This document shows positions 1 through 64,000 of a DNA stretch of 64,000 bases, piece by piece. Source of the stretch: Nocardioides sp. CFH 31398 (GTDB lineage: Bacteria > Actinomycetota > Actinomycetes > Propionibacteriales > Nocardioidaceae); contig NZ_JAKUHT010000003.1 in the NCBI RefSeq assembly GCF_022436705.1, forward strand, positions 124,001-188,000, read 5' to 3'. The position numbers were made by a program, and so were the translations under genes. The stretch's first letter is position 1; each line of letters opens with the position of its first letter. The notes beneath the pieces are model-generated. The model worked only from the letters and a program-made list of their open reading frames with translations, was not told the origin of the DNA and searched no databases.

Positions 1-487
1 GGACGTGGGCGAGGTCCGGCAGGTCGACGGCCAGCTCGTGGGCCAGCCCCTGGTGGTCGAAGCCGCGCAGCACGCCGGGGACGGCGATCGCGCGCGCCTC
101 CGACACCGACGCGAGGTGCTCGAGCTCGTGGCGGCGGTGCGCGGGCAGCGCCATCACGGGGATCACCCCGGAGCGGAAGCACGCGAGGGTGAGGACGACG
201 AACTCCCAGCCGTTCGGCAGCTGCACGAGCAGCCGGTCGTCGGGCTCCAGGCCGAGGTCGCCCAGGCGCAGGGCCGCGGCGTCCGCGCGGGCGGTCAGCT
301 CGCCGTACGTCAGACGGGTGGCGGGCTGCTGCGCGGCGTCGACCACGGCGACCTCGTCGCGGCGGGCGTCCGCTGTCTCCCACAGCAGGTCGCCGAGGGT
401 GCGGTCGAGCCAGTAGCCGGCCGCGCGGTAGCGAGCGGCCACCTCGGGCGGCCACGGCACGACGCCGTCGCGGGTGTGGTGCGGCAC
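1..487 (-). CDS. AMP-forming acyl/aryl-CoA ligase, N-terminal part (cut by window edge)
   Basis: About 162 residues of an adenylate-forming ligase are visible; the C-terminal two thirds lie outside the window. The N-terminus reads like aryl-acid ligases of the EntE/benzoate-CoA ligase kind: WLDRTLGDLLWE, then LTYGELTARAD, then VQLPNGWEFVVLTLACFRSGVIPVMALPAHR-like text around residues 90-125. These enzymes make an acyl-adenylate and pass it to CoA or a carrier thiol. The GTG start at 487 lies one base after the TGA of the upstream gene, so it is translated as the last visible member of a three-gene minus-strand operon with an acyl-CoA synthetase and an aryl-CoA-type monooxygenase. The P-loop and signature motifs are not visible, so the acid activated cannot be told; a salicylate- or anthranilate-like acid is inferred from context. 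Confidence 0.8.
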   Translation of the reverse strand, partial: MPHHTRDGVVPWPPEVAARYRAAGYWLDRTLGDLLWETADARRDEVAVVDAAQQPATRLTYGELTARADAAALRLGDLGLEPDDRLLVQLPNGWEFVVLTLACFRSGVIPVMALPAHRRHELEHLASVSEARAIAVPGVLRGFDHQGLAHELAVDLPDLAHV

Positions 488-488
488 G

Positions 489-2588
489 TCAGTCCTCCTG
501 GTCGGTGGGGCGGGTGGTCGCGCGGGTGGTCGGGCGGGTCGTGGTCGGGACGACCAGGGCGTCGAGGGCGACCCAGCCCGCGGCGCCGTCACCGGGGGTG
601 ACCCGCAGCGGGTTGATCTCGACCTCCTCGAGCCCGGGGTGGTCGAGCAGCAGCCGTCCGAGGTCGGCCAGCAGGTCCGCGAGCGCGTCCACGTCCACGA
701 CGGGGCCGCCGCGGTGGCCCGCGAGCAGGGCACGGGCGCGGAGCCGCCCGGGCAGCGCCGTGAGCTGCGCCCGGGTGGCGGGGACGCCGGCGAGCGCGAC
801 GTCGGCGTGCACCTCGGTGGCGACGCCGCCGACCCCGACGAGCACGACGGGTCCGAAGACGGGGTCGCGGCGGGCGCCCACGACGAGGTCGAGCCCGTCC
901 GGTACGAGCTCCTCGACGATGAGGCGCTCGGCACCCAGGGGCCGCACGCGGGCCAGCGCGTCGTCCAGGGTCGCCTCGGTGACGCCGACGACGACGCCGC
1001 CGACGTCGGTCTTGTGGGCGACGGCGGGGTCGCAGACCTTGAGCACGGCGGGCCCGCCGAGCGCACGGATCGCGCCGCGGGCGTCGGCCTCGGTCACGAC
1101 CGCCCGCGCGGGGGTCGGGACGCCGAGGGCGTCGAGGAGGTCCTTCGCGCGGGCCTCGTCCCAGGCGCCGTCCGTCGCCCCGACCCAGCCGGTGCCGGCG
1201 ACGACGTCGTCGAGGCCGCGGTGGCGGGTGCGGGCGTCGGCGACCAGGCCGACGAGCCCGGACACCAGGCCCCGGGCGCCGACCTGGCAGGCCAGGCCCC
1301 GCTTGGCGGCGTCGCGGCGCCCGATGCCGACCTCGTCGGCGGAGCCGTCGAGCCCGACGACGACCGCGGCGTCGCCGAGGTCGGCGGCCGCGACGGAGGC
1401 GGGCAGGTCGACCACGGGCTCGGCGAGGGCGTAGACCGCGACCAGGTCGACGCCCGGGTCGGCGGCGACGGCGGTGAGGACCTCGCCGTGGCGGGGACCG
1501 GGCCGGCCCGTGTCGACGGGGTTGCCGAGGTGCGTCATCGGCGGCAGCAGGCCGGCGAGCCTGTCGCGGGCGGCGCCGCCCAGCTCCGGGACCCGGACGC
1601 CGGCGCCCAGCAGGGCGTCGGTGACGAGCAGCCCGGGGCCTGCCTGGGCGGTGACGAGCCCGACCCCGGGGTCGGGGTGGGGCGTGAGGCGGGTGGCGGC
1701 GAGCGTCGAGGCGGCGGCGACGAGCTGCTCCTCGTCGTCCACCACGACGGCGCCGGCCTGCTCGAGCAGCGCGCGGGTGGTGCGCCACGACGTGGCGAGC
1801 GCGCCGGTGTGGGACGTCGCGAAGTCACCGAGGTCGTGCTCGCCGACGACGAGCGCCACGACCGGGGTGGTGGCCGTGGTCGTGCGGACGGCGTCCAGCA
1901 GGGCGACGCCGTCCGGCACGGTCTCGAGGTGCAGCGCGACCGCCCGGGTGCGGGGGTCCGTGGCCGCGTGGGCGAGGAGGTCGACGGCGTCCACGGACGT
2001 CCCGGCGCCCACGCCGACGCCCAGGCTGACGCCCTGCCCGGCCCGCTCGAGGGCGAACATCAGCGCGTGGTTCAGCCCGCCGCTGGCGGCGACCACGGCC
2101 ACGGCGCCGTCGGCGACGCGGGCGACGCCGGGCACGAAGCTTGCCCGCAGGTCGAGAGCGGGGACGACGAAGCCGGACGTGTTCGGGCCGAGCACCGCCA
2201 GGTCGTGCCGGGCGGCCACGCCGGCGAGCCGCGACTGCAGCGCGGCACCGGCCTCGGCGCCCTCGCCGCCGAGCTCGGCGAACCCGCCGGCGCAGACCAG
2301 CGCGGCCCGGACGCCGACGGCGGCGCACTCCTCGAGCACGTCGGGGCACGCGGGCGCGGGGACGCAGAGGACGGCCAGGTCGGGCGTCGCGTCGAGGGCG
2401 GCGGCCGCGGCGGCGACGTCGGTGTGCATCCCCTCGCCGCCGCGGGCGTTGACCAGCGCGACGGGCCGGTCGTACGACGCCAGCGAGGCGGCCATGGCGC
2501 CGCCGAGCTTGGCGTGGTCGCTGGAGGCCCCGACCAGCAGGACGGCGCGGGGGTCGAGGAGCGGGGTCAGGTCCCGGGGCCGCCTCAT
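489..2588 (-). CDS. NDP-forming acyl-CoA synthetase (fused alpha-beta acetate--CoA ligase family)
   Basis: A 699-residue protein. It opens with a CoA-binding Rossmann domain (LLDPRAVLLVGASSDHAKLGG, about residues 8-30), continues through succinyl-CoA-ligase-like domains (VLGPNTSGF near 140; GNPVDTG near 355) and ends with an ATP-grasp domain (AVLKVCDPAVAHKTDVGGV, then IVEELVPDG and EINPLRV near the C-terminus). The length fits one-chain ADP-forming acyl-CoA synthetases, which use ATP and release ADP and phosphate through a phospho-histidine. Its ATG overlaps the stop of the FAD monooxygenase (ATGA at 2585-2588) and its stop is one base from the AMP-ligase start. Two unrelated CoA-ligase chemistries therefore sit side by side. 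The last ~20 residues are a low-complexity TRPT-rich tail. Substrate unknown; feruloyl- or short-chain-specific relatives share this architecture. Confidence 0.88.
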   Translation of the reverse strand: MRRPRDLTPLLDPRAVLLVGASSDHAKLGGAMAASLASYDRPVALVNARGGEGMHTDVAAAAAALDATPDLAVLCVPAPACPDVLEECAAVGVRAALVCAGGFAELGGEGAEAGAALQSRLAGVAARHDLAVLGPNTSGFVVPALDLRASFVPGVARVADGAVAVVAASGGLNHALMFALERAGQGVSLGVGVGAGTSVDAVDLLAHAATDPRTRAVALHLETVPDGVALLDAVRTTTATTPVVALVVGEHDLGDFATSHTGALATSWRTTRALLEQAGAVVVDDEEQLVAAASTLAATRLTPHPDPGVGLVTAQAGPGLLVTDALLGAGVRVPELGGAARDRLAGLLPPMTHLGNPVDTGRPGPRHGEVLTAVAADPGVDLVAVYALAEPVVDLPASVAAADLGDAAVVVGLDGSADEVGIGRRDAAKRGLACQVGARGLVSGLVGLVADARTRHRGLDDVVAGTGWVGATDGAWDEARAKDLLDALGVPTPARAVVTEADARGAIRALGGPAVLKVCDPAVAHKTDVGGVVVGVTEATLDDALARVRPLGAERLIVEELVPDGLDLVVGARRDPVFGPVVLVGVGGVATEVHADVALAGVPATRAQLTALPGRLRARALLAGHRGGPVVDVDALADLLADLGRLLLDHPGLEEVEINPLRVTPGDGAAGWVALDALVVPTTTRPTTRATTRPTDQED

Positions 2589-4159
2589 CGCGTCGCCACC
2601 CCGTCGGCCCGGGCCGACAGCAGCAGGGTCTCGAGGGCGGCGTCGTCCGGCGTCTCGTCGGCGGGGGTCACGAGGACCGCGCCGAGCCCGCACCACAGCC
2701 GGGCCTCCTCGGCGAGCACGCCGCGCGTGTACGCCGTCCCGCCGGTCACGGCCACGACGCCGGCGGACGGCAGCGCGGCGAGGGCGGCCGGCAGGTCGTC
2801 CGCGTCCTCGGGGGCGGTGACGACCGTGGCGGGGACCCGGAGCCCGGAGGTCGCGTCGACCAGGGTCCGGCCGTCGACCACGAGCCGCCGGCCCAGGGCG
2901 ACCCCGTCCGCCCGCCAGGGCGTCTCGAGGGCCGGGGTCCGGTGGGCGGCGAGCCAGGCGGCACGGACGTCGCGGGCGAGGTCGGGGTCGCGCTGGGCGA
3001 TCTTGTCGACGCCGATGCTGCGCGAGAAGAAGTGGAAGGCGAACGTCAGCGGGTCGAGGGCGTCGCGGTAGCGCCCGAACCGCTCCCACCACCCGAGGCT
3101 CGGCACGGAGGCGTCCTGGATGCGGCCCACCGAGCGCTTCCGCTGCTCGGCGTACGACGCCAGGGCGGCCTCCAGCGCGGCGGCGTCGCCGAGGTCGTCG
3201 ACGCCGGCGAGCTGCTCCGAGAGCGTCACGGCGTCCTCCATCGCCATCTTCGTGCCGGAGCCGACGGAGAAGTGGGCGGTGTGCACGGCGTCGCCGAGGA
3301 GCACCACGGCGCCCGCGGTGTCGACGTGGTGCCACCGGCGCGTGCGACGCGTGCGGAAGCGGCCCCACCGGGAGTTGTTCGCCACGAGCCCGTGGCCGTC
3401 GACGTCGTCGGCGAACAGCTTCTCGAGGTAGTGCTGCGTCTCGAGGTCGGAGGGTCCGGGCGGCTGGGTCACGTCGAAGCGGTCCATCCCCGCGCGGCGC
3501 CACGTGCCGGGGTCGGTCTCGACGATGAACGTGCCGAGCTCGTCGCTGATCGGGTAGCCGTGCACCGCGAAGTGGCCGTGCTCCGAGGCGCGGTGCAGGA
3601 AGGTCAGGCCGTCGAAGCGGTACGTCGTGCCGAACCAGATGAAGTGGGCCGTCGCCTCCTGCACGGAGTGTCCGAGGTCGACGGCGTCGGAGAGCCAGGC
3701 GCGGACCGTGGAGCTCGTGCCGTCGGCGCCCACCACCAGGTCGTACGACGCGGCCAGGGCGCCGACGTCCGGCACGGGGGTCGAGAAGCGGAGCTCCGCG
3801 CCGGCGCGCTCGGCGTTCTCCTGCAGCAGGCGCAGCAGGGTGCGCCGGTGGATGGCGGCCATGCCGTTGCCCGAGAACCCGTGGCGGACGGTCCCCTCGG
3901 GGTGGTCGTCCGTCGCCTGCCGGACCTCGATCCGGTCCCAGTGCTCGCCGTGGTCGCGCAGGCCGTCGCGCAGGACCGGGTCGGCGGCGTCGATGGCCTT
4001 GAGGGTGGCGTCGGAGAAGACGACACCGAAGCCGAAGGCGTCGTCGCGGCCGTTGCGCTCGAGGACGGTGACGTCGAGGTCCGGGCGGCGGGTGCGGAGC
4101 AGCGCCGCGAGGAACAACCCCCCGGGTCCGCCCCCGACGATCGCGATGCGGCGGGGCAT
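2585..4159 (-). CDS. FAD-dependent monooxygenase, salicylyl-/anthraniloyl-CoA hydroxylase type
   Basis: A 524-residue flavoprotein. The FAD-binding GGGPGG is at residues 9-14, the DG motif (VVGADGTSSTVRAWL) near 145-160 and the second FAD motif (LLGDAVHTAHFSVGSGTKMAMEDA-like) near 285-305. The N-terminal ~400 residues, with RIAIVGGGPGGL, GVVFSDATL and a C-terminal FFSRSIGVDKIAQRDP segment, match the hydroxylase half of bifunctional salicylyl-CoA 5-hydroxylase or anthraniloyl-CoA monooxygenase. In those enzymes an Old-Yellow-Enzyme domain follows; here about 125 residues without OYE motifs follow instead. I chose ATG 4159 because GGTGAGG stands just upstream; an in-frame start at 4195 lacks this. 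It is first in an operon with two CoA ligases and divergent from an alpha/beta hydrolase. A role in hydroxylating an aryl-CoA ester is likely; the exact ester is inference. Confidence 0.8.
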   Translation of the reverse strand: MPRRIAIVGGGPGGLFLAALLRTRRPDLDVTVLERNGRDDAFGFGVVFSDATLKAIDAADPVLRDGLRDHGEHWDRIEVRQATDDHPEGTVRHGFSGNGMAAIHRRTLLRLLQENAERAGAELRFSTPVPDVGALAASYDLVVGADGTSSTVRAWLSDAVDLGHSVQEATAHFIWFGTTYRFDGLTFLHRASEHGHFAVHGYPISDELGTFIVETDPGTWRRAGMDRFDVTQPPGPSDLETQHYLEKLFADDVDGHGLVANNSRWGRFRTRRTRRWHHVDTAGAVVLLGDAVHTAHFSVGSGTKMAMEDAVTLSEQLAGVDDLGDAAALEAALASYAEQRKRSVGRIQDASVPSLGWWERFGRYRDALDPLTFAFHFFSRSIGVDKIAQRDPDLARDVRAAWLAAHRTPALETPWRADGVALGRRLVVDGRTLVDATSGLRVPATVVTAPEDADDLPAALAALPSAGVVAVTGGTAYTRGVLAEEARLWCGLGAVLVTPADETPDDAALETLLLSARADGVATR

Positions 4160-4190
4160 GGCCTCACCGTAGGCCAGCCGGAAGCCCAAC

Positions 4191-4228
4191 TGCAACAGAC
4201 TGACGGTGGCCGTTCAGATGATGTTGCA
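4191..4228. promoter_or_regulatory. Inverted repeat TGCAACA-N24-TGTTGCA in divergent promoter
   Basis: Perfect 7-bp arms (4191-4197 and 4222-4228) lie in the 130-bp gap between the divergently transcribed monooxygenase operon and the alpha/beta hydrolase gene. A second imperfect dyad (CTGACGG / CCGTTCAG) lies between the arms. Position and symmetry suggest a repressor site for a ligand-responsive regulator, but no regulator gene adjoins it. Chance occurrence of one 7-bp pair is possible. Confidence 0.45.
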
Positions 4229-4289
4229 CTAAGGTCGGCGGCAGCGCCGGTCGACCCCCGCACCCGCCCCACCCGAGGAGAGAGAGCCC

Positions 4290-5015
4290 ATGTCCCACAC
4301 CTTCGTCCTCATGCACGGCGCCTGGCACGGCGGCTGGGGGTACAACCCCGTCGCCGCCCACCTCCGCGCCGCCGGTCACACCGTCGCCCTGCAGCCGACC
4401 GCGCCCGGTCTCGGGGACGACGACCCACGCGGCGTCGGCCTGGCCGACGTCGTCGACCACCTGGTCGGGGTCGTCGAGCGCGCCGACCTGCACGACGTCG
4501 TCCTCGTCGGCCACTCGTGGGGCGGCATGGTCCTGACCGCGGCCGCGCCGCGGCTGCGCGACAGGCTCTCCCGGCTCGTCTACTTCTCGGCGTTCGTGCC
4601 CGAGGCCGGGGAGTCGCTCTACGACCTCGTGCCGCCGGACTACCAGGGCCTCTTCGACCAGCTCGCGGGCGCGTCGGACGACAACACCGTCGCCATGCCG
4701 CTCGAGGTCTGGCAGGGCGGGTTCATGCAGGACGCCTCACCACACGAGCAGGTGCTGGCCCACTCGCTGATGAAGCCGCACCCCTACGCCACCTTCACCG
4801 ACGCGGTCGGCTCCGGCCCCGGCGACCTCGGCGTGCCCACGTCGTACGTCATCTCGCCGGACGACATCGCCCTCCCGCCGGGACCGTTCGGCTGGGCGCC
4901 CCGGTTCCCGGACCGCCTGCCCGACACCCGCGTCGTCGAGACCGTCGGCAGCCACGAGTCGCTCTTCACCGCTCCCGCCGCGATCGCGGGGGCGCTGGTC
5001 GAGGCCGCCGACTGA
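4290..5015 (+). CDS. Alpha/beta hydrolase, esterase/hydroxynitrile-lyase-like
   Basis: A 241-residue alpha/beta-fold hydrolase. The oxyanion region HGAWHGGW is at 9-16, the nucleophile elbow GHSWGG at 74-79 (Ser76), and a likely catalytic His at 222 in GSHESLF. The compact size and HGAWHGGW start are typical of the salicylate/methyl-ketone esterase and hydroxynitrile-lyase branch, which hydrolyse small carboxylic esters. A strong ribosome site (GAGGAGAGAGAG) precedes the ATG. It is transcribed away from the aryl-CoA operon and converges on the thioesterase gene 36 bp downstream. A role in releasing an aromatic acid from an ester for the neighbouring ligases is plausible but not shown. Confidence 0.82.
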   Translation: MSHTFVLMHGAWHGGWGYNPVAAHLRAAGHTVALQPTAPGLGDDDPRGVGLADVVDHLVGVVERADLHDVVLVGHSWGGMVLTAAAPRLRDRLSRLVYFSAFVPEAGESLYDLVPPDYQGLFDQLAGASDDNTVAMPLEVWQGGFMQDASPHEQVLAHSLMKPHPYATFTDAVGSGPGDLGVPTSYVISPDDIALPPGPFGWAPRFPDRLPDTRVVETVGSHESLFTAPAAIAGALVEAAD

Positions 5016-5051
5016 CGGTCGTCACCACCGTCGGTGCGCCGAGCGCCCGAC

Positions 5052-5459
5052 TCAGACGTGGTCGGCGGCGAGGTTCTGCAGGCGCACGCTGCCCCGGGAG
5101 ACGACGCGGTCGCCCTGGGTGGTGACGACGTCCCAGACCTGCTGGAGGCGGCCCCGGTGGACCGGGGTCGCCACGGAGGTCAGGGCACCGTCCCTGGTGG
5201 CCCGCAGGAAGTCCGTGGTGTTCGAGACGCCCACCACCTGGCCGTCCTCGCCCAGCCACGTCGCGGCACCGATGCTCGCCAGCGTCTCGACGACGCTGCA
5301 GTGCACGCCGCCGTGGACGATCCCGTACGGCTGGTGCAGCGCCGGCCGCGCCTCCCAGGTGCACGCCACGCGGTCGCCCGACGCCTCCGTCAGCTCGAGG
5401 CCGAGGAACTCGGCGAAGGGTCCCAGCATCCCGCTCATCGGCCCGGTCGTCCCAGTCAT
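5052..5459 (-). CDS. PaaI-family hotdog thioesterase
   Basis: A 135-residue single hotdog domain with the family signature HQPYGIVHGGVHCSVVET near residues 60-77 (HGG plus catalytic acidic residue) and a C-terminal strand pattern SRGSVRLQNL. PaaI-type enzymes hydrolyse aryl- or acyl-CoA thioesters, often as a safety valve freeing trapped CoA in aromatic degradation. I placed the start at ATG 5459 because GGGGGAGG lies nine bases upstream; the adjacent ATG at 5468 touches that site and a start at 5507 has none. The gene sits between the aryl-CoA block and the importer, consistent with a CoA-recycling role there. Confidence 0.82.
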   Translation of the reverse strand: MTGTTGPMSGMLGPFAEFLGLELTEASGDRVACTWEARPALHQPYGIVHGGVHCSVVETLASIGAATWLGEDGQVVGVSNTTDFLRATRDGALTSVATPVHRGRLQQVWDVVTTQGDRVVSRGSVRLQNLAADHV

Positions 5460-5591
5460 GCCGGCCATCCTCCCCCGCGCCCCGCCGTCCCGGGTCGGGC
5501 AGGTCACGACACGTCACTACATGTGACAGAAGCCTTGACGAACGCGCTACTTGTGTAGAACCTTTCGGGCCACCCCCTCGCATGACCTACG

Positions 5592-5632
5592 TCACACCCG
5601 CCTCACACCCGCCTCACACCCGCCTCACACCC
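5592..5632 (+). repeat. Short tandem repeat, 11-bp unit, 3.7 copies
   Basis: The unit TCACACCCGCC is repeated exactly three times with a partial fourth copy, in the leader between the thioesterase promoter side and the importer binding-protein gene (start 5674). It is C-rich and unstructured on the coding strand. It may be slippage-prone leader DNA; I see no evidence of a regulatory protein site. Upstream (5535-5556) a TTGACG ... TAGAAC pair with a 15-bp spacer is a weak promoter candidate. Confidence 0.6.
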
Positions 5633-5673
5633 AGCCTCGGCCCCAGACTCGGACCCAGCCCCAGGAGCTCCTC

Positions 5674-6849
5674 GTGCGCACACGTCGCCTCGCCCCGGCC
5701 GCCCTCCTCTCCACCGCCGCCCTCGCCCTCGCCGGCTGCGGCGGCGGCTCGCTCTCCGAGGACTCGGGGGGCGGCGGCGACGACAGCGTCACCGTCGGCC
5801 TCGTGCTCCCCGCCTCCGGCGTCTACGAGCCGCTCGGCGTCGACATGACCCGCGGCTGGGAGCTCTACCTCGAGCAGAACGACGGCCAGCTGGGCGGTCG
5901 CGACGTCGAGGTGGTCACCGCCGACGAGGGCGAGGGCCCGGACGTCGGCGTCCCCGCGACGACCCGCGTCATCACCCAGGACCAGGCCGACGTCGTCGTC
6001 GGCATCGTGAACTCCGCCACCGCGCTCGGCGTCAAGGAGGGGCTCGCCTCCTCCGAGGTGCCGCTCATCGTCGCCAACGCGGGCGCCGACGACCTCGCCG
6101 ACGGCGGCGAGTGGGTGTGGCGGACGTCGTTCACCAACGGCGGCATCGCCGCCTCGCTCGGCGAGCAGGTGGCCGAGGACGTCGGCGACGAGCCCGTCTA
6201 CCTCATGGCCTCCGACTACGCCGCGGGCGAGGAGTCCATCGCGGGCTTCCGCGAGGCGTTCGAGGCCGCCGGCGGCACCGTCGCGGGCGAGTCCCTCACC
6301 CCGTTCGGCACCACCTCCGACTACCAGCCGTTCCTCACCCGGGCGCAGAACTCCGACGCGGGCGCGATCTACGCCTTCTACGCCGGGGCGGAGGCCGTGA
6401 GCTTCGTGCAGCAGTACCGCGAGTTCGGCGCAGCCGAGGACCTCCCCCTCTACGGCCCCGGCTTCCTCACCGAGGGTGGCGTGCTCGAGGCGCAGGGCGA
6501 CGCGGCCGAGGGCGTGCAGACCGCGATGCACTACTCGAACCTGCTCGACACGCCCGAGAACACCGAGTTCGTGGACGCCTACGTCGAGGCCTACGACGCC
6601 CAGCCGACGACGTACGCCGTGCAGGCCTACGACGCCGCCGCCGCGCTCGACGCCGCGCTGGAGGTCTCCGACGGGACCAGCGGCGCGGACATCGCCGCCG
6701 CGCTCGGCGAGGTCGGCGAGTTCTCCGACAGCCCCCGCGGCCCCTGGAGCTTCGACGAGGAGCACAACCCCGAGCAGACCTACTTCCTGCGCGAGGTCGA
6801 GATGGTCGACGGCGCCCCGGGCAACGTCGTCCAGGGCGAGCTGAACTGA
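5674..6849 (+). CDS. Branched-chain-type ABC transporter, substrate-binding lipoprotein
   Basis: A 391-residue periplasmic-binding-type lipoprotein. Residues 1-22 form a signal peptide with lipobox LALAGC (Cys22), followed by a Ser/Gly/Asp-rich linker and the type-1 binding fold (TVGLVLPASGVYEPLG near 40; VGIVNSATALGVKEGL near 110; YAFYAGAEAVSFVQQ near 230). I took GTG 5674 because AGGAG precedes it by seven bases and it puts the signal peptide at the N-terminus; the reading frame is open upstream but without signal character. First gene of a five-gene importer. The family takes up branched amino acids, but many actinobacterial members bind aromatic acids; next to aryl-CoA genes that is the likelier cargo here (inference). 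Confidence 0.9.
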   Translation: MRTRRLAPAALLSTAALALAGCGGGSLSEDSGGGGDDSVTVGLVLPASGVYEPLGVDMTRGWELYLEQNDGQLGGRDVEVVTADEGEGPDVGVPATTRVITQDQADVVVGIVNSATALGVKEGLASSEVPLIVANAGADDLADGGEWVWRTSFTNGGIAASLGEQVAEDVGDEPVYLMASDYAAGEESIAGFREAFEAAGGTVAGESLTPFGTTSDYQPFLTRAQNSDAGAIYAFYAGAEAVSFVQQYREFGAAEDLPLYGPGFLTEGGVLEAQGDAAEGVQTAMHYSNLLDTPENTEFVDAYVEAYDAQPTTYAVQAYDAAAALDAALEVSDGTSGADIAAALGEVGEFSDSPRGPWSFDEEHNPEQTYFLREVEMVDGAPGNVVQGELN

Positions 6850-6910
6850 CCCCCGCCCCGGGCCCCGGCCCGGCGGGACCCCGCAGACCGAGCAGAGGAG
6901 AACCCCACCC

Positions 6911-7801
6911 ATGGGCTGGCTCGACGCCAACCTGATCAGCGTGCTCAACGGCTTCGCGCTGGCGGCACTGCTGTTCCTCATCGCCGTGGGGCTGTCCCTG
7001 GTGTTCGGCACCATGGACGTGCTCAACCTGGCCCACGGCAGCCTGTCGCTGATCGGGGCCTACCTCGGGGTCGCGCTGGTCGACGAGGACGCCTCCCTCG
7101 GCGTCTTCGTGCTCGCCGCGCTGCTGGCGGCGGCGGTCGGCGCCGCGCTGGGGGCCGCCCTGGCCGCCATGACCAGTGCGATCAACGACCACCTGCGGCA
7201 GGCGCTGCTCACGCTCGGGGTCGCCCTCATCGCGGCCGACGTGCTGCGCGAGCTGTTCGGCTCCGACCCCGAGCGGGTCTCGGCGCCGGCGGCGCTCGCC
7301 GGGTCGGTCGACGTCCTCGGGCGGCCCTACCCCGTCTACCGCCTGTCGGTCGTCGCGGTCGCCGTCGTGATCGGGCTCGTCCTCTACGTCGTGCTGGAGC
7401 GGACGCAGGCCGGCGCGATCGTCCGCGCCACCGTCGCCGACCGCGGGATGGTCGAGGCCATCGGCATCCGCTCCCAGGTCGTGCTGCTCGGCGTCTTCGG
7501 CGTCGGCGCCGCCCTGGCCACCCTCGGCGGGCTGCTCGCCGGGCCGGTGCTCGGCGCCCGGCCGGGTCTCGACTCCACCGTGCTGCTGCTCGCGCTGGTG
7601 GTCGTGGTGGTCGGGGGGCTCGGCTCGGTCCGCGGGGCCCTGCTCGGCGCGCTGCTGGTCGGCCAGGTGCAGACCCTCGGGGTCAGCCTGCTGCCCGGCC
7701 AGGCGTCGTACCTGCTGTTCGGGGCGATGGCGCTCGTGCTGCTGCTGCGTCCGCGGGGCCTGCTGCCCTCGCCCTACGCCCACGCGGGGGGCCACGCATG
7801 A
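6911..7801 (+). CDS. Branched-chain-type ABC transporter permease (LivH family)
   Basis: A 296-residue integral membrane protein with about eight hydrophobic helices. It carries the LivH-type N-terminus (NGFALAALLFLIAVGLSLVFG-like, MDVLNLAHGSL near 37-48) and the cytoplasmic coupling loop RATVADRGMVEAIGI near 175-190, where the ATPase docks. A clear GAGGAG lies 10 bases before the ATG. It forms the pore with the next gene, whose ATG overlaps its stop (ATGA at 7798). Confidence 0.92.
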   Translation: MGWLDANLISVLNGFALAALLFLIAVGLSLVFGTMDVLNLAHGSLSLIGAYLGVALVDEDASLGVFVLAALLAAAVGAALGAALAAMTSAINDHLRQALLTLGVALIAADVLRELFGSDPERVSAPAALAGSVDVLGRPYPVYRLSVVAVAVVIGLVLYVVLERTQAGAIVRATVADRGMVEAIGIRSQVVLLGVFGVGAALATLGGLLAGPVLGARPGLDSTVLLLALVVVVVGGLGSVRGALLGALLVGQVQTLGVSLLPGQASYLLFGAMALVLLLRPRGLLPSPYAHAGGHA

Positions 7802-8745
7802 GGCGCGCGCTCGCCCCCGGCCTCGTCGGCGCGGTCGTCGTCGTGCTCGTCGCGCTGCCGCTGTTCCTCACGCCGTACCCGATCTCGCTGGTGACCCGGA
7901 TCCTCGCCTTCGGCCTGCTCGTCGTCTCCGTCGACCTGCTCACCGGCGTCACGGGGCTGCCGTCGCTGGGACAGATCGCCTACTTCGGCGTCGGCGCCTA
8001 CACGGCCGGCATGGTCGGGGTGCACGTCACCGACAACCTCGTCGTGCAGCTCGCGGCCGGGGTCGCGCTGGCCGCGCTCTTCGCGCTCGTCACGGGCGCG
8101 TTCGTCGTCCGGACCTCCGGGATCGTGTTCCTCATGGTCACCCTCGCGGTGGGCGAGCTGACCCACCGTCTCGCCGACGGCCTGGACGCCGTCGGCGGCA
8201 GCAACGGCCTGGCGGGCATCCCGCCCGGCACCGTCCTGCCGGGTGGGGAGCCGCTGCTCATCGCCGGGTTCGTCTACTGGTGGGTGCTCGCGGTGTTCCT
8301 GCTCGGGATGGCGGTCGCCCTGGTGGTGTCCCGCTCCCCGCTCGGCAGGGCGATGCGCGGCGTCCGCGAGGCCGAGGGCCGTCTCCCCGCGCTGGGGCAG
8401 CGGACCTACGCCGTCAAGCTCGCCGCGTTCGTCGTCGCGGGCGCCGTCGCCGGCGCGGCCGGCACCGCGTGGACGGCGCAGAACCGGTTCGTCTCCCCCG
8501 GCGACCTCGCCTTCTCCGTCTCCGCGATCGCGCTGCTGAGCGTCGTCCTCGGCGGGGCCGGGACGCTCTGGGGCCCGCTGCTCGGCGCGGCCGTCGTCAT
8601 CGTCGTCCGCGACGAGCTCGCGGCGTACGTCGCGGGGTACGGCGAGCTGCTGCTCGGCATCCTGTTCGTCGTGGCCGTCTACGCGCTCCCCCGCGGCATC
8701 GCCGGCTCGAGGCTGCGGCGGGTCCCGTCGGTGAGGCCCGCATGA
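7798..8745 (+). CDS. Branched-chain-type ABC transporter permease (LivM family)
   Basis: A 315-residue permease, second half of the pore. LivM hallmarks are visible: GVTGLPSLGQIAYFGVGAYTAG near 50-70 and the coupling segment SPLGRAMRGVREAEGRLPALG near 180-200. Hydrophobic helices run throughout. Start and stop both overlap neighbours by 4 bp, so it is translationally coupled to the LivH- and LivG-type genes. Confidence 0.92.
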   Translation: MRRALAPGLVGAVVVVLVALPLFLTPYPISLVTRILAFGLLVVSVDLLTGVTGLPSLGQIAYFGVGAYTAGMVGVHVTDNLVVQLAAGVALAALFALVTGAFVVRTSGIVFLMVTLAVGELTHRLADGLDAVGGSNGLAGIPPGTVLPGGEPLLIAGFVYWWVLAVFLLGMAVALVVSRSPLGRAMRGVREAEGRLPALGQRTYAVKLAAFVVAGAVAGAAGTAWTAQNRFVSPGDLAFSVSAIALLSVVLGGAGTLWGPLLGAAVVIVVRDELAAYVAGYGELLLGILFVVAVYALPRGIAGSRLRRVPSVRPA

Positions 8746-9529
8746 CGGCGCTCCTGGAGGTCGAGGGCCTGACGCTGCGCTACGGCGCCGTCACCGCCGT
8801 CGACGACGTCACCCTCACCGTCGCCGAGGGATCCCGGCACGCGCTGATCGGCCCGAACGGCGCCGGCAAGTCGAGCCTGTTCTCCGTGCTCGCGGGGGCC
8901 ACGAGGGCCACCGCCGGGACCGTCCGCTTCGGCGGCGACGACATCACGTCGTCCGACGAGGTCGCCCGCGCCCGCGCCGGGCTGGTGCGGACCTACCAGC
9001 ACTCCAGCCTGTTCCTGCGCCTGTCGGTGCTCGACAACGTGAGGCTGGCGGTCGAGCGGCGGAGCGGCCGCCCGCTGCGGCCGTGGCCCTCCCCGCGCGC
9101 CGACCGCCGTGTCACCGCCGCCGCCGACGACCGTCTCGCGCAGGTCGGCCTCGCGGACCGCCGCCGTGAGCCCGTCTCGTCGCTGTCGCACGGCGAGCGC
9201 CGCCAGCTCGAGGTCGCCCTCGTGCTCGCCTGCGAGCCGCGGCTCGTGCTGTTCGACGAGCCCACCGCCGGGATGTCGGCCGCGGAGACCACCCGCTTCC
9301 TCGAGCTCGTCGAGGGTCTTCCCCGCGACATCACCACGGTGGTCGTCGAGCACGACCTCGACGTCGTCTTCCGCCTCGCCGACCGCATCAGCGTCCTGGC
9401 CGCCGGGAGGCTGATCGCCGACGGCAGCCCCGAGGAGGTCCGCGCCGACCCGGCCGTCAACGAGGCCTACCTCGGCGTCGCCGACGGCCGCGAGGCGCTG
9501 TTCACCGACTCCCCCGAGGCAGGTCGCCC

Positions 9530-9533
<4 letters not shown>
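8742..9533 (+). CDS. Branched-chain-type ABC transporter ATPase (LivG family)
   Basis: A 263-residue ABC ATPase. Walker A is GPNGAGKSS near 37-45, the signature is SLSHGERRQLE near 148-158, Walker B is LVLFDEPTAGMS near 170-181, and the switch His follows in VVVEHDLD. The ABC signature reads LSHGE rather than LSGGQ, a variant usual in LivG proteins. The start is the ATG in the ATGA overlap at 8742; the longer open frame upstream is the shadow of the permease. It drives uptake together with the LivF-type ATPase. Confidence 0.92.
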
Positions 9534-10270
<737 letters not shown>

Positions 10271-10286
10271 CCCGCCGACCCGACCC

Positions 10287-11135
10287 TCAGGAGCGGGTGA
10301 TGCCGGCCTTGGCGTTGAGGCGCTCGGCCATGTCGGCGGGGGTGAGGCGGCCGTCGACGATCTGCTGCAACGGCCAGCCGGAGACGTCGATCCCGGAGAG
10401 CCCGACGAACCGGGGCAGGTCGTCGGCGAGCTCCTCGACGAGGACCTCGACGTCCGAGGCGACGAGGGGGTCGGCGTCGACCGAGGTGCTCGACTGGTTG
10501 CGCGGCGCGTCGAGCGACCGCGGCTCGTACGCCGGCAGGCCGAGGTGGTCGACGATCCGGTTGCAGGTGCCGGCCAGGTCCTTGACGGTCTCGCGGAACT
10601 CGAGCAGCAGCCACTGCTCGCGACCGAAGACCTCGAAGGCCTTCTCCAGCTGCAGCCCGTAGAGCCCCCGGACCACGGTGCTGCGGCGCCGCAGCGCGGG
10701 GAACTTCCAGTCCTCCCACGGCGGCAGGTCCGCGCGGCGACCCATCCGGACCGCCTCCCCGAACTGCTTCATGCCCCGGCGGCGGACGTAGTCCATGTTC
10801 CAGTGCGAGAACGCCCGCTCGATCGGGTCCCGGAAGCACGCGACCAGCGGCATCGCCGGGTCGTAGTCGCGCATCCGGGGCAGCGCCCGCGGCCAGAACA
10901 GGTACGACGGGGTCGCGTCGCAGGCGAGGTGCTCGCCCTCGGCGCGGGGCCGGACCCGGTACGACGAGTAGTCCTCGCTGCTCCAGTCCCGCCGGTTGTC
11001 GTCGAAGAAGTGACGCTCCTTCTTCGGCGCCGAGACGATCTCCGGGTGCTGGATCAGCAGGTCGTACAGCGTGCTCGTCGCGGCCTTCTGCACACCGACG
11101 ATCGAGAAGCCGAAGCGGACGGGCTGCAGCGCCAC
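10287..11135 (-). CDS. Sulfotransferase family protein (PAPS-dependent)
   Basis: A 282-residue soluble protein. The 5'-phosphosulfate loop is IVGVQKAATSTLYDLLIQHPEI-like near residues 9-28 (KAAT in place of KSGT), followed by KKERHFFDD near 35-43, DATPSYLFWP near 67-76, and the 3'-phosphate motif CFRDPIERAFSHWNM near 90-104. This order is that of heparan-type bacterial sulfotransferases, which move sulfate from PAPS to a hydroxyl or amine. GTG 11135 was chosen because AGGAGG lies seven bases upstream. The gene stands alone, between the importer and the GAF/Fis regulator, and its acceptor is unknown. Confidence 0.85.
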   Translation of the reverse strand: MALQPVRFGFSIVGVQKAATSTLYDLLIQHPEIVSAPKKERHFFDDNRRDWSSEDYSSYRVRPRAEGEHLACDATPSYLFWPRALPRMRDYDPAMPLVACFRDPIERAFSHWNMDYVRRRGMKQFGEAVRMGRRADLPPWEDWKFPALRRRSTVVRGLYGLQLEKAFEVFGREQWLLLEFRETVKDLAGTCNRIVDHLGLPAYEPRSLDAPRNQSSTSVDADPLVASDVEVLVEELADDLPRFVGLSGIDVSGWPLQQIVDGRLTPADMAERLNAKAGITRS

Positions 11136-11218
11136 CGGGCACCCTCCTCGCAGGCGGACGGACCCGCCGCGGGGGACGGCGGTGACCCCCGAGCGTACGG
11201 CGTGGGCAGCCGCGGGCC

Positions 11219-12862
11219 TCAGTCGGCCGCGATGCCGAGGGCGCGCAGCTTGGCGTACAGCGTGGTGCGCGAGATCCCCAGCGACCGCGCGGCGCGGAGC
11301 TTGTTGCCGCCGTGCTCGCGCAGCGCGGCGGCGATCGCGTCGCGCTCGGCGCGCGCCAGCGGCGTGAGGGGCCGGGACGGCGCCGGGGCCCGGTACGCCT
11401 CGGGCAGGTCGTCGACGGTCGCCCCGCCCGCGTGGCGACGCGCGGCGACGTGGGCGACGACGGCCCGCAGCTCGGCCAGGTTGCCGGGCCACGGGTGGGT
11501 GGCGAGGGCGCGCAGGGCGCTCGGGACGAGGTGCAGCGACGGGTCCGCACCGAGGTCGCGCAGCATCGCGGCGACCAGCGACCCGAGCTCCCCGGCCCGC
11601 TGCGCCAGCGGCGGGACGACGACCACCTCCAGGCACGTCGCCGCGAGCACGGCGGCCCGGCCGGTCAGCTCGTCGTGCGGTGCGGAGACGAGGACGACGG
11701 CGGGGGCGCGGCCCGACGCGGCGTGCGCACCGACCAGCTCGAGCAGCGGGTCGTCCAGCTGCTCGAGGCCGTCGACGACGAGCGCGCCGACGCCCGTGCG
11801 GACGACGGACTCGTGGTGCCGCGCCCAGGCCGACGGTCCGTCGAGCAGGGCGCTGGTCGCGGTGAGGACCGCGACCGGCGCGGTGGGCCCGGCCTGCTCG
11901 CGGGCCAGCCGCAGCGCCTCGGTGGTGCGGCCCGACCCGGGCGGGCCGCAGACGAGCCGCGGCGCGACCGTCGTCGTCCCCGCCGGCCTGGGCACGACCC
12001 GGTCGGTCGTCACGCGTCGCGAGGACGCCGCGGGCTCGACGTCCAGCAGCGCGCTGTCGCCGTCGACGGGCGTGGTCCGCACGTGCACCCGCAGGCCCGA
12101 CGTCAGCTCCACCTCGTGGCAGCCGCCGGCGCAGTGCGTCGAGCCGGCGTCCCGGGCGACCGCCTGCAGCAGGGCCACGTCGGCGGACTCCAGCAGGTCC
12201 AGCGCCGCCTGGTTCGACATGGTGACGTCGCGGCCGACCGCGACGACGGCGCCCCGGCGTACCGAGGCCCGGCGGAAGGCCGCCAGCAGCCGGGCCTGCG
12301 AGGCGCTGCCCGCCTCCAGCAGCCGCGCCTCGATGTCGGCGACGGCCCGCTCGACCAGCGGCGGCAGCAGCGGGTTGGCCTCGTCGACGCGGGCGGTGAG
12401 GTCGAGCGCACCCAGGATCCGCCGCGTCGTCGGGTGGAAGATCGGGTGCGCGTAGCAGGAGTAGCCGCGCAGCTGCCGGGCGAAGTGCTCGTCGCCGCGG
12501 ACGACGATGCTGGAGCGCGTCTCCACGACCGTGCCCGGTGCGTTGGTGCCGACCCGCTCCTCCTGCAGCGAGGCGCCGACGCCGATGCCGAGCTCGTCGA
12601 GAGCCCGCAGGACGGCGCGCTGCCCGCTCGCGCGGTGCACGACCCGGCCGTCGCGGTCGACGAGGACCGTCGCGTACCCGGTGTGGGCGAGCCGCTCGGT
12701 CAGGTCGTCGAGCACCGGCCCGGCCGCCGACAGCAGCGACCCGGTGAGCTCGACGTCGTCGTAGTCGATGCCCTCGAGGGCGGAGTCCGGCTCGAGCCCG
12801 GCGATCTGCGCGCGGTGCCACGAGGCCGCGATCGGCGGCCGCAGCTCGGGCGTCGTCGTCAC
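11219..12862 (-). CDS. GAF / AAA-like / Fis-HTH transcriptional activator (AcoR/MimR type)
   Basis: A 547-residue regulator: N-terminal sensor with a GAF domain (about 60-200), a degenerate AAA+ region (CGPPGSGRTTEALRLA as Walker A near 308-323; VVDGLEQLDDP as Walker B near 375), the HPWPGNLAELRAVV helical lid near 455, and a C-terminal Fis-type HTH (GGNKLRAARSLGISRTTLYAKL near 515-537). The GAFTGA loop needed to contact sigma-54 is absent, as expected in actinobacteria that lack sigma-54. Such proteins control alcohol or ketone genes such as mimABCD or NDMA-alcohol dehydrogenases. The VWA-MoxR-alcohol dehydrogenase operon ends 175 bp upstream of its start, so that operon is the probable target (inference). 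Confidence 0.85.
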   Translation of the reverse strand: MTTTPELRPPIAASWHRAQIAGLEPDSALEGIDYDDVELTGSLLSAAGPVLDDLTERLAHTGYATVLVDRDGRVVHRASGQRAVLRALDELGIGVGASLQEERVGTNAPGTVVETRSSIVVRGDEHFARQLRGYSCYAHPIFHPTTRRILGALDLTARVDEANPLLPPLVERAVADIEARLLEAGSASQARLLAAFRRASVRRGAVVAVGRDVTMSNQAALDLLESADVALLQAVARDAGSTHCAGGCHEVELTSGLRVHVRTTPVDGDSALLDVEPAASSRRVTTDRVVPRPAGTTTVAPRLVCGPPGSGRTTEALRLAREQAGPTAPVAVLTATSALLDGPSAWARHHESVVRTGVGALVVDGLEQLDDPLLELVGAHAASGRAPAVVLVSAPHDELTGRAAVLAATCLEVVVVPPLAQRAGELGSLVAAMLRDLGADPSLHLVPSALRALATHPWPGNLAELRAVVAHVAARRHAGGATVDDLPEAYRAPAPSRPLTPLARAERDAIAAALREHGGNKLRAARSLGISRTTLYAKLRALGIAAD

Positions 12863-12966
12863 GCCTCCCCCTCCCGCCGCCGCTCCCGGGTGTGTCCTCG
12901 GTCACGCTACTCGCGCACCGGCGCCCTCGGGCAGGGCCGGGGACAGGATGTGGACGCCGACCGGCC

Positions 12967-13016
12967 GGCGGTCTCGACGCGGTCGCTCGCCAGGGCTCGC
13001 TCCCTGCTCGACCACC
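12967..13016 (-). repeat. 3'-end associated interspersed repeat, long form (copy 1)
   Basis: Read on the minus strand it begins GGTGGTCGAGCAGGGAGC and ends GTCGAGACCGCC, starting about 20 nt after the stop codon of the VWA gene. The ends can pair (GGTGGTC with GACCGCC, one G-U). It is closely similar to the copies at 16990-17098 and 19685-19732. The rest of the 174-bp gap between the regulator and the VWA gene shows no gene. Confidence 0.8.
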
Positions 13017-13036
13017 TGAGGGGCCACCTGAGGGGC

Positions 13037-13858
13037 CTAGTGCGCCAGCAGCCCCTCGAGGACGCCGGGCAGGCCGTCGATGGTGTCGAGCGAGGCGACG
13101 CGGGCGCCGGCGGCGCGGGCGAAGCGGACGGCCTCCTCGTCGTCGGAGGCCGGCGCGACGACGAGCAGCTCGGCGTGTGCCCGCGCGGCCGGGAGGGGAT
13201 CGACGTCGTCGGTGACCCGGCAGTCCGAGAGCAGCAGGGTGATGCGCCGGTTCGCCCGGGCCCCCGCGAGCTGCGCCTCGGCGGCGCGCAGGGCGGCGTC
13301 CAGCGACGTCGTCCCGAAGCCCCGCAGCCCCAGCACCCGGTCGACGACCACGTCGGCACGGCACGGGGCCGCGAGGTCGAGCAGCACCTGCGTGCGGGAG
13401 TCGAACGCGACCACCGACAGCTCGGTGCGCGAGTGCTCCGCCCGCAGCGCGCACGACGCCGCCGCCATCGCGGCCGTCGCCAGCCGCGTGCCCTCCATCG
13501 AGCCGGAGCGGTCGATGAGCAGGCAGATCGCCGTCCGCGGCTTCTGCCAGTCGTACGCCGTGAGCTCGTCCACCGCGGGCGGGCGCCGGGACGCCCGGGC
13601 CTCCGCGATCGCCTCGAGGGAGGAGTCGACGTCGAGGTCACCGCCCCGGTCGGCCCGGACCCGCCGCAGCTGGGAGGCGCCGACGCGGTGGCGGGCGCCG
13701 TAGCGCGCCCGGTCGATGATCAGCCGCGGCACCAGCCCGGCCACGCGCCGCCGCAGCTGCTCGTCGGTGGCCCGGCTCATCGCCATGAGCAGGGTGAGGG
13801 TGTCGTCGAGGTCCTCGGCGGCCGCGTCGCGCACGGCGTCCTCGTCGAGCTCACCCAC
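13037..13858 (-). CDS. VWA-domain protein, partner of MoxR ATPase
   Basis: A CoxE-like von Willebrand A protein; 273 residues from GTG 13858. The metal-ion site DRSGSMEG (DxSxS) is near residue 116, with a Thr in GFGTTSLDAAL near 180 and an Asp in LSDCRVTDDVD near 210. Together with MoxR ATPases such proteins act as chaperones that activate metallo- or cofactor enzymes, here probably the adjacent alcohol dehydrogenase. The reading frame stays open and protein-like upstream (an NPRFVELSPEVGELDE segment spans the GTG) back into the end of moxR, with no ATG, GTG or TTG. The true start may therefore be a CTG overlapping the moxR stop (CTGA at 13975-13978). Stop TAG at 13037. Confidence 0.82.
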   Translation of the reverse strand: MGELDEDAVRDAAAEDLDDTLTLLMAMSRATDEQLRRRVAGLVPRLIIDRARYGARHRVGASQLRRVRADRGGDLDVDSSLEAIAEARASRRPPAVDELTAYDWQKPRTAICLLIDRSGSMEGTRLATAAMAAASCALRAEHSRTELSVVAFDSRTQVLLDLAAPCRADVVVDRVLGLRGFGTTSLDAALRAAEAQLAGARANRRITLLLSDCRVTDDVDPLPAARAHAELLVVAPASDDEEAVRFARAAGARVASLDTIDGLPGVLEGLLAH

Positions 13859-13974
13859 CTCCGGGGAAAGCTCGACGAAGCGCGGGTTCTGCGCGAGCTC
13901 GGCCCGCGGGGCCGTGCGCTCGCGCCGGCCCCGCCGCTTCTGCTTCTGCTCGCCCGCCCCACTCGGGGGCGGGC

Positions 13975-14925
13975 TCAGGCTTCCCCCGGGCCCCCCGGTG
14001 GCGGCGGCGCCCCGCCCTCCGAGCCGTCGGACGACGGGTCGGCGTCGGTGTCGCTCGGCTCCGGCCCGAAGGCCGCGACGTACAGCTCGTCGACGACCTC
14101 CTCCGCGCTCCGGGGCGAGGACTCCTCGACGCGCACCCGTCCCGACAGCGCCACACGGGCGGCGTCGCGACCGGCGTACCAGTCCTCGGGCTTCACCCCG
14201 CGGCGTGCGGTGAGCTGGTGCACGAGCCCGGCGAGGTCGATGGCCCCGCGCACGGACGCCCCGACGCGCAGGTCCGGGTGGTCCCGGCTGGCGCGGATCA
14301 TCGACACCGCACGACGGGTCCAGTCGGGCGAGGGCACCGGTGCGCGGGAGGCGGTGATGGCCTCCTCGGCCGCGGCGGACTGGTAGCCCATGACGATGCG
14401 GCAGGTCCGGTCGTAGATGGCCCCCGACACCCGCGCGGTGCCGACCGCGTCGTACGGGTTCATCGCGGCCACGACGGAGAAGCCCGGTGCGGCCCGGACG
14501 ACGCCGAGCCGCGGCACCCGGATCTCCCGCTCGCTCATCACCGCGAGCAGCGTGTTGAGGGTCTCCTCGGGGACCCGGTTGAGCTCCTCGACGTAGAACA
14601 GCCCGCCCTCGCGCATCGCGGTGAGCAGGGGTCCGTCGACGAAGACCTCGGGGTCGTAGCCGACGGTGAGCACCTGGGCGGGGTCGAACTGCCCGACGAT
14701 GCGGGCGGGGGTCAGCTCGGCGTTGCCCTCGACGAGGACGAAGGTCGTGGACCGGTGCTGGGCGACCTCGCGCAGCAGCGTGGACTTGCCCGTGCCGGGC
14801 GGCCCCTCGAGGACGACGTTGGCGCCACTGGCCAGCGCCGCCTCGAGGAGCTCGGTCTCCAGGCCCCGGTCGACGACCCCCTCGCCGCCGCCCACAGGGA
14901 CGGCGGCGGCGGGGGAGTCACTCAC
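13975..14925 (-). CDS. MoxR-family AAA+ ATPase
   Basis: A 316-residue AAA+ protein. Walker A is LEGPPGTGKSTLLREV near 39-54, Walker B LFYVEELNRVPEETLNTLL near 107-125, sensor 1 AAMNPYDAVGTARVS near 153-167, and an Arg-rich lid follows. The last ~35 residues are a Pro/Gly/Asp-rich tail. MoxR proteins work with VWA partners to mature enzymes. The GTG start overlaps the stop of the alcohol dehydrogenase (GTGA at 14922-14925), giving an adh-moxR-vwa operon read on the minus strand. Confidence 0.9.
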   Translation of the reverse strand: MSDSPAAAVPVGGGEGVVDRGLETELLEAALASGANVVLEGPPGTGKSTLLREVAQHRSTTFVLVEGNAELTPARIVGQFDPAQVLTVGYDPEVFVDGPLLTAMREGGLFYVEELNRVPEETLNTLLAVMSEREIRVPRLGVVRAAPGFSVVAAMNPYDAVGTARVSGAIYDRTCRIVMGYQSAAAEEAITASRAPVPSPDWTRRAVSMIRASRDHPDLRVGASVRGAIDLAGLVHQLTARRGVKPEDWYAGRDAARVALSGRVRVEESSPRSAEEVVDELYVAAFGPEPSDTDADPSSDGSEGGAPPPPGGPGEA

Positions 14926-16037
14926 GAGTGCTCGTGGACGACCACGCCGCGGACGTTCTCACCGTTGAGGAGGGCGTCGTACCCCTCGTTGACCTCGTCC
15001 AGCGTGTAGGTCTTCGTGATGATCTCGTCGAGCTTGATGTCGCCGGACTGGTAGAGCCCGAGGATCTTCGGGATGTCCGTCGTGGGGTTGCAGTCGCCGA
15101 ACAGGCTGCCGCGGAGCTGCTTGCGGTAGAGGGTCATGATCGTGCCGGGCAGCTTGATCGTCTCCTCCATCACCTTGTTCAGGCCGGTGAGGACGACGAC
15201 GCCGCCCTTGCCGACGCCGTGGAAGCCTCCCGCGACGATCTCGGGGGTCATCAGGCCCGGGGTGAGGATCGCGGAGTCCGCCATCTGGCCCCGGGTGAGG
15301 TTGGTGATGGTCTCCATCGCCTCGTCGGTGCTGGCGAACGCGTGGGTCGCGCCGAGCTCCATGGCCTTCTCCCGCTTGTTGGGCAGCGGGTCGATGGCGA
15401 TGACGTTCTTGGCCCCGGCCATCGCCGCGCCCTGGACGGCGTTGATGCCGATGCCGCCGACGCCGACGACCATGACGGTCTGGCCGGGCTTCACCTCGGC
15501 GGTGTTGACCGCGGCGCCCCAGCCGGTGGGCACGCCGCAGCCGACGAGGACGGCCTTGTCGAGGGGCAGGTCGTCGTCCACCTTCACGGCGGAGTTCTGG
15601 TGGATCACGCCGTACTGGCTGAACGTGCCGAGCATGCACATCGCGCCGTACTGGCCGCGGGGGCCGGTGATCGGGAAGCGCTCACCGGGCAGGTAGCCCT
15701 CGAGGATCGTGGCGCCCATGTCGCAGATCGACTGCTGACCGTTGGCGCAGTAGCGGCAGTGGCCGCAGTTCGGGATGAACGAGCAGACGACGTGGTCGCC
15801 GGGCTTCACGCGGGTGACGCCGGGGCCGACCTCCTCGATGACGCCGGCGCCCTCGTGGCCGAGCACCATGGGCAGGCGGGCCTCGAGGTCGCCGTGGGCG
15901 ACGTGGACGTCGGAGTGGCACAGGCCGGCGTGGGTGTAGCGGATGAGGACCTCGCCCTCCTGGGGCTTGTCGAGCTCGAGCTCCTCGATCTCGATCCTGG
16001 CTCCGGGCTCGTAGACCACTGCGGCCTTCGTCTTCAT
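14922..16037 (-). CDS. NDMA-dependent zinc alcohol dehydrogenase (Rxyl_3153 type)
   Basis: A 371-residue medium-chain alcohol dehydrogenase. Catalytic zinc ligands are Cys40 (HAGLCHSDVH) and His in GHEGAG near 60; the structural zinc site CGHCRYCANGQQSIC is near 91-105. The Rossmann motif is VGVGGIGINAVQGA near 190-204. Sequence and length match the actinobacterial NDMA-dependent group, whose nicotinamide is tightly bound and whose electron acceptor in the cell is thought to be mycofactocin. It oxidises alcohols, and some members act on methanol or other primary alcohols. A strong AGGAGG precedes the ATG. First gene of an operon with moxR and vwa; a palindrome in its promoter is listed separately. 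No mycofactocin genes are in this window. Confidence 0.92.
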   Translation of the reverse strand: MKTKAAVVYEPGARIEIEELELDKPQEGEVLIRYTHAGLCHSDVHVAHGDLEARLPMVLGHEGAGVIEEVGPGVTRVKPGDHVVCSFIPNCGHCRYCANGQQSICDMGATILEGYLPGERFPITGPRGQYGAMCMLGTFSQYGVIHQNSAVKVDDDLPLDKAVLVGCGVPTGWGAAVNTAEVKPGQTVMVVGVGGIGINAVQGAAMAGAKNVIAIDPLPNKREKAMELGATHAFASTDEAMETITNLTRGQMADSAILTPGLMTPEIVAGGFHGVGKGGVVVLTGLNKVMEETIKLPGTIMTLYRKQLRGSLFGDCNPTTDIPKILGLYQSGDIKLDEIITKTYTLDEVNEGYDALLNGENVRGVVVHEHS

Positions 16038-16107
16038 CGCGCGTCCTCCTGCTGGACCTCGGGTGCTGTGACGGGCCCCACACTGCCCCTCGCGCCCCGC
16101 CGTGGGT

Positions 16108-16117
16108 GTTCTAGAAC
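16108..16117. promoter_or_regulatory. Palindrome GTTCTAGAAC in the alcohol dehydrogenase promoter
   Basis: A perfect 10-bp palindrome lies 71 bp upstream of the alcohol dehydrogenase ATG and 100 bp upstream of the divergent small gene at 16217. Its flanks (TGTCCA on one side, ACACCC on the other) are partly symmetrical. It could be the site of the GAF/Fis activator encoded at 11219-12862. The 180-bp gap contains no gene that I can see. Confidence 0.4.
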
Positions 16118-16216
16118 TGGACAGTGCACAGCCGGTCCGTCGGTCCCGGCCTCTGGCCGCGCGCCGGTCGGGTACTCGGGGACCGACAGCACATCCGGCT
16201 CGAGCAGGAGGAGACC

Positions 16217-16531
16217 GTGGCCGACGGGCACAGACCGCCGAAGGGCGTGCAGGAGAACGGCCAGCGCGCCGTGAAGTGGATCGAGGACGGCAAGGCCGGC
16301 AAGGGCTTCACCGAGACCGGCGAGAAGCGGGCCCACCAGCTGGCGAACGGCGAGGCCCTGTCCGACGACGAGGTGAAGAAGATGCAGGCCTACTTCAAGC
16401 GCCACTCCGTCGACAAGGACGCGAAGGGGTTCAAGAGCGGCAGCGAGGGCTTCCCCTCCCCCGGTCGGGTCGCCTGGGACGCGTGGGGCGGCGACGAGGG
16501 TCAGCGCTGGGTCGACGGGATCGAGGTCTGA
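16217..16531 (+). CDS. Conserved small protein resembling a phage-associated domain
   Basis: A 104-residue charged protein with no membrane segment or signal. It contains LANGEALSDDEVKKMQAYF (about 42-60), HSVDKDAKGF and a C-terminal FPSPGRVAWDAWGGDEGQ. From memory, this 'xxGxxLSxxxVxRMxxFFxRHxVDKxxxGxxPGxxGYPSxGRxAWxxWGG' pattern recurs in short proteins and in fusions to phage head-associated proteins; its biochemical function is not known to me. GTG 16217 has AGGAGG five bases upstream. It is followed one base later by an SRPBCC gene, so the two are probably co-expressed. Confidence 0.72.
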   Translation: MADGHRPPKGVQENGQRAVKWIEDGKAGKGFTETGEKRAHQLANGEALSDDEVKKMQAYFKRHSVDKDAKGFKSGSEGFPSPGRVAWDAWGGDEGQRWVDGIEV

Positions 16532-16532
16532 G

Positions 16533-16988
16533 ATGCCCGACGTGGAGCGCACCGTGACCGTGGACAAGCCCGTCGGCCGCGTCTGGGACTACATGACCGA
16601 CTTCCGGTCGACCGAGCAGTGGGACCCGCCGACCGTGCGCACCGAGCGCACGTCCGGCGACGGCGGCGTCGGGACGACGTACCACAACGTCTCGAGCTTC
16701 CTCGGCAGCGAGCAGCGGGTGACCTACGAGGTCGTCGAGCACACCCCGCCGACCGCCACCACCCCCGGGCGCTTCGTGCTGCACGGGGACGCCGGGTCGA
16801 TCAAGCTCGTCGACACCATCACCTTCACCGCCGAGGCCGCCGACCGGACGTCGGTGACCTACCACGCGGAGTTCGTCCCGGACGGCACCGCGGCGAAGCT
16901 CGCCGCACCCGTGATGCCGGTGGCGCTGAAGGTGCTGGGCGACAAGGTGGCCGCCAAGCTCGAGGAGGAGCTGAACAAGCTCCCCTGA
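16533..16988 (+). CDS. SRPBCC (START/polyketide-cyclase-like) protein
   Basis: A 151-residue single helix-grip domain. It shows VERTVTVDKPVGRVWDYMTDF near 4-24, STEQWDPPTV near 27-36, a central strand GTTYHN, and a long C-terminal helix AKLEEELNKLP. Such proteins bind lipids or other hydrophobic ligands or act as cyclases; the ligand cannot be told. It starts one base after the stop of the small gene upstream and ends just before a large inverted repeat, so it closes a two-gene unit. Confidence 0.82.
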   Translation: MPDVERTVTVDKPVGRVWDYMTDFRSTEQWDPPTVRTERTSGDGGVGTTYHNVSSFLGSEQRVTYEVVEHTPPTATTPGRFVLHGDAGSIKLVDTITFTAEAADRTSVTYHAEFVPDGTAAKLAAPVMPVALKVLGDKVAAKLEEELNKLP

Positions 16989-16989
16989 C

Positions 16990-17098
16990 GGTGGTCGAGC
17001 AGGGAGGAGCGCCAGCGACGACTGCGTCGAGACCGCCGGTCGACGTACGGCGGTCTCGACGCGGTCGCTCGCCAGGGCTCGCTCCCTGCTCGACCACC
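16990..17098 (+). repeat. Interspersed repeat, two opposed long copies forming a large hairpin
   Basis: The left arm starts one base after the SRPBCC stop (GGTGGTCGAGCAGGGAGG ... GTCGAGACCGCCG, 16990-17038) and the right arm is an inverted copy (CGGCGGTCTCGACGCGG ... CCTGCTCGACCACC, ending 17098). The loop is about 10 nt. Arms of ~49 nt pair with a few mismatches and small indels. It may end transcription or protect the 3' end. It belongs to the same family as 12967-13016 and 19685-19732. Confidence 0.85.
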
Positions 17099-17140
17099 CG
17101 GGGCGCGCGGATTCGGGCGGCGGGGGCTGCGCTGGGGGGA

Positions 17141-18022
17141 ATGAGGCACGTGTCCGCGCCGAACGACCTGCCCTCCCCCGCCGACGTCCGCCTCGTGGTG
17201 ACCGACATGGACGGCACCCTGCTGGGTGAGGACGGCGCCGTGCCGGCGGCGTTCTGGCCGCTGGTCGAGCAGATGCGGGAGCGCGGCGTGGTGTTCGCGC
17301 CGGCGAGCGGGCGGCAGTACGCGACGCTGCGCAGCACCTTTGAGCCCGTGCTCGAGGGTCTCGTCGTCATCGCCGAGAACGGCGCCTACGTCGTCCGCGA
17401 CGGCGTCGAGCTGAGCTCCACCACCCTCGAGGTGGACCTGGCCGCCGAGCTGGTCCGCCACCTGCGCGGACTCGCCGCCGACGGGCTCGACCTCGGCGTC
17501 GTGTGGTGCGGCCGCGACTCGGCGTACGTCGAGCGCACCGACCGCGCCTTCCTCGACCACGTGGACCCGTACTACCTCGCGCTCAGCGAGGTCGACGACC
17601 TGCTCACCGCGCCCGGCCCCACCGGCGACGCCCCCGTGAAGCTGGCGGTCTTCACCCCCGGTGACCCGCACGAGTCAGTCGCGCCCGGGCTGGCGTCGTA
17701 CGACGAGGCGCAGGGCGGCCCCGTCCAGGTCGTGGTCTCCGGGCAGCACTGGTGCGACGTGATGCCGTCGGGCGTCCACAAGGGCGTCGCCGTCCGGCGG
17801 CTCCAGGACTCCCTCGGCGTCGGCCCCGCGCAGACCGTCGTGTTCGGCGACAACTTCAACGACGTCGAGATGCTGGACGCCGCCGAGCTGTCCTTCGCGA
17901 TGGACGGCTCCCCGGCCGGGGTGGCGGAGCGGGCGAACTTCACCGCGCCGTCGCACCGCGACGAGGGCGTCGTCACCGTCCTGCGGCACCTGCTCGACGG
18001 ACTGCCCGCGCGTTCGGGCTGA
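17141..18022 (+). CDS. HAD-superfamily (Cof-type) phosphatase
   Basis: A 293-residue HAD hydrolase of the Cof/sugar-phosphatase type. Motif I is VVTDMDGTLLG near 18-28 (nucleophile and general-acid Asp), motif II APASGRQYATL near 55-65, motif III Lys in SGVHKGVAVRRL near 215-225, and motif IV VFGDNFNDVEML near 237-248. A large C2 cap lies between motifs II and III. These enzymes dephosphorylate sugar phosphates, FMN-type or other small metabolites. The ATG at 17141 directly abuts GGGGGGA; the in-frame GTG at 17150 has better spacing and may be the real start. Confidence 0.85.
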   Translation: MRHVSAPNDLPSPADVRLVVTDMDGTLLGEDGAVPAAFWPLVEQMRERGVVFAPASGRQYATLRSTFEPVLEGLVVIAENGAYVVRDGVELSSTTLEVDLAAELVRHLRGLAADGLDLGVVWCGRDSAYVERTDRAFLDHVDPYYLALSEVDDLLTAPGPTGDAPVKLAVFTPGDPHESVAPGLASYDEAQGGPVQVVVSGQHWCDVMPSGVHKGVAVRRLQDSLGVGPAQTVVFGDNFNDVEMLDAAELSFAMDGSPAGVAERANFTAPSHRDEGVVTVLRHLLDGLPARSG

Positions 18023-18063
18023 GACCAACTGAGATCCCCCGCCCCGGGGAACCTCTCGGGGCG

Positions 18064-19677
18064 ATGAACGACCTCGCCGACCGCATCCACACCATCGCCC
18101 ACGACGACTTCGGGCACGACCGCCTCCTCACCGGTCAGGAGGAGACGATCGCCGCCCTCGGCAACGGCGAGGACGTGCTCCTGGTCGCCCCGACCGGCGC
18201 CGGCAAGTCGCTGACCTACCTCGTCGCCGGGCGCCTGCTCGACGGCCCGGTCGTGGTCGTCTCACCGCTGCTCGCCCTCGAGCAGGACCAGGTGGACGCC
18301 GTCACGGCCGCGCCGACCCCCGTCGCGGCGGCCCGGCTCAGCTCCGCCGAGTCCGCCGCCCAGCGGCGTGCCGCCCTCGAGCAGGCGGCCGCCGGCGAGG
18401 TGGGCTACCTGTTCTGCTCCCCCGAGCTGCTCGCCGACGACGACGTCCGCTCGGCGCTGGCCGACCTGCGGCCGGTCCTCGTCGCCGTCGACGAGGCGCA
18501 CTGCGTGGCGGCGTGGGGCCACGACTTCCGGCCCGACTACCAGCGCCTCGGCGCCGTGGTCGAGGACCTCGGCCGCCCACCCGTGCTCGCCACCACGGCG
18601 ACCGCGGCGGCCCCGGTGCGCGCCGAGATCGCGGAGCGCCTGCGGATGCGCTCGCCCCGCACGGTCGTCACGGGGTTCGCCCGTCCCGAGATCGCGCTCG
18701 ACGTGCGACGGTGCCGCGACGAGGCCGAGCAGACCGAGGCCGTGGTCGGCGTCGTCGCGGACCACGCGAAGGCCGGCGAGGCCGGGCTGGTCTACGCCCG
18801 CACCCGCCCCGCGGTCGAGGAGCTCGCCGAGCGCCTGGCCGGCGAGCTCGACGTGCCCGTCGGCGCCTACCACGGGGGGTTGTCGCGCACGCGCCGCGAG
18901 GCCGTGCAGGAGTCGTTCATGGACGGCTCGACCCCGGTCGTCGTGGCCACCTCCGCCTTCGGGATGGGCGTCGACAAGCCCGACGTGCGGTTCGTCGTCC
19001 ACGCCCAGGTGCCGGGCTCGCCGGACGTCTACTGGCAGGAGGCGGGCCGCGCCGGCCGCGACGGCGAGCCCGCGACCGCGACCCTGATGTACCGCCCCGA
19101 GGACCTCGGCCTCGGCCGCTACTTCTCCGGGGGAGTCCCCTCGGCGACGGACCTGCGGCGCGTGCTCGCCGCCTGCGACACCCCGCCGGAGGAGGCCGAC
19201 GCCGCGGCCCTGGCCGAGGACCTGCCGTTCGGTCGGCGCAAGACCGGCAAGCTGCTGAACCTGCTCGAGCTGGGCGTCGCGCGCCTCGACGGGGAGGACG
19301 ACCCCACCCCGAGCGCCATCGTCGACTCGGCGCGGGAGGTCGCCGAGGCCCAGCGGGCGCTGGAGCTGAGCCGCGTCGACATGATCCGCGCGTACGCCGA
19401 GACCGGCCGCTGCCGTGCCGAGTACCTCCTCGCCTACTTCGGCGAGGTCGGCGAGGCGTGCGGGCACTGCGACTCCTGCCGCAGCGGCAGCGCCGCCGAG
19501 CACGCCCACGACGACGACTCGCCGTACACGGTGGACGAGACGGTCACCCACCCCACGTTCGGCGAGGGCACGGTCACCGACGTCACCGACGGCGAGGTGA
19601 CGGTGCTGTTCGACGAGGCCGGCTACCGCACGATCGACGCCACGCTGGCCGAGGAGAAGGACCTGCTGACGGGCTGA
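18064..19677 (+). CDS. RecQ-family ATP-dependent DNA helicase
   Basis: A 537-residue superfamily 2 helicase. Motif 0 LTGQEETIAAL, Walker A VAPTGAGKSLTY near 41-52, DEAH box VAVDEAHCVAAWGHDFRPDY near 143-162, motif III LATTATA near 180, and motif VI YWQEAGRAGRDG near 325-336. The zinc-binding cysteines CRAEYLLAYFGE ... CGHCDSC near 455-480 are RecQ-specific. The RQC winged helix and HRDC domains are not evident; instead a short C-terminal fold (VTHPTFGEGTVTDVTDGEV) like the tudor-type tail of UvrD-like helicases follows. It unwinds DNA 3' to 5' in repair. It starts 41 bp after the HAD gene. Confidence 0.9.
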   Translation: MNDLADRIHTIAHDDFGHDRLLTGQEETIAALGNGEDVLLVAPTGAGKSLTYLVAGRLLDGPVVVVSPLLALEQDQVDAVTAAPTPVAAARLSSAESAAQRRAALEQAAAGEVGYLFCSPELLADDDVRSALADLRPVLVAVDEAHCVAAWGHDFRPDYQRLGAVVEDLGRPPVLATTATAAAPVRAEIAERLRMRSPRTVVTGFARPEIALDVRRCRDEAEQTEAVVGVVADHAKAGEAGLVYARTRPAVEELAERLAGELDVPVGAYHGGLSRTRREAVQESFMDGSTPVVVATSAFGMGVDKPDVRFVVHAQVPGSPDVYWQEAGRAGRDGEPATATLMYRPEDLGLGRYFSGGVPSATDLRRVLAACDTPPEEADAAALAEDLPFGRRKTGKLLNLLELGVARLDGEDDPTPSAIVDSAREVAEAQRALELSRVDMIRAYAETGRCRAEYLLAYFGEVGEACGHCDSCRSGSAAEHAHDDDSPYTVDETVTHPTFGEGTVTDVTDGEVTVLFDEAGYRTIDATLAEEKDLLTG

Positions 19678-19684
19678 GGATCAG

Positions 19685-19732
19685 GGTGGTCGAGCAGGGA
19701 GGAGCGCCAGCGACGACCGCGTCGAGACCGCC
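19685..19732 (+). repeat. 3'-end associated interspersed repeat, long form (copy 3)
   Basis: It begins GGTGGTCGAGCAGGGAGG seven bases after the helicase stop and ends GTCGAGACCGCC. It is nearly identical to the left arm at 16990 (about one difference in the first 30 nt) and faces the same way relative to its upstream gene. The central CGACG-ACCG-CGTCG can form an inner stem-loop inside the outer GGTGGTC/GACCGCC pairing. Confidence 0.82.
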
Positions 19733-19811
19733 TGACCCGCACCTGTTTCCGCAGGTCAGGCAAGCCTTCCCAGGCTGGACAAGCTCCAGGGAGCGGGATC
19801 ACCGTGGGCCC

Positions 19812-20090
19812 ATGACGACGATGGGCCTCCCGATCGTGAGCACTTGTGGCAGCACCGGCTGCTCCTACAACCACGACTCCGACTGCCACGCCGCGGCCAT
19901 CACGGTGACGTCCGGCTGCGGCACGTACGTCGAGGCTGCCGCCGAGGCCGGCATCGACACCCAGGCGACGGTCGGCGCCTGCCACCGCGCCGAGTGCGTG
20001 CACAACTCGGCTCTCGAGTGCGGCGCGGAGAGCGTCCAGATCGGGCCGTCTGGCGGCGTCGCCGACTGTCTCACCTACAGCGCGAGGTGA
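19812..20090 (+). CDS. DUF1540-type cysteine-rich protein with two repeats
   Basis: A 92-residue protein built from two copies of a Cys-rich unit: CGSTGCSYNHDSDCHAAAITV (about 12-32) and CHRAECVHNSALECGAESVQI (about 58-78), with further Cys between. This C-x3-C-x7-C-x-A-x2-I pattern is that of DUF1540, a presumed metal-binding module of unknown role. The ATG at 19812 has no strong ribosome site; ATG 19821 is an alternative. It stands alone after the helicase and its repeat. The following 157 bp to the DUF222 gene hold no gene that I can see. Confidence 0.78.
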   Translation: MTTMGLPIVSTCGSTGCSYNHDSDCHAAAITVTSGCGTYVEAAAEAGIDTQATVGACHRAECVHNSALECGAESVQIGPSGGVADCLTYSAR

Positions 20091-20247
20091 CCCGCGCCAT
20101 CACAGGACGCCTCGGCGGGGGCACGCCAAGGAGACGCGGGCCGAGACCCGCGGCGGGCTCGAGGCAGCAGCGAACTCGACCCGTTGTTCGACCGTTCACT
20201 GAGGACGAAGCGCCATCGCCTCTCGTTCGACTGTTCGCCGGACCCCG

Positions 20248-21666
20248 TCAATCCGGGGCTCGGGGTGAGCCGCGGGTGGTGCCTCCGTGGGGGCGGGTGT
20301 CGACGCGGTAGGTCTCGCGCTGCGGGCTGGTCCACTCGTACAGGCCGGGTCGCAGGTGGCGGTAGCGCCATCGGCCGTGGGTCTTGAGTCGGTGGTGGTA
20401 GCGGCAGAGAGGGGCGAGGTTCGCGGCGCAGGTCTCGCCGCCGGCGCCGTAGGGGACGGTGTGGTCGAGGTCGCAGGATTCTGCGGGGCGGGTGCAGTAG
20501 GGGAAGACGCAGTGGCGGTCGCGCAGGCGCACGGTGCGGTCGAGGTGGGTGGGGATGCGGTAGCTGGTGCCGTGTCCGACGACCTGCTCGACGACGTCGT
20601 CGTCCAGGGTGAGGTCGATGACGGGCTGCACGGTCACCGTCGTCGCGGTGGCGGGGTCGTGGCACCAGGTGCGGACCTGTTCGGCGAGGGTGAGGACCTC
20701 GCCGGTGATGGGGTGGCGCACGGTGACGACCTCGCCCGAACCGTCGAGCGCGGCGCGGGTGAGGTGCACGACGAGGCTGACGTTCTTGGTCGGCCTCCTC
20801 GCTGCGCGGGACCCAGCACTGCCCTCGCCGTCCTCCTCGGTGACGGTGGTGAGGTCGAGGCCGAGCTGCTGGCGGGCGAGGTCGCCGGCGGCGTGGGCGC
20901 GGCGTTCGTCGAGGGGTGCGTCGGAGCCGAGGTCGGCGCGTAGTTGCGCGCCCGCTCGGATCGCGGTCTCGAGGTCGACGGCGTCGTCGAGGTCGAGGCA
21001 TCCGGACAGCGACACGGTGGCGGAGAGGTCCCCCTGGGCGGAGGCGTCGGCGGTGGCTTTGAAGTCGAGGTCGAGGAACCGCTTGGCGTGGCCCTCGGCG
21101 TCGCGGGCTTCGCGGGCGAGGCGTTCGGCGAGGTCGGGGTCGGTGGCCGCGATCGCCGCGGCCACGGCGCGGTCGAGGACCGCGGGGCCGGCGCGGTGGG
21201 CGACGGGCAGGAGGTGGCGGTCGACGAAGTCGGCGGCGGCGCGGGAGATCCCGGTGGTGCGTTCGGCGATGCGACGCGCGCGCCAGGCGGGTAGGCGTCC
21301 GTCCATGACCGCGGCGTAGAGGCGCGGCAAGCGGTAGGCGAGCTCGAGGGCGGCGGTGAGGTAGGCACGTCCGGACTCCGGCGGGAGGCCGAGGGTGGTG
21401 GCGAGGTCGGCCAGGCAGAACTCCCCGACCTCGGGGGTGCCCTCCCCGGCCAGCTGCCGGGCCCGCTCACGACCGGGACCGCTGGACCAGGTGGCGGCGT
21501 CCTCGACCGACTGCGGCGGGTGCATGGTCGCCCAGGTGACGGCGAGCTTGAGCTGGGTGGCCTCGGCAGCGTCCGCGGTGGTGCGGGCGGTGCGCAGCGC
21601 GACGAGCACGGCAGCCGGGTCCACCGGCTCCTGCTCCTGCTGCACCTCGTCCACGCCTTCGCTCAT
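20248..21666 (-). CDS. DUF222 / HNH endonuclease-domain protein (13E12 repeat family)
   Basis: A 472-residue protein: an alpha-helical DUF222 region (about 10-330) and a C-terminal HNH domain with RDRHCVFPYCTRPAESCDLDH near 388-408 and NLAPLCRYHHRLKTH near 420-434 (zinc-binding Cys/His plus catalytic DHxxP-type core). The family is multi-copy in actinobacteria and was called the 13E12 repeat in mycobacteria; some authors see it as mobile or as a group-II-like nuclease remnant. Role unproven. I chose ATG 21666, because the frame upstream of it is low-complexity and overlaps the tandem short repeats at 21737-21800. Confidence 0.88.
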   Translation of the reverse strand: MSEGVDEVQQEQEPVDPAAVLVALRTARTTADAAEATQLKLAVTWATMHPPQSVEDAATWSSGPGRERARQLAGEGTPEVGEFCLADLATTLGLPPESGRAYLTAALELAYRLPRLYAAVMDGRLPAWRARRIAERTTGISRAAADFVDRHLLPVAHRAGPAVLDRAVAAAIAATDPDLAERLAREARDAEGHAKRFLDLDFKATADASAQGDLSATVSLSGCLDLDDAVDLETAIRAGAQLRADLGSDAPLDERRAHAAGDLARQQLGLDLTTVTEEDGEGSAGSRAARRPTKNVSLVVHLTRAALDGSGEVVTVRHPITGEVLTLAEQVRTWCHDPATATTVTVQPVIDLTLDDDVVEQVVGHGTSYRIPTHLDRTVRLRDRHCVFPYCTRPAESCDLDHTVPYGAGGETCAANLAPLCRYHHRLKTHGRWRYRHLRPGLYEWTSPQRETYRVDTRPHGGTTRGSPRAPD

Positions 21667-21736
21667 GCGTTCGATGCTATCGACGACCACCGACAGTGGT
21701 AGCGGTAGTGACGGCGGTCCGTCCACAGCGCTCTGC

Positions 21737-21800
21737 GGTGGTCTCGACAAGCTCGACCGACGGTGGTGCGGATCGGCGGGTGGTCTCGACAAGCTCGACC
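21737..21800 (-). repeat. Two tandem short-form 3'-end repeats, 42-bp period
   Basis: Copies GGTGGTCTCGACAAGCTCGACC at 21737-21758 and 21779-21800 (plus-strand reading). On the minus strand they read GGTCGAGCTTGTCGAGACCACC, downstream of the SDR gene that stops at 21900. They share both ends (GGTCGAGC and GTCGAGACC) with the 48-nt long form at 12967, 16990 and 19685 but lack its middle. The 233-bp gap between the SDR and DUF222 genes shows no gene. Confidence 0.8.
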
Positions 21801-21899
21801 GGCGGCGGTGCGGCCCGGCGTGCTCCTCACCGGGTCTCGTGGCTCAGCCGTGGCCGGCTTCGCACCTCGACCTCGGCGGCGGCCAGGCGGCCGGCCTGC

Positions 21900-22817
21900 T
21901 CAGCGGCGGCGCCAGCGGGCGCGGCGGCCCGGCCCGCTGCGGAGGCGGCCGTCGGGGGTCCAGCCGCCGCGCTCGGACTCGCCGTCCGGGCGCGGGGCGA
22001 AGACGTTGCCGGGGTGGTCGGGCACGCCGGGCCCACGGAGGGCGACCTTCGCGACCAGGGGGCCGGCCAGGCGGTCGTAGATCGCGGGCATCATCCGGAA
22101 CCCCGTGCGGGTGAGCAGCGTGCCCGGGCCCACGTGCACGGCGCGGCGGGGGTGGTCGAGCAGCCGCACGCAGGCCTTCGCGACCTGCTCGGGGGCGACG
22201 ATGGGCGGCGGGGCCGAGCCGGCGCTGCCGGCGTACGAGCCGGCGAGGTGGTAGACCGGCGTGTCCACCGCACCGGGCAGCACCAGGGAGACGTGGACGC
22301 CGCGCTCGCGGCGCGTCTCGACCTGCAGCGCCCGCACGAGCGCCATCTGCCCCCACTTCGCGGCGCAGTAGGCCCCCATGCCCGGCACGGCGATCTCCCC
22401 GAGCAGGGAGCCCACGACGACCAGGGAGCCGCCGCCCTGCGAGCGGAAGACCGGCATCACGGAGCGGGCGAGGTTCCCGACGCCGCCGACCCCGACGGCG
22501 ACCACCTGGGTGAGCACGTCGTGCGGGACCTGTTCGACGCCGCCGTACGCCATCGGCTGCGCCGTGGTCACCACGGCGTCCAGACGGCCGTGCTCGCGCA
22601 CGCAGCCGTCGACGGCGGCCTGCACCGCGTCGGGGTCGGACACGTCGGCGACCGCCCACGTCGTCCCGCCCCCGAGGTCGGCGGCCACGCGGCGCAGGCG
22701 CTCCTCCGAGCGCGCCACCACCCGGACCTGCTCGCCCGTCTCCACCAGCAGGCGGGCGGTCGCCAGGCCGATGCCGGACGTGCCCCCCACCACCATCACG
22801 ATCCGTCGGTCGGCCAC
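21900..22817 (-). CDS. Short-chain dehydrogenase/reductase, paralogue A
   Basis: A 305-residue SDR. NAD(P)-binding VVGGTSGIGLATA near 9-21 (TGxxxGIG with Thr replaced by Gly), Ser in VVGSLLGEIAVPGM near 138-152 and the catalytic YxxxK as YCAAK near 154-158. A C-terminal extension (PGTLLTRTGFRMMPAIYDRL) is shared with the divergent SDR. The usual NNAG motif reads VTTAQP. The last ~30 residues are Arg/Gly-rich and may be read-through of a GC-rich tail. Substrate unknown. Start ATG 22817, divergent from paralogue B across 77 bp. Confidence 0.82.
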   Translation of the reverse strand: MADRRIVMVVGGTSGIGLATARLLVETGEQVRVVARSEERLRRVAADLGGGTTWAVADVSDPDAVQAAVDGCVREHGRLDAVVTTAQPMAYGGVEQVPHDVLTQVVAVGVGGVGNLARSVMPVFRSQGGGSLVVVGSLLGEIAVPGMGAYCAAKWGQMALVRALQVETRRERGVHVSLVLPGAVDTPVYHLAGSYAGSAGSAPPPIVAPEQVAKACVRLLDHPRRAVHVGPGTLLTRTGFRMMPAIYDRLAGPLVAKVALRGPGVPDHPGNVFAPRPDGESERGGWTPDGRLRSGPGRRARWRRR

Positions 22818-22894
22818 GCCCCCAACCTAGACAGGGTGTTCAGGCCCACACAGGCCCCCGTTAGGCGAGCCCCCACGAATGGGCACCGGAACCC

Positions 22895-23689
22895 GTGCCT
22901 CGCGTCTGTCTCGTCACCGGAGCCTCCAGCGGCATCGGCCGCTCCGTCGCCCACGAGCTCGCCGGACGCGGGGCGGCCCTCGTGCTCCTCGCCCGCCGTC
23001 GGGAGGTGCTCGAGGAGATCGCGCAGGAGTGCCGCGACCGCGGCGCCGCCTCGGTCGACGTGCAGCCCGCCGACGTCTCGGACGACGAGGCGGTGGGCCG
23101 TGCCGTGGCCGCGACCGTCTCGCGCCACGGGCGGCTGGACGTCGTCGTCCACTGCGCCGGCCTCGTGACGTACGGCGACCACGTGACGACGGACTCCGAG
23201 GACTTCCGCTCCGTGATGGAGGTCAACCTCGTCGGCGCCGCGACCGTCGCCCGCCACGCCCTGCCCGTGATGCGCAGCCAGGGCCGCGGGTCGTTCGTGC
23301 TGGTCGGCTCGCTCCTGGGCCACGTGGCGATCCCCGGGATGACGGCGTACGTCGTGAGCAAGTGGGGCGTCCGCGCCCTCGCCCGGCAGCTGAAGATCGA
23401 GAACGCCGACGTGCCCGGCCTGCGGATCGCGTACGTCGCCCCGGGCAGCGTCGATACCCCGATCTACGAGCGGGCGCTGGCCGACGGCTCGGGCGGGCAC
23501 CGCCCACCGCCGCCCACGATGAGCCCGGAGCGTGCCGCGAAGGCCGTCGTCCGCCACGTCGACGGACGCCGCCACGAGCTGCAGACCGCGTTCAGCAACC
23601 ACGCCGTCATCGCGGCCTTCGACATCGTGCCCGCGGTCTACGACCGTCTCATCGGCCCGGCGTTCCGGCTGCTGTCGCGGAGGGGTTGA
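22895..23689 (+). CDS. Short-chain dehydrogenase/reductase, paralogue B
   Basis: A 264-residue SDR with VTGASSGIGRSVA near 7-19, an HCAG motif near 88 in place of NNAG, Ser in LVGSLLGHVAIPGM near 137-150 and YVVSK near 153-157. It shares with paralogue A the GSLLG-x2-A-x-PGM-x-AY segment, the RPPPPTMSPERAAKAVVRHVD region and the C-terminal AIYDRLxGP-like stretch, so the two arose by duplication and inversion. The start is GTG 22895, with only a weak ribosome site. Oxidation or reduction of a hydroxy/keto substrate is likely; nothing indicates which. Confidence 0.83.
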   Translation: MPRVCLVTGASSGIGRSVAHELAGRGAALVLLARRREVLEEIAQECRDRGAASVDVQPADVSDDEAVGRAVAATVSRHGRLDVVVHCAGLVTYGDHVTTDSEDFRSVMEVNLVGAATVARHALPVMRSQGRGSFVLVGSLLGHVAIPGMTAYVVSKWGVRALARQLKIENADVPGLRIAYVAPGSVDTPIYERALADGSGGHRPPPPTMSPERAAKAVVRHVDGRRHELQTAFSNHAVIAAFDIVPAVYDRLIGPAFRLLSRRG

Positions 23690-23715
23690 GCGCCTCCGTT
23701 CACCCCGGACGACGG

Positions 23716-24705
23716 CTACGTCCCCAGAGCGAACTCGCGCTCGCTCGGGCTCGGGGTCTCCTCCATCCAGGCGTCCCTGGTCTGAGCCACCCAGAAGACC
23801 AGGAACAGGCTCAGCAGCGCGAACTCGATCTCGATGATCCACTCCGAGACGGCACCGAGCTGGAACATGACGAAGGCGAAGCCGACAACCGTCAGCATGC
23901 CGACCGCCACGACGGAGTAGATCGCGGAGAAGATCCGTGGCCACCGGCGGCCGTTCGCCAAGGAGAAGTCGCTCGATGACGGAACGACGGAGTCGCCGAC
24001 AGGGACGTCATCCAGCCATCGCAGGACCGAGATGCCTGGTGGGGTCCGCAGGAACGCGACGACGCCGAGGCAGAGGAAGAGCAGGACCGCCGCGGACCCG
24101 TGGGCACGACGGGCCACCGTCTCCGTGTCCAGGATGAACCACACGATCGCGCCTCCGACCACCAGCGGACAGAGAAGCTCGATGACACGCAGGATGACGC
24201 GTGCGCCGCCTGCTCCGCCCTGCGCGGGTGGATCCTCCGTCCTGTGAGCCCGTCCGGCGTTGATGAGATCCGCCGGCACGCGGGCGGCGACGACGGCTGC
24301 CGCGATCACGAGGACGATCAGCGCAACGAGATTGATGGTGTTGGCCGTCTGGACCTCCTCGGGGTAGGCGTCCGGTCCCAACGGGTCACCGGCCGCCGTC
24401 TTGGGCCAGCAGGCAGCCGCGCCGACCACTAGGGCGCACCCCCCGGCGAGGTTCAGGAGCGACTGTTCACTCGCCGTGTTCCCGCGGATGATGGCGAGCA
24501 GACAACCCGCTGCCGCCATTCCCATGACGAAGGCGATCTGCCCGTCGTAGTACCAGGAGTCAGAGATGCTCGGCGGCAGGATCCCATCACCGATCCGGGA
24601 CAGGAGAGGGGCTGACATTACCAAGGAGCCGGCAGCGATGACCGCGATCCGCAACAGGTAATAGGTTGCGCGATGCTCTTTCCTGATGACCGTCGGTCTA
24701 TCCAT
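23716..24705 (-). CDS. Multi-pass membrane protein of unknown function
   Basis: I do not recognise this 329-residue protein. It has about seven hydrophobic helices (roughly 17-37, 55-72, 82-98, 122-142, 176-195, 203-221, 262-282, with another near 293-313). A conserved-looking segment SISDSWYYDGQIAFVMGM near 46-63 recalls small membrane families with an 'SISxxYY' motif. Base composition is clearly lower in GC than in its neighbours and codon choice is less biased, with adenine-rich stretches around 24480-24700, so it may have been acquired. The 80-bp region upstream (to the flavin reductase end) has nothing recognisable. Confidence 0.75.
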   Translation of the reverse strand: MDRPTVIRKEHRATYYLLRIAVIAAGSLVMSAPLLSRIGDGILPPSISDSWYYDGQIAFVMGMAAAGCLLAIIRGNTASEQSLLNLAGGCALVVGAAACWPKTAAGDPLGPDAYPEEVQTANTINLVALIVLVIAAAVVAARVPADLINAGRAHRTEDPPAQGGAGGARVILRVIELLCPLVVGGAIVWFILDTETVARRAHGSAAVLLFLCLGVVAFLRTPPGISVLRWLDDVPVGDSVVPSSSDFSLANGRRWPRIFSAIYSVVAVGMLTVVGFAFVMFQLGAVSEWIIEIEFALLSLFLVFWVAQTRDAWMEETPSPSEREFALGT

Positions 24706-24785
24706 TGAAAGCCTCCCAGGCTCGACCTGCCCGAGATGACTTTCACCCTAGAGAGGGACGGCACGAGGGTCGATACAAGATTGCT

Positions 24786-25316
24786 TCAAGCATCCAGCGG
24801 GCCCGGCGCCCAGTAGGCACGGTCGTGGTGCACCAGCGGCGCCCCGCCGGTGCCGAGCTCGATCTCGTCGACCTCCATCAGCGCCAGCCAGGACGCCCCC
24901 GCCGGGACGACGACCGACAACCGGCCCGTGAACCGGGCGGCGGCGTCGGTGAGCACCGGCAGGTCCGAGCCCTCCCGGTGACGCCAGCCCTGCTCCGCGG
25001 AGAAGCGGTCCGCACCGCGCACCGCGAAGGAGTGCGCCAGCGCCGCCTGGTCGGCCCGGAGCAGGTACACCGTCACCGCGTCGGCGGCGAGGACGGCGGC
25101 GCCCGTCGCGCTCGTGCGCGCCATGGAGAACGACAGCAGGGGCGGGGCAGCGCTCACCGACGCCACGCTCGACAACGTCGCGCCCACCGGGCCGTCGGGT
25201 GTGGCGGCGCAGACCAGGGCGACCCCGGCGGCGTGGTGGCGGAAGCCCTCCTTGAACAGCGCCGCGACGTCGGCGTCGGCACCGTCCTCGGGCGGGGGAA
25301 CCGCGGTCTGGCTCAT
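24786..25316 (-). CDS. Flavin reductase-like protein (HpaC family)
   Basis: A 176-residue flavin-reductase domain: FRHHAAGVALVCAA near 26-39, GPVGATLSSVASVSAAPPLLSFSMAR near 43-68 and a C-terminal LVHHDRAYW. Family members reduce free FMN/FAD with NAD(P)H and feed two-component monooxygenases, though some are FMN-binding reductases in their own right. ATG 25316 has AGAGGA five bases upstream. It lies downstream of a P450 gene (69-bp gap). No flavin-dependent monooxygenase partner adjoins it. Confidence 0.82.
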   Translation of the reverse strand: MSQTAVPPPEDGADADVAALFKEGFRHHAAGVALVCAATPDGPVGATLSSVASVSAAPPLLSFSMARTSATGAAVLAADAVTVYLLRADQAALAHSFAVRGADRFSAEQGWRHREGSDLPVLTDAAARFTGRLSVVVPAGASWLALMEVDEIELGTGGAPLVHHDRAYWAPGPLDA

Positions 25317-25385
25317 CGCCGTCCTCTCGTCGTCGGGGATCGCGCCCACGCTAGGAGCTCGACCGCGCTGCAGGTCAACCGGACC

Positions 25386-26594
25386 TCAGGTGGGTCTGAA
25401 CACGACGGGGAAGCGCAGCGCCCCCGTGTTGCCCGAGACGGGCAGCCACTCGCCGGGCCCGTCGGGCCGTGCGTCCGGCATGCGCCGCGCCAGCAGGGGC
25501 AGGGCCACGGCCATGTCCGTGCGGGCCACGAAGTGCCCCAGGCAGTGGTGCCAACCGCCGCCGAAGCCCAGGTGCGGCGGCCGCTCGGAGGCACGCTCGA
25601 TGTCGACGTCGGGGTCGTCGACGGCCGACGGGTCCGTCCCGGCCGCGTGCGAGAGCACCTGGACGATGCTGCCCGCGGGCAGGTGGAGACCGTGCAGGTC
25701 GACGTCCTCGACCGCCTCGCGGGTGACCCAGGTGACCGTCGGGTTGACGCGCATCACCTCCTCGACCGCGGCGGGCCCCAGCTCGGGGCGCTCGGCGAGC
25801 AGTGCCCACTGGTCGGGGTGGCGCAGGAGGGTCTGGACGGCGAGGCCGATCTGGTTGCGGGTGGTCTCCATGCCCGCGAAGGCGAGGAAGACCAGCGACA
25901 CGACGAGCTCGTCGCGGGTCAGCCGGCCGTCGGTGGTCTGCGCGTGGAGGAGCGTGGTGACGAGGTCCTCGCGCGGCTCGGCGAGGCGGTCCTCGACGAC
26001 CGCGGTGACGTAGCCGGTCAGGCCCTCGAGCGCGGCCTCGATCCGTGGCAGGTCGTCCTTGACCCGGATCCCGAAGGACTTCCCGAGGTCGTCGGCCCAC
26101 CGCGCCACGACGTGCCACTCGTCGTCCGGGAGGCCGAGCAGGAGGCAGAGGATGCGGGAGGCGTAGGGCTCCGCGAACTCCTCGATCAGCTCGACCTCGC
26201 CGCGGGCGGCGAACCCGTCGACCAGCTCGGTGGCGAGGCGGGTGAAGTCCGGTTGCAGCGCCTGGATCGACCGCCGTCGGAAGGCCGGGTTCAGCAGGCG
26301 CCGGAGCCGGGCGTGGTCCTCTCCCTCCAGGCTCAGCAGCACCTCCTGCCACCAGCGCAGGAACGGGCCGTCGTGGATGCCGTTCTGCTCGGGCCAGCGC
26401 GCGTTGCCCTGGACGAACCGGCGGTCGGTCAGCAGCGCGCTCGCCTCGGCGTACCGCAGCACGGCGTGGCCGTACGGCGTCTCGGCGTACCAGGACCGCT
26501 TGCGCGCCTCGTGCACCTCCGCCGACGTGACGTCGAGGGCCGTGCTGGCCAGGTCCAGGTAGGGGACCGCCCCGCGCGAGGACACGCCGCTCAT
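25386..26594 (-). CDS. Cytochrome P450
   Basis: A 402-residue soluble bacterial P450. The I-helix oxygen-binding motif is AFAGMETTRNQ near 235-245 (Glu-Thr present), ExxR is EEVMR near 280 and the heme-thiolate loop GFGGGWHHCLGH near 345-356 carries the ligand Cys. Length is typical. The substrate is unknown and no ferredoxin adjoins it. It is divergent from the VOC gene at 26706, the 111-bp gap holding both promoters. This P450 is not close in sequence to the one at 44440. Confidence 0.9.
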   Translation of the reverse strand: MSGVSSRGAVPYLDLASTALDVTSAEVHEARKRSWYAETPYGHAVLRYAEASALLTDRRFVQGNARWPEQNGIHDGPFLRWWQEVLLSLEGEDHARLRRLLNPAFRRRSIQALQPDFTRLATELVDGFAARGEVELIEEFAEPYASRILCLLLGLPDDEWHVVARWADDLGKSFGIRVKDDLPRIEAALEGLTGYVTAVVEDRLAEPREDLVTTLLHAQTTDGRLTRDELVVSLVFLAFAGMETTRNQIGLAVQTLLRHPDQWALLAERPELGPAAVEEVMRVNPTVTWVTREAVEDVDLHGLHLPAGSIVQVLSHAAGTDPSAVDDPDVDIERASERPPHLGFGGGWHHCLGHFVARTDMAVALPLLARRMPDARPDGPGEWLPVSGNTGALRFPVVFRPT

Positions 26595-26705
26595 GCGGCG
26601 GAGTGTGCCACGCGGGGCGGCGTCGAGGGCGACGACCGAACTTGATGGAACAACATCGCGGGCGGCGCCGTTCTCCTGTCACCGACGTCCCGAAAGAGGG
26701 AGCTC

Positions 26706-27215
26706 ATGACCGTCCACGCCGTCCGCCTCAACCACGCCGTGCTCTTCGTGTCCGACACCGAGCGCAGCGTCTCCTTCTACGCCGAGGCCTTCGGCATGAC
26801 CGTCGTGGCCCGCGAGCCCCGCGCGGACGCCGCGTTCCTGCGGCTGCCCCGCTCGGGCAACCACCACGACCTCGGCCTGTTCGGGGTCGGGGCGCAGCCG
26901 CCGCGGCAGCCCGGCGGTCTCGGCCTCTACCACCTCGCGTGGCAGGTCGACACGATTGAGGAGCTCGAGGAGGCGCGCCGGACCCTGGCGGACCTCGACG
27001 CCCTCACCGGCGAGTCCAGCCACGGCGCCACCAAGAGCGTCTACGGCAAGGACCCCGACGGCAACGAGTTCGAGGTCATGTGGATGCTGCCGCGGGCGCA
27101 GTGGGGCGAGCACGAGAACGCCGCCCCCGTCGAGCGCCTCGACCTGCCCGGCGAGGTCGCCCGGTGGAGCGGCGTCCGCACCGCGGCCGAGCTCGTCCCG
27201 CTGGACGCCGGGTGA
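26706..27215 (+). CDS. VOC-family protein (glyoxalase / extradiol dioxygenase-like)
   Basis: A 169-residue protein with two beta-alpha-beta-beta-beta modules. Probable metal ligands are His in RLNHAVLF (about 9), His in LYHLAWQV (about 77) and Glu in GNEFEVMW (about 121), the pattern of Fe(II)-type VOC enzymes. It may be a small dioxygenase, isomerase or resistance protein; which is not decidable. A good ribosome site (AGAGGGAG) lies before the ATG. It converges on the OYE gene 31 bp downstream. Confidence 0.82.
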   Translation: MTVHAVRLNHAVLFVSDTERSVSFYAEAFGMTVVAREPRADAAFLRLPRSGNHHDLGLFGVGAQPPRQPGGLGLYHLAWQVDTIEELEEARRTLADLDALTGESSHGATKSVYGKDPDGNEFEVMWMLPRAQWGEHENAAPVERLDLPGEVARWSGVRTAAELVPLDAG

Positions 27216-27246
27216 GGGTCTCGCCGTGCGGACGCGCGGCTCGGGC

Positions 27247-28341
27247 TCACGCCGTGTGGCGGTACGCCGGGTAGTCGAGGTAGCCGGCGTCGCCGCCGCC
27301 GTAGAAGGTGGCGGGGTCGGCCTCGGCCAGTGGCAGCCGCAGGCGCAGGCGCTCGACCAGGTCCGGGTTCGCCACGTACGCGCGGCCGAAGCTGATCAGG
27401 TCCGCGCCGAGGCCGAGCCAGGCCTCCGCGAGGTCCCGATTCGTCGCCACCGGGCCGTACGGCGCCCCGTCACGCTGCAGCCACGTGCTCGGGTTGACGA
27501 CGAGCGTGCCCTGCCACCGACGACGCAGGGCGAGCATCGTGTCCTCGTCGGTCGTCGCCTCGAGGTGCACGTACGCCGGGCCGACGGCGCCGAGCTCGTC
27601 CAGCAGGGCGTCGTACAGCGCGGGGGCGTCGTCCTCGACGACGTCCCAGATCCCCGCGTCCGGGGACAGGCGGATCCCGACCCGGTCGGCCCCGATCGCG
27701 TCGACGGTCGCGGCGACCGCCTCGACGGCGAAGCGGATCCGGTTCGGCACCGACCCGCCGTAGCGGTCGGTGCGGAGGTTCGCGTTGCTGGAGAGGAACT
27801 GGCCGATCAGGTAGCCGTTCGCCCCGTGCAGCTCGACGCCGTCGAACCCGGCGTCCACGGCCCGCCGCGCCGCCTCGGCGTACGACCGCGCCTGCTCGCC
27901 CACCTCCACGGTCGTCAGCGCCCGGGGCACCGGCGCGGGCTGCGGGCCCTGCGGCGTGAACACCGACGCCCGCGCCGCCACGGCCGACGGGCCGACCGGC
28001 TGGGTGCCGGTGACGAGGCGGTGGCCGATGCGGCCGCCGTGCATGAGCTGGGCCACGATCCGGCCGCCGTTGGCGTGGACGGCGTCCGTCACCTGCCGCC
28101 AGGAGGCTGCCTCCTCGGCCCTGCGGAGTCCGGCGGCGCCGGGGTTCGACGTGCCGACGACGTTCGGGCCGATGCCGTCGCTGATCAGCAGGCCCACGGT
28201 GGCCCGCTGGGCGAAGTAGGTCGCCATCGCCGGGGTCGCGAGACCCCGCGCGGTGCCCCGCACCCGTGACATCGGGGCCATCACGACCCGGTTGGGCAGG
28301 TCCAGCTCCCCGAGCCGGTAGCGGTCGAACAGGGTGGTCAT
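27247..28341 (-). CDS. Old Yellow Enzyme-type alkene reductase (NADH:flavin oxidoreductase)
   Basis: A 364-residue TIM-barrel flavoprotein. FMN- and substrate-site text is visible: NRVVMAPMSRVR near 17-28, QLMHGGRIGH near 104-113, the signature FDGVELHGANGYLIGQFL near 180-197 and SNANLRTDRYGG near 199-210. OYEs reduce activated C=C bonds of enals, enones and nitro compounds at NADPH cost and often serve electrophile detoxification. I used ATG 28341 (AGGAG nine bases upstream) rather than the open frame reaching 28449. The promoter has MerR-type architecture and a MerR gene is divergent. Confidence 0.9.
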   Translation of the reverse strand: MTTLFDRYRLGELDLPNRVVMAPMSRVRGTARGLATPAMATYFAQRATVGLLISDGIGPNVVGTSNPGAAGLRRAEEAASWRQVTDAVHANGGRIVAQLMHGGRIGHRLVTGTQPVGPSAVAARASVFTPQGPQPAPVPRALTTVEVGEQARSYAEAARRAVDAGFDGVELHGANGYLIGQFLSSNANLRTDRYGGSVPNRIRFAVEAVAATVDAIGADRVGIRLSPDAGIWDVVEDDAPALYDALLDELGAVGPAYVHLEATTDEDTMLALRRRWQGTLVVNPSTWLQRDGAPYGPVATNRDLAEAWLGLGADLISFGRAYVANPDLVERLRLRLPLAEADPATFYGGGDAGYLDYPAYRHTA

Positions 28342-28387
28342 GTCGTCGTTCTCCTCAGGTCGTGTCCGCGGCGAGTTGCCGTCGACG

Positions 28388-28419
28388 ACGCTAGGACCTG
28401 ACACTGACGTCAGGGGCAA
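28388..28419 (-). promoter_or_regulatory. MerR-type promoter with over-long spacer and central dyad
   Basis: On the minus strand, -35 TTGCCC (28419-28414) and -10 TAGCGT (28393-28388) are separated by 20 bp. Most of this spacer is covered by a dyad with arms CCTGAC (28397-28402) and GTCAGG (28409-28414). A 19-20-bp spacer with a centred dyad is the hallmark of promoters activated by MerR-family proteins, which untwist the DNA. It would drive the OYE gene and overlaps the promoter side of the merR gene. Confidence 0.7.
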
Positions 28420-28468
28420 GTCCCGGCGCAGGGATGTGCGCGGGCTCACAGGAGTGACGGAGGTCGTC

Positions 28469-28846
28469 GTGCGGATCGGAGAGCTCGCGGAGCGCGCCGG
28501 GGTGAGCGTCCGCTCGCTGCGCTACTACGAGGAGAGGGGCCTGCTGGTCTCGAGACGCAGCCCCTCGGGCCAGCGGCACTACGGCGACGACGCGGTCGGT
28601 CACGTGGCGCTGCTGAAGCAGCTGTACGCCGCCGGCCTGACCAGCAGCGTCATCGCGGAGCTGCTGCCCTGCACCTACGCCCCGAGCGTGGCCGCGAACG
28701 ACGACGCGTTCGAGCGTCTGCAGGTCGAGCGGCAGCGCCTCCAGGACCACATCACCGAGCTGACCGGCACGCTCGCCGCGCTCGACGTCGTCATCGACAA
28801 CAACCGACGCTGGCGCCGCAGCCAGGACGACGCCGTCCCGGCCTGA
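28469..28846 (+). CDS. MerR-family transcriptional regulator
   Basis: A 125-residue regulator: winged HTH RIGELAERAGVSVRSLRYYEERGLL (about 2-26) with SPSGQRHYGDDAV wing, then a long dimerisation helix (FERLQVERQRLQDHITELTGTLAALDVVI, about 80-108). There is a Cys in ELLPCTYAP near 68 but no second Cys to make a metal site, so it probably senses an organic ligand or electrophile. GTG 28469 has GGAGG five bases upstream. It is divergent from the OYE gene across a dyad-bearing promoter and very likely activates it. Confidence 0.86.
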   Translation: MRIGELAERAGVSVRSLRYYEERGLLVSRRSPSGQRHYGDDAVGHVALLKQLYAAGLTSSVIAELLPCTYAPSVAANDDAFERLQVERQRLQDHITELTGTLAALDVVIDNNRRWRRSQDDAVPA

Positions 28847-28871
28847 CGGGCACCGGCCTCTCGATGCTGGA

Positions 28872-28909
28872 CCGCGGCGCCTCGCCGTGGGGGTAGCGAG
28901 GCGCCGCGG
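28872..28909. terminator. Perfect 14-bp stem hairpin after merR
   Basis: Arms CCGCGGCGCCTCGC (28872-28885) and GCGAGGCGCCGCGG (28896-28909) pair perfectly around a 10-nt loop, with TGG/CCA extending the stem past one mismatch. It lies 26 bp after the merR stop and before the convergent small gene, so it can serve both strands. No T-run follows, which is usual in high-GC actinobacteria. Confidence 0.75.
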
Positions 28910-28937
28910 ACCACCGTCGAGGTGACCGGGACCGCCG

Positions 28938-29186
28938 TCACGCGCACAGGCGCCTGACCGCGAGGGCCTCCTCCCGGGCCCGGCGCGCCAGCACCCGCGC
29001 CTCGTCGCACCGGTGCCGCAGCAGCGCCGTCCTGGCGAGGAAGGCCGCGTCGTCGGCGGCGAGAGCGCGCACCGACGAGGCGTGCCCTCGGCCCGTCCGG
29101 CCGCGGCGGCGGGCGTCGCTGGCGGCCGCGAGGGCCTCGTTCGCCCACCGGCGCGCCAACCACACGTGTATCCGAGCTGCCAGCAT
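28938..29186 (-). CDS. Small hypothetical Arg/Ala-rich helical protein
   Basis: An 82-residue reading frame from ATG 29186 (GGGGGA three bases upstream). The product is rich in Arg and Ala with predicted long helices (ARIHVWLARRWANEALAAA; CDEARVLARRAREEALAVRRL) and no known motif. It could be a small DNA- or RNA-associated protein or a spurious frame: such sequences are common in shadow frames of GC-rich DNA. It is listed because nothing else occupies 28938-29356 and the hairpin at 28872 would separate it from merR. The 170 bp upstream to the aldehyde dehydrogenase stop hold only a short GGCGCC-type stem. Confidence 0.4.
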   Translation of the reverse strand: MLAARIHVWLARRWANEALAAASDARRRGRTGRGHASSVRALAADDAAFLARTALLRHRCDEARVLARRAREEALAVRRLCA

Positions 29187-29356
29187 CCGTCCCCCATGTG
29201 CACTCGGCAACTACCACCGACCGTACGCCGGGGGTGGTCGGCGCCGGGGGTGTCCACCCGCAGGACGGGCGCTCACGGGCTCGCGGGCTCGGGACCGCGG
29301 CGGACCCCGGCCTGCTCCTCGACCGACGAGGCGCCGCGCCGGGCGCCGTCGCCGTC

Positions 29357-30826
29357 CTACCGGCTCCGCACCCGGTGGATGGACTTGAAGGTGAGGTACT
29401 GGTGCAGTCCCTCGACGCCGTACTCGACGCCGAGGCCGGAGTCCCGCCGGCCGCCGAAGGGGGCGGCGTGGTTCGAGGCGAAGAAGTTGACCCCGACCGA
29501 GCCGGTGTCGAGACGCTCGGCCACGGCCTGCGCCCGGTCGGCGTCCGACGAGAACACGATGCCGCCCAGACCGTAGGCGGTGTCGTTGGCGAGGGCCACG
29601 GCGTCGTCGACGTCGGAGTAGGGCTGGATGGTGACGACCGGTCCGAACACCTCCTCGCGCGCGACGGTGGACCCGCGGGCGACGTCGACCAGGACGGTGG
29701 GCTCGATCCAGTAGCCCGGGCGGTCGAGGACACCGCCCCCGAGCACGGCTCGCGCGCCCTCCCCGCTCGCCGTGGCCAGCATCCGCCGCACGGACTCGTA
29801 CTGGCTGCGGTTGGCCACCGGACCGAACACGGTGGCCGGGTCGGACGGGTCACCCTGCGGCGCTGACCGGACCGTCCTGACCACCATGTCCACGACCTCG
29901 TCGTGGCGCGACGCCGGGGCCAGGATGCGGGTGGCGACGTAGCACGTCTGGCCCGTGTTGCGCAGGCAGGACCGGAGCAGGACGTGAGCGACCGCGTCGA
30001 GGTCGGCGTCGGGGAGGATGACGGCGCTGGACTTGCCGCCGAGCTCGAGGGTCACGGGTCGCAGCCGCTCGCCGCACGCGGCGGCGATGCGCCGGCCGAC
30101 GCCGGTCGAGCCGGTGAAGGCGATCTTGTCGACCGCGGGGTGGGTCACGAGCGCGTGGCCCACCCGGCCGTCGCCCGTCACGAGGTTGACGACCCCGTCG
30201 GGGACGCCGGCGGCCGCGCAGGCCTCGACCACGTGCCGGATGGAGAGGGGGGTCGTCTCCGCCGGCTTGATCACCACCGTGCACCCCGCCAGGAGGGCGG
30301 GTGCGAGCTTGGTCACGACGAGGTTGATCGGGAAGTTCCAGGGCGCGACCAGGGCGCACACCCCGACCGGGTCGCGACGGACCACGCTCTCCCGCGTCGC
30401 GTCGGGGAACGGCCGCACGTCGTCGGCCTCGAGGTGGGGCGCCAGCGACGCCACGTGCCGCAGGATCCCCGCCGCGTTGGCCGCCGCCCCGGCGGTCTCG
30501 GCGACCGGTGAGCCGTTCTCGCGGGTGGTCGTCGTCGCGATCTGCTCGGCGAGGCCCTCCACCTCGGAGGCGACACGTTCCAGGACACGCGCGCGCTCGG
30601 CGGGGGCGAGACGGGGCCAGGGCCCGTCGTCGAAGGCGACCCGGGCCGCCCTCGCGGCGGCGTCGACGTCGGTCGGGGACGCCTGCGGCGCGCTCCCCCA
30701 CGCCTCGCCGGTCGCCGGGTCCACGACCTCGAGCCGCTGGGCCGACGACGACGTGACCCACCGGCCCCCGACGTACAGGTCGTCGACGTGGGTCGGCAGC
30801 CGCGGCGCGCCGCCCCCGCCGCTCAC
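29357..30826 (-). CDS. Aldehyde dehydrogenase family protein
   Basis: A 489-residue NAD(P)-dependent aldehyde dehydrogenase. VAPWNFPINLV near 153-163, GSTGVGRRIAAA near 230-241, the general-base Glu in TLELGGKSS near 253-261 and the catalytic Cys in RNTGQTCYVATR near 282-293 are all present; the C-terminal LxxYTxxKxVH-like end reads LHQYLTFKSIHRV. The enzyme oxidises an aldehyde to its acid. Its GTG overlaps the stop of the ligase gene upstream (GTGA), so it is the ninth and last gene of the carboxylase operon. Substrate unknown. Confidence 0.9.
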   Translation of the reverse strand: MSGGGGAPRLPTHVDDLYVGGRWVTSSSAQRLEVVDPATGEAWGSAPQASPTDVDAAARAARVAFDDGPWPRLAPAERARVLERVASEVEGLAEQIATTTTRENGSPVAETAGAAANAAGILRHVASLAPHLEADDVRPFPDATRESVVRRDPVGVCALVAPWNFPINLVVTKLAPALLAGCTVVIKPAETTPLSIRHVVEACAAAGVPDGVVNLVTGDGRVGHALVTHPAVDKIAFTGSTGVGRRIAAACGERLRPVTLELGGKSSAVILPDADLDAVAHVLLRSCLRNTGQTCYVATRILAPASRHDEVVDMVVRTVRSAPQGDPSDPATVFGPVANRSQYESVRRMLATASGEGARAVLGGGVLDRPGYWIEPTVLVDVARGSTVAREEVFGPVVTIQPYSDVDDAVALANDTAYGLGGIVFSSDADRAQAVAERLDTGSVGVNFFASNHAAPFGGRRDSGLGVEYGVEGLHQYLTFKSIHRVRSR

Positions 30827-32832
30827 CGCGCACCACCGGCGGCGCGCTCGGCCGTCGCCCGACGGAGGCCGACGAAGGCGTCGAGGGAGTCCGCGACCGC
30901 GAGGGTGTCCCGACTCGCGACGACGTCGGGATCGCCGCCCAGGAGCACGCGCTTGACCGGCACCTCCAGCTTCTTGCCCGTCAGGTTCCGCGGCACGTGG
31001 GGGACCACGACGAGCCGGTCGGGCACGTGGCGGGGCGACAGCTCCCGGCGGAGGGTCGAGGCCACGGTGCGGGCCAGTCCGGGGTCGGCGGGGTGCGGCT
31101 CGGCCGTCGGCTCGTCCAGCTCGACGAACAGCCACAGCTCGCCGTTGCCGCCCTCGGGGTCGTCGAGGTGGACGACCAGGGAGTCGGCGATGCCGTCGAG
31201 CTGCTCGACGACGCCGTAGAACTCGGACGTGCCGAGCCGGACCCCTCCCCGGTTCAGGGTGGCGTCGGAACGGCCGGTGACCTGGCAGCCCTGGTCGGCG
31301 CCCATGACGATCCAGTCGCCGTGCCGCCACACCCCCGGCCACGTGTCGAAGTACGACGCGCGCAGCCGCGAGCCGTCCTCGTCGCCCCACAGCCCGACGG
31401 GCATCGAGGGCATGGGGGTGGTCACCACGAGCTCGCCCGGGCTGCCGACGACGTCGTGGCCCTGCTCGTCCCAGGCGTGGACGTCGACGCCGAGGCACGG
31501 GCCCGCGATGACGCCGGCGCGCGTGGGCGTGAGCGGGTTGTCCTGGACCAGGCCCGAGCAGACGTCGGTGCCGCCGCTGCCGATGCAGGGCTGCACGCCC
31601 GGCCCGAGCTGCTCACGGAGCCACGCGAACCCCGGCAGGGGCATGGGCGCGCCCGCCGACCCGAGGACGCGCAGGCGGGAGAGGTCGACGTCCTCCAGGG
31701 TCAGGCCGGCCTTGAGGCACGCCCCCACGAAGCCCGGGCTCGCCCCCATGGTCGTCGCGCCCACCTCGGCGGCCAGCCGCCACTGCCACCCGAGGTCGGG
31801 AGACACGGGGTTCCCGTCGATCATCACGATCGCCGCGCCGACGTGCAGGCCCGAGACGAGCGAGCTCCACATCATCCAGGAGGTCGTGGTGAACCACAGG
31901 AGGCAGTCCCCGGGGCCGAGGTCCCAGGACAGCGCGTGGTTCTTGAGGTGCTCGAGGAGGATGCCGCCGTGCCCGTGGACGATCGGCTTCGGCTTCGAGG
32001 TGGTCCCGCTCGAGAACAGGACGGTGAGCGGGTGGTCGAACCCGACCGGCTCGTACGTCGGCTCGGCGTCCGTGTGCCCCGCCAGGAGCGTCGACCACGC
32101 CAGGGCGTCGTCGACCCGCCAGTCGCCGTACTCGACGTCGACCACGTGCCGCAACGACGGGATGCGCCGGCGGACCTCCGCGACCTCGGAGGACCGGTCG
32201 ACGGGCTTGGGCCCGTAGTCGTAGCCCCCGGCCGTCAGGAGCACGGTCGGCTCGACCTGTCCCAGCCGGTCGGCGGCGCCCGAGGGACCGAGCTCGAGGG
32301 CGCACCCCGCCCAGACCGCGCCCAGGGCGGCGGTGGCGAGGAAGCCGACCAGGGCCTCGGGGACGTTCGGCAGGTAGGCGGCCACGCGGTCGCCACGACC
32401 GACCCCGAGCGCGGCCAGCGCGGCACGGCAGGCGGCGACCTGCTGCTCGAGCTCGCCGAACGTCAGGGTCGAGGCGGGCCGGGTCTGCGAGCGGGCGTGC
32501 ACCGCGACGGCGTCGGCGGGGGCGACGCCGAAGGCGTGCTCGGCGTAGTTCAGCGCGGCCCCGGGGAACCACCGGGTCCCCGGCATGGTGCGGTCGGGCA
32601 GGACCTCGGTCGGGGCGTGCCGGGCGCGGACGCCGAAGTGGTCCCAGATGCTCTGCCAGAAGGCCTCGGGATGCCCGACCGACCACCGGTGGAGGTCGCC
32701 GACGTCGTCGAGGACCACGTCCCGCTCGGCCAGCCAGGTCAGGAACCGGCCGAGCCTCGTCGTCGCGCGGGCGTCCTCGGACGGCGTCCAGACCACGTCG
32801 CCGAGGGCCGGCACGCGGAGCCCCGTGGTCAC
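30823..32832 (-). CDS. Acetoacetyl-CoA synthetase-like acyl-CoA ligase
   Basis: A 669-residue AMP-forming ligase of the acetoacetyl-CoA synthetase type: N-terminal region with RWSVGHPEAFWQSIWDHF near 48-65 and MPGTRWFPGAALNYAEH near 83-99, P-loop VLFSSGTTSKPKPIVH near 271-286, WMMWSSLVSGL near 322-332, and the TGRSDATLNRGGVRLGTSEFY core near 540-560. The Lys needed for adenylation is in GKKLEVPVKRVL near 630. Known relatives join CoA to acetoacetate or other 3-keto acids using ATP. It follows a biotin carboxylase module in the same operon, so activating the 3-keto acid formed by carboxylation is a coherent role (inference). Confidence 0.88.
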   Translation of the reverse strand: MTTGLRVPALGDVVWTPSEDARATTRLGRFLTWLAERDVVLDDVGDLHRWSVGHPEAFWQSIWDHFGVRARHAPTEVLPDRTMPGTRWFPGAALNYAEHAFGVAPADAVAVHARSQTRPASTLTFGELEQQVAACRAALAALGVGRGDRVAAYLPNVPEALVGFLATAALGAVWAGCALELGPSGAADRLGQVEPTVLLTAGGYDYGPKPVDRSSEVAEVRRRIPSLRHVVDVEYGDWRVDDALAWSTLLAGHTDAEPTYEPVGFDHPLTVLFSSGTTSKPKPIVHGHGGILLEHLKNHALSWDLGPGDCLLWFTTTSWMMWSSLVSGLHVGAAIVMIDGNPVSPDLGWQWRLAAEVGATTMGASPGFVGACLKAGLTLEDVDLSRLRVLGSAGAPMPLPGFAWLREQLGPGVQPCIGSGGTDVCSGLVQDNPLTPTRAGVIAGPCLGVDVHAWDEQGHDVVGSPGELVVTTPMPSMPVGLWGDEDGSRLRASYFDTWPGVWRHGDWIVMGADQGCQVTGRSDATLNRGGVRLGTSEFYGVVEQLDGIADSLVVHLDDPEGGNGELWLFVELDEPTAEPHPADPGLARTVASTLRRELSPRHVPDRLVVVPHVPRNLTGKKLEVPVKRVLLGGDPDVVASRDTLAVADSLDAFVGLRRATAERAAGGAR

Positions 32833-33752
32833 CGTGCCGTGACCCCCGTGCGGGCGGCACGGACCAGCGCGGTGGCCTCGGCGAGGCTGTCGACCACCAG
32901 GTCCGGGCGCCGGTCCTCGGTCGCGGCGTCCGCGTCGTCACGGCTGTGCGTACCGGTCGTCACCAGCACGCCGACCCCGCCCGCCGTACGGGCCATCGCG
33001 ACCTCGAGGCTCAGGTCGTCCCCGGCCACCAGCAGCTCGCTCGAGGCGACGCCGAGCCGACGGGTGGCGATGTCGATGGCGGCCGGCGACGGCTTCCCGA
33101 GGACCTCGTAGGAGCGGCCCGTGACGTAGGAGAGGCCGTTCGCGATGAACCCGCCCAGGCCGGCGGTGCGGCCGCCGGCGGTGGCGAACGCGGGCGCGTC
33201 GCTCGTGACCAGCAGCGGCGCGCCGTTCCAGACGGCCTCGGCCGCCACCTGCAGGCGCTTCTGGTCGAACCCCACGTCCCAGCCGACCAGCACCACCTCG
33301 GCGCGACGAGCGGCGTCACGCTCCTCGGGATCGATGACGGTGACCCCGGCGTCACGCAGCACCTGGACGACACCGGACCCGCCGAAGGCGAGGGCCGGCC
33401 GGTCCCCGAACCGGTGCAGGATGGTCTCCGCGCCCACGACCGACGGGGTGAGCACGTCGTCGGGCCCGACGGGGAACCCGAGGGAGGCGAGGGACACGGC
33501 GATGTCCGCGGGTGGCCGGCTCGAGGCGTTGGTGAAGACCACGACCGGCAGGCCCAGGTCCCGCAGCTCCCGCACCGCGCCGACGGCGCCGGGCAGGGTC
33601 GCGCCGTCGTCACCCGCCGGCTGGCTCGACAGGATCAGGCAGCCGTCCACGTCGAGGACCACGCCCCGCACGTCGGCGAGCCGGGTCCGGAGGTCGCTGG
33701 ACCCGGTGGGCCCGGTGGGCCCGGTCGGTTCGGTCGGCTCGGTGACGGTCAT
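32829..33752 (-). CDS. HAD-IIA family phosphatase
   Basis: A 307-residue HAD phosphatase of the NagD/p-nitrophenyl-phosphatase type. Motif I GVVLDVDGCLIL near 28-39 (both Asp present), motif II VVFTNASSRPP near 69-79, motif III Lys in EVLGKPSPAAI near 220-230 and motif IV LVAGDDLSLEV near 245-255. The first 22 residues are Thr/Pro/Gly-rich. It overlaps both neighbours by 4 bp. In a phosphorylate-then-carboxylate scheme it could hydrolyse a phospho-intermediate; phenylphosphate carboxylase also includes a HAD-type subunit. A general repair phosphatase is the alternative. Confidence 0.85.
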   Translation of the reverse strand: MTVTEPTEPTGPTGPTGSSDLRTRLADVRGVVLDVDGCLILSSQPAGDDGATLPGAVGAVRELRDLGLPVVVFTNASSRPPADIAVSLASLGFPVGPDDVLTPSVVGAETILHRFGDRPALAFGGSGVVQVLRDAGVTVIDPEERDAARRAEVVLVGWDVGFDQKRLQVAAEAVWNGAPLLVTSDAPAFATAGGRTAGLGGFIANGLSYVTGRSYEVLGKPSPAAIDIATRRLGVASSELLVAGDDLSLEVAMARTAGGVGVLVTTGTHSRDDADAATEDRRPDLVVDSLAEATALVRAARTGVTAR

Positions 33753-35266
33753 GACGCCCCCTCCCGTCGCAGGTGGACTCTCTCGTCGCCGAGCCGCACG
33801 TCGATCTCCCGCCAGTTCGGCAGGGCGCCGGCGGCGCGGACGAACTCCGCTGCCGAGGTCACGTCGTTCCCGGCGGCCTCCGCCGACCACGCCGGTGCCG
33901 GGGTGACGATCGCGTCGACCTGCTCGGCGGGCAGGACCGTGCGGAGCAGCACCTCGCCGTCCCCGACGTCGGCGCGGCCCGTCTGCTCGACGACGCTCGC
34001 GCGGAGGTCGGCGAGCTCGGGCTCGGCCTGCGGCCGGTCGAGCTCGCGCGTCCGCGGGTTGTCGGCGGCGCGGGAGGCGACCTCGGGGTCGACCGGGCCG
34101 GGCGGCTCGCCGAAGTGACCCAGCAGGTAGCGCAGCACCTCGTCCGGCATGCGTGACCAGGGCTCCTGCCCGGCCTGCCGGGCGAGGACGTTCATGACCG
34201 CCTGGCTGCCGACGAACTGGCTGTAGGGCGTCACCATGATCGGGTAGCCCAGCGCGGCCCGCACCGACCCCACCTCGTCGAGGACGGCCGGCAGCAGGTC
34301 GAGCTGACCGATCTCCGAGAGCTGGCGGCGCAGCGTGCCCATCATCCCCCCGGGCACCTGGTGGCGCTGGTAGGCGAGGTCGAGCTCGGTGGGGCGGCCG
34401 GGCTCCAGGCCCTGGCTCGACGCGATGACCCCGATGATCCGCTCCGCCTCGTGCAGCGGCCCGAGCTCGATGTCGGTGCCGATCCCCACCGCGGCCAGGT
34501 TCTCCACGAGGCGGACGGCGGACGGCTGGCTGGTCCCGTTGCTGAGCGCGCCCAGGGCGGTGTGCAGCACGTCGATGCCGAGCTGGGCCGCCACCACGTA
34601 GACCTCCGGGGCGAGACCCGTGGTGCAGTGGCTGTGGAGCTCCAGGGACCGGTCGCCGGAGGCCGCCCTGAGCTGGGGCACGAGCGTGCGGGTCCGCTCC
34701 GGGGTCAGCAGCCCGCCGGGGTCCTTGAGGTAGATCGCGTCGACGTTCTCGTCGGCGGCGAGCGTCTTGGCGGCCGCGGCGTACAGCGCGTCGTCGTGGA
34801 CCGGGGACTCGGTGAAGGTCACCGCCGCCACGACCTGCTCGATGCCCTCCTCCTTGGCCAGCCGCGCGATGGCGGACGCCTGGGCGGTGTCGTTCATCGG
34901 CTCGGCGATCTGCAGCCGCCGCAGGCCCGACTCGGCGAGCATGCGCATCGACAGACGCATCACCGACTGCGGCGAGCGGTCCCAGGACATGAAGCGCATG
35001 CCGGTGGTGATGAGGGCGAGCGGCGTCCCGGGGGTGAGCGCGCGCATGCGGCGGATGCGCTCCCAGGGGTCCTCGTGGTGCCAGCGCACGCCGACCGAGA
35101 GGTGGGTGGACGAGGTGAAGTCGAGGGCCAGGAAGCCGGCCGCCTCGAGGTGCGGGGCCAGTGCCTCGACCATGCCGGTGGTCAGGCCCGCCGCCCCCCA
35201 CAGGCTCTGGTTGCCGTCGCGGGTGCTGGTGTCGACCAGCCGGACGGACGTCGCGGGCGCGGTCAT
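33749..35266 (-). CDS. Biotin-dependent carboxyltransferase subunit (pyruvate carboxylase B / oxaloacetate decarboxylase type)
   Basis: A 505-residue DRE-TIM barrel carboxyltransferase. Visible are LVDTSTRDGNQSLWGAAG near 9-26 (usual RDGxQSLxATR), EPMNDTAQASAIARL near 117-131, the metal-site Lys in AIYLKDPGGLL near 172-182 (usually KDMAGLL) and metal-binding HSH in LELHSHCTTGLA near 205-216 (usually HTHDTSG). The C-terminal ~100 residues follow the PYC-OADA domain. Changes at three normally fixed spots (ATR lost, KDMAG to KDPGG, HDTSG to HCTTG) suggest that the acceptor is not pyruvate. It acts with the biotin carboxylase and carrier encoded immediately upstream. All junctions overlap by 4 bp. 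Confidence 0.88.
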   Translation of the reverse strand: MTAPATSVRLVDTSTRDGNQSLWGAAGLTTGMVEALAPHLEAAGFLALDFTSSTHLSVGVRWHHEDPWERIRRMRALTPGTPLALITTGMRFMSWDRSPQSVMRLSMRMLAESGLRRLQIAEPMNDTAQASAIARLAKEEGIEQVVAAVTFTESPVHDDALYAAAAKTLAADENVDAIYLKDPGGLLTPERTRTLVPQLRAASGDRSLELHSHCTTGLAPEVYVVAAQLGIDVLHTALGALSNGTSQPSAVRLVENLAAVGIGTDIELGPLHEAERIIGVIASSQGLEPGRPTELDLAYQRHQVPGGMMGTLRRQLSEIGQLDLLPAVLDEVGSVRAALGYPIMVTPYSQFVGSQAVMNVLARQAGQEPWSRMPDEVLRYLLGHFGEPPGPVDPEVASRAADNPRTRELDRPQAEPELADLRASVVEQTGRADVGDGEVLLRTVLPAEQVDAIVTPAPAWSAEAAGNDVTSAAEFVRAAGALPNWREIDVRLGDERVHLRREGAS

Positions 35267-36645
35267 CGCGGTGCCTCCTCGAGCGGGGGTGGCCAGGCGG
35301 CGGGCAGCCACTGCGTGGTGACGCCGCCGGCACGGAAGTCGGGGTGGGACAGGACGGCCTCGTGCACGGGCGTCACCGTGCTGACGCCCTCGACGCGCGT
35401 GGCCCGGAGGGCGGCGAGCATGCCGTCGACCGCCGCCTCCCGGTCGTGGGCCCGCACGATCACCTTCGCCAGGAGGCTGTCGTAGTACGGCGGGAACAGG
35501 TAGCCCTCGTGCACGTGGGTGTCGATCCGCACCCCCGGCCCCCGGGGCCACTCGACCGCGGTGATCCGCCCGGGCGTCGGGCGGAAGTCGGCCGCCGGGT
35601 CCTCCGAGGTGATCCGGCACTCGATGACGTGCGCCGGAGGGACCGCCGGGAGGTCGGGCAGGCCGTGGTGCAGGCCGGCGGCGAGGCGGAGCTGGGCGGC
35701 CACCAGGTCGATCCCGAAGGCCTCCTCGGTGACGGGGTGCTCGACCTGGATGCGGGCGTTGACCTCGAGGAAGACGACGGTGGCGGGCTCGGTGGCCGAC
35801 GCAGGGTCCGACGTGGTGTCCACGAGGAACTCGACCGTCCCGGCGCCCCGGTACCTCAGGTGGGACACGAGGCGGCGGGCGCTGTCGTGCAGCAGCGCAC
35901 GGGTGGCCGGACCGATCCCGGGTGCCGGGCACTCCTCGACCAGCTTCTGGTGCCGACGCTGCACCGAGCAGTCCCGGTCGCCGGCCACGACGCAGCCGCC
36001 CTCGCCGTCGCCGAAGACCTGCACCTCGACGTGGCGGGCGGCGGCGAAGAACTTCTCGAGGTACAGGGCGCCGTCGCCGAAGCCCGCGCGCGCCTCGGCG
36101 GCCGCCTGGTCGACGAGCGTCGGCAGCTGGTCCTCGTGCTCGACGAGGTGGATGCCGCGGCCGCCACCGCCGTGGACGGCCTTCAGCAGCACGGGGTAGC
36201 CGATCTCACGCGCCGCGTGGACCGCCCCGTCCAGGTCCTTGACCTCGGCGCCCGCCGCGACGGGGACGCCCGCGGCGACGGCCACCGCACGGGCGGTGTT
36301 CTTGTCGCCCACCGAGCGGAGGGTGTCGGGCCGTGGCCCGGCGAGGGCGATGCCGGCCTCGTCGAGCATCTCGCCGAGCTCGACCTTCTCGCTGCAGAAC
36401 CCGTAGCCGGGGTGGAGCACGTCGGCCCCCGCCATCACGGCCGCCTGGACCAGCAGCTCGGGTCGCAGGTAGGACAGCGACGGCTGCGGCGGGCCGATCA
36501 CCAGGACGCGGTCGGCGAGCCGGGCGGCCAGGGAGTCCGCGTCGGCCGAGCTCGCGGCCAGCACCGCCTCGAAGCCGAGCCGCCGGCAGGCCGCGACGAT
36601 CCGGACCGCGATCTCACCCCGGTTCGCGACGAGGACGCGGGTCAT
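35263..36645 (-). CDS. Biotin carboxylase subunit (ATP-grasp)
   Basis: A 460-residue biotin carboxylase: N-terminal VLVANRGEIAVRIVAACRRLG near 4-24, HPGYGFCSEK near 78-87, the glycine-rich ATP lid KAVHGGGGRGIHLV near 157-170, and EVNARIQVEHPVTE near 291-304 with the catalytic Glu/Asn/Arg set. It carboxylates the biotin of the carrier protein using ATP and bicarbonate. Length equals stand-alone AccC-type enzymes. Downstream of the carrier gene (4-bp overlap) and upstream of the carboxyltransferase. The active site looks complete, so the module should work. Confidence 0.93.
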   Translation of the reverse strand: MTRVLVANRGEIAVRIVAACRRLGFEAVLAASSADADSLAARLADRVLVIGPPQPSLSYLRPELLVQAAVMAGADVLHPGYGFCSEKVELGEMLDEAGIALAGPRPDTLRSVGDKNTARAVAVAAGVPVAAGAEVKDLDGAVHAAREIGYPVLLKAVHGGGGRGIHLVEHEDQLPTLVDQAAAEARAGFGDGALYLEKFFAAARHVEVQVFGDGEGGCVVAGDRDCSVQRRHQKLVEECPAPGIGPATRALLHDSARRLVSHLRYRGAGTVEFLVDTTSDPASATEPATVVFLEVNARIQVEHPVTEEAFGIDLVAAQLRLAAGLHHGLPDLPAVPPAHVIECRITSEDPAADFRPTPGRITAVEWPRGPGVRIDTHVHEGYLFPPYYDSLLAKVIVRAHDREAAVDGMLAALRATRVEGVSTVTPVHEAVLSHPDFRAGGVTTQWLPAAWPPPLEEAPR

Positions 36646-37166
36646 GCCGGCTCGACCCGCAGCAGGACGTCGCCGTGCTCGACCATGACGCCGTCCTCGA
36701 CGAGGATCTCGGCCACGCGGCCGGCGACTCCTGCCGTGACCTGGTTCATCATCTTCATGACCTCCAGGATCGCCACGGTGGTGTCCGGCTCGACGAGGTC
36801 GCCGACCCGGACGAACTCGGCCCTGTCGGGCGCCGGACGGCGGTAGAGGACGCCCAGGATCGGCGCCGTCACGTCGACGAGGTCACCGGCTGCGGACGAC
36901 GGCGCGGACGACGGCACGGACGACAGCACGGGGGCCGCCGACGCCGGCGGGGCCGACGGCGTCGGGGCGGACGCCGCGGGGGCGGGCGTCGCCGGGACAG
37001 GGGTGGCGGCGGCAGCGGCGGGGGCGGCGTCACGTGAGGCGGACAACCCACCGGCGGCGCGGGACACCCGGACCGAGACGCCGTCGGCGACGACCTCGGC
37101 CTCCACCACGCCCGACTCGTCCAGCTGGGTGAGCAGCGCGAGGACGTCGGACCACGTCGTGCTCAC
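36642..37166 (-). CDS. Biotin carboxyl carrier protein
   Basis: A 174-residue carrier: an N-terminal ~55-residue segment, an Ala/Pro/Ser-rich flexible linker (about 58-98) and a C-terminal biotinyl domain (about 100-174). The biotin-acceptor Lys lies in ILEVMKMMNQV near 142; the canonical motif is EAMKM, so the Ala is Val here, a tolerated variant seen in some carriers. It starts with GTG overlapping the stop of the PEP-binding gene and is followed by the biotin carboxylase gene. The three-protein layout (carrier, carboxylase, transferase as separate chains) is unusual for a pyruvate-type carboxylase in actinobacteria. Confidence 0.9.
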   Translation of the reverse strand: MSTTWSDVLALLTQLDESGVVEAEVVADGVSVRVSRAAGGLSASRDAAPAAAAATPVPATPAPAASAPTPSAPPASAAPVLSSVPSSAPSSAAGDLVDVTAPILGVLYRRPAPDRAEFVRVGDLVEPDTTVAILEVMKMMNQVTAGVAGRVAEILVEDGVMVEHGDVLLRVEPA

Positions 37167-38296
37167 GAGCCGCCCCCCGCCCGGCTGCTGAGGGACTGCA
37201 CCATCGAGAGGTAGGACGTCACCGGCGAGGGGGCCGGCGTCGTCGCCCTCCTCGCGGTCACGACGGTCTCGGGCCGGCTCTGGAGGAGCAGGAACCGGTG
37301 CGACCCGTCGGCGTCGCGGGCCATGGCCCACTCGATGTCCTGCGGGGCGCCGTAGTGCCTCTCGACGCTCACCATGATGTCGGCGAGCTCGCGGAGCTGC
37401 TGGTCGTCGAGCGACGGCTCGTCGGCCCGCTCGGCGGGCACGGGCACCGTCGCGGTGCCGGTGCCGCCCGGCGCCGGCACGCACTGCTGCTCCTTGTGCG
37501 TGATGGTGCGGCTGCGGACGGAGCGCTGGACCTTGTCGATCCAGAACTCGTCGGGCGTCACCTCCCCGGACACCACCGTCTCGCCGAGCCCCCAGCTGGC
37601 GTTGACCGCCATGACGGAGGGGTCGCCGGTCCGCGGGCTCACGGTGAACCCGACGCCGGCCACCTCCGCGTCGACCATCTCCTGCACCGCCACGCTCATG
37701 AGGACGGCCTCGTAGCGGGCCTGGTCGTCGAGCTTGCTGCGGTAGGCGATGGCCTGCGGGGTGAACAGGCTGGCCCAGCAGTCGCGGATGCGGGCGACGA
37801 CCTCGTCGATCCCCACCACCCACAGGTAGGTCTCCTGCTGGCCGGCGAAGCTGGTCGCCTCGCCGTCCTCGGCCACGGCCGACGACCGGACCGCCACCGG
37901 GACCTCCGCGACGCCGGCACGGGCGCACAGCTCGGCGTAGCCCGCGCGGATGGCGCTCTCGACGTGCTCCGGGATCGGCGCGGCGCCGATGATCTCCACC
38001 GCGTGGCGCTGCACCTCGCGCAGGGCGGCGTTGTCGCCGGGGTCGACGCCGGCCGTCCAGGAGCTGATCTGCTCGCGCAGCCCGCCGTGCTCGATGACCT
38101 GCTCCCAGGCGTCGACGGTGATCGCGAAGCCGCGCGGCACCGGGATGCCGGCGCTCGTCAGCTCGCCGAGGCTGGCGCACTTGCCGCCGACCTGGGGTCG
38201 GTCGTCCTTGCGCAGCTCGTCGAACCAGCGGATCGCCGGGGTGTCGGTCACGGACACGGAGGGTCCCTCCTCGTGGCGGGTGATCAGGTCAGGCAT
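37163..38296 (-). CDS. PEP/pyruvate-binding (ATP-grasp) phosphotransferase subunit, PpsB/PEP-synthase N-domain type
   Basis: A 377-residue stand-alone N-terminal domain of PEP synthase. QVGGKCASLGEL near 35-46, VAVRSSAVAEDGEATSFAGQQETYL near 135-159, VQEMVDAEVAGVGFTVSP near 204-221 and NASWGLGETVVSGEVTPDEF near 232-251 are the ATP-binding signatures; DIEWAMARD near 323-331 ends the lid. It lacks the swivelling His domain and the TIM barrel of PEP synthase. The His domain is in the next gene. In size (about 40 kDa) and split it resembles PpsB of phenylphosphate synthase. It would split ATP to phosphorylate its partner's His. The 8-bp overlap with the partner gene fits equimolar production. Confidence 0.85.
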   Translation of the reverse strand: MPDLITRHEEGPSVSVTDTPAIRWFDELRKDDRPQVGGKCASLGELTSAGIPVPRGFAITVDAWEQVIEHGGLREQISSWTAGVDPGDNAALREVQRHAVEIIGAAPIPEHVESAIRAGYAELCARAGVAEVPVAVRSSAVAEDGEATSFAGQQETYLWVVGIDEVVARIRDCWASLFTPQAIAYRSKLDDQARYEAVLMSVAVQEMVDAEVAGVGFTVSPRTGDPSVMAVNASWGLGETVVSGEVTPDEFWIDKVQRSVRSRTITHKEQQCVPAPGGTGTATVPVPAERADEPSLDDQQLRELADIMVSVERHYGAPQDIEWAMARDADGSHRFLLLQSRPETVVTARRATTPAPSPVTSYLSMVQSLSSRAGGGS

Positions 38297-40160
38297 CGAG
38301 GATCGTCACCGTCCCGGTGTCGCCGTCGACGCGGATCAGGTCCCCCGTCCTGATGGCGGAGGTCGCGTTGCCGGTGCCGACGACCGCCGGGAGCCCGTAC
38401 TCGCGGGACACGATCGCGGCGTGGCACATGATCCCGCCGATGTCGCTCACGGCGCCCTTGATGCGGGCGAAGACGGGCGTCCAGCTGGGCGAGGTGATGG
38501 GGGCGACGAGGATCTCGTCCTGGAGCAGGTCGTCGAGCCCCTGGGGGCTCATCACGACGCGCGCGCGGCCCTCCACGACCCCGGGGGAGCCGGCGAAGCC
38601 CTCGAGCACCTTGGCGTCGTCCTCGGCCGCGAGCCACTTCTGCACCTGCTCGTCGGTGATGCCCCAGAGCATGATGGTCATCGGCTCGACGATGGCGCCC
38701 GGAGCGGGGCCGAGGGCCGGCGGCGGCAGCTCGGCGCGGAGCACGTCGAGCATGCGACGGCGCTCGGCCACGATCTTCGGCCAGTACGACGGGCCGATGG
38801 GCTCACCGCCGGAGCACCAGGAGATCTGGACGTCCGCGACGGCGTCGGCCAGCTCGGCGCGCCGCAGGAAGAACATGTCGTCGACCTGGTCGAAGAACCC
38901 GAACCGCACGAAGACCTCGCCGAGCTCGCGCATCTTGTTCCAGAACACCGTCATGTACCAGTGCTCGATGTAGAAGTTGTGGTTCTCGACGTACGGGAAG
39001 ACCGTCTTCGACAGCCCGAGTGCGTCGTCGAAGGCCTGGCGGGCCTCGCCCTCGGGGATCAGCTCGCGGTAGCGCGCCGTGACGGCGTCCCGCTCGGCCT
39101 CGACCTCGGCGACGGGCCGCGACAGGTCCTCGCCGTTGCGCAGGCGGCCGACGTACTCGCCCACCATGCCCAGGGGGAAGGTCGGGTCGTCGTTCCAGCT
39201 GCGGTGGTGGTGGTAGAAGCCGTTGCCGTAGGAGAAGTTGAACCACGGGTCGGCCGAGACCTCCCACTCCGCGAGCCACTGGCGGCCGGCCTCGTCCGAG
39301 GACAGGTCCTGGGTCAGCGCACCGAGGTCGGTGACCCCCACGACGCGGTCGGCGACACCGAGCTCGATCGCCTTCGCGGCGAGACGCTTCAGCTCGTCGT
39401 CCGGCCGGAACAGCAGGACGTCGACGCCGCTGACCATCTGGGCGACCTGCTGGTCCTTGATCTCGGGGAAGTGCGACTTCACCGTCATGAGGAAGTTCAG
39501 GTAGGCGGCGTAGCCCATGTTGAGCATCTCGCTGTGCAGGTTCCACGTCGCGTCGAGCGAGGCGAGGATCGCCTGGAAGGCGACGAGGAGGTCGTTGGCC
39601 TCGGTGACGCCCCGCCCGGCGAGGACGCTCTCCTGGGGCTCGAAGTCCCCCAGCGCCGGGAGCTCCAGCTGCTGCAGCGCGGCGATCTGGGCTCGGACCT
39701 TGTCCTCCCACCGCGCGTAGAGGTCGGGCCAGTTGGCGTAGTAGTGGCCGACACGGGGGCCGAACTCGGCGGCGCGCCGCTCGAGCTCGGCCGGGTCGTC
39801 CACCCCGAGCGCCGACATGTACATGTGCCCGTTGACCACACGGATGTCCATGCCGAGGGCGGGCGGCAGCGCGAACACGCGGGTGTTCATCACCCCGACG
39901 CTCATGTACGCGCTGTCGGCGGTCGCGATGTCGAACGGCGGCATCGGCTCGGGGAACTGCATGCCGTTGCGGAACCAGGTGCGCTTGTCGTCCTTCTCCC
40001 GCCGCTCCTCGAGGAAGAGGTTGAAGTAGGAGTACATGTCGCGCCAGTTCTCGGCACCGGCCGGGGCCGCGACCTCGTACGGGTCGGGGAAGCGGCGTCC
40101 GCCGGTGGGGGCCGCCGTGCCCGACTCCGTGGTCGTCGGCTCGTTCTCGATGGTGGTCAT
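38289..40160 (-). CDS. PEP-utilising mobile-domain protein, PpsA/phenylphosphate-synthase alpha-like
   Basis: A 623-residue protein. The C-terminal ~90 residues are a PEP-utilising swivel domain: SPGVVEGRARVV near 528-539 and GGIMCHAAIVSREYGLPAVVG near 575-595, with phospho-acceptor His580. The N-terminal ~500 residues have no motif that I can name but contain aromatic-rich stretches (NFSYGNGFYHHHRSW; YVENHNFYIEHWYMTVFW) likely to form the substrate chamber. The same plan, ~70 kDa with the active His near residue 570, is found in PpsA of phenylphosphate synthase, where the N-terminal part binds phenol. Inference: it moves a phosphoryl group from His580 to an enol or phenol-type hydroxyl. A glycyl-free, TIM-barrel-free build excludes ordinary PEP synthase. 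Confidence 0.82.
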   Translation of the reverse strand: MTTIENEPTTTESGTAAPTGGRRFPDPYEVAAPAGAENWRDMYSYFNLFLEERREKDDKRTWFRNGMQFPEPMPPFDIATADSAYMSVGVMNTRVFALPPALGMDIRVVNGHMYMSALGVDDPAELERRAAEFGPRVGHYYANWPDLYARWEDKVRAQIAALQQLELPALGDFEPQESVLAGRGVTEANDLLVAFQAILASLDATWNLHSEMLNMGYAAYLNFLMTVKSHFPEIKDQQVAQMVSGVDVLLFRPDDELKRLAAKAIELGVADRVVGVTDLGALTQDLSSDEAGRQWLAEWEVSADPWFNFSYGNGFYHHHRSWNDDPTFPLGMVGEYVGRLRNGEDLSRPVAEVEAERDAVTARYRELIPEGEARQAFDDALGLSKTVFPYVENHNFYIEHWYMTVFWNKMRELGEVFVRFGFFDQVDDMFFLRRAELADAVADVQISWCSGGEPIGPSYWPKIVAERRRMLDVLRAELPPPALGPAPGAIVEPMTIMLWGITDEQVQKWLAAEDDAKVLEGFAGSPGVVEGRARVVMSPQGLDDLLQDEILVAPITSPSWTPVFARIKGAVSDIGGIMCHAAIVSREYGLPAVVGTGNATSAIRTGDLIRVDGDTGTVTILDA

Positions 40161-41842
40161 GCGGGCTCCTCGCTGGTGCTGGTCCTGCTGGCGGGTGTGG
40201 TGACGGTGGCGTCGGGGTCGAGGCCGAGGTCGCCCGCGATGGTCCGCCAGCAGTTGAGGCTGTTGCCCCGACCGATGCCGGATCCCGAGTGCATCGAGGA
40301 CGAGCAGTTGTAGAGGTTGGGCAGGACGGTGCGGTAGCCGGACAGCTCGGGGACCGGCCGGAACCGGCCCTGCTGGCTCGCCATCGTGGTGCCCTGGCTG
40401 TAGCCGCCCTCGAGCATGTCGGGGTGCGTCGCCAGGACGTCGCGCGGCATGGTGAGCCGGACGGACTCGATGTTGTCGGCGGTCATGTTGGGGGCGTACC
40501 GCGGCCACTCGGCGCGCAGCAGCGCCTCGACCGAGGCCTCGACGTGCTTCCACCCGTCGCGGTCGAAGAAGCGCAGCGGTGCGCAGAACTCCTCGACCCC
40601 CACCAGGTGGCGGCCCTCGGGCGCGCGGCTGGGGTCCCACAGCGTGTCGGTGCTGCTCAGCGCGAAGAACCGGCTCGAGTGGCCCTTGGTCATGATCTCC
40701 GCCTGGTAGCGCGTGGCCAGCCAGTCGGGGTCCTTCGGTCCCCAGTAGAGACGGGGCTGCGGTCCGACCGCCGGGTCGCCGGTGAAGGAGGCGTAGTCCG
40801 GCGGCTCGTGGACCGCGACGTTGATCCAGACCAGCTGGCCGCGGTCGTAGTGCACGTTCGACAGCCGGTTGCGGGTGCGGCGCTCGAGCGGGACGTCCGG
40901 GCTGAGGTCGAGCAGCGTCTGCGGCAGGCCCAGCCCGCTCACGACCACGTCCGCCGCCACCGTGTCGCCGGACTCGAGCCGGATGCCGGTCGCGCGGCCG
41001 CCCTCGACCAGGACCTGCGCCACCCCCGCGTGGGTGTGGTACTCGACCCCGAGCCTGCGGCCCGCGCCGACGAGTGCGTCCGTGATGGCCTGCGTCCCAC
41101 CGATCGCGATGGCAGCGGGCTCCAGGGAGAGCGTCAGCGCGAGCACGTGGACCAGGCCCTGCAGCCCCGGCACGTCGTCGCCGTAGCACCCGGTCGACGT
41201 CGTGGCCGCCCGCATGAACAGCGTCCGCAGCTCGTCGGACTCGAAGAAGTCGTAGGCGAGCTGACGGACCGTCATGAACTGGTGGACCGGCTCGAGGAGG
41301 CCACCCTCCTCGAGGAGTCGCTCCAGCGGGTCGGGGGTGCCCCACGCCGGCGGCGTCGTGTAGCGGTGCTCGCCGAACGCGCGCTTCCAGCTCGACGAGT
41401 ACGCCTCGTGGATGCGCAGGTAGGTCTCGGCGTCCGCGTCGCTGAACCGGCGGATGGCCTCCTCGGTGCGCTTCACGCCCTCGGGCCACGGCTCCTGGGT
41501 GCCGTGGGCGTCGACGACCCGCCAGGCCGACCAGCCGACGAACGAGGACCCGTCGTCGAAGACCATGGCCTCGTTGCCCTCGGGGAACTCGTAGCGCAGT
41601 CCCTCGGCGTAGAGGTCGAAGTCCTTGTACGCCGGGTGCGAGTAGAAGCGGGTCCAGTGCGAGTAGTTGTTCATGCGGAACCCGGTGAGCGGGCCCTTGC
41701 TGCTGATCGCCGACCCGCCGAGGCGCCCACCCCGCTCGAAGACCCCCACGGACAGACCGGCCCGGGCCAGGTAGGGGGCGATGATCGTCGCGTGGTGCCC
41801 GCCTCCGAGCACCACTGCGTCGTACCGCGCTGAGACCGTCAC
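40157..41842 (-). CDS. FAD-dependent oxidoreductase, phytoene-desaturase (CrtI) superfamily
   Basis: A 561-residue flavoprotein. The dinucleotide-binding motif is AVVLGGGHHATIIAPYLARAG near 9-29, followed by VGVFERGGRLGGSA near 32-45; GTQAITDALVGAGRRLGVEY near 235-255 and a C-terminal SSSMHSGSGIGRGNSLN near 525-541 follow the CrtI/carotene-isomerase order. Such enzymes desaturate, isomerise or saturate C=C bonds of hydrophobic substrates. I placed the start at GTG 41842 with GGAGGA five bases upstream. It is the first gene of the nine-gene carboxylase operon, and its promoter region holds one of the four shared dyads. Substrate unknown. Confidence 0.83.
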   Translation of the reverse strand: MTVSARYDAVVLGGGHHATIIAPYLARAGLSVGVFERGGRLGGSAISSKGPLTGFRMNNYSHWTRFYSHPAYKDFDLYAEGLRYEFPEGNEAMVFDDGSSFVGWSAWRVVDAHGTQEPWPEGVKRTEEAIRRFSDADAETYLRIHEAYSSSWKRAFGEHRYTTPPAWGTPDPLERLLEEGGLLEPVHQFMTVRQLAYDFFESDELRTLFMRAATTSTGCYGDDVPGLQGLVHVLALTLSLEPAAIAIGGTQAITDALVGAGRRLGVEYHTHAGVAQVLVEGGRATGIRLESGDTVAADVVVSGLGLPQTLLDLSPDVPLERRTRNRLSNVHYDRGQLVWINVAVHEPPDYASFTGDPAVGPQPRLYWGPKDPDWLATRYQAEIMTKGHSSRFFALSSTDTLWDPSRAPEGRHLVGVEEFCAPLRFFDRDGWKHVEASVEALLRAEWPRYAPNMTADNIESVRLTMPRDVLATHPDMLEGGYSQGTTMASQQGRFRPVPELSGYRTVLPNLYNCSSSMHSGSGIGRGNSLNCWRTIAGDLGLDPDATVTTPASRTSTSEEPA

Positions 41843-41922
41843 CTGCGTCCTCCTCCTCGTGAGCCCACGTCTGCTGTGGCGGGGACCACACTGCTCAGCG
41901 GCGATCCGAGGCCCGCTGTACC

Positions 41923-41939
41923 TTTCCATTCGTTGGAAA
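41923..41939. promoter_or_regulatory. Regulon operator 1, TTTCCA-N5-TGGAAA
   Basis: A perfect 6-bp dyad (TTTCCATTCGTTGGAAA) in the divergent gap between the carboxylase operon (start 41842) and the first iclR gene (start 41985). It is of the same form as three other dyads at 42801, 44382 and 49859. It lies about 45 bp upstream of the iclR ATG, a position suited to autoregulation and to joint control of both transcripts. Confidence 0.8.
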
Positions 41940-41984
41940 ACTTGACCGGCGCGGCCGGTCGTCGGGAGGGCAGGGGCAGACCGC

Positions 41985-42755
41985 ATGGCCGTACGACGCA
42001 CCGCCCCCGGGGACTCCGTGACGTTCCGCGCGCTCGGGCTCCTCAACGCCTTCGACGAGACGCACCGCGTGCTGAGCCTCAGCCAGGTCGCGCGCCGCAC
42101 CGGGACACCGCTCGCCACCACGCACCGCCGGCTCCGCGACCTGGTCGACGGCCGGCTGCTGCAGCAACGCACGGACGGGTTGTACGAGATCGGGGCCCGC
42201 ACCTGGCACCTGGGGCAGCTCGCCCGCCCGACGTCCATGCGCGAGGCCGCGCTGCCCCACCTCCAGGACCTGGTGCTGCGCACCGGGCAGACCGTGCACG
42301 TGGGCGTCCGCGACGGCCTGACCGCCCTCGTGATCGACCGGCTGGCGGGCTCGCGGACCTTCACGACGCGGCACCTGCCCGGCTCCCGCCTGCCTCTCCA
42401 CTCGACCGGCATCGGGAAGGTGCTGCTCGCCTTCGCCCCGGACGACGTCCAGCGCCAGGCACTGGCTCGCCTGACCTCCGTCACCGAGTTCACCGTGACC
42501 GACCCTGCCCGGCTCCGGCGCGACCTCGACCAGGTCCGTCGCCGGCGCCTGGCCGAGAGCCTCCAGCAGAACCGCCTCGGCGTCGGGTCGCTGGCGGTCC
42601 CGGTCTTCGGCCAGGGCGAGACCGTCATGGCCGCGATCGGCCTGCTCGCCTCCGGTGACGTGAGGCTCGCCTCGCTCGAGGACCCGCTGCGGGCCTGCTC
42701 GCACGCCGTGTCCCGGGCGGTGGAGGCTCTGGAGCAGCGCTGGTACGAGCAGTGA
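41985..42755 (+). CDS. IclR-family transcriptional regulator 1
   Basis: A 256-residue IclR protein: N-terminal winged HTH (FRALGLLNAFDETHRVLSLSQVARRTGTPLATTHRRLRDL, about 14-53) and C-terminal effector domain (HLQDLVLRTGQTVHVGVRDGLTALVIDRL near 87-115; PLHSTGIGKVLLAF near 132-145; SLAVPVFGQGETVMAAIGLL near 205-224). IclR regulators bind palindromes near promoters and respond to pathway metabolites. An operator-like dyad lies 46 bp upstream. It heads the plus-strand run toward the HD gene, the second iclR and the P450, and is divergent from the carboxylase operon. Confidence 0.9.
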   Translation: MAVRRTAPGDSVTFRALGLLNAFDETHRVLSLSQVARRTGTPLATTHRRLRDLVDGRLLQQRTDGLYEIGARTWHLGQLARPTSMREAALPHLQDLVLRTGQTVHVGVRDGLTALVIDRLAGSRTFTTRHLPGSRLPLHSTGIGKVLLAFAPDDVQRQALARLTSVTEFTVTDPARLRRDLDQVRRRRLAESLQQNRLGVGSLAVPVFGQGETVMAAIGLLASGDVRLASLEDPLRACSHAVSRAVEALEQRWYEQ

Positions 42756-42800
42756 GCGGGCGGGAGCGGACGGGAGCGGACGGGGGCGCTCCGTGGCAGG

Positions 42801-42817
42801 CTTCCGTCATGCGGAAG
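42801..42817. promoter_or_regulatory. Regulon operator 2, CTTCCG-N5-CGGAAG
   Basis: A perfect dyad (CTTCCGTCATGCGGAAG) 45 bp after the first iclR gene. Its centre contains the ATG at 42809 that is the apparent start of the HD-domain gene, which suggests that the HD gene in fact begins further down (GTG 42833, 42842 or 42860). Same form as the dyads at 41923, 44382 and 49859. Confidence 0.75.
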
Positions 42818-43591
42818 GACGGTGGGTCGCTCGTGACACCGGTGGTGTCGGCTGGGCCGGTGCGCCAGGAGCTCCCCCGTCCCGCAGCCACCCGCAACGA
42901 CCTCGGTCGTCCGCTCGACCCCGCGGTCGTCCCCGCGGTGGGGCCCGAGGTCGGCCTCCCGGGCATGCGCCCGGAGGACCGGGCGGTGTGGGACCTGGCG
43001 CTCCCCCACCTGCGGCACCGGGACAACGACGTCCACACCCTCTACTCCTACGCGATCGCGCGGGAGCTCTGCGCGCTGCACCCGGAGGCCGACGCCGACG
43101 TCGTCCTGCCGGGGATCATCCTCCACGACTCCGGGTGGTCGGAGGTGCCGATCGACCGCGTCATGGCGGCGCTCGAGCCGGGCGTGTGGTCGGCCAGCCA
43201 GGAGTCGTTCGAGACGGTGCGGCTGCACGAGATCGCCGGGGAGCGCATCGCCCGCGAGGTCCTGACCGGGCTCCACGTCCCCGAGGACCGCGTGGAGACG
43301 ATCTGCACGATCATCGAGGGCCACGACACCCGCCGGGAGGCCCTCAGCCTCGAGGACGCCCTGCTGAAGGACGCGGACCGGCTCTGGCGGGTCACCCCGC
43401 GTGCCACCGACGTGGTCATGGACTGGTTCGGGCTGACCCGGGAGCAGTCGGTGGCGCTCAACGCCGGTCGCGTGCACGGGCACCTGTTCACCGACGCCGC
43501 GAAGGTCATGGCCCGTACCCTGACCGCGGTCGGCTGGGTCGACGTCAGCGAGCAGCGGCTGGCCCTGGACCGCGAGCGTGACGGCGACTGA
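42809..43591 (+). CDS. HD-domain metal-dependent phosphohydrolase
   Basis: Up to 260 residues from ATG 42809, but that ATG lies inside operator 2; GTG 42833 or GTG 42860 would give 252 or 243 residues and place the operator at the usual distance. The HD fold is clear: DNDVHTLYSYAIARELC near 73-89, LPGIILHDSGWSEVPI near 98-113 (His-Asp pair), ICTIIEGHDTRREAL near 167-181 and LLKDADRLWRVTP near 187-199. HD proteins hydrolyse phosphomonoesters, nucleotides or other phospho-compounds. Lying among genes for a putative phosphorylating pathway, it may hydrolyse a pathway phosphoester (inference). Its end overlaps the second iclR by 14 bp. Confidence 0.82.
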   Translation: MRKDGGSLVTPVVSAGPVRQELPRPAATRNDLGRPLDPAVVPAVGPEVGLPGMRPEDRAVWDLALPHLRHRDNDVHTLYSYAIARELCALHPEADADVVLPGIILHDSGWSEVPIDRVMAALEPGVWSASQESFETVRLHEIAGERIAREVLTGLHVPEDRVETICTIIEGHDTRREALSLEDALLKDADRLWRVTPRATDVVMDWFGLTREQSVALNAGRVHGHLFTDAAKVMARTLTAVGWVDVSEQRLALDRERDGD

Positions 43592-44375
43592 GGGTCGCCG
43601 CACGGCGGTGACGAAGGCCCTCGACGTGCTCGCCGCGTTCGAGGGCAGTCGTCCCTCGCTGACGCTCACCGAGCTGTCGAGGCACGCCGACCTCCCGCTG
43701 TCGACGACGCACCGGCTCGTGGGAGACCTCGTGCGGACCGAGTTCCTGCGCCGGGAGCCGGACGGTCGGTTCCGGCCCGGGCGGCGGGCCTGGAAGATCG
43801 GGCAGAACGCCGGGCGGGCCCTGCAGGAGGCCGTCCGTCCCCGCCTGGTCGAGCTGCACCGCCGCACCGGCCACGCGGCGCAGCTGGCCATCCGGGACGG
43901 CGGCCACGCCCTCGTCATCGACGGGGTCCACGGCTCGGCCGCGCGGCCCGGCACCTCGAGCCGCCCGGGGGCACGGCTCCCGCTGCACACCTGCGCGACG
44001 GGCAAGGCCCTGCTCGCCCACGAGGAGTCGTGGATCCGCGAGGGCTACCTCTCCGGGAGCCTGGAGAGGTCGACCCCGTCGACCCAGGCGGACGCGACGG
44101 CCCTCGCCGCCCAGCTCGAGCAGGTCCGGCGCCGCGGGTGGGCGACGACGGTCGAGGAGGCGCGCCTGGGGACCGCCGCCCTGGCGGTGCCGGTCGTGGT
44201 CGGGTCGGGCGTCGCGGTGGCGGCGGTGGGCCTCGTGGCCGGCGCGACCGAGGCGCGACGGCTCGTCGACCACGTCCCCACCCTGCGCGAGGTCGCCGCA
44301 TCCATCGCGCTCGAGGCGCCACGCTGGCCGAACGTCCGGGCCGTCATCGACACCTTCGCCGCCGACTCCGCCTGA
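43578..44375 (+). CDS. IclR-family transcriptional regulator 2
   Basis: A 265-residue IclR protein from GTG 43578, overlapping the HD gene's end. HTH: TKALDVLAAFEGSRPSLTLTELSRHADLPLSTTHRLVGDL near 12-51; effector domain: LVELHRRTGHAAQLAIRDGGHALVIDGV near 87-114, PLHTCATGKALLAHEES near 136-152, ALAVPVVVGSGVAVAAVGLV near 200-219. It differs enough from IclR 1 to sense another ligand or to counteract it. One of the shared dyads lies seven bases after its stop, in front of the P450 gene. Confidence 0.9.
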   Translation: MTATEGRRTAVTKALDVLAAFEGSRPSLTLTELSRHADLPLSTTHRLVGDLVRTEFLRREPDGRFRPGRRAWKIGQNAGRALQEAVRPRLVELHRRTGHAAQLAIRDGGHALVIDGVHGSAARPGTSSRPGARLPLHTCATGKALLAHEESWIREGYLSGSLERSTPSTQADATALAAQLEQVRRRGWATTVEEARLGTAALAVPVVVGSGVAVAAVGLVAGATEARRLVDHVPTLREVAASIALEAPRWPNVRAVIDTFAADSA

Positions 44376-44381
44376 GCCTGG

Positions 44382-44398
44382 CTTCCACCATGTGGAAG
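44382..44398. promoter_or_regulatory. Regulon operator 3, CTTCCA-N5-TGGAAG
   Basis: A perfect dyad (CTTCCACCATGTGGAAG) between the second iclR stop (44375) and the P450 start (44440). It lies 42 bp upstream of the P450 ATG, matching the distance of operator 1 from iclR 1. It marks a separate promoter for the P450-SDR-ferredoxin-reductase-hydrolase run. Confidence 0.8.
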
Positions 44399-44439
44399 GA
44401 CGTCGCGGTCCCACCGTCGCCACGTCGGAGACTCGCCGC

Positions 44440-45690
44440 ATGACGACCACCGGATGCCCCGTGGCGCACGGGGACCACCAGGGCTACGAGCCGTTCGCCC
44501 AGCACGACCCCTTCCCGGCCTACGCGCGACTGCGCGAGAACGAGCCCGTCTTCCACGACGAGCGCACCGGCTACTGGGTCGTCAGCCGCTACGACGACGT
44601 CCGGGCCGTGTTCGGCGACTGGGAGACCTTCAGCAGCGAGAACGCCCAGCGCCCCGTCACCCCGCGCACCGCCGCGGCCCAGCAGGTCCTCGACGACGGC
44701 GGCTTCACCGCGTACTCCGGGATGTCCGCCCGACAGCCCCCGGTCCACACCCGCATCCGGCGGTCGGCGAGCGCCGCCTTTACTCCGCGGCGGTTCAAGG
44801 CCCTGGAGCCACAGGTCGAGGCGCACGTCCGCGACCTGCTCGAGCAGGTCCACCGCGCCGGCGGGCCGGTGGACCTCGTCCCGACCTTCACCAACCAGCT
44901 GCCCGTCATGACGATCCTGAGCCTGCTCGGCGTGGACGTCGACCACAGCGTCGAGTCGTTCAAGCGATGGTCCGACTCCCGGTCCGCGATGACCTGGGGC
45001 CATCTCAGCGACGAGGAGCAGCTGCCGCACGCGGAGGCGCTCGTCCAGTACTGGCAGGCGTGCCTGGACCTGGTCGCGGCCGCGCACCGCGACCGGCCCG
45101 ACAGCCTCGTCGGCGACCTCGTGCGGGCGCAGACCGAGAACCCCGAGGGTGCGCTCGACGACCACGAGATCGCGTCCGTCTGCTACTCCCTGCTGTTCGC
45201 CGGGCACGAGACCACCACGACCCTCCTCGGCAACGCCGTCCGGCTGCTGCTCACCCACCGTGACCAGTGGGAGCGACTCGTCGCGGACCCGTCGCTCGCC
45301 CCGGGCGCCATCGAGGAGGCGCTGCGCTTCAGCCCCTCCATCGTGGCGTGGCGCCGCCTGGCCCGGAAGGACGGCGAGGTGGCGGGCGTCAGGATCCCCG
45401 AGGGGTCCGAGGTGCTCCTCCTGATGGGCGCGGCCAACCGCGACCCGTCGCGGTTCGAGGACCCCGAGGTCTTCGACATCGGGCGCGCCAACGCGCGGGA
45501 GCACCTCGCGTTCGGGTACGGCATCCACTTCTGCCTCGGCAACAAGCTGGCGAAGATGCAGTCGGCCATCGCCCTGCGCGAGCTGGCCGCGTCGACGCCG
45601 GACCTGCGGCTCGCCGTCGATCCCGACACCATCGAGTTCCCCGACAGCCTGTCGATGCGGGCCCCCGTCGCCGTCCCGGTGACCTGGTGA
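44440..45690 (+). CDS. Cytochrome P450 (class I, with own redox partners)
   Basis: A 416-residue soluble P450. I-helix LLFAGHETTTTLLGN near 246-260, ExxR in EEALRFSP near 292-299, heme loop FGYGIHFCLGNKLAK near 361-375 with the ligand Cys. I used ATG 44440 (GGAG nine bases upstream); an open frame from 44392 would run through operator 3. It is followed, with overlaps, by an SDR, a 2Fe-2S ferredoxin and a ferredoxin reductase, so its electron chain is complete. It most likely hydroxylates the pathway substrate as the first oxidative step. Confidence 0.92.
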   Translation: MTTTGCPVAHGDHQGYEPFAQHDPFPAYARLRENEPVFHDERTGYWVVSRYDDVRAVFGDWETFSSENAQRPVTPRTAAAQQVLDDGGFTAYSGMSARQPPVHTRIRRSASAAFTPRRFKALEPQVEAHVRDLLEQVHRAGGPVDLVPTFTNQLPVMTILSLLGVDVDHSVESFKRWSDSRSAMTWGHLSDEEQLPHAEALVQYWQACLDLVAAAHRDRPDSLVGDLVRAQTENPEGALDDHEIASVCYSLLFAGHETTTTLLGNAVRLLLTHRDQWERLVADPSLAPGAIEEALRFSPSIVAWRRLARKDGEVAGVRIPEGSEVLLLMGAANRDPSRFEDPEVFDIGRANAREHLAFGYGIHFCLGNKLAKMQSAIALRELAASTPDLRLAVDPDTIEFPDSLSMRAPVAVPVTW

Positions 45691-46436
45691 GCGCCCCCAC
45701 CGTCCTGGTCACCGGCGCCGCCGGCGGCCTCGGCCGGGCCTTCGCCCTCGGCTTCGCCGGTCTCGGCCACCGGGTCGCCGTCGCCGACCTCGACGCGGAG
45801 GGGGCGGCCGAGACCGCACGCCTGAGCGAGGAGGCCGGCGCACCGGCGACGTGGTCGGGCCGTGTGGACGTCACGTCGGCCACGGACACCGCCCGTGCGG
45901 CCGAGGCCGCCGCCGACCTGGGCGAGGGCCGCATCGACGTGGTCGTCAACAACGCGGCGGTCTACGCCACCTTGAACCGGAGCCCGCTCGAGGACATCGA
46001 CCCCGACGAGTTCGACCTGGTGATGCGGGTCAACGTGAAGGGCCCGTGGCTCGTGGTGCGGGCGGCCAGCCCCTACCTCGGCGCCGGCTCGAGCGTCGTC
46101 AACGTCGCCTCGGCGACGGTCCTCAGCGGCTCCGAGCAGTGGCTGCACTACGTGGCCTCGAAGGGCGCCGTGGTCGCGATGACGCGCACCATGGCCAAGG
46201 AGCTGGGGCGCCGGGAGATCCGGGTGAACACGCTCGCGCCGGGCTTCGTGCTCACGGAGGCGAGCTACGGCCAGATGGGCGAGGACGCCGCCACGTACGG
46301 CGTCGACCGCGGCGCCCTGCGCCGCTCCTGCGACCCCGCCGACGTCGTCGGCGCCTGCCTCTTCCTGGCCGGCGAGGGCGCCGGCTTCGTCACCGGTCAG
46401 ACCCTCGTGGTCGACGGCGGCCGCCAGTTCCTCTGA
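45687..46436 (+). CDS. SDR-family alcohol dehydrogenase/oxidoreductase
   Basis: A 249-residue classical SDR: VLVTGAAGGLGRAFA near 6-20, DLDAEG near 36 (Asp after the second strand suggests NAD preference), VVNNAAVY near 85-92, active-site Ser in NVASATVLSG near 136-145 and YVASK near 152-156, and GQTLVVDGGRQFL at the C-terminus. It starts with GTG overlapping the P450 stop (GTGA). Placed directly after the P450, it probably oxidises the new alcohol to a ketone, which would provide the substrate that the carboxylase operon needs (inference). Confidence 0.9.
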   Translation: MSAPTVLVTGAAGGLGRAFALGFAGLGHRVAVADLDAEGAAETARLSEEAGAPATWSGRVDVTSATDTARAAEAAADLGEGRIDVVVNNAAVYATLNRSPLEDIDPDEFDLVMRVNVKGPWLVVRAASPYLGAGSSVVNVASATVLSGSEQWLHYVASKGAVVAMTRTMAKELGRREIRVNTLAPGFVLTEASYGQMGEDAATYGVDRGALRRSCDPADVVGACLFLAGEGAGFVTGQTLVVDGGRQFL

Positions 46437-46468
46437 CTCCTGCACCCACACCACCGGAAGGGGACCCT

Positions 46469-46783
46469 GTGCCCATCGTGACCTTCACCGCCGACGACGG
46501 CACCGACCGGGAGGTCGACGTCCCCGACGGGGACTCCCTCATGGAGACCGCGGTCCGTCAGGGCGTCCCCGGCATCGTCGGCGAGTGCGGCGGTGCGCTG
46601 GCGTGCGCGACCTGCCACGTCTTCGTGGTCGACGCCGACCCCGCGGACCTCCCCGCCATGGACGAGATGGAGGACGAGATGCTCTGGGGGACGGCGGTCG
46701 ACCGTCGCGACGAGTCGCGCCTGAGCTGTCAGCTGCGGCCCCGCCGCCCGATGCACGTCCGGACGCCGGAGACGCAGCAGTGA
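46469..46783 (+). CDS. 2Fe-2S ferredoxin (putidaredoxin/adrenodoxin type)
   Basis: A 104-residue ferredoxin. The cluster ligands are C-x5-C-x2-C in GECGGALACATCHVFV near 38-53 and a fourth Cys in RLSCQL near 85. MDEMEDEML near 68-76 is the acidic helix that docks redox partners in this family. GTG 46469 has AAGGGGA upstream. It passes electrons from the reductase encoded next to the P450. Confidence 0.93.
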   Translation: MPIVTFTADDGTDREVDVPDGDSLMETAVRQGVPGIVGECGGALACATCHVFVVDADPADLPAMDEMEDEMLWGTAVDRRDESRLSCQLRPRRPMHVRTPETQQ

Positions 46784-48036
46784 ACCCTGAGGCCGCGCAC
46801 GTGCTGGTCGTCGGCGCCTCGCACGCCGGAGTCCAGCTCGCGGTGGCGCTCAGGGAGCAGGGCCACCACGGGCCCGTCACGCTCGTCGGCGCCGAGGACC
46901 ATCGTCCCTACCAGCGGCCGCCGCTGTCGAAGGACTGGCTCCTGGGCAAGGCCGAGAAGGACTCGGTGCTCCTGCGCAGCGACGCGTTCTGGGCCGAGCG
47001 GGACATCCGCGTGCTCCCGGGTGAGCGCGTCGTCGAGGTGGACCGGTCGACGGAGCCCGCCGTCGCCCGCACGGACCGGGGCACCGAGATCGCCCACGAC
47101 CGGCTGGTGCTCGCCACCGGCGCGCGGGCGCGCGCGCTGCCGGTGCCCGGTGGCGACCTCGAGGGGGTGCTGCTGCTGCGGGACGCCGACGACGCGCTGG
47201 AGCTCCGGGAGCGTCTCCCCGACCTGCGGAGGGCGGTCGTCGTCGGGGGCGGCTTCATCGGGCTGGAGGTGGCCGCGGCCCTCCGCGCGGTGGGGGCGGA
47301 GGTCGTGGTCCTCGAGTCCGCGGACCGCCTCCTCGCGCGGGCCTGTGGCCCGGAGACCGCCCAGGAGCTGCTCGACCGCCACCGAGCGGACGGCATCGAC
47401 GTCAGGCTCGGGGCGCGGGTCACCGCCCTGACGGGTGAGCGGCGGGTCACCGGCGTCCGCCTCGGGGACGACCACCTCGAGGCCGACCTGGTCGTCGTCG
47501 GCGTGGGCGTCGTCCCCGCGACCGAGCTCGCGGAGTCGCTGGGGCTCGTGTGCGACGACGGGGTGAGGGTCGACGAGCGCGCCCTCGCCTCGGACGGGCT
47601 CACGCTGGCGGTCGGGGACGTGGCCAACCAGCCCCATCCCGCCCCCGGAGCGGCCGCGGGCAGCCGCGTGCGACTCGAGAGCGTCTCGAACACCCTGGAC
47701 CAGGCCGCGGTCGCCGCGGCCACCCTCCTCGGACGCGAGCTCGCCTACCCGGGCGTGCCGTGGTTCTGGTCGACCCAGGGGGCGCACCGCCTGCAGATCG
47801 CGGGGGTGTCCCACGCCGACGACGAGCGCGTCGTCCGGCGCGACCCGGCGAGGGGCGGCCTGACGACGCTCTACTACCGCGACGGTCGGCTCGTCGCCGC
47901 CGACACCGTCGACGCGCCGGCCGAGTTCGTCACCGTGAAGAAGGCGCTCGCCCAGGGCGCCACGATCCCGCGGGAGCGGGCCGCCGACGTCACCGCGCCC
48001 CTGCGGACCCTGGTCGAGCAGCCGGTGGGCGCGTGA
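46780..48036 (+). CDS. NAD(P)H:ferredoxin reductase (FAD, putidaredoxin-reductase type)
   Basis: A 418-residue flavoprotein with FAD motif VLVVGASHAGVQLA near 9-22, RPYQRPPLSK near 42-51, second motif LVLATGARARALP near 105-117, NAD(P) motif VVVGGGFIGLEVAAAL near 145-160 and the C-terminal FAD contact LAVGDVANQP near 278-287. FWSTQG near 325-330 is typical of rubredoxin/putidaredoxin reductases. It starts in the GTGA overlap with the ferredoxin. It completes the three-part P450 system. Confidence 0.92.
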   Translation: MNPEAAHVLVVGASHAGVQLAVALREQGHHGPVTLVGAEDHRPYQRPPLSKDWLLGKAEKDSVLLRSDAFWAERDIRVLPGERVVEVDRSTEPAVARTDRGTEIAHDRLVLATGARARALPVPGGDLEGVLLLRDADDALELRERLPDLRRAVVVGGGFIGLEVAAALRAVGAEVVVLESADRLLARACGPETAQELLDRHRADGIDVRLGARVTALTGERRVTGVRLGDDHLEADLVVVGVGVVPATELAESLGLVCDDGVRVDERALASDGLTLAVGDVANQPHPAPGAAAGSRVRLESVSNTLDQAAVAAATLLGRELAYPGVPWFWSTQGAHRLQIAGVSHADDERVVRRDPARGGLTTLYYRDGRLVAADTVDAPAEFVTVKKALAQGATIPRERAADVTAPLRTLVEQPVGA

Positions 48037-48893
48037 ACCGCTCCACGCCGGTCGACGGCTTCGCGCTGGCCTATGACCTGCACGGCGACGGCCCGCCCGT
48101 CGTCCTGCTCCACGGCTGGCCGGGCGAGCGCGGCGACTACCGGCGCGTCGTCCCCCTGCTCGAGGGACGGGCCCGTCTCGTCGTCCCCGACCTCCGGGGC
48201 TTCGGGGACTCCGACCGGCACGACGTGCCCGCCGTCGAGGGCTACTCCGCCGACGCCCAGCTGCGCAGCGTCCTCGCCCTGCTGGACGACCTGGACGTCG
48301 ACCGGGCCGTGTTCGTGGGCTACGACATCGGCAGCCGCCTCGTCCAGCGCCTGCTCGAGGTCGGCTCGGAGCGTGTCGCCGCGGCCGTCATGACCCCTCC
48401 GCTGCCCGGCGCCGCCGAGCGGATGCTGGCGCCGGCGGTGCAGCGGGAGTTCTGGTACCAGGTGCTGCACCGCCTGCCGCTCGCCGACGCCCTCGTGGAC
48501 TCCTCGCCGACGGCGGTCCGGTCGTACCTCGGGCACTTCTGGGACCACTGGTCCGGCGACGGGTTCTCGCTGCCCGAGGAGGAGCTGACCCGGCTCGTCG
48601 ACCTCTACGCGCGGCCGGGGGCGTTCACCGCCTCGATCGGCTGGTACCGCTCCCGGACGGGCAGTGCGGCCGGGGCCGGCGCGGAGACCGGCCCCGAGAC
48701 ACGGATCGCGACCCCCGTCGAGGTCGTCTGGCCGGGGCAGGACCCGCTGTTCCCCGCCGCGTGGAGCGACCGGCTCGACGAGTGGTACGCCGACCTCACG
48801 CTGGTCCACGCCCCGGCGTCCGGCCACTTCGTGCCGCTGGAGGCGCCGGGGCTCGTGGCCGACGCCGTGCTGCGCCTGCTGGACCGGGCCTGA
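48033..48893 (+). CDS. Alpha/beta hydrolase, epoxide-hydrolase/dehalogenase-like (Asp nucleophile)
   Basis: A 286-residue hydrolase. HGWPGERGDYRRV near 27-39 (HGxP oxyanion motif), DLRGFGDSDR near 58-67 and nucleophile elbow VGYDIGSRL near 94-102, where Asp replaces Ser. The C-terminal His is in SGHFVPLEAP near 268. Asp nucleophiles occur in epoxide hydrolases, haloalkane dehalogenases and fluoroacetate dehalogenases. It starts in the GTGA overlap with the reductase gene. In this pathway it might open an epoxide made by the P450. Confidence 0.85.
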   Translation: MNRSTPVDGFALAYDLHGDGPPVVLLHGWPGERGDYRRVVPLLEGRARLVVPDLRGFGDSDRHDVPAVEGYSADAQLRSVLALLDDLDVDRAVFVGYDIGSRLVQRLLEVGSERVAAAVMTPPLPGAAERMLAPAVQREFWYQVLHRLPLADALVDSSPTAVRSYLGHFWDHWSGDGFSLPEEELTRLVDLYARPGAFTASIGWYRSRTGSAAGAGAETGPETRIATPVEVVWPGQDPLFPAAWSDRLDEWYADLTLVHAPASGHFVPLEAPGLVADAVLRLLDRA

Positions 48894-48907
48894 CCGGAGC
48901 CGGTCAG
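48890..48907. terminator. Palindrome across two converging stop codons
   Basis: CTGACCGG-AG-CCGGTCAG is a perfect 8-bp stem that contains the TGA of the hydrolase gene (48891-48893) on one strand and that of the amidohydrolase gene (48904-48906) on the other. The genes are only 10 bp apart. It may help stop transcription in both directions. Confidence 0.5.
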
Positions 48908-49788
48908 CCGAGGCCGAGGACCCCGACGGCGTTCTCCTTCAGCACGAGGGGGAGCACCTCGGGCTTCACCCCGAGGCCCTCGAAGTGCTCGATCCAGGTC
49001 TCCGGCGCGATGAGGGGGTAGTCGCTGCCGAACAGCACCTTGCGCTTGAGCAGCCCCCCGGCGGCCCGCACCAGCTCGGCCGGGAAGTACTTCGGCGACC
49101 AGCCCGACAGGTCGATGAACACGTTGCTCTTGTGGGTCGCGATCGAGATGGCCTGGGCCTGCCACGGCACCGAGGGGTGGGCCATGATGATCGTCAGGCC
49201 GGGGTGCTCGGCCGCGACGTCGTCGAGCAGCATCGGGTCGGAGTAGCGGAGCTTGATGCCGCGGCCGCCGGGCAGGCCCGCGCCGATGCCGTTCTGGCCG
49301 GTGTGGAACAGGGCGGGGACGCCGAGCTCCTCGATGGCCCCCCAGAGCGGGTCGAAGCGCTCCTCGTCCGGCGAGAAGCCCTGCAGGCTCGGGTGGAACT
49401 TGAAGCCGCGGACGCCGTGGTCGACGACGAGGCTGCGCGCGTGGTCGACGGCCGCCTCCCCCCGCAGCGGGTCGACCGAGCCGAACGGGATCAGCACGTC
49501 GGCGTGGTCGGCGGCGCGGGCCGCGATGTCCTCGCTCGACAGCGGCTCGCGCCCGAGGTTGGTCCTGGCGTCGATCGTGAAGACGACCGCGGCCATCCCG
49601 GACCGCCGGTAGCGCTCGGCGAGGTCCTCGACGGTCGGTGTGCGGTTGTCGGAGGAGCGGAAGTACTTCGCCGACGCCTCCATCAGCTCGTCGTCCAGCG
49701 ACAGGCACCCGTCGTGGTCCTGCTCGACGTGCACGTGCACGTCGATCGCGGACACCGCGTCGAGGTCGATGGCGGGCGTGTAGACCAC
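48904..49788 (-). CDS. Amidohydrolase-2 family protein (decarboxylase/hydratase-like)
   Basis: A 294-residue TIM-barrel metal enzyme. Metal-site motif IDVHVHV near 15-21, GFKFHPSLQGF near 135-145, ALFHTGQNG near 168-176, IIMAHPSVPW near 204-213 and FGSDYPLI near 262-269 (catalytic Asp). The family covers gamma-resorcylate and aminocarboxymuconate-semialdehyde decarboxylases, 4-oxalomesaconate hydratase and some lactonases. GTG 49788 has GGGAG five bases upstream; the frame open upstream to 50100 is not credible as protein. Operator 4 lies 71 bp upstream, tying it to the regulon. Exact reaction unknown. Confidence 0.83.
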   Translation of the reverse strand: MVYTPAIDLDAVSAIDVHVHVEQDHDGCLSLDDELMEASAKYFRSSDNRTPTVEDLAERYRRSGMAAVVFTIDARTNLGREPLSSEDIAARAADHADVLIPFGSVDPLRGEAAVDHARSLVVDHGVRGFKFHPSLQGFSPDEERFDPLWGAIEELGVPALFHTGQNGIGAGLPGGRGIKLRYSDPMLLDDVAAEHPGLTIIMAHPSVPWQAQAISIATHKSNVFIDLSGWSPKYFPAELVRAAGGLLKRKVLFGSDYPLIAPETWIEHFEGLGVKPEVLPLVLKENAVGVLGLG

Positions 49789-49858
49789 GGGCGCTCCCAG
49801 CGTTGTTCGGACGTCGTCGGTCGACGCTAGGACAGTGCGGCGGGCGAGCACCGCGACC

Positions 49859-49875
49859 CTTCCATCAGCTGGAAG
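49859..49875. promoter_or_regulatory. Regulon operator 4, CTTCCA-N5-TGGAAG
   Basis: A perfect dyad (CTTCCATCAGCTGGAAG) 71 bp upstream of the amidohydrolase start and 125 bp upstream of lon. It has the same arms as operator 3. Since lon has its own stress operator closer to its start, this copy most likely serves the amidohydrolase. The 211-bp gap otherwise contains only the lon operator. Confidence 0.8.
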
Positions 49876-49960
49876 CGTCCGCCGCCCGAGCCCTCCGCGC
49901 TGACCCCGTGCGGGCGTTCGCCGTGGGCGGACGCCAGACCGGAACGCCCGACCTGCTCCC

Positions 49961-49987
49961 GAGGTTGAGTCGACACCACTCAACCTC
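49961..49987. promoter_or_regulatory. HAIR-type HspR operator upstream of lon
   Basis: Ten-base arms GAGGTTGAGT (49961-49970) and ACTCAACCTC (49978-49987) flank seven bases. The core TTGAGT-N7-ACTCAA equals the HAIR element (CTTGAGT-N7-ACTCAAG) bound by the heat-shock repressor HspR in Streptomyces and mycobacteria, where lon and clpB are known targets. It ends 12 bp before the lon ATG, so binding would block transcription initiation or elongation. Confidence 0.88.
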
Positions 49988-49999
49988 TGAGGAGACCCC

Positions 50000-52363
50000 A
50001 TGACCGAGGCCCGCGACGGCCAGTCCGTCGACCAGACCCAGGACCAACCGGTGCACCTGCCCCTGCTCTCGGCGCCCGACACCGTCGTGCTGCCCGGCAT
50101 GGTCGTGCCGCTCGATTACGACGCCGACGTGCGCCCCGTCATCGAGGCGGCCCGGGCGTCGGCCGACGGCCGACTCATCCTGTCCCCGCGGCTGCCCGAC
50201 CGCTGGGCGACCCACGGCGTCGTCGCCACCATCGACCAGGTCGGTCGCCTGCCCGGGGGCGCCCACGTCGTCGTCCTGCGCGCCGGCGAGCGGGTCCGCA
50301 TCGGGCACGGCGTGCCCGGACCCGGCGCGGCGCTGTGGGTGGAGGCCGAGCCCGTCGAGGCCGGCGCCGTCACCGACGCGACGCGGGAGCGGGCCGAGGA
50401 GTTCAAGCGCACCACCGTCGCGATCCTGCAGCGCCGCAACGCCTGGCAGGTCGTCGACCAGGTGCAGCAGGTGAGCGACCCCGGCGCCCTCGCGGACCTC
50501 GCCGGCTACGCGTCGTACCTCGACGACACCCAGAAGCGCGAGCTGCTCGAGACCCCCGACGTCGACCAGCGCCTCGCGCTCGTCGTCGGGTGGGCGCGCG
50601 AGCACCTCGCCGAGCTCGAGGTCAGCGAGAAGATCAGCCAGGACGTGCGCGAGGGCATGGACAAGCGGCAGCGGGAGTTCCTGCTGCGCGAGCAGCTCGC
50701 GGCGATCCGCAAGGAGCTCGGCGAGGGCGAGCCCGAGGGCACCGACGACTACCGCGCCCGGGTCGAGGCCGCCGACCTGCCCGACCACGTGCGCGAGGCC
50801 GCCCTGCGCGAGGTGGGCAAGCTCGAGCGCGCCAGCGACCAGAGCCCCGAGTCGGGGTGGATCCGCACCTGGCTCGACACCGTGCTCGACCTGCCTTGGC
50901 AGGTGAGCACCGACGACCGCACCGACGTGGTCGCGGCGCGCGAGGTCCTCGACGCCGACCACCACGGCCTGGACGACGTGAAGGACCGGATCGTCGAGCA
51001 CCTCGCGGTGCGCGCCCGACGCGCCGAGCGCGGCCTCGAGGTCGTGGGCGGCCGTGGGTCGGGGGCGGTGCTCGCCCTCGTCGGCCCGCCCGGCGTCGGC
51101 AAGACCTCGCTCGGCGAGTCCGTGGCCCGCGCGCTCGGGCGTCGTTTCGTCCGGGTGGCCCTGGGCGGCGTCCGCGACGAGGCGGAGATCCGCGGGCACC
51201 GGCGCACCTACGTCGGCGCCCTCCCCGGCCGGGTCGTGCGCGCGATCTCCGAGGCCGGCTCGATGAACCCGGTCGTGCTGCTGGACGAGGTCGACAAGGT
51301 CGGCTCCGACTACCGGGGCGACCCGGCGGCCGCCCTGCTCGAGGTGCTCGACCCCGCGCAGAACCACACCTTCCGCGACCACTACCTCGAGGTCGACCTG
51401 GACCTGTCCGACGTCGTCTTCCTCGCGACCGCCAACGTCGCCGAGCAGATCCCCGAGGCCCTCCTCGACCGCATGGAGGTGGTCCGTCTCGACGGGTACA
51501 CCGAGGACGACAAGGTCGCGATCGCCCGCACCCACCTGCTGCCCCGGCAGCTCGAGCGGGCGGCCCTCACCGCCGACGAGGTCAGCGTGGACGACGAGGC
51601 GCTGCGTCTCGTCGCCACCCAGCACACCCGCGAGGCGGGCGTGCGGCAGCTCGAGCGGGCGCTGGCCAAGGTGCTGCGCAAGGTCGCGACTCGTCTCGCC
51701 TCCGGCGAGGAGCGGGTGACGGTCACCGCGGAGAGCCTGCGCGAGCTGCTCGGGCGGCCCCGGTTCACCCCGGAGTCGGCCGAGCGCACCGCCGTCCCGG
51801 GCGTGGCGACGGGCCTGGCGGTCACCGGCACCGGGGGCGACGTCCTGTTCATCGAGGCCTCGGCCTCGGACGGCGACAGGTCGCTCCACCTGACCGGCCA
51901 GCTCGGTGACGTCATGAAGGAGTCCGCGCAGATCGCGCTGTCGTACCTGCGCGCCCACGGCACCGAGCACGGCGTCGACCCGACCGGGCTCGACCGCGCC
52001 CTGCACCTGCACGTGCCGGCGGGCGCGGTGCCTAAGGACGGGCCCTCGGCCGGCATCACCATGGTCACCGCGCTGGCGTCGCTCGCGACCGGACGCCCCG
52101 TCCGGGCGGACGTGGCGATGACCGGCGAGGTCACCCTCAACGGCCGGGTGCTGCCCATCGGCGGCGTCAAGCAGAAGCTGCTGGCCGCGCAGCGCGCGGG
52201 CACCACGACGGTGTTCATCCCGGCGCGCAACGAGCCCGACCTCGACGACGTCCCGGCGGAGGTCCTGGAGGCCCTCGACGTGCGACCCGTGGCGGACGTC
52301 GCGGACGTCCTCGCCGCGGCCCTGGAGGAGCCGGCGGTCGCGGGCGGCGTCCTGGCCGCCTGA
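50000..52363 (+). CDS. lon: ATP-dependent protease Lon
   Basis: A 787-residue Lon protease: N-terminal substrate-binding domain (PLLSAPDTVVLPGMVVPL near 21-38), central helical region with QREFLLREQLAAIRKELGE near 219-237, AAA+ domain with Walker A LVGPPGVGKTSLGESVA near 361-377 and Walker B VVLLDEVDKVGSDYRGD near 427-443, and the Ser-Lys protease domain with Ser in KDGPSAGITMVTAL near 680-693 and Lys in GGVKQKLLAAQRAG near 720-733. It degrades misfolded and regulatory proteins in the cytosol. A GAGGAGA ribosome site precedes the ATG, and an HspR operator controls it. A strong hairpin follows. Confidence 0.97.
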   Translation: MTEARDGQSVDQTQDQPVHLPLLSAPDTVVLPGMVVPLDYDADVRPVIEAARASADGRLILSPRLPDRWATHGVVATIDQVGRLPGGAHVVVLRAGERVRIGHGVPGPGAALWVEAEPVEAGAVTDATRERAEEFKRTTVAILQRRNAWQVVDQVQQVSDPGALADLAGYASYLDDTQKRELLETPDVDQRLALVVGWAREHLAELEVSEKISQDVREGMDKRQREFLLREQLAAIRKELGEGEPEGTDDYRARVEAADLPDHVREAALREVGKLERASDQSPESGWIRTWLDTVLDLPWQVSTDDRTDVVAAREVLDADHHGLDDVKDRIVEHLAVRARRAERGLEVVGGRGSGAVLALVGPPGVGKTSLGESVARALGRRFVRVALGGVRDEAEIRGHRRTYVGALPGRVVRAISEAGSMNPVVLLDEVDKVGSDYRGDPAAALLEVLDPAQNHTFRDHYLEVDLDLSDVVFLATANVAEQIPEALLDRMEVVRLDGYTEDDKVAIARTHLLPRQLERAALTADEVSVDDEALRLVATQHTREAGVRQLERALAKVLRKVATRLASGEERVTVTAESLRELLGRPRFTPESAERTAVPGVATGLAVTGTGGDVLFIEASASDGDRSLHLTGQLGDVMKESAQIALSYLRAHGTEHGVDPTGLDRALHLHVPAGAVPKDGPSAGITMVTALASLATGRPVRADVAMTGEVTLNGRVLPIGGVKQKLLAAQRAGTTTVFIPARNEPDLDDVPAEVLEALDVRPVADVADVLAAALEEPAVAGGVLAA

Positions 52364-52393
52364 GACACACCGTCCCCCCTCCGCCGGGACGCA

Positions 52394-52431
52394 GGGCGCC
52401 CCCGAGCAGCCCGTGCTGCCCGGGGGCGCCC
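52394..52431 (+). terminator. Rho-independent-like hairpin after lon
   Basis: GGGCGCCCCCG (52394-52404) pairs with CGGGGGCGCCC (52421-52431), with an inner GCAGC/GCTGC stem and a CCGT loop. It starts 30 bp after the lon stop. A very stable G+C stem without a long T-run is the usual terminator form in such genomes. Confidence 0.85.
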
Positions 52432-52493
52432 AGTCCTGTGCGGGTGGACGATGCGACCCCCCGGACCATCCGACCTGTGGACCACGCCGCCGG

Positions 52494-53531
52494 TCAGCAC
52501 GACGAGGGCACGACGACGATCTTGCCCACGTGCTCGCGGGTGGCCAGGGCACGCTGCGCGGCCTCGAGGTGCTCGAGCGCGTAGGTAGCGGCGACGGCCG
52601 GCCGGACGCTACCGCGTCGAGCGATGGTCACGAGGTCGTCGAACACTCGCCTCGTGTGCATGGTCGAGCCCACGACGGTCAGGTCCGACAGGTAGAGCCG
52701 TCGGACGTCGAAGGCGACGTCCGAGCCGGCGAGCGCACCGGAGACCACCCAGCGGCCTCGGCGGCGCAACAGCCCGAGCCCCTCGCCGAGGAACGGCCCC
52801 GCGACGAGGTCCACGACGACGTCGTACCCCTCGGGGGCAGCGTCGGCCGCAGCCGTCAGCACGTCGCCGTCGCGCGGAACCACGACGTCGGCTCCCGCGG
52901 CCAGGACGGCGGCCGCCTTGTGCGCACCGCACACCGCGACGACCCGTGCTCCGCGGGCGCCGGAGAGCTGCACGGCTGCGAGACCCACACCGCCGGAGGC
53001 CCCGGTGACCAGCACCTGCTGACCCTCCCCCACCCCGCCCCGCTCGAGCATCCCCAGTGCGGTGCCGTAGGCGATCGGCAGCGCGGCGAGCTCGACGTCG
53101 CTGAGCGGCGAGTCGTCGACCCGGTGGGCCCGGACGGCGGGGACCACGACCCGCTCGGCGAACCCCCCGTCGCGTTCGCTCCCGAGCACGTCGGCGACTG
53201 AGGCGTCGCGGCCCGGTCCGTCGTACCCCGCCGGGTCGAGCAGCACCCGCGCGCCGAGCAGGTCCCGGTCGCCGACCCCGGCGCCGAGCTCGACGACGGT
53301 GCCGCAGACGTCCCCGCCTTGGACGCGCGGGAAGGACAGCGGTCCCAGCCATCCGGCCCTGACGCCGGATCCGCTCCCGTAGGCGCCTTCACGGGTCCAG
53401 ATGTCGGTGTTGTTGCACCCGGCAGCGGCGACGCGGACCACCAGCTCGTCCGGACCGGGGCGGGGCACGGGGACCGACCGCAGCTCGATCACCTCGGGGC
53501 CACCGTGACGGTCGATGACCGCGGCTCGCAT
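52494..53531 (-). CDS. Zinc-type medium-chain (MDR) oxidoreductase, quinone-reductase-like
   Basis: A 345-residue MDR protein: GroES-like N-domain (LVVRVAAAGCNNTDIWTREG near 30-50; VQGGDVCGTVVELG near 70-83) and Rossmann domain (VLVTGASGGVGLAAVQLSGARGARVVAV near 170-197). Catalytic zinc ligands are not evident (GGDV in place of GHE), so it is likely of the zinc-free quinone/alkene reductase branch, using NADPH. ATG 53531 has AGGGAG eight bases upstream; two upstream ATGs are weaker. It converges on lon. Substrate unknown. Confidence 0.86.
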   Translation of the reverse strand: MRAAVIDRHGGPEVIELRSVPVPRPGPDELVVRVAAAGCNNTDIWTREGAYGSGSGVRAGWLGPLSFPRVQGGDVCGTVVELGAGVGDRDLLGARVLLDPAGYDGPGRDASVADVLGSERDGGFAERVVVPAVRAHRVDDSPLSDVELAALPIAYGTALGMLERGGVGEGQQVLVTGASGGVGLAAVQLSGARGARVVAVCGAHKAAAVLAAGADVVVPRDGDVLTAAADAAPEGYDVVVDLVAGPFLGEGLGLLRRRGRWVVSGALAGSDVAFDVRRLYLSDLTVVGSTMHTRRVFDDLVTIARRGSVRPAVAATYALEHLEAAQRALATREHVGKIVVVPSSC

Positions 53532-53634
53532 GAGGTCGGCTCCCTGGCTCGCGACGTCGCTCATCGCGCCAGGATGGCTCACGCGGGTCGCGCTCGGCGC
53601 TCGTCGGCGCGACGCGTCCGAACCACGCCTCAGC

Positions 53635-53796
53635 TCACCGCCGGAGCAGGCGGTCCACCCAGGATCGCTTGCTGCTCCTCGGGTGCCCGTGACACCACTG
53701 GCCGGCGGGGACGGCGGCCTCGACCTGGGCGACGTGCCGGCCGCAGCCGGCCCAGGTCGTCCTGCCGCAGGTCCTGCAGGTGACGGCTCGACACAT
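53635..53796 (-). CDS. Small Cys/His-rich (zinc-ribbon-like) protein
   Basis: A 53-residue protein. Cysteines C2, C7, C10 and C18 (MCRAVTCRTCGRTTWAGCGRH) followed by QWCHGHP near 34-40 form a likely zinc site. The C-terminus is basic (RSSKRSWVDRLLRR). AGGAGG stands eight bases before the ATG. Very short proteins starting MCRAVTCxxCGKTTWAGCGxHV are, as far as I recall, widespread in actinobacteria, so this is almost surely real. Function unknown; perhaps nucleic-acid or partner binding. It lies after the shortened rhodanese gene in the sulfur block. Confidence 0.8.
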   Translation of the reverse strand: MCRAVTCRTCGRTTWAGCGRHVAQVEAAVPAGQWCHGHPRSSKRSWVDRLLRR

Positions 53797-53825
53797 CTCT
53801 CGGTCCTCCTGTCGGTCGGGGTGGG

Positions 53826-54053
53826 TCAGACGCCGCCGTCGAGCGTGGCCAGGACGTCGCGGATGTCGACGTGGTCGAGGCGGTCCACGAGATCGCGGCG
53901 GTGCTCACGCAGCAGGTCGAGCGGCAGGTTCCACGAGCCGGGCACGTGCGCGCTCTCGAACTCGGCCGGGGTGCGGACGTCGAGGACGAGGGGTGCGTCG
54001 GGGCGGTCGAGCAGGTCGCGCAGGTCGGTGGGGTCGAGGGTCGTGGGGGTCAT
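53826..54053 (-). pseudogene. Shortened rhodanese-domain protein lacking the active-site Cys
   Basis: A 75-residue frame that begins as a normal rhodanese domain (LRDLLDRPDAPLVLDVRTPAEFESAHVPGSWNLPLDLLREHR-like order, about 11-50) and then passes to HVDIRDVLATLDGGV and stops. A full domain is about 100 residues and has a Cys loop (CxxGxR) roughly 10 residues after this point, then a 'VLDGGVxAW' strand. The ending LDGGV suggests that an internal piece containing the Cys loop was lost. It cannot be a sulfurtransferase as it stands; it may be a decayed gene or a short binding protein. It follows the TauE exporter gene. Confidence 0.65.
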
Positions 54054-54107
54054 GAGGGCCTCCGGTGTCGTGAGGTCGTGAGCTGGGTGGGTCGTGCTCG
54101 GGACGGG

Positions 54108-54935
54108 TCAGAGCAGGGCAGGGACGGCCTGGGCCGCGGTGAGTCCGGCCACCAGGAGGAGCAGGGCGGTGAACCCGGTCTGCAGCCGTGCCACGCGGAC
54201 CCGGCAGGCCAGGCGTGCGCCTAGCCAGCCTCCGGCGACGGCGACGGCGGTGAGCAGGGCGACCAGGACCCAGTCGGGCTGGATCCCGGAGCCCGCCCGG
54301 ACGGCGAGTGCCGCGGCGGAGGTGATGGTGATGACGACGAGCGAGGTGCCGGCGGCGCGGTCCATCGGCAAGCCGAGGGCGAGCACGAGGGCGGGGACGA
54401 CGAGGAACCCGCCGCCCACGCCGAGGAACCCGGTCAGCAGGCCCACGACCGTCGCGGTCACCAGGACCCTCAACGCCCGCGGGCAGGCGCACGCGAACGT
54501 CGGGCTGAAGGTGAGGATCGGGTCGTCGACGCGAGGCCGGGGTCGCGGCGTCCCGTCCCGTCGCGCTGCGAGCTGGCGGTGCACCATGACCGCGGCGACG
54601 ACGACGAGCAGGACGCTGAAGGCGGCCATCAGCACGGCGTCGGGCACGTGGGCGGCGAGCCTCGCACCGAGCGCCGCCCCACCGATGGCGGTAGCGCCGA
54701 AGGCCATCCCCCGCCCCAGCATCACGGTGCCCTGTCGGTGGGCGGTGACGGCGCTGATCAGGGAGGTCAGGCCGACCACCACCAGCGAGCCCGTCGTCGC
54801 CTGGGCCGGCGTCTGGTCCAGCAGGTAGACGAGGACTGGCACCGCCAGCACCGACCCGCCGCCCCCGAGCGCCCCCAGGCTGAGCCCGATGAGCAACCCG
54901 GCGACGACGGCGGTCGCGAGCAGCGCTGGGCTCAT
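54108..54935 (-). CDS. TauE/SafE-family sulfite (organic anion) exporter
   Basis: A 275-residue membrane protein with about eight helices in two halves. The family's repeated motif appears as GLSLGALGGGGSVLAVPVLVYLL near 16-38 and GFLGVGGGFLVVPALV near 165-180, each with QATTGSLVV / RAAGTSLVV after it. TauE proteins export sulfite, thiosulfate or sulfonates. Its ATG overlaps the stop of the persulfide-dioxygenase gene, so it probably removes the sulfite made there. Confidence 0.88.
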   Translation of the reverse strand: MSPALLATAVVAGLLIGLSLGALGGGGSVLAVPVLVYLLDQTPAQATTGSLVVVGLTSLISAVTAHRQGTVMLGRGMAFGATAIGGAALGARLAAHVPDAVLMAAFSVLLVVVAAVMVHRQLAARRDGTPRPRPRVDDPILTFSPTFACACPRALRVLVTATVVGLLTGFLGVGGGFLVVPALVLALGLPMDRAAGTSLVVITITSAAALAVRAGSGIQPDWVLVALLTAVAVAGGWLGARLACRVRVARLQTGFTALLLLVAGLTAAQAVPALL

Positions 54936-56323
54936 GCCGCGGCGTCGACCAGCGGGAGCCCGGCCTCGCCGGCGTTGTCGAAGCCGTCGTCGACGGCGAC
55001 CAACGGGCGGCCACCGGCGGCGAGGAACGACGCGGCGACCGAGGCGCGGTAGCCGCCGGCGCAGTGCACCCAGACCTCGCCGGCCGGGACCTCGGCGAGT
55101 CGGCGGGGCAGCTCGTGGAGCGGGATGTTGACCGCGCCGTCGATGCGCGAGGCGGCGTGCTCCTCGGTGCGGCGGACGTCGAGCACGACGACGTCGCGGT
55201 GGTGGCGCACCTGCACGAGGTCGGCGAAGGTCGCTGTGGCGAAGGAGCCGAGCCCGGTCCCGGTGCCGGCGACCCAGTCCTCGGGGGAGCCCGTGGCTGC
55301 GGCGGCGGGGCGGTCGATGCCGATGCGCACCAGCTCGCGCTGCGCCTCGGCGACGTCGTCCGCGCTCTCGCCCAGGAGGGTGATCGGGGTGCCCCACTCG
55401 ACGAGCCAGCCGAGGTAGGTCGCGAACCCGCCGTCGAGGCCGAAGTTCAGCGAGCCCGGCACGTGGCCGGCGGCGAAGACGGTGCGGTTGCGGAGGTCGA
55501 CGACCCACTCGCCCGCCTCGATGCGACGCCGCAGCTCGTCGGGCTCGGCCTGGGCCGGAGCCGACAGGTCGGGCTCGGAGGGACCCGCCGCGTTGGCCGG
55601 AGCCATGTGGGCGTAGTAGGCCGGGTAGGCCCCGAGCCCGTCGAGGAGCTCGGTCACCCAGGTCTCCTCATCCTGGGTGAGCACCGGGTTGGCGGTCCTC
55701 TCGTGCCCGATCGTGGAGGCGGTGGCCTGCGACTGGGTGGCGGAGCAGAACGAGCCGAAGCCGTGGGTCGGGAAGACCTCGGCGTCGTCCGGCAGCAGCG
55801 CGGCGAGCCGGTGGGCCGAGGCGTGCTGGGCCCGCGCGAGGTCGTGCGTGTGCTCCGGGCCGAGCAGGTCGGGGCGACCCGTGGCGCCGTGGAGAAGCGA
55901 GCCTCCCGAGAACACCGCCACCTGCTCGCCCGTGCGCGCGTCGGCCAGTGCGTAGGACAGGTGGGTGTGGGTGTGACCCGGGGTGGCCAGGGCGGTGATC
56001 CGCATCCGCTCGCTGAGGGCGAGGGTCTCCCCGTCACGGACGGGCGTGCGGTCGAAGACGACGTCGTCCGCCGCGTTGACGAGGTACGCCGCTCCCGTGC
56101 GCTCGGCGAGCGCGAGTCCTCCGGTCACGTAGTCGTTGTGGAGGTGGGTCTCGAGGACGTGGCTCAGGCGCACGCCGTGCTCGTCCAGCAGCGCCAGCAC
56201 CCGGTCGATGTCGCGCTGCGGATCGACGACGAAGGCCACCTCGCTGTCGTGGACGAGGTACGAGCGGTCTCCGAGCGTGGGGGTCTCGATCACCAGCACA
56301 GTCAGGTCGCTCGTGTCGCTCAT
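54932..56323 (-). CDS. CstB-like persulfide dioxygenase-rhodanese fusion
   Basis: A 463-residue fusion. The N-terminal metallo-beta-lactamase domain has the Fe(II) site ETHLHNDYVTGG near 58-69 (HxHxD) and TPGHTHTHLSY near 112-122, with later HGFGSFC near 187. Two rhodanese domains follow: one without Cys (VVDLRNRTVFAAGHVPGS, about 273-290, then LLGES) and an active one with HCAGGYRA (Cys421). The same plan, dioxygenase, pseudo-rhodanese, rhodanese, is that of CstB of Staphylococcus, which oxidises persulfides to thiosulfate or sulfite. It lies between a rhodanese and TauE, all overlapping by 4 bp, under CstR-type operators. Confidence 0.9.
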   Translation of the reverse strand: MSDTSDLTVLVIETPTLGDRSYLVHDSEVAFVVDPQRDIDRVLALLDEHGVRLSHVLETHLHNDYVTGGLALAERTGAAYLVNAADDVVFDRTPVRDGETLALSERMRITALATPGHTHTHLSYALADARTGEQVAVFSGGSLLHGATGRPDLLGPEHTHDLARAQHASAHRLAALLPDDAEVFPTHGFGSFCSATQSQATASTIGHERTANPVLTQDEETWVTELLDGLGAYPAYYAHMAPANAAGPSEPDLSAPAQAEPDELRRRIEAGEWVVDLRNRTVFAAGHVPGSLNFGLDGGFATYLGWLVEWGTPITLLGESADDVAEAQRELVRIGIDRPAAAATGSPEDWVAGTGTGLGSFATATFADLVQVRHHRDVVVLDVRRTEEHAASRIDGAVNIPLHELPRRLAEVPAGEVWVHCAGGYRASVAASFLAAGGRPLVAVDDGFDNAGEAGLPLVDAAA

Positions 56324-56634
56324 CGGCGCGCCCCCTGCTCGACCGGCCGGCCGGACTCGACCCAGGCGTGGGTCCCGCCGGCGACCGAGCGGGCCTCGAA
56401 GCCGTGGGCGAGGAGGACGTCGGTCATCGCGGACGAGCGGTTGCCGGAGGCGCAGACCACGAGCACGGGTCGCGAACGGTCCAGCTCGTCGAGCCGGCTG
56501 GGCAGGCGCCCCATCGGCATCGAGGTCGCGCCGGGCACGTGACCGGCGGCGTACTCGTCGGGTTCTCGGACGTCGACGACCGGGTCGCCGCGTTCCAGCG
56601 CGGTGGCGAGGTCGTCGAGGGTGGCGTCGCTCAT
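56320..56634 (-). CDS. Single-domain rhodanese sulfurtransferase
   Basis: A 104-residue complete rhodanese domain: VVDVREPDEYAAGHVPGATSMPMG near 20-43 and the Cys loop LVVCASGNRSSAMTDVLLAHG near 61-81 (CASGNR). It transfers sulfane sulfur to thiols. ATG 56634 has AAGGAGAG upstream. First gene of the minus-strand sulfur operon; its promoter faces the DUF302-cstR pair across two GC palindromes. Confidence 0.9.
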   Translation of the reverse strand: MSDATLDDLATALERGDPVVDVREPDEYAAGHVPGATSMPMGRLPSRLDELDRSRPVLVVCASGNRSSAMTDVLLAHGFEARSVAGGTHAWVESGRPVEQGARR

Positions 56635-56661
56635 GGGACTCTCCTTCTCACGTCGGCGCAT

Positions 56662-56708
56662 CCCCCTAGGGGGTTCTGGATCCCACGCTAACGGAACCCC
56701 CCAGGGGG
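56662..56708. promoter_or_regulatory. Two CsoR/CstR-type operators in the divergent sulfur promoter
   Basis: CCCCCTAGGGGG (56662-56673, perfect) and CCCCCCAGGGGG (56697-56708) are centred 35 bp apart in the 90-bp gap between the rhodanese operon and DUF302-cstR. C-tract/G-tract palindromes of this build are bound by CsoR-family tetramers, including CstR. One likely covers the promoter of each transcript. Confidence 0.82.
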
Positions 56709-56724
56709 ATGTAAAGTCGTGACC

Positions 56725-57138
56725 ATGAGCGACGACACGCTGAGCACGACCGTCGACCTGCCGTACGACGCCGCCGTCGTCGCCGTGAAGGAGGGCCTCG
56801 GCCAGCAGGGCTTCGGCGTCCTCACCGAGATCGACCTCGCGGCGGCGCTGGAGCAGAAGATCGGCGCCGACCTGCCGCCGCAGGTGATCCTCGGAGCGTG
56901 CCGCCCGCAGCTCGCGCACGTCGCGATCCAGGCCGACCCGTCCGTCGCCGCGATGCTGCCCTGCAACGTCGTCGTCCGTGCGGTCGACGGCACCACCAGC
57001 GTCGTCGAGGCCTTCGACCCCGCGGCCATGGTCGCGATGGGCGGCAAGGCCGCGGACCCGGAGCAGACCTCACCGCTCACCGACGTGGCAGACGATGCGC
57101 GCGCACGCCTCACCGCGATGCTCGACGCCCTCGGCTGA
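56725..57138 (+). CDS. DUF302-domain protein
   Basis: A 137-residue protein, one DUF302 domain: STTVDLPYDAAVVAVKEGLGQQGFGVLTEID near 7-37, QVILGACRPQLAHVAIQADPSVAAMLPCNVVV near 53-84. The family is small, soluble, of unknown activity, and often found with sulfur or heavy-metal stress genes. The conserved Cys in LGACRP (about 58) and in LPCNV (about 80) could bind sulfur species. The start may also be GTG 56719. It is followed by cstR 43 bp later and belongs to the sulfur regulon by its operator. Confidence 0.88.
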   Translation: MSDDTLSTTVDLPYDAAVVAVKEGLGQQGFGVLTEIDLAAALEQKIGADLPPQVILGACRPQLAHVAIQADPSVAAMLPCNVVVRAVDGTTSVVEAFDPAAMVAMGGKAADPEQTSPLTDVADDARARLTAMLDALG

Positions 57139-57181
57139 GCAGACCCCACCCACCAGCACCGACAGCCACAGGAGCACCCCC

Positions 57182-57448
57182 ATGGACCTCGAACCCAGCG
57201 AGATCAAGGCGATCATCACCCGCATGAAGCGGGCTCACGGCCACCTCGGCAGCGTCATCCGCATGATGGAGGAGGGCTCCGACTGCGAGTCCGTGCTCAC
57301 CCAGCTCGCCGCTGTGAACAAGGCCATCTCCCGCAGCGGCTACGCCATCGTCGCCACCGGACTCCAGCACTGCCTCGCCGAGTCCGACGACGGCCTCGAC
57401 GGCGTCGACGTCAAGAGGATGGAGAAGCTGTTCCTGGCTCTGGCCTGA
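57182..57448 (+). CDS. CsoR-family repressor, CstR-like persulfide sensor
   Basis: An 88-residue all-helical repressor. The family's two sensing cysteines are present: Cys35 (EEGSDCESVLTQL) and Cys64 (TGLQHCLAE). The copper ligand His, three residues before the second Cys in CsoR, is Gly60 here. Loss of that His together with MMEEGxDC fits CstR, which forms inter-subunit persulfide or trisulfide bridges, rather than copper-sensing CsoR. It is encoded beside a CstB-like enzyme, TauE and rhodanese, which supports sulfur sensing. His63 next to Cys64 leaves a small chance of metal binding. Confidence 0.85.
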   Translation: MDLEPSEIKAIITRMKRAHGHLGSVIRMMEEGSDCESVLTQLAAVNKAISRSGYAIVATGLQHCLAESDDGLDGVDVKRMEKLFLALA

Positions 57449-57540
57449 TCCCGCCTGCCCGGCTCGGCCCGGTCGCGGGTGGTCTCGGACGCCGGCCTGG
57501 ACGCCCGACCCCCCTGGACCCTTCGGGAACCGGTCCCCGA

Positions 57541-57562
57541 ACCGCCGGTCGATCCCGGCGGT
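57541..57562. terminator. Hairpin between converging cstR and arsC genes
   Basis: ACCGCCGG (57541-57548) and CCGGCGGT (57555-57562) pair perfectly around a 6-nt loop; a second stem (GGCCG/CGGCC) follows near 57581-57595. They lie in the 174-bp gap between two convergent genes, which otherwise shows nothing. Confidence 0.6.
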
Positions 57563-57622
57563 CGCGGGCGGTGCCGTCGTGGCCGCCTGACGGCCGCCAC
57601 GCCTCACGCCAGGGTGTCGGCG

Positions 57623-58078
57623 TCAGGTCGTGATCACCGACGGCGGGAGCACGTGGTCCGGGACGAGCTCGGCGATCAGGTCCCGGACCCGGGCGTCGAT
57701 GTCGGCGACGATCCGACGGACCTCGGCCTCGTCCTTGCCCTTCGGGTCGTCGAGCGGCCAGTCGCGGTAGCGGGCGCCGGGGACGTAGGGGCAGTTCTCC
57801 CCGCAGCCCTGGGTGATCGCGAGGTCGCTGTCGGCGATCATCTCGGCGGTCAGGAGCGTCGGCGACTCCCGTGAGACGTCGAGGCCGAGGTCGGTCAGGA
57901 CGGCGGCGACCTCGGGGTGGACGTGCTCCCCGGGCTCCGTGCCCGCGGAGACCGCGACCACGCGTCCCTGCGCGTAGTGCTCGGTGAGCAAGCGGGAGGC
58001 CACGGACCGCCCGCCGTTCGCGCGGCAGGCGAAGACGACGACGGGCGGTGCGCCGGCGTCGAGGTGGGTGTCGGTCAT
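57623..58078 (-). CDS. Low-molecular-weight phosphatase/arsenate reductase-like protein
   Basis: A 151-residue protein of the LMW-phosphatase fold. The P-loop is FACRANGGRS near 18-27 (C-x5-R, then Ser), and the general-acid region is DWPLDDPKGKD near 107-117. Cys in QGCGENCPYVPG near 91-102 could act as resolving residues. It is adjacent to and overlapping a second ArsC-type gene; the P-loop lacks the usual CxxNxxRS order (CRANGGRS), so it may be a divergent reductase or a helper. Arsenate reduction to arsenite in the cytosol is the likely role. Confidence 0.82.
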   Translation of the reverse strand: MTDTHLDAGAPPVVVFACRANGGRSVASRLLTEHYAQGRVVAVSAGTEPGEHVHPEVAAVLTDLGLDVSRESPTLLTAEMIADSDLAITQGCGENCPYVPGARYRDWPLDDPKGKDEAEVRRIVADIDARVRDLIAELVPDHVLPPSVITT

Positions 58079-58746
58079 GAGGAGGCTCCTTCCTGGTGGT
58101 GGGCGAGGACGGTGGCGACGAGGTCCCGAGCGCGCGCGTCGATCTCGTCGCGGATCGCGCGCACCTCGTCGAGGGGACGGCCCGCCGGGTCGGCGAGGTC
58201 CCAGTCGAGGTACGTCCGTCCGGGGTAGATCGGGCAGGCGTCGCCGCAGCCCATGGTGACGACCACGTCGGCGGCACGGACCACGTCGTCGGTCAGGGGC
58301 TTCGGGAAGGCGTCGGCGAGGTCGATCCCCAGCTCGCCCATGACGGCGACCACCTCGGGGCCGACCTCGGCCGCGGGCTGCGAGCCGGCCGATCGCACGT
58401 GGACGCTGCCGGCGGCGTGGCGGTCGATGAGCGCGGCCGCCATCTGCGAGCGTCCGGCGTTCTGCTCGCACACGAGCAGCACCTCCGGCACGTCGCGCGC
58501 GATGCTGCCCTGGTGCTGGGCCAGAGCGGTGAGCCGCTCGCGGGCGAAGGTCTCGGCGAGCACCGGCAGGAAGGCCGTGAGCCTCGACGTCCGGCGCAGT
58601 GCGGCGTAGGACTCGAACAGGTAGCGCTCGATCGTCTCCGGCGCGAAGTGCCCGGTGAACCGCTCCGCGAGCCGGGTCCCGGCGTCGTGGAGCAGCTGAC
58701 GCGGATCCTCCACGCCCGGCATCGGGCCGGGTCCGGACGTCGTCAC
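58075..58746 (-). CDS. arsC: Arsenate reductase ArsC with N-terminal helical domain
   Basis: A 223-residue protein. Residues ~10-85 form an actinobacterial three-helix domain (RLAERFTGHFAPETIERYLFESYAAL), then the LMW-phosphatase ArsC fold with P-loop VCEQNAGRSQMAAAL near 92-106, VVTMGCGDACPIYPG near 161-175 and DWDLADPAG near 182-190. In such genomes ArsC is recycled by mycothiol/mycoredoxin or thioredoxin. It lies in the arsM-acr3-arsC-arsC operon with 4-bp overlaps on both sides. Confidence 0.9.
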   Translation of the reverse strand: MTTSGPGPMPGVEDPRQLLHDAGTRLAERFTGHFAPETIERYLFESYAALRRTSRLTAFLPVLAETFARERLTALAQHQGSIARDVPEVLLVCEQNAGRSQMAAALIDRHAAGSVHVRSAGSQPAAEVGPEVVAVMGELGIDLADAFPKPLTDDVVRAADVVVTMGCGDACPIYPGRTYLDWDLADPAGRPLDEVRAIRDEIDARARDLVATVLAHHQEGASS

Positions 58747-59852
58747 GGGCGGACCTCCTGATCGGCCGGGCCTGGCGCGGGTCGCAGGCGCAGGGCGACG
58801 TAGACGAGCGCGACGAGGACGGGCACCTCGATCAGCGGGCCGACGACGCCGGCGAGCGCCTGGCCGGAGGTGACGCCGAAGGTCCCGATCGCCACGGCGA
58901 TGGCGAGCTCGAAGTTGTTGCCGGCGGCGGTGAACGCGAGCGTCGCCGTCCGGGGGTAACCCAGGCCCAACCGCGACCCGGTCGCCCAGGAGACGGCGAA
59001 CATCACCAGGAAGTAGGCGAGCAGCGGCAGCGCGATCCGGGCGACGTCGAGCGGCTGGGAGGTGATCGCCTCACCCTGCAGGGCGAACAGCATGACGATC
59101 GTGAACAGCAGGCCGTAGAGGGCGAGCGGGCCGATCCTGGGCAGGAACCGCTCCTCGTACCAGTCCCGCCCACGGGTCCGCTCCCCCACGACGCGGGTCA
59201 GGTAGCCGGCGGCCAGCGGGATGCCCAGGAAGACCAGGACGCTGCCCGCGATCGCGACCACCGAGAAGTCGGCGGAGGTGGTGGGAAGGCCCAGCCAGCC
59301 GGGGAGGACCTGCAGGTAGAACCAGCCCAGACCGGCGAACGCGAGGATCTGGAAGACGGAGTTCAGCGCGACCAGCACGGCCGCCGCCTCCCGGTCGCCG
59401 CACGCCAGGTCGTTCCAGATCAGCACCATGGCGATGCACCGCGCCAGGCCGACGATGACCAGGCCGGTGCGGTACTCCGGGAGGTCGGGCAGCAGCAGCC
59501 AGGCCAGCGCGAACATCAGCGCGGGCCCCACCAGCCAGTTCAGCACCAGCGAGGCGGCCAGCAGCCGCCGGTCGGCGGTCACCCGCGAGGTCTCGGAGTA
59601 CCGCACCTTCGCGAGCACCGGATACATCATCAGCAGCAGGCCGAGGGCGATGGGCAGGGACACCGACCCGATCTCCACCGCCTCGAGGGCCTCGTCCAGC
59701 CCCGGCACCAGGCGGCCCAGCGCGAGGCCGAGGAGCATGGCCGCGACGATCCAGACCGGCAGGAACCGGTCGAGCGTCGAGAGACGGGCGGCCACGCGCT
59801 CCTGGCCCGGTCCACCCGCCCGGGAGGCACGGGCCTCGCTCGTGCTGCTCAC
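58743..59852 (-). CDS. ACR3-type arsenite efflux transporter
   Basis: A 369-residue membrane protein with ten probable helices. ACR3 marks are SLPIALGLLLMMYPVLAKVRYSE-like text near 68-90, NWLVGPALMFALAWLLL near 109-125, GLARCIAMVLIWNDLACGD near 137-155 (the conserved Cys essential for arsenite) and FTAAGNNFELAIAVAI near 305-320. It exports As(III), made by ArsC. A ~30-residue charged N-terminus precedes helix 1. GTG start overlapping the methyltransferase stop. Confidence 0.93.
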   Translation of the reverse strand: MSSTSEARASRAGGPGQERVAARLSTLDRFLPVWIVAAMLLGLALGRLVPGLDEALEAVEIGSVSLPIALGLLLMMYPVLAKVRYSETSRVTADRRLLAASLVLNWLVGPALMFALAWLLLPDLPEYRTGLVIVGLARCIAMVLIWNDLACGDREAAAVLVALNSVFQILAFAGLGWFYLQVLPGWLGLPTTSADFSVVAIAGSVLVFLGIPLAAGYLTRVVGERTRGRDWYEERFLPRIGPLALYGLLFTIVMLFALQGEAITSQPLDVARIALPLLAYFLVMFAVSWATGSRLGLGYPRTATLAFTAAGNNFELAIAVAIGTFGVTSGQALAGVVGPLIEVPVLVALVYVALRLRPAPGPADQEVRP

Positions 59853-60631
59853 GCCCCACCCCCGCCGGACCGGACGGCGCGGACGACGGCGGCCGCGGCG
59901 GCGTCGTGCACCCGGTGGGTGGTCTCGATCTCCACCTGCTCCCACCCGGTGGCGGCGAGGGCGCCGCGGAACTCGGCCTCGGTCAGCGCCCCGGCGATGC
60001 AGCCGGTCCAGGCGGCCATGTCCGCCCGGGTGGCGTCGTCCATGTCCTCGTCCGCGACGACGTCCGAGACGGCGAAGCGTCCACCGGGTCGGGTGACCCG
60101 GGCGGCCTCGGCGAGCACGACCCGCTTGTCCGCGGCGAGGTTGATCACGCAGTTCGAGATGACCACGTCGACCGAGCGGTCCGGCAGCGGGACGTCCTCG
60201 AGGTACCCCTCGAGGAACTCGACGTTGTCGACCCCGGCCGCCGCGGCGTTGCGCCGCGCGAGCTCGAGCATCTCGGGAGTCATGTCCAGGCCGTAGACCC
60301 GTCCCGACGGGCCGACCCGCCGGGCCGAGATGAGGACGTCGCCGCCGGCGCCGGACCCCAGGTCGAGGACCACCTCGCCCTCCGCGAGGCGGGCGACGGC
60401 CGTCGGGACGCCGCACCCGAGGGACGCCTCGATCGCGGACGCCGTCCCCTCGTCACGCCCGCCGGCCTCGTCGTCGTACAAACCGGAGCCGAACACCGTG
60501 ACCCCGTCCCGCTCGGTGGTGTCGTAGGGGTCGGCGACCGTCTCGCAGCACGCGGCCCCCGCCGCGCCGGCGTACCTCGCCCGCACCGTCTCGCGCAGGG
60601 CCTCCGGCGTCCTGCCGTCCGTCGCTGCCAT
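59849..60631 (-). CDS. arsM: Arsenite S-adenosylmethionine methyltransferase
   Basis: A 260-residue class I methyltransferase. SAM motif VVLDLGSGAGGDVLISARRVGP near 88-109, and arsenic-binding cysteines in SLGCGVP (about 73), ISNCVIN (about 161) and WTGCIAGAL (about 212); CC at 28-29 is extra. This Cys set marks ArsM, which methylates As(III) to volatile or less toxic forms. It is the first gene of the minus-strand ars operon, divergent from arsR across two operator-like sites. Confidence 0.92.
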   Translation of the reverse strand: MAATDGRTPEALRETVRARYAGAAGAACCETVADPYDTTERDGVTVFGSGLYDDEAGGRDEGTASAIEASLGCGVPTAVARLAEGEVVLDLGSGAGGDVLISARRVGPSGRVYGLDMTPEMLELARRNAAAAGVDNVEFLEGYLEDVPLPDRSVDVVISNCVINLAADKRVVLAEAARVTRPGGRFAVSDVVADEDMDDATRADMAAWTGCIAGALTEAEFRGALAATGWEQVEIETTHRVHDAAAAAVVRAVRSGGGGA

Positions 60632-60650
60632 GGTCCTCCTCGGTCGTGGT

Positions 60651-60701
60651 TCGACGTCTGTCGATGCAGCAACTCTGGCGCGCTGATTCGAGATCTGTCA
60701 A
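60651..60701. promoter_or_regulatory. Two ArsR-type operator-like sites between arsM and arsR
   Basis: TCGAC-GTCT-GTCGA (60651-60664, perfect dyad) and TCGAG-ATCT-GTCAA (60688-60701, one arm imperfect) are 37 bp apart and align as a direct repeat (TTCGANNTCTGTCRAT). They cover the 79-bp divergent gap; the second lies just before the arsR ATG. Spacing and symmetry fit ArsR dimers repressing both transcripts. Confidence 0.65.
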
Positions 60702-60710
60702 TATGCCTGC

Positions 60711-61055
60711 ATGCCCACCGTCGTGCAGCCCGTCGCGGACGACCTCCTGTCGGAGGCGTCCTGCTGCCCGCCGGGCGGCGCAGGCCTCGACGCGGACGAC
60801 GCCTCGGCCGTCGCGGCCGTGCTCAAGGCCCTGGGCGACCCGGTGCGCCTGCGCCTCTACTCACGCATCGCGGCGGCCTCGCCCGCCGCGGTCTGCGTCT
60901 GCGACATCGACGACGTCGGGGTCTCGCAGCCCACGGTGTCCCACCACCTCCGCAAGCTGCGCGAAGCGGGGCTGATCGACTGCGAGCGACGCGGCACCTG
61001 GGTGCACTACTGGCTCGTCGCGGGTGCGACGGACGCCGCGCGCGCCGTGCTCTGA
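60711..61055 (+). CDS. arsR: ArsR-family arsenite-responsive repressor
   Basis: A 114-residue winged-helix repressor. ALGDPVRLRLYSRIAA near 40-55, metal motif AVCVCDIDDVG near 60-70 (Cys62 and Cys64, the ELCVCDL-type site of alpha-3), recognition helix SQPTVSHHLRKLREAGLI near 72-89 and wing RRGTWVHYWL. A further CC pair lies at 18-19 and may add the third thiol. It would leave DNA when arsenite binds. Divergent from the arsM operon. Confidence 0.92.
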   Translation: MPTVVQPVADDLLSEASCCPPGGAGLDADDASAVAAVLKALGDPVRLRLYSRIAAASPAAVCVCDIDDVGVSQPTVSHHLRKLREAGLIDCERRGTWVHYWLVAGATDAARAVL

Positions 61056-61071
61056 GACCGGGTCCACAGCA

Positions 61072-61102
61072 GGTCCGGCCTCCGCCGCGGACCCGCCGGA
61101 CC
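61072..61102. terminator. Hairpin between converging arsR and cobF
   Basis: GGTCCGGC (61072-61079) pairs perfectly with GCCGGACC (61095-61102) over a 15-nt loop, 16 bp after the arsR stop. The 85-bp gap has no other feature. Confidence 0.6.
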
Positions 61103-61140
61103 AGCGGGTGGGAGTCGTCGTGGGGAGCGACCCCGCTCGC

Positions 61141-61896
61141 TCACCCCGTGGAGGACGGCGACCGCACCAGGTAGGTGTCCAGCACCCATCCCGCCCGACG
61201 ACGCACCTCGTCCCGCGCCGAGCGCAGGTCCTCGGCCACCGCGGGCAGCCGACCCGAGACCAGCCGCTCGGACGACGTCTGCAGATTTGCCCCCCACCAG
61301 ATCGACCACCCGTCCAGCCTCGTCAGCACCGGCGGGGCCAGGCAGGTGAGGTCTCCGTCGAGCATGACGACCACCGCCGACTGCCCGACCAGGTCGCGCT
61401 CCAGCCTGCGACCGGTCGTGACGAGCACGGGCTCGCCGATCGCGTGCAGCACCACGCCGTGGCGCGCCGCCAGCAGGGACGGGGCCGCGACGCCCGGCTC
61501 GACCTGCAGGGCGGCGCCCCGGCGCCGGGCGAGCTCACCCAGGATCCGCACGTGGGAGTCGTAGAGCGACGGGTCGCCCCAGACCAGCCACGCCGGGTCC
61601 CCGGCCCGGGCGGCCACCGCCTCCTCCCACCGCGCCAGCCGGGCGGCGTGCCACTCCGCGACGGACCCCCGGTAGTCGCCCTCCCCTGAGCGCGGCGGGT
61701 CGACCACCTCGACGAGCTCGAGGCCGAACGTGCGGCAGACCTCGGCGCGGACGGCCAGGAGCTGGTCCCCCTGGCCGCCGGGGCGGTGCTTGCGCGGCGC
61801 GACGACGTATGACGACGCCGCCAGCGCCCGGGCTGCCGCGGGGGTGAGGTGGTCGGGGCCCATGCCCATCCCGACCACGCGGATCGTGGTGGTCAC
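61141..61896 (-). CDS. cobF: Precorrin-6A synthase (deacetylating) CobF
   Basis: A 251-residue SAM-dependent tetrapyrrole methylase: IRVVGMGMGPDHLTPAAARAL near 5-25, WLVWGDPSLYDS near 103-114 (the GDP motif) and VEPGVAAPSLLAA near 131-143. CobF methylates C1 of precorrin-5 and removes acetate in the aerobic cobalamin route. It begins 7 bp after the cobN stop and is co-transcribed with it. Confidence 0.9.
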   Translation of the reverse strand: MTTTIRVVGMGMGPDHLTPAAARALAASSYVVAPRKHRPGGQGDQLLAVRAEVCRTFGLELVEVVDPPRSGEGDYRGSVAEWHAARLARWEEAVAARAGDPAWLVWGDPSLYDSHVRILGELARRRGAALQVEPGVAAPSLLAARHGVVLHAIGEPVLVTTGRRLERDLVGQSAVVVMLDGDLTCLAPPVLTRLDGWSIWWGANLQTSSERLVSGRLPAVAEDLRSARDEVRRRAGWVLDTYLVRSPSSTG

Positions 61897-61903
61897 CGAC
61901 GGC

Positions 61904-64000
61904 TCAGCGGTCCTCGAGGTCGCCCTCGAGGTCGAGGTAGACCTCCTGCATCCGCGCCAGCAGGTCGGCGTCGGGCTCCGCCCACAGGCCCCGCTCGACG
62001 GCCTCGTGCAGCTTCTCGACGATGCCCCGCAGCGCCCACGGGTTCGAGCGGCGCATGAACTCCTGGTTCGTCTCGTCGAGCACGTAGGACTCGGCGAGCT
62101 TCTCGTACATCCAGTCGTGCACGACCCCGGTCGTCGCGTCGAACCCGTAGAGGTAGTCCACGGTCGCCGCCAGCTCGAAGGCCCCCTTGTAGCCGTGGCG
62201 CTGCATCGCGGTGATCCACCGCGGGTTCACCACCCGGGCGCGGAAGACGCGGGTGGTCTCCTCCTGCAGCGTGCGGGTGCGGACGAGGTCGGGCGAGGTC
62301 GAGTCCCCGACGTAGGCCGCCGGCTCGGCGCCGGTCAGCGCGCGCACCGTGGCGACCATGCCGCCGTGGTACTGGTAGTAGTCGTCGGAGTCGGCGATGT
62401 CGTGCTCGCGGGTGTCGATGTTCTTGGCGGCCACCTTCATCCGCCGGTAGTTGGTCCGCATGTCGTCGGCGGCGGGACGACCGTCGAGGTCGCGGCCGTA
62501 GGCGAAACCGCCCCAGGCGGTGTAGACCTCGGCGAGGTCGGCGTCGTCGCGCCAGTTGCCGGACTCCATGAGCTGGAGCATCCCGGCGCCGTACGAGCCG
62601 GGGCGGGAGCCGAAGACGCGGGTGGTGGCGCGCCGCTCGTCGCCGTGCTCGGCCAGGTCGGCCTGCGCGTGGGCGCGCACGAAGTTGTGCGTCGCCGGCT
62701 CGTCGAGGGCCGCGACCATCCGGACGGCGTCGTCGAGCATCTCGACCACGTGCGGGAACGCGTCGCGGAAGAACCCCGAGATGCGGACCGTCACGTCGAC
62801 CCGCGGGCGACCCAGCTCCTCGAGGTCGATCACCTCGAGGCGGGAGACCCGCCGCGAGGCCTCGTCCCAGACCGGGCGGACGCCCAGCAGCGCGAGGACC
62901 TCGGCCACGTCGTCGCCGGAGGTCCGCATCGCCGAGGTGCCCCACACCGAGAGCCCCACCGCGGACGGGGGCTCGCCGTGGTCGGCGACGTACCGCTCCA
63001 CCAGCGACGCCGCCATCGCCTGCCCGGTCTCCCACGACAGGCGGCTGGGGACGGCGCGCGGGTCGACGGTGTAGAAGTTGCGGCCGGTCGGCAGCACGTT
63101 GACCAGGCCGCGCAGAGGCGAGCCGGACGGCCCGGCCGGCACGAACCCGCCCTCCAGCGCGTGCAGGACGGCGTCCAGCTCGTCGGTGGTGCGGGCCAGG
63201 CGGGGGACCACGTGCCGCGCCGCGAAGCGCAGCACCCGCTGCACCTCGGGGTCGTCGTGGAGCTCGCCGACGGCGTCGGGGTCCCAGTCGCGGGCCTCCA
63301 TCCCGGCGACCAGGTCGCGGGCGCGGCGCTCGACCTCGTCGACGGCGCCCACCGCCTCGCCGTCCTTCAGGCCCAGGGCGCTGCGCAGGCCGGGCACGGC
63401 CTGCTCCCCGCCGCCCCACACCTGCGTCGCCCGCAGGATGGCGAGCACCAGGTCGACCCGGACCTCGCCGGTGGGTGCCCCGCCGAGCACGTGCAGGCCG
63501 TCGCGGATCTGGGCGTCCTTGATCTCGCAGAGCCAGCCGTCGACGTGCAGCAGGAAGTCGTCGAACTCCTCGTCGTCGGGGCGCTCCTCGAGCCCGAGGT
63601 CGCGGTGCATCTCGGCGGCGTGCATCAGCTGCCAGATCTCCCCGCGGATCGCCGGCAGCTTCGCCGGGTCCATGGCGGCGATGTTGGCGTACTCGTCGAG
63701 CAGCTGCTCGAGCCGGGCGACGTCGCCGTACGTCTCGGCCCGCGCCATCGGCGGGATCAGGTGGTCGACCACGACGGCGTGGGCGCGACGCTTGGCCTGC
63801 GCCCCCTCGCCGGGGTCGTTGACCAGGAACGGGTAGACCAGCGGCAGGTCCGCGATCGCGGCGTCGGTGGCGCAGGACGCCGACAGGGCGGCGTTCTTGC
63901 CCGGCAGCCACTCCATCGACCCGTGCTTGCCGAGGTGGACGACGGCGTGCGCGCCGAAGCCGCCGTCGTCCTCGGTGGCGCGCAGCCAGCGGTAGGCGGC
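61904..64000 (-). CDS. cobN: Cobaltochelatase large subunit CobN, C-terminal part (cut by window end)
   Basis: About 698 residues of the C-terminal half of CobN are visible; the N-terminal half lies beyond the window. Diagnostic text includes HLGKHGSMEWLPGK just inside the edge, LPTGRNFYTVDPRAVPS, GLSVWGTSAMRTSGDD, SGFFRDAFPHVVEMLDDAV, FGSRPGSYGAGMLQLME and NPWALRGIVEKLHEAV near the end. CobN, with CobS and CobT or their ChlID-like replacements, inserts cobalt into hydrogenobyrinate diamide in the aerobic pathway. Followed by cobF. Confidence 0.95.
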   Translation of the reverse strand, partial: AAYRWLRATEDDGGFGAHAVVHLGKHGSMEWLPGKNAALSASCATDAAIADLPLVYPFLVNDPGEGAQAKRRAHAVVVDHLIPPMARAETYGDVARLEQLLDEYANIAAMDPAKLPAIRGEIWQLMHAAEMHRDLGLEERPDDEEFDDFLLHVDGWLCEIKDAQIRDGLHVLGGAPTGEVRVDLVLAILRATQVWGGGEQAVPGLRSALGLKDGEAVGAVDEVERRARDLVAGMEARDWDPDAVGELHDDPEVQRVLRFAARHVVPRLARTTDELDAVLHALEGGFVPAGPSGSPLRGLVNVLPTGRNFYTVDPRAVPSRLSWETGQAMAASLVERYVADHGEPPSAVGLSVWGTSAMRTSGDDVAEVLALLGVRPVWDEASRRVSRLEVIDLEELGRPRVDVTVRISGFFRDAFPHVVEMLDDAVRMVAALDEPATHNFVRAHAQADLAEHGDERRATTRVFGSRPGSYGAGMLQLMESGNWRDDADLAEVYTAWGGFAYGRDLDGRPAADDMRTNYRRMKVAAKNIDTREHDIADSDDYYQYHGGMVATVRALTGAEPAAYVGDSTSPDLVRTRTLQEETTRVFRARVVNPRWITAMQRHGYKGAFELAATVDYLYGFDATTGVVHDWMYEKLAESYVLDETNQEFMRRSNPWALRGIVEKLHEAVERGLWAEPDADLLARMQEVYLDLEGDLEDR

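Follow-up and report, generated by a model that had tools for sequence, protein, structure and literature searches.

An Hpe-type operon beside a Cre-like P450 run in Nocardioides sp. CFH 31398: a possible phosphate-tagged route for alkylphenols

Introduction

What reaction sequence is encoded by an operon that joins a phosphotransferase resembling phenylphosphate synthase to a biotin-dependent carboxylase? We addressed this question for a locus of Nocardioides sp. CFH 31398 (GCF_022436705.1, contig NZ_JAKUHT010000003.1, positions 124,001 to 188,000 of the forward strand), a stretch of 64,000 nt that we refer to as the window. A first-pass annotation of this DNA had proposed that a ketone (as its enol) or a phenol is phosphorylated, carboxylated and then CoA-activated as a 3-keto acid, and had known of no described system with this combination. 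Few degraders have been reported for 4-hydroxyacetophenone and acetovanillone, both of which derive from lignin (PMC9618137, PMC13101465). The Hpe (hydroxyphenylethanone) pathway of Rhodococcus rhodochrous GD02 comprises the kinase HpeHI, the biotin carboxylase HpeCBA, the phosphatase HpeD and the CoA ligase HpeE; the kinase, carboxylase and phosphatase steps have been demonstrated and the HpeE ligase and HpeF steps proposed (PMC9618137). The GD02 kinase phosphorylates the phenol hydroxyl and no ketone enol (PMC9618137; kinase, PMC12167813).

Results

Nine minus-strand genes lie across positions 29357-41842 (open reading frame list and domain searches; Table 1), with an overlap of 4 nt at seven of the eight junctions and of 8 nt at the remaining one. 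All nine genes named in the first-pass annotation were recovered there by Pfam, NCBIfam and a junction check, in the order of transcription that it gave, and the Pfam domains of the biotin carboxyl carrier, biotin carboxylase and carboxyltransferase (CT) bear out its view of a biotin-dependent carboxylating part. Catalytic motifs are intact in the carrier (EVMKMM, Lys138), the HAD protein (DVDG), the aldehyde dehydrogenase (GQTC) and the H protein, whose GGIMCHAA (His580) contains the kinase GGxxxH swivel motif as GGIMCH. The bounds drawn at first leave out probable partners, namely the divergent IclR gene, a plus-strand P450 run (42752-48893) and a detached HpeF candidate.

Table 1. Features of the locus, with positions in the window.
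Feature	Coordinates	Strand	Basis and remarks
Aldehyde dehydrogenase, perhaps CreC-like 4-hydroxybenzaldehyde dehydrogenase	29357..30826	-	Aldedh; 52% homologue closes cre-like run of L106
HpeE-like beta-ketoacid CoA ligase, acetoacetate-CoA ligase family	30823..32832	-	ACAS_N + AMP-binding; TIGR01217 664 bits, cut-off 520.9
HpeD-like HAD-IIA phosphatase	32829..33752	-	TIGR01460 102.3 bits, cut-off 100.15
Carboxyltransferase (CT), OadA/PC-type, non-pyruvate site pattern	33749..35266	-	Pfam HMGL-like + PYC_OADA
Biotin carboxylase subunit	35263..36645	-	Pfam biotin carboxylase domains; 48.6 kDa
HpeC-like biotin carboxyl carrier protein	36642..37166	-	Biotin_lipoyl; 17.4 kDa
HpeI-like kinase subunit, ATP-grasp	37163..38296	-	PF01326; Pfam: PPDK_N only
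HpeH-like kinase subunit, substrate-binding + swivel His domain (His580)	38289..40160	-	Pfam: PEP-utilisers mobile domain only
Fad, CrtI/CrtO-fold FAD oxidoreductase, candidate function	40157..41842	-	First operon gene; Pfam FAD amine-oxidase/DAO
IclR regulator, divergent from operon	41985..42755	+	Pfam/NCBIfam; IclR match in 18/22 close loci
HD-domain protein, CreD-like phosphohydrolase candidate	42752..43591	+	PF01966; homologues in L005, L020, L067, two in L106
Second IclR regulator	43578..44375	+	Sequence annotation
CreJ-like cytochrome P450	44392..45690	+	PDB 5xjn/5gwe 523.6 and 522.4 bits, next 255.6
CreG-like short-chain alcohol dehydrogenase (SDR)	45687..46436	+	Homologues in compared loci incl. 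L106
CreF-like 2Fe-2S ferredoxin	46469..46783	+	PF00111
CreE-like ferredoxin reductase	46780..48036	+	Cre-like neighbourhood in L106
Alpha/beta hydrolase	48033..48893	+	PF00561; 75% homologue in L005, sole one among 15 loci listed
HpeF candidate, Amidohydro_2, predicted beta-ketoacyl-CoA hydrolase	48904..49788	-	PF04909

Sequence comparisons indicate that the core of the operon very probably encodes an Hpe-type pathway. Using the Rhodococcus locus L008, whose product masses are near those reported for GD02 (PMC9618137), as a stand-in sequence for GD02, we found the gene order H-I-BCCP-BC-CT-HAD-AACS to be common to both loci, with the HpeD-like and HpeE-like genes directly downstream of the CT gene. 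Identities to L008 are 58% for H, 54% for I, 59% for CT and 42% for AACS, and because these values are moderate the substrate may differ from that of L008. The HpeF candidate, although its gene lies outside the operon, is 64% identical to the protein that follows the ligase in L008 and L124. The top PDB match of the HpeI-like protein is 9GOJ, which is HpeI, at 372.5 bits (next match 244.4), and in a midpoint-rooted tree without support values, in which row L084_2 is the window itself, the H protein clusters with hpe-type H proteins including that of L008, apart from H proteins encoded beside P450 genes. The predicted model of H has a pLDDT of 69.0, and its six best solved-fold matches are all rifampin phosphotransferase.

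Of 79 loci selected for their resemblance to the CT of the window, a choice that favours window-like neighbours, 22 are close actinobacterial loci, and H, I and the carboxylase genes occur together in 15 of these, which is the co-occurrence that the first-pass annotation had suggested looking for. H stands without an adjoining I in three (L013, L015 and L017), and both are absent from four (L018, L022, L023 and L039), several of these being on short contigs. The combination is already in print, as Hpe (2022) and in a kinase study (2025), besides the Acv and Xcc systems cited there. A novel route that phosphorylates and then carboxylates a ketone enol would agree with the domain content in Pfam; we nevertheless consider this reading very improbable, since the published Hpe system has the same gene set and its kinase was shown to phosphorylate the phenol. 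Phosphorylation, biotin-dependent carboxylation and CoA activation as a 3-keto acid are the Hpe logic reported in GD02 and survive from that proposal; the enol as the phosphorylation target does not.

The CT also bears on the alternative of a conventional pyruvate carboxylase or oxaloacetate decarboxylase encoded near a PEP synthase, an activity that the first-pass annotation had set against its own reading. The top NCBIfam model for the CT is indeed pyruvate carboxylase subunit B, but the score of 284 bits lies below the cut-off of 402. The Arg of the LRGxN motif in pyruvate-type CTs belongs to the substrate-carboxylate site; in the window this Arg of LRGQN is replaced by Thr and the Ser/Thr before NL by Gly. 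Thr occupies the Arg position in 21 of the 22 close loci, L008 included, the remaining locus being cut off there, whereas Arg is found in 12 of 12 pyruvate/oxaloacetate-like loci, a contrast that is partly circular because those loci were classed by their LRGQN/LRAQN motif. The other 45 loci are mixed: ten have Arg, six (L024, L025, L026, L073, L045 and L054) have Thr, and the remainder show gaps or different residues. The CT site residues led us to reject a pyruvate carboxylase or transcarboxylase, and a PEP synthase was rejected on the grounds that the H and I domains are on separate proteins with no pyruvate barrel in Pfam. With no pyruvate-binding domain match for H in Pfam either, pyruvate chemistry is extremely improbable here.

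The divergent plus-strand run includes Cre-like alkylphenol P450 genes (Table 1). The two structures best matched by the P450, 5xjn and 5gwe, are ones that we take to be CreJ structures. PMC9357085 refers to CreJ as CYP288A2, and PMC10879549 uses 5GWE for vitamin D docking in a passage that leaves CreJ unnamed. The P450, ferredoxin, reductase and SDR set and the gene order of L106 fit Cre, a comparison based on L106 and other loci; the HD protein has no sequence match among solved structures. An old yellow enzyme and a second P450 at 25-28 kb were also considered for a role and set aside, neither being a best match in the 15 loci listed.

Counts in hpe-bearing genomes refer to 21 of the 79 loci, comprising 19 of the 22 close actinobacterial loci with L015, L023 and L039 left out. 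A P450 of at least 50% identity is present in 11 of the 19 hpe-bearing actinobacterial genomes and in 0 of 295 other sampled genomes, where a miss is not absolute because part of the first-look candidates per genome was scored. The eight hpe-bearing genomes without a P450 at this identity include several metagenome genomes. In a search at E <= 1e-8, the window's genome has no Cre-type HI kinase pair of its own, and its one Cre/Hpe-type H is of Hpe type; the other H-like matches are a swivel-domain match in a 943-aa frame on C35 and, on contig C49, a paralogue of 28% identity.

The first gene of the operon encodes the flavoprotein Fad, whose predicted model (pLDDT 86.0) best matches the fold of the gamma-carotenoid desaturase 4rep (Z 32.5, rmsd 2.9, 469 aligned residues). 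The fold is common to the family, and Fad scores below the NCBIfam cut-offs for CrtO (80.1 bits vs 1000) and crtI_fam (56 vs 238.1); its sequence matches to solved structures are distant (best 2.3e-06). The CrtI-like gene also pointed to terpene or carotenoid metabolism, which we rejected because the partner genes are aromatic. VAO/PchF enzymes would differ in fold from the CrtI-fold flavoprotein, and no VAO/PchF title stands among the 50 match rows listed, which excludes nothing. At E <= 1e-30, Fad is found in six of the 19 hpe-bearing actinobacterial genomes and is missing from 13, and it was found in 0 of 395 other sampled genomes, where again part of the first-look candidates per genome was scored. 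Fisher values calculated for such counts disregard kinship between genomes and the manner in which the 19 were selected.

Neighbouring genes offer further clues to the role of Fad. In Blastococcus and Desulfosporosinus a Fad homologue lies upstream of an alcohol dehydrogenase gene, the 50% identical relative in Desulfosporosinus standing beside the same CT type and an SDR. Other results, like its absence from 13 hpe-bearing genomes, speak against the role that we propose for Fad below. Fad is remote from hpe genes in genomes G551 and G554, and in L105, the one such locus scanned, it lies between glyoxalase and TerC/aconitase genes. Locus L024 has no H or I, that genome's H relatives being 30-32% identical and on other contigs, and the alignment shows that the metal positions are not conserved in the 35% identical CT of L052. 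The Fad homologue on C65 of G562 has a TGA within the match. A comparison with PLSDB plasmids gave 48 records, of which the best 20 are all below 28% identity.

We propose, as an unproven assignment, that Fad is an oxygen-independent alkylphenol dehydrogenase/hydroxylase. It may feed the same entry point as the P450 set, for example by dehydrogenation of a 4-alkylphenol to a quinone methide followed by addition of water, a speculative and somewhat unlikely step. Alternatively, Fad could aromatise a cyclohexanone-type compound by successive desaturation to a phenol that serves as the kinase substrate, as the desaturase fold of the predicted model and the ETF genes adjoining the Fad homologue in L108 would suit. 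The match to 4-oxocyclohexanecarboxylate 2-dehydrogenase (24.9 bits over 52 residues) also points this way but is short and far under the cut-off of 1000, and the SDR and hydroxyacetophenone genes near Fad suit an ethylphenol-to-ketone step equally well or better, so that we regard aromatisation as quite unlikely. Our search for literature on a 4-oxocyclohexanecarboxylate desaturase found no paper.

Discussion

Our analyses suggest how an Hpe-type operon could operate in the window, where we infer every step by homology. The HpeHI-like pair would transfer a phosphate from ATP via phospho-His to the phenol hydroxyl of 4-hydroxyacetophenone or a related compound. Once phosphorylated, this compound would be carboxylated at its methyl ketone by the biotin carboxylase, and the HAD phosphatase would strip the phosphate before the ligase forms a beta-ketoacyl-CoA, which the HpeF candidate could cleave to 4-hydroxybenzoate and acetyl-CoA. 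The genome contains a 4-hydroxybenzoate 3-monooxygenase by PRK08243 (523 bits, cut-off 351), which scores 416.6 bits against TIGR02360, below its cut-off of 538.7. As to a vanillate demethylase, a genome search gave three ring-hydroxylase alpha-subunit matches.

The Cre-like P450, ferredoxin, reductase and SDR set may in turn act on a phosphorylated 4-alkylphenol by oxidising its ethyl group, and we lean towards this view, in which a single phosphate tag would be used by both halves. Because the genome has one Cre/Hpe-type kinase, the island may process 4-ethylphenol via phosphate-tagged intermediates to 4-hydroxybenzoate. Klenkia L005 has the complete set of genes and a single kinase pair, of another type than that of the window, and this difference, together with one H per two modules, suggests that each kinase type is able to serve the two modules. 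Separate halves are possible too, since the hpe and cre-like sets of L019 each have their own kinase pair. A distinct possibility, short of probable, is that Hpe for 4-hydroxyacetophenone or acetovanillone lies beside an incomplete Cre module for 4-cresol, the two being independent and making no serial use of the tag. This would agree with two divergent runs that each have an IclR gene, with the separate kinase pairs of L019 and with the eight hpe-bearing genomes that have no close P450, but the single Cre/Hpe-type H for both modules in the genomes of the window and Klenkia speaks against it. Taken as a whole, an aerobic 4-ethylphenol pathway in which one tag persists while the substrate is oxidised by the P450, oxidised further as an alcohol and carboxylated by the biotin enzyme, with Fad as a new class of oxygen-independent alkylphenol dehydrogenase/hydroxylase, is doubtful.

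In the titles and abstract openings of the open-licence papers listed, we found no description of Cre and Hpe in series. An island that joins alkylphenol oxidation to this carboxylation route would widen the known substrate range and offer lignin upgrading a second set of parts, and Fad is a specific protein to consider for an unassigned step in aerobes as well as in an anaerobe.

Finally, the locus can be placed among known systems. The phenylphosphate carboxylase of Thauera is a non-biotin enzyme of the UbiD type, whereas the carboxylase that accompanies the synthase-like pair in the window is biotin-dependent by its domains. The pathway of Aromatoleum aromaticum EbN1 reportedly starts with PchF, a flavocytochrome. 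In EbN1, the steps that lead on from ethylphenol are assigned to pchF and hped (PMC9618137, PMC8461187, PMC4630880), and its p-ethylphenol/4-hydroxyacetophenone system XccBCA resembles the window in that a biotin-dependent carboxylase for 4-hydroxyacetophenone is encoded in a cluster with kinase homologues (PMC9618137, PMC8461187). In contrast to EbN1, the pathway of the window would start with a P450, and the CrtI-like flavoprotein may take part in this entry. In Sphingobium SYK-6, acvABCDEF is cited as homologous and syntenic to hpeHICBAD, and this strain, without HpeE/HpeF homologues, appears to use VceA/VceB (both as cited in PMC9618137). With the Cre system for 4-cresol of Corynebacterium glutamicum (PMC7764795, PMC9549646), the window would share a CreJ-like P450, a CreG-like SDR and a CreF/CreE-like ferredoxin and reductase, and its HD and aldehyde dehydrogenase genes could be CreD and CreC; it differs in having an Hpe-type kinase pair in place of a Cre-type one and in adjoining a carboxylase operon. 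The closest counterpart is hpeHICBADEF of GD02 (PMC9618137, PMC12167813), which the window resembles in its kinase pair, three-part carboxylase, phosphatase, ligase order and mostly 4-nt overlaps. Unlike that cluster, the window has a detached HpeF candidate, a CrtI-like flavoprotein gene before H, an aldehyde dehydrogenase gene at the end of the operon and a P450 run alongside. The operon is of the known Hpe kind, and what distinguishes it is the divergent Cre-like alkylphenol P450 run and the CrtI-fold flavoprotein at its head.

Results and discussion

First, we find that the nine-gene operon of the window is a known kind of system, that of the hydroxyphenylethanone (Hpe) pathway, whose gene set hpeHICBADEF is given for Rhodococcus rhodochrous GD02 in the available text of Dexter et al. 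(2022; PMC9618137). As described there, the kinase HpeHI acts on acetovanillone and 4-hydroxyacetophenone, the carboxylase HpeCBA accepts the phosphorylated ketones but not the free ones, HpeD removes the phosphate, and HpeE and HpeF are the proposed enzymes for the formation and the cleavage, respectively, of a CoA ester. The first-pass annotation had read the operon as a route in which a ketone or phenol is phosphorylated, carboxylated and CoA-activated, which is close to the published Hpe route; its further view that the combination was undescribed does not stand, the Hpe set having been in print since 2022 (PMC9618137). Three pathways of this kind have also been compared in RHA1 (2026; PMC13101465).

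The domains first assigned to the nine genes agree with Pfam and NCBIfam, and catalytic motifs were found in the operon proteins. Neighbouring genes overlap by 4 nt at seven of the eight junctions and by 8 nt at the eighth, and because of these overlaps they very likely form one transcript. Against the PDB, the kinase subunit I matches 9GOJ with 372.5 bits (next chain, 244.4), and 9GOJ is the structure of HpeI (2025; PMC12167813, available text). The model of subunit H is moderate (pLDDT 69.0); its six best folds are all rifampin phosphotransferase, up to E 3.8e-11, and the first row after these entries has E 1.8e-3. Rifampin phosphotransferase is likewise the structural relative reported for HpeH in the accessible part of PMC12167813.

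Positions of the features discussed, counted within the window, locus, contig or plasmid named
Feature	Position	Strand	Remarks
Operon, nine genes	41842 down to 29357	-	
IclR gene	41985-42755	+	divergent from operon
HpeF candidate	48904-49788	-	64% identity to the protein that follows the ligase in L008 and L124
Genes downstream of operon	24786-28341		flavin reductase, second P450, glyoxalase-like protein, old yellow enzyme
Own genome, contig C49 (L127, L003)	22990-26118		second, distant two-component kinase of the HI kind
L008, Rhodococcus metagenome genome	6994-9965		region of the BC/CT mass comparison
L124, Rhodococcus sp. JS3073 plasmid NZ_CP113952.1 (1.39 Mb)	318673-336169		full hpeHICBADEF-like set
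L125, Sphingomonas bisphenolicum plasmid pBAR1	4058-10348		44% carboxyltransferase relative with BCCP, BC and HAD genes
L024, Desulfosporosinus	1161-2396		Tm-1-like gene (PRK02399 family)
L052, anaerobe	8650-9900		Tm-1-like gene (PRK02399 family)

Second, judged by its active-site residues, the carboxyltransferase appears not to be a pyruvate enzyme. A genome scan with this protein as query gave 259 confirmed stretches, from which 79 distinct loci were kept, 22 of them close actinobacterial loci (52-75% identity). Metal and carbamyl-lysine positions are kept, while the arginine of the LRGQN motif, which we take to be the residue that binds the pyruvate carboxylate, is threonine in 21 of the 22 close loci, the remaining one being cut off there. 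This arginine is kept in all 12 pyruvate/oxaloacetate-like loci (30-35% identity), and the position is mixed in the other 45. The Ser/Thr-before-NL position is glycine in 20 of the close loci and serine in two. In the pBAR1 locus the annotation also lists a 3-keto-5-aminohexanoate cleavage protein and a Tm-1-like protein, with a carotenoid oxygenase upstream; a kinase match was absent within the 15 kb examined. In two anaerobes, too, Tm-1-like genes are close to those of the carboxylase and Fad; the family may be part of an alternative cleavage branch.

The association of PEP-type and carboxylase genes recurs: of the 22 close loci, 15 have both H and I alongside the carboxylase genes, three have H without I, and four have neither. 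L008 has the order IclR-IclR-H-I-BCCP-BC-CT-HAD-AACS followed by an HpeF relative, which fits the described GD02 layout. Its H, I, BC, CT and HAD proteins have masses of 70.4, 39.9, 49.4, 57.7 and 31.2 kDa, compared with 71.2, 40.6, 49.3, 57.4 and 30.2 kDa for GD02 (PMC9618137, available text), with HpeB taken here as BC and HpeA as CT by size. Table 1 of that paper names HpeB carboxyltransferase and HpeA biotin carboxylase, the opposite of what these masses fit. The four further genomes that its accessible text names do not include that of JS3073. The HpeF candidate has homologues in seven of the 15 loci listed (L005, L008, L009, L010, L012, L020 and L027); as far as the GD02 account goes, hpeF belongs to the hpe gene set, whereas the candidate lies outside the operon. 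The genes downstream of the operon had no best match in any of the 15 loci listed.

Third, what remains of interest is the joining of an Hpe operon with Cre-like genes, together with the flavoprotein Fad. After the divergent IclR gene, the plus strand encodes an HD protein, a second IclR, a P450, a short-chain alcohol dehydrogenase (SDR), a 2Fe-2S ferredoxin, a ferredoxin reductase and an alpha/beta hydrolase. The P450 matches 5xjn and 5gwe, which we take to be CreJ, with about 523 bits (next chain, 255.6), and the run looks like that of the alkylphenol (Cre) pathway. The order P450-I-H-HD-SDR-Fd-FdR-HD-ALDH of L106 mirrors creJ-I-H-G-F-E-D-C (PMC7764795, available text) with one additional HD gene, and CreH, CreI, CreJ and CreD are described as an alkylphenol oxidation system in the accessible part of PMC9549646. 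Of 19 hpe-bearing actinobacterial genomes, 11 have a P450 of at least 50% identity, versus 0 of 295 other sampled genomes (Fisher p ~1e-15, with kinship and the selection of the 19 left out of account).

The window's genome holds one Cre/Hpe-type H, besides a 28% H-like paralogue, which accompanies a separate ATP-grasp gene on contig C49, and a swivel-domain match in a 943-aa frame; Klenkia, with the whole gene set around L005, likewise holds one H, of Cre-like type, besides two swivel-domain matches. Because each has a single such H, one kinase may serve both halves. 4-Ethylphenol would then be converted to 4-ethylphenyl phosphate, oxidized by the P450 to an alcohol and by the SDR to the ketone, which the carboxylase, phosphatase, ligase and HpeF could convert to 4-hydroxybenzoate. 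Separate Cre-like and Hpe halves are the alternative, favoured by the eight of 19 hpe-bearing genomes in which a close P450 was not found and by L019, which carries two kinase pairs; the single H of the two genomes points to the serial route. A tree was built from the window's H and 26 H proteins of the loci, among which the window appears a second time; in it the window clusters with L006, L007 and L027, neighbours the group of L008 and is separate from H proteins that adjoin P450 genes. A 4-hydroxybenzoate 3-monooxygenase match in the window's genome exceeds one model's cut-off and falls below another's. GD02 is reported not to grow on 4-ethylphenol in the available text of PMC8461187.

Finally, Fad, the first operon gene, may supply the alcohol. 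Its model (pLDDT 86.0) has a carotenoid-desaturase fold (4rep, Z 32.5, rmsd 2.9, 469 aligned); Pfam Amino_oxidase and DAO were passed, and none of the 11 NCBIfam families listed reached its cut-off. Homologues occur in six of the 19 hpe-bearing genomes (61-87% identity) and in both anaerobe genomes examined, Desulfosporosinus and Dethiobacter (49-50%), with 0 of 395 other genomes of the phylum and 0 of 148 of the family (Fisher p ~4e-9, ignoring kinship and the choice of the 19). For EbN1, pchF and hped genes are described (PMC4630880, available text). In Blastococcus (L027), where the top P450 is a 43% partial match, the order is Fad-SDR-H-I-BCCP-BC-CT-HAD-AACS-HpeF; in Frankia, one contig stops near the Fad end (IclR-Fad) and another starts with an apparent Fad tail followed by SDR-H-I. 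Desulfosporosinus L024 has CT and BC, then a 50% Fad, then an SDR, without H or I. Two metagenome genomes, one of Microbacteriaceae and one actinobacterial (G551, G554), have Fad distant from the hpe genes but on the contig of the P450, at a distance of 17 kb. At L108 a 48% homologue adjoins ETF alpha and beta genes, which suggests that Fad is a dehydrogenase, and its place ahead of an SDR, in an anaerobe too, points to a role in forming the secondary alcohol. In EbN1, PchF probably forms a secondary alcohol, and by analogy we propose that Fad could be the enzyme that does so here.
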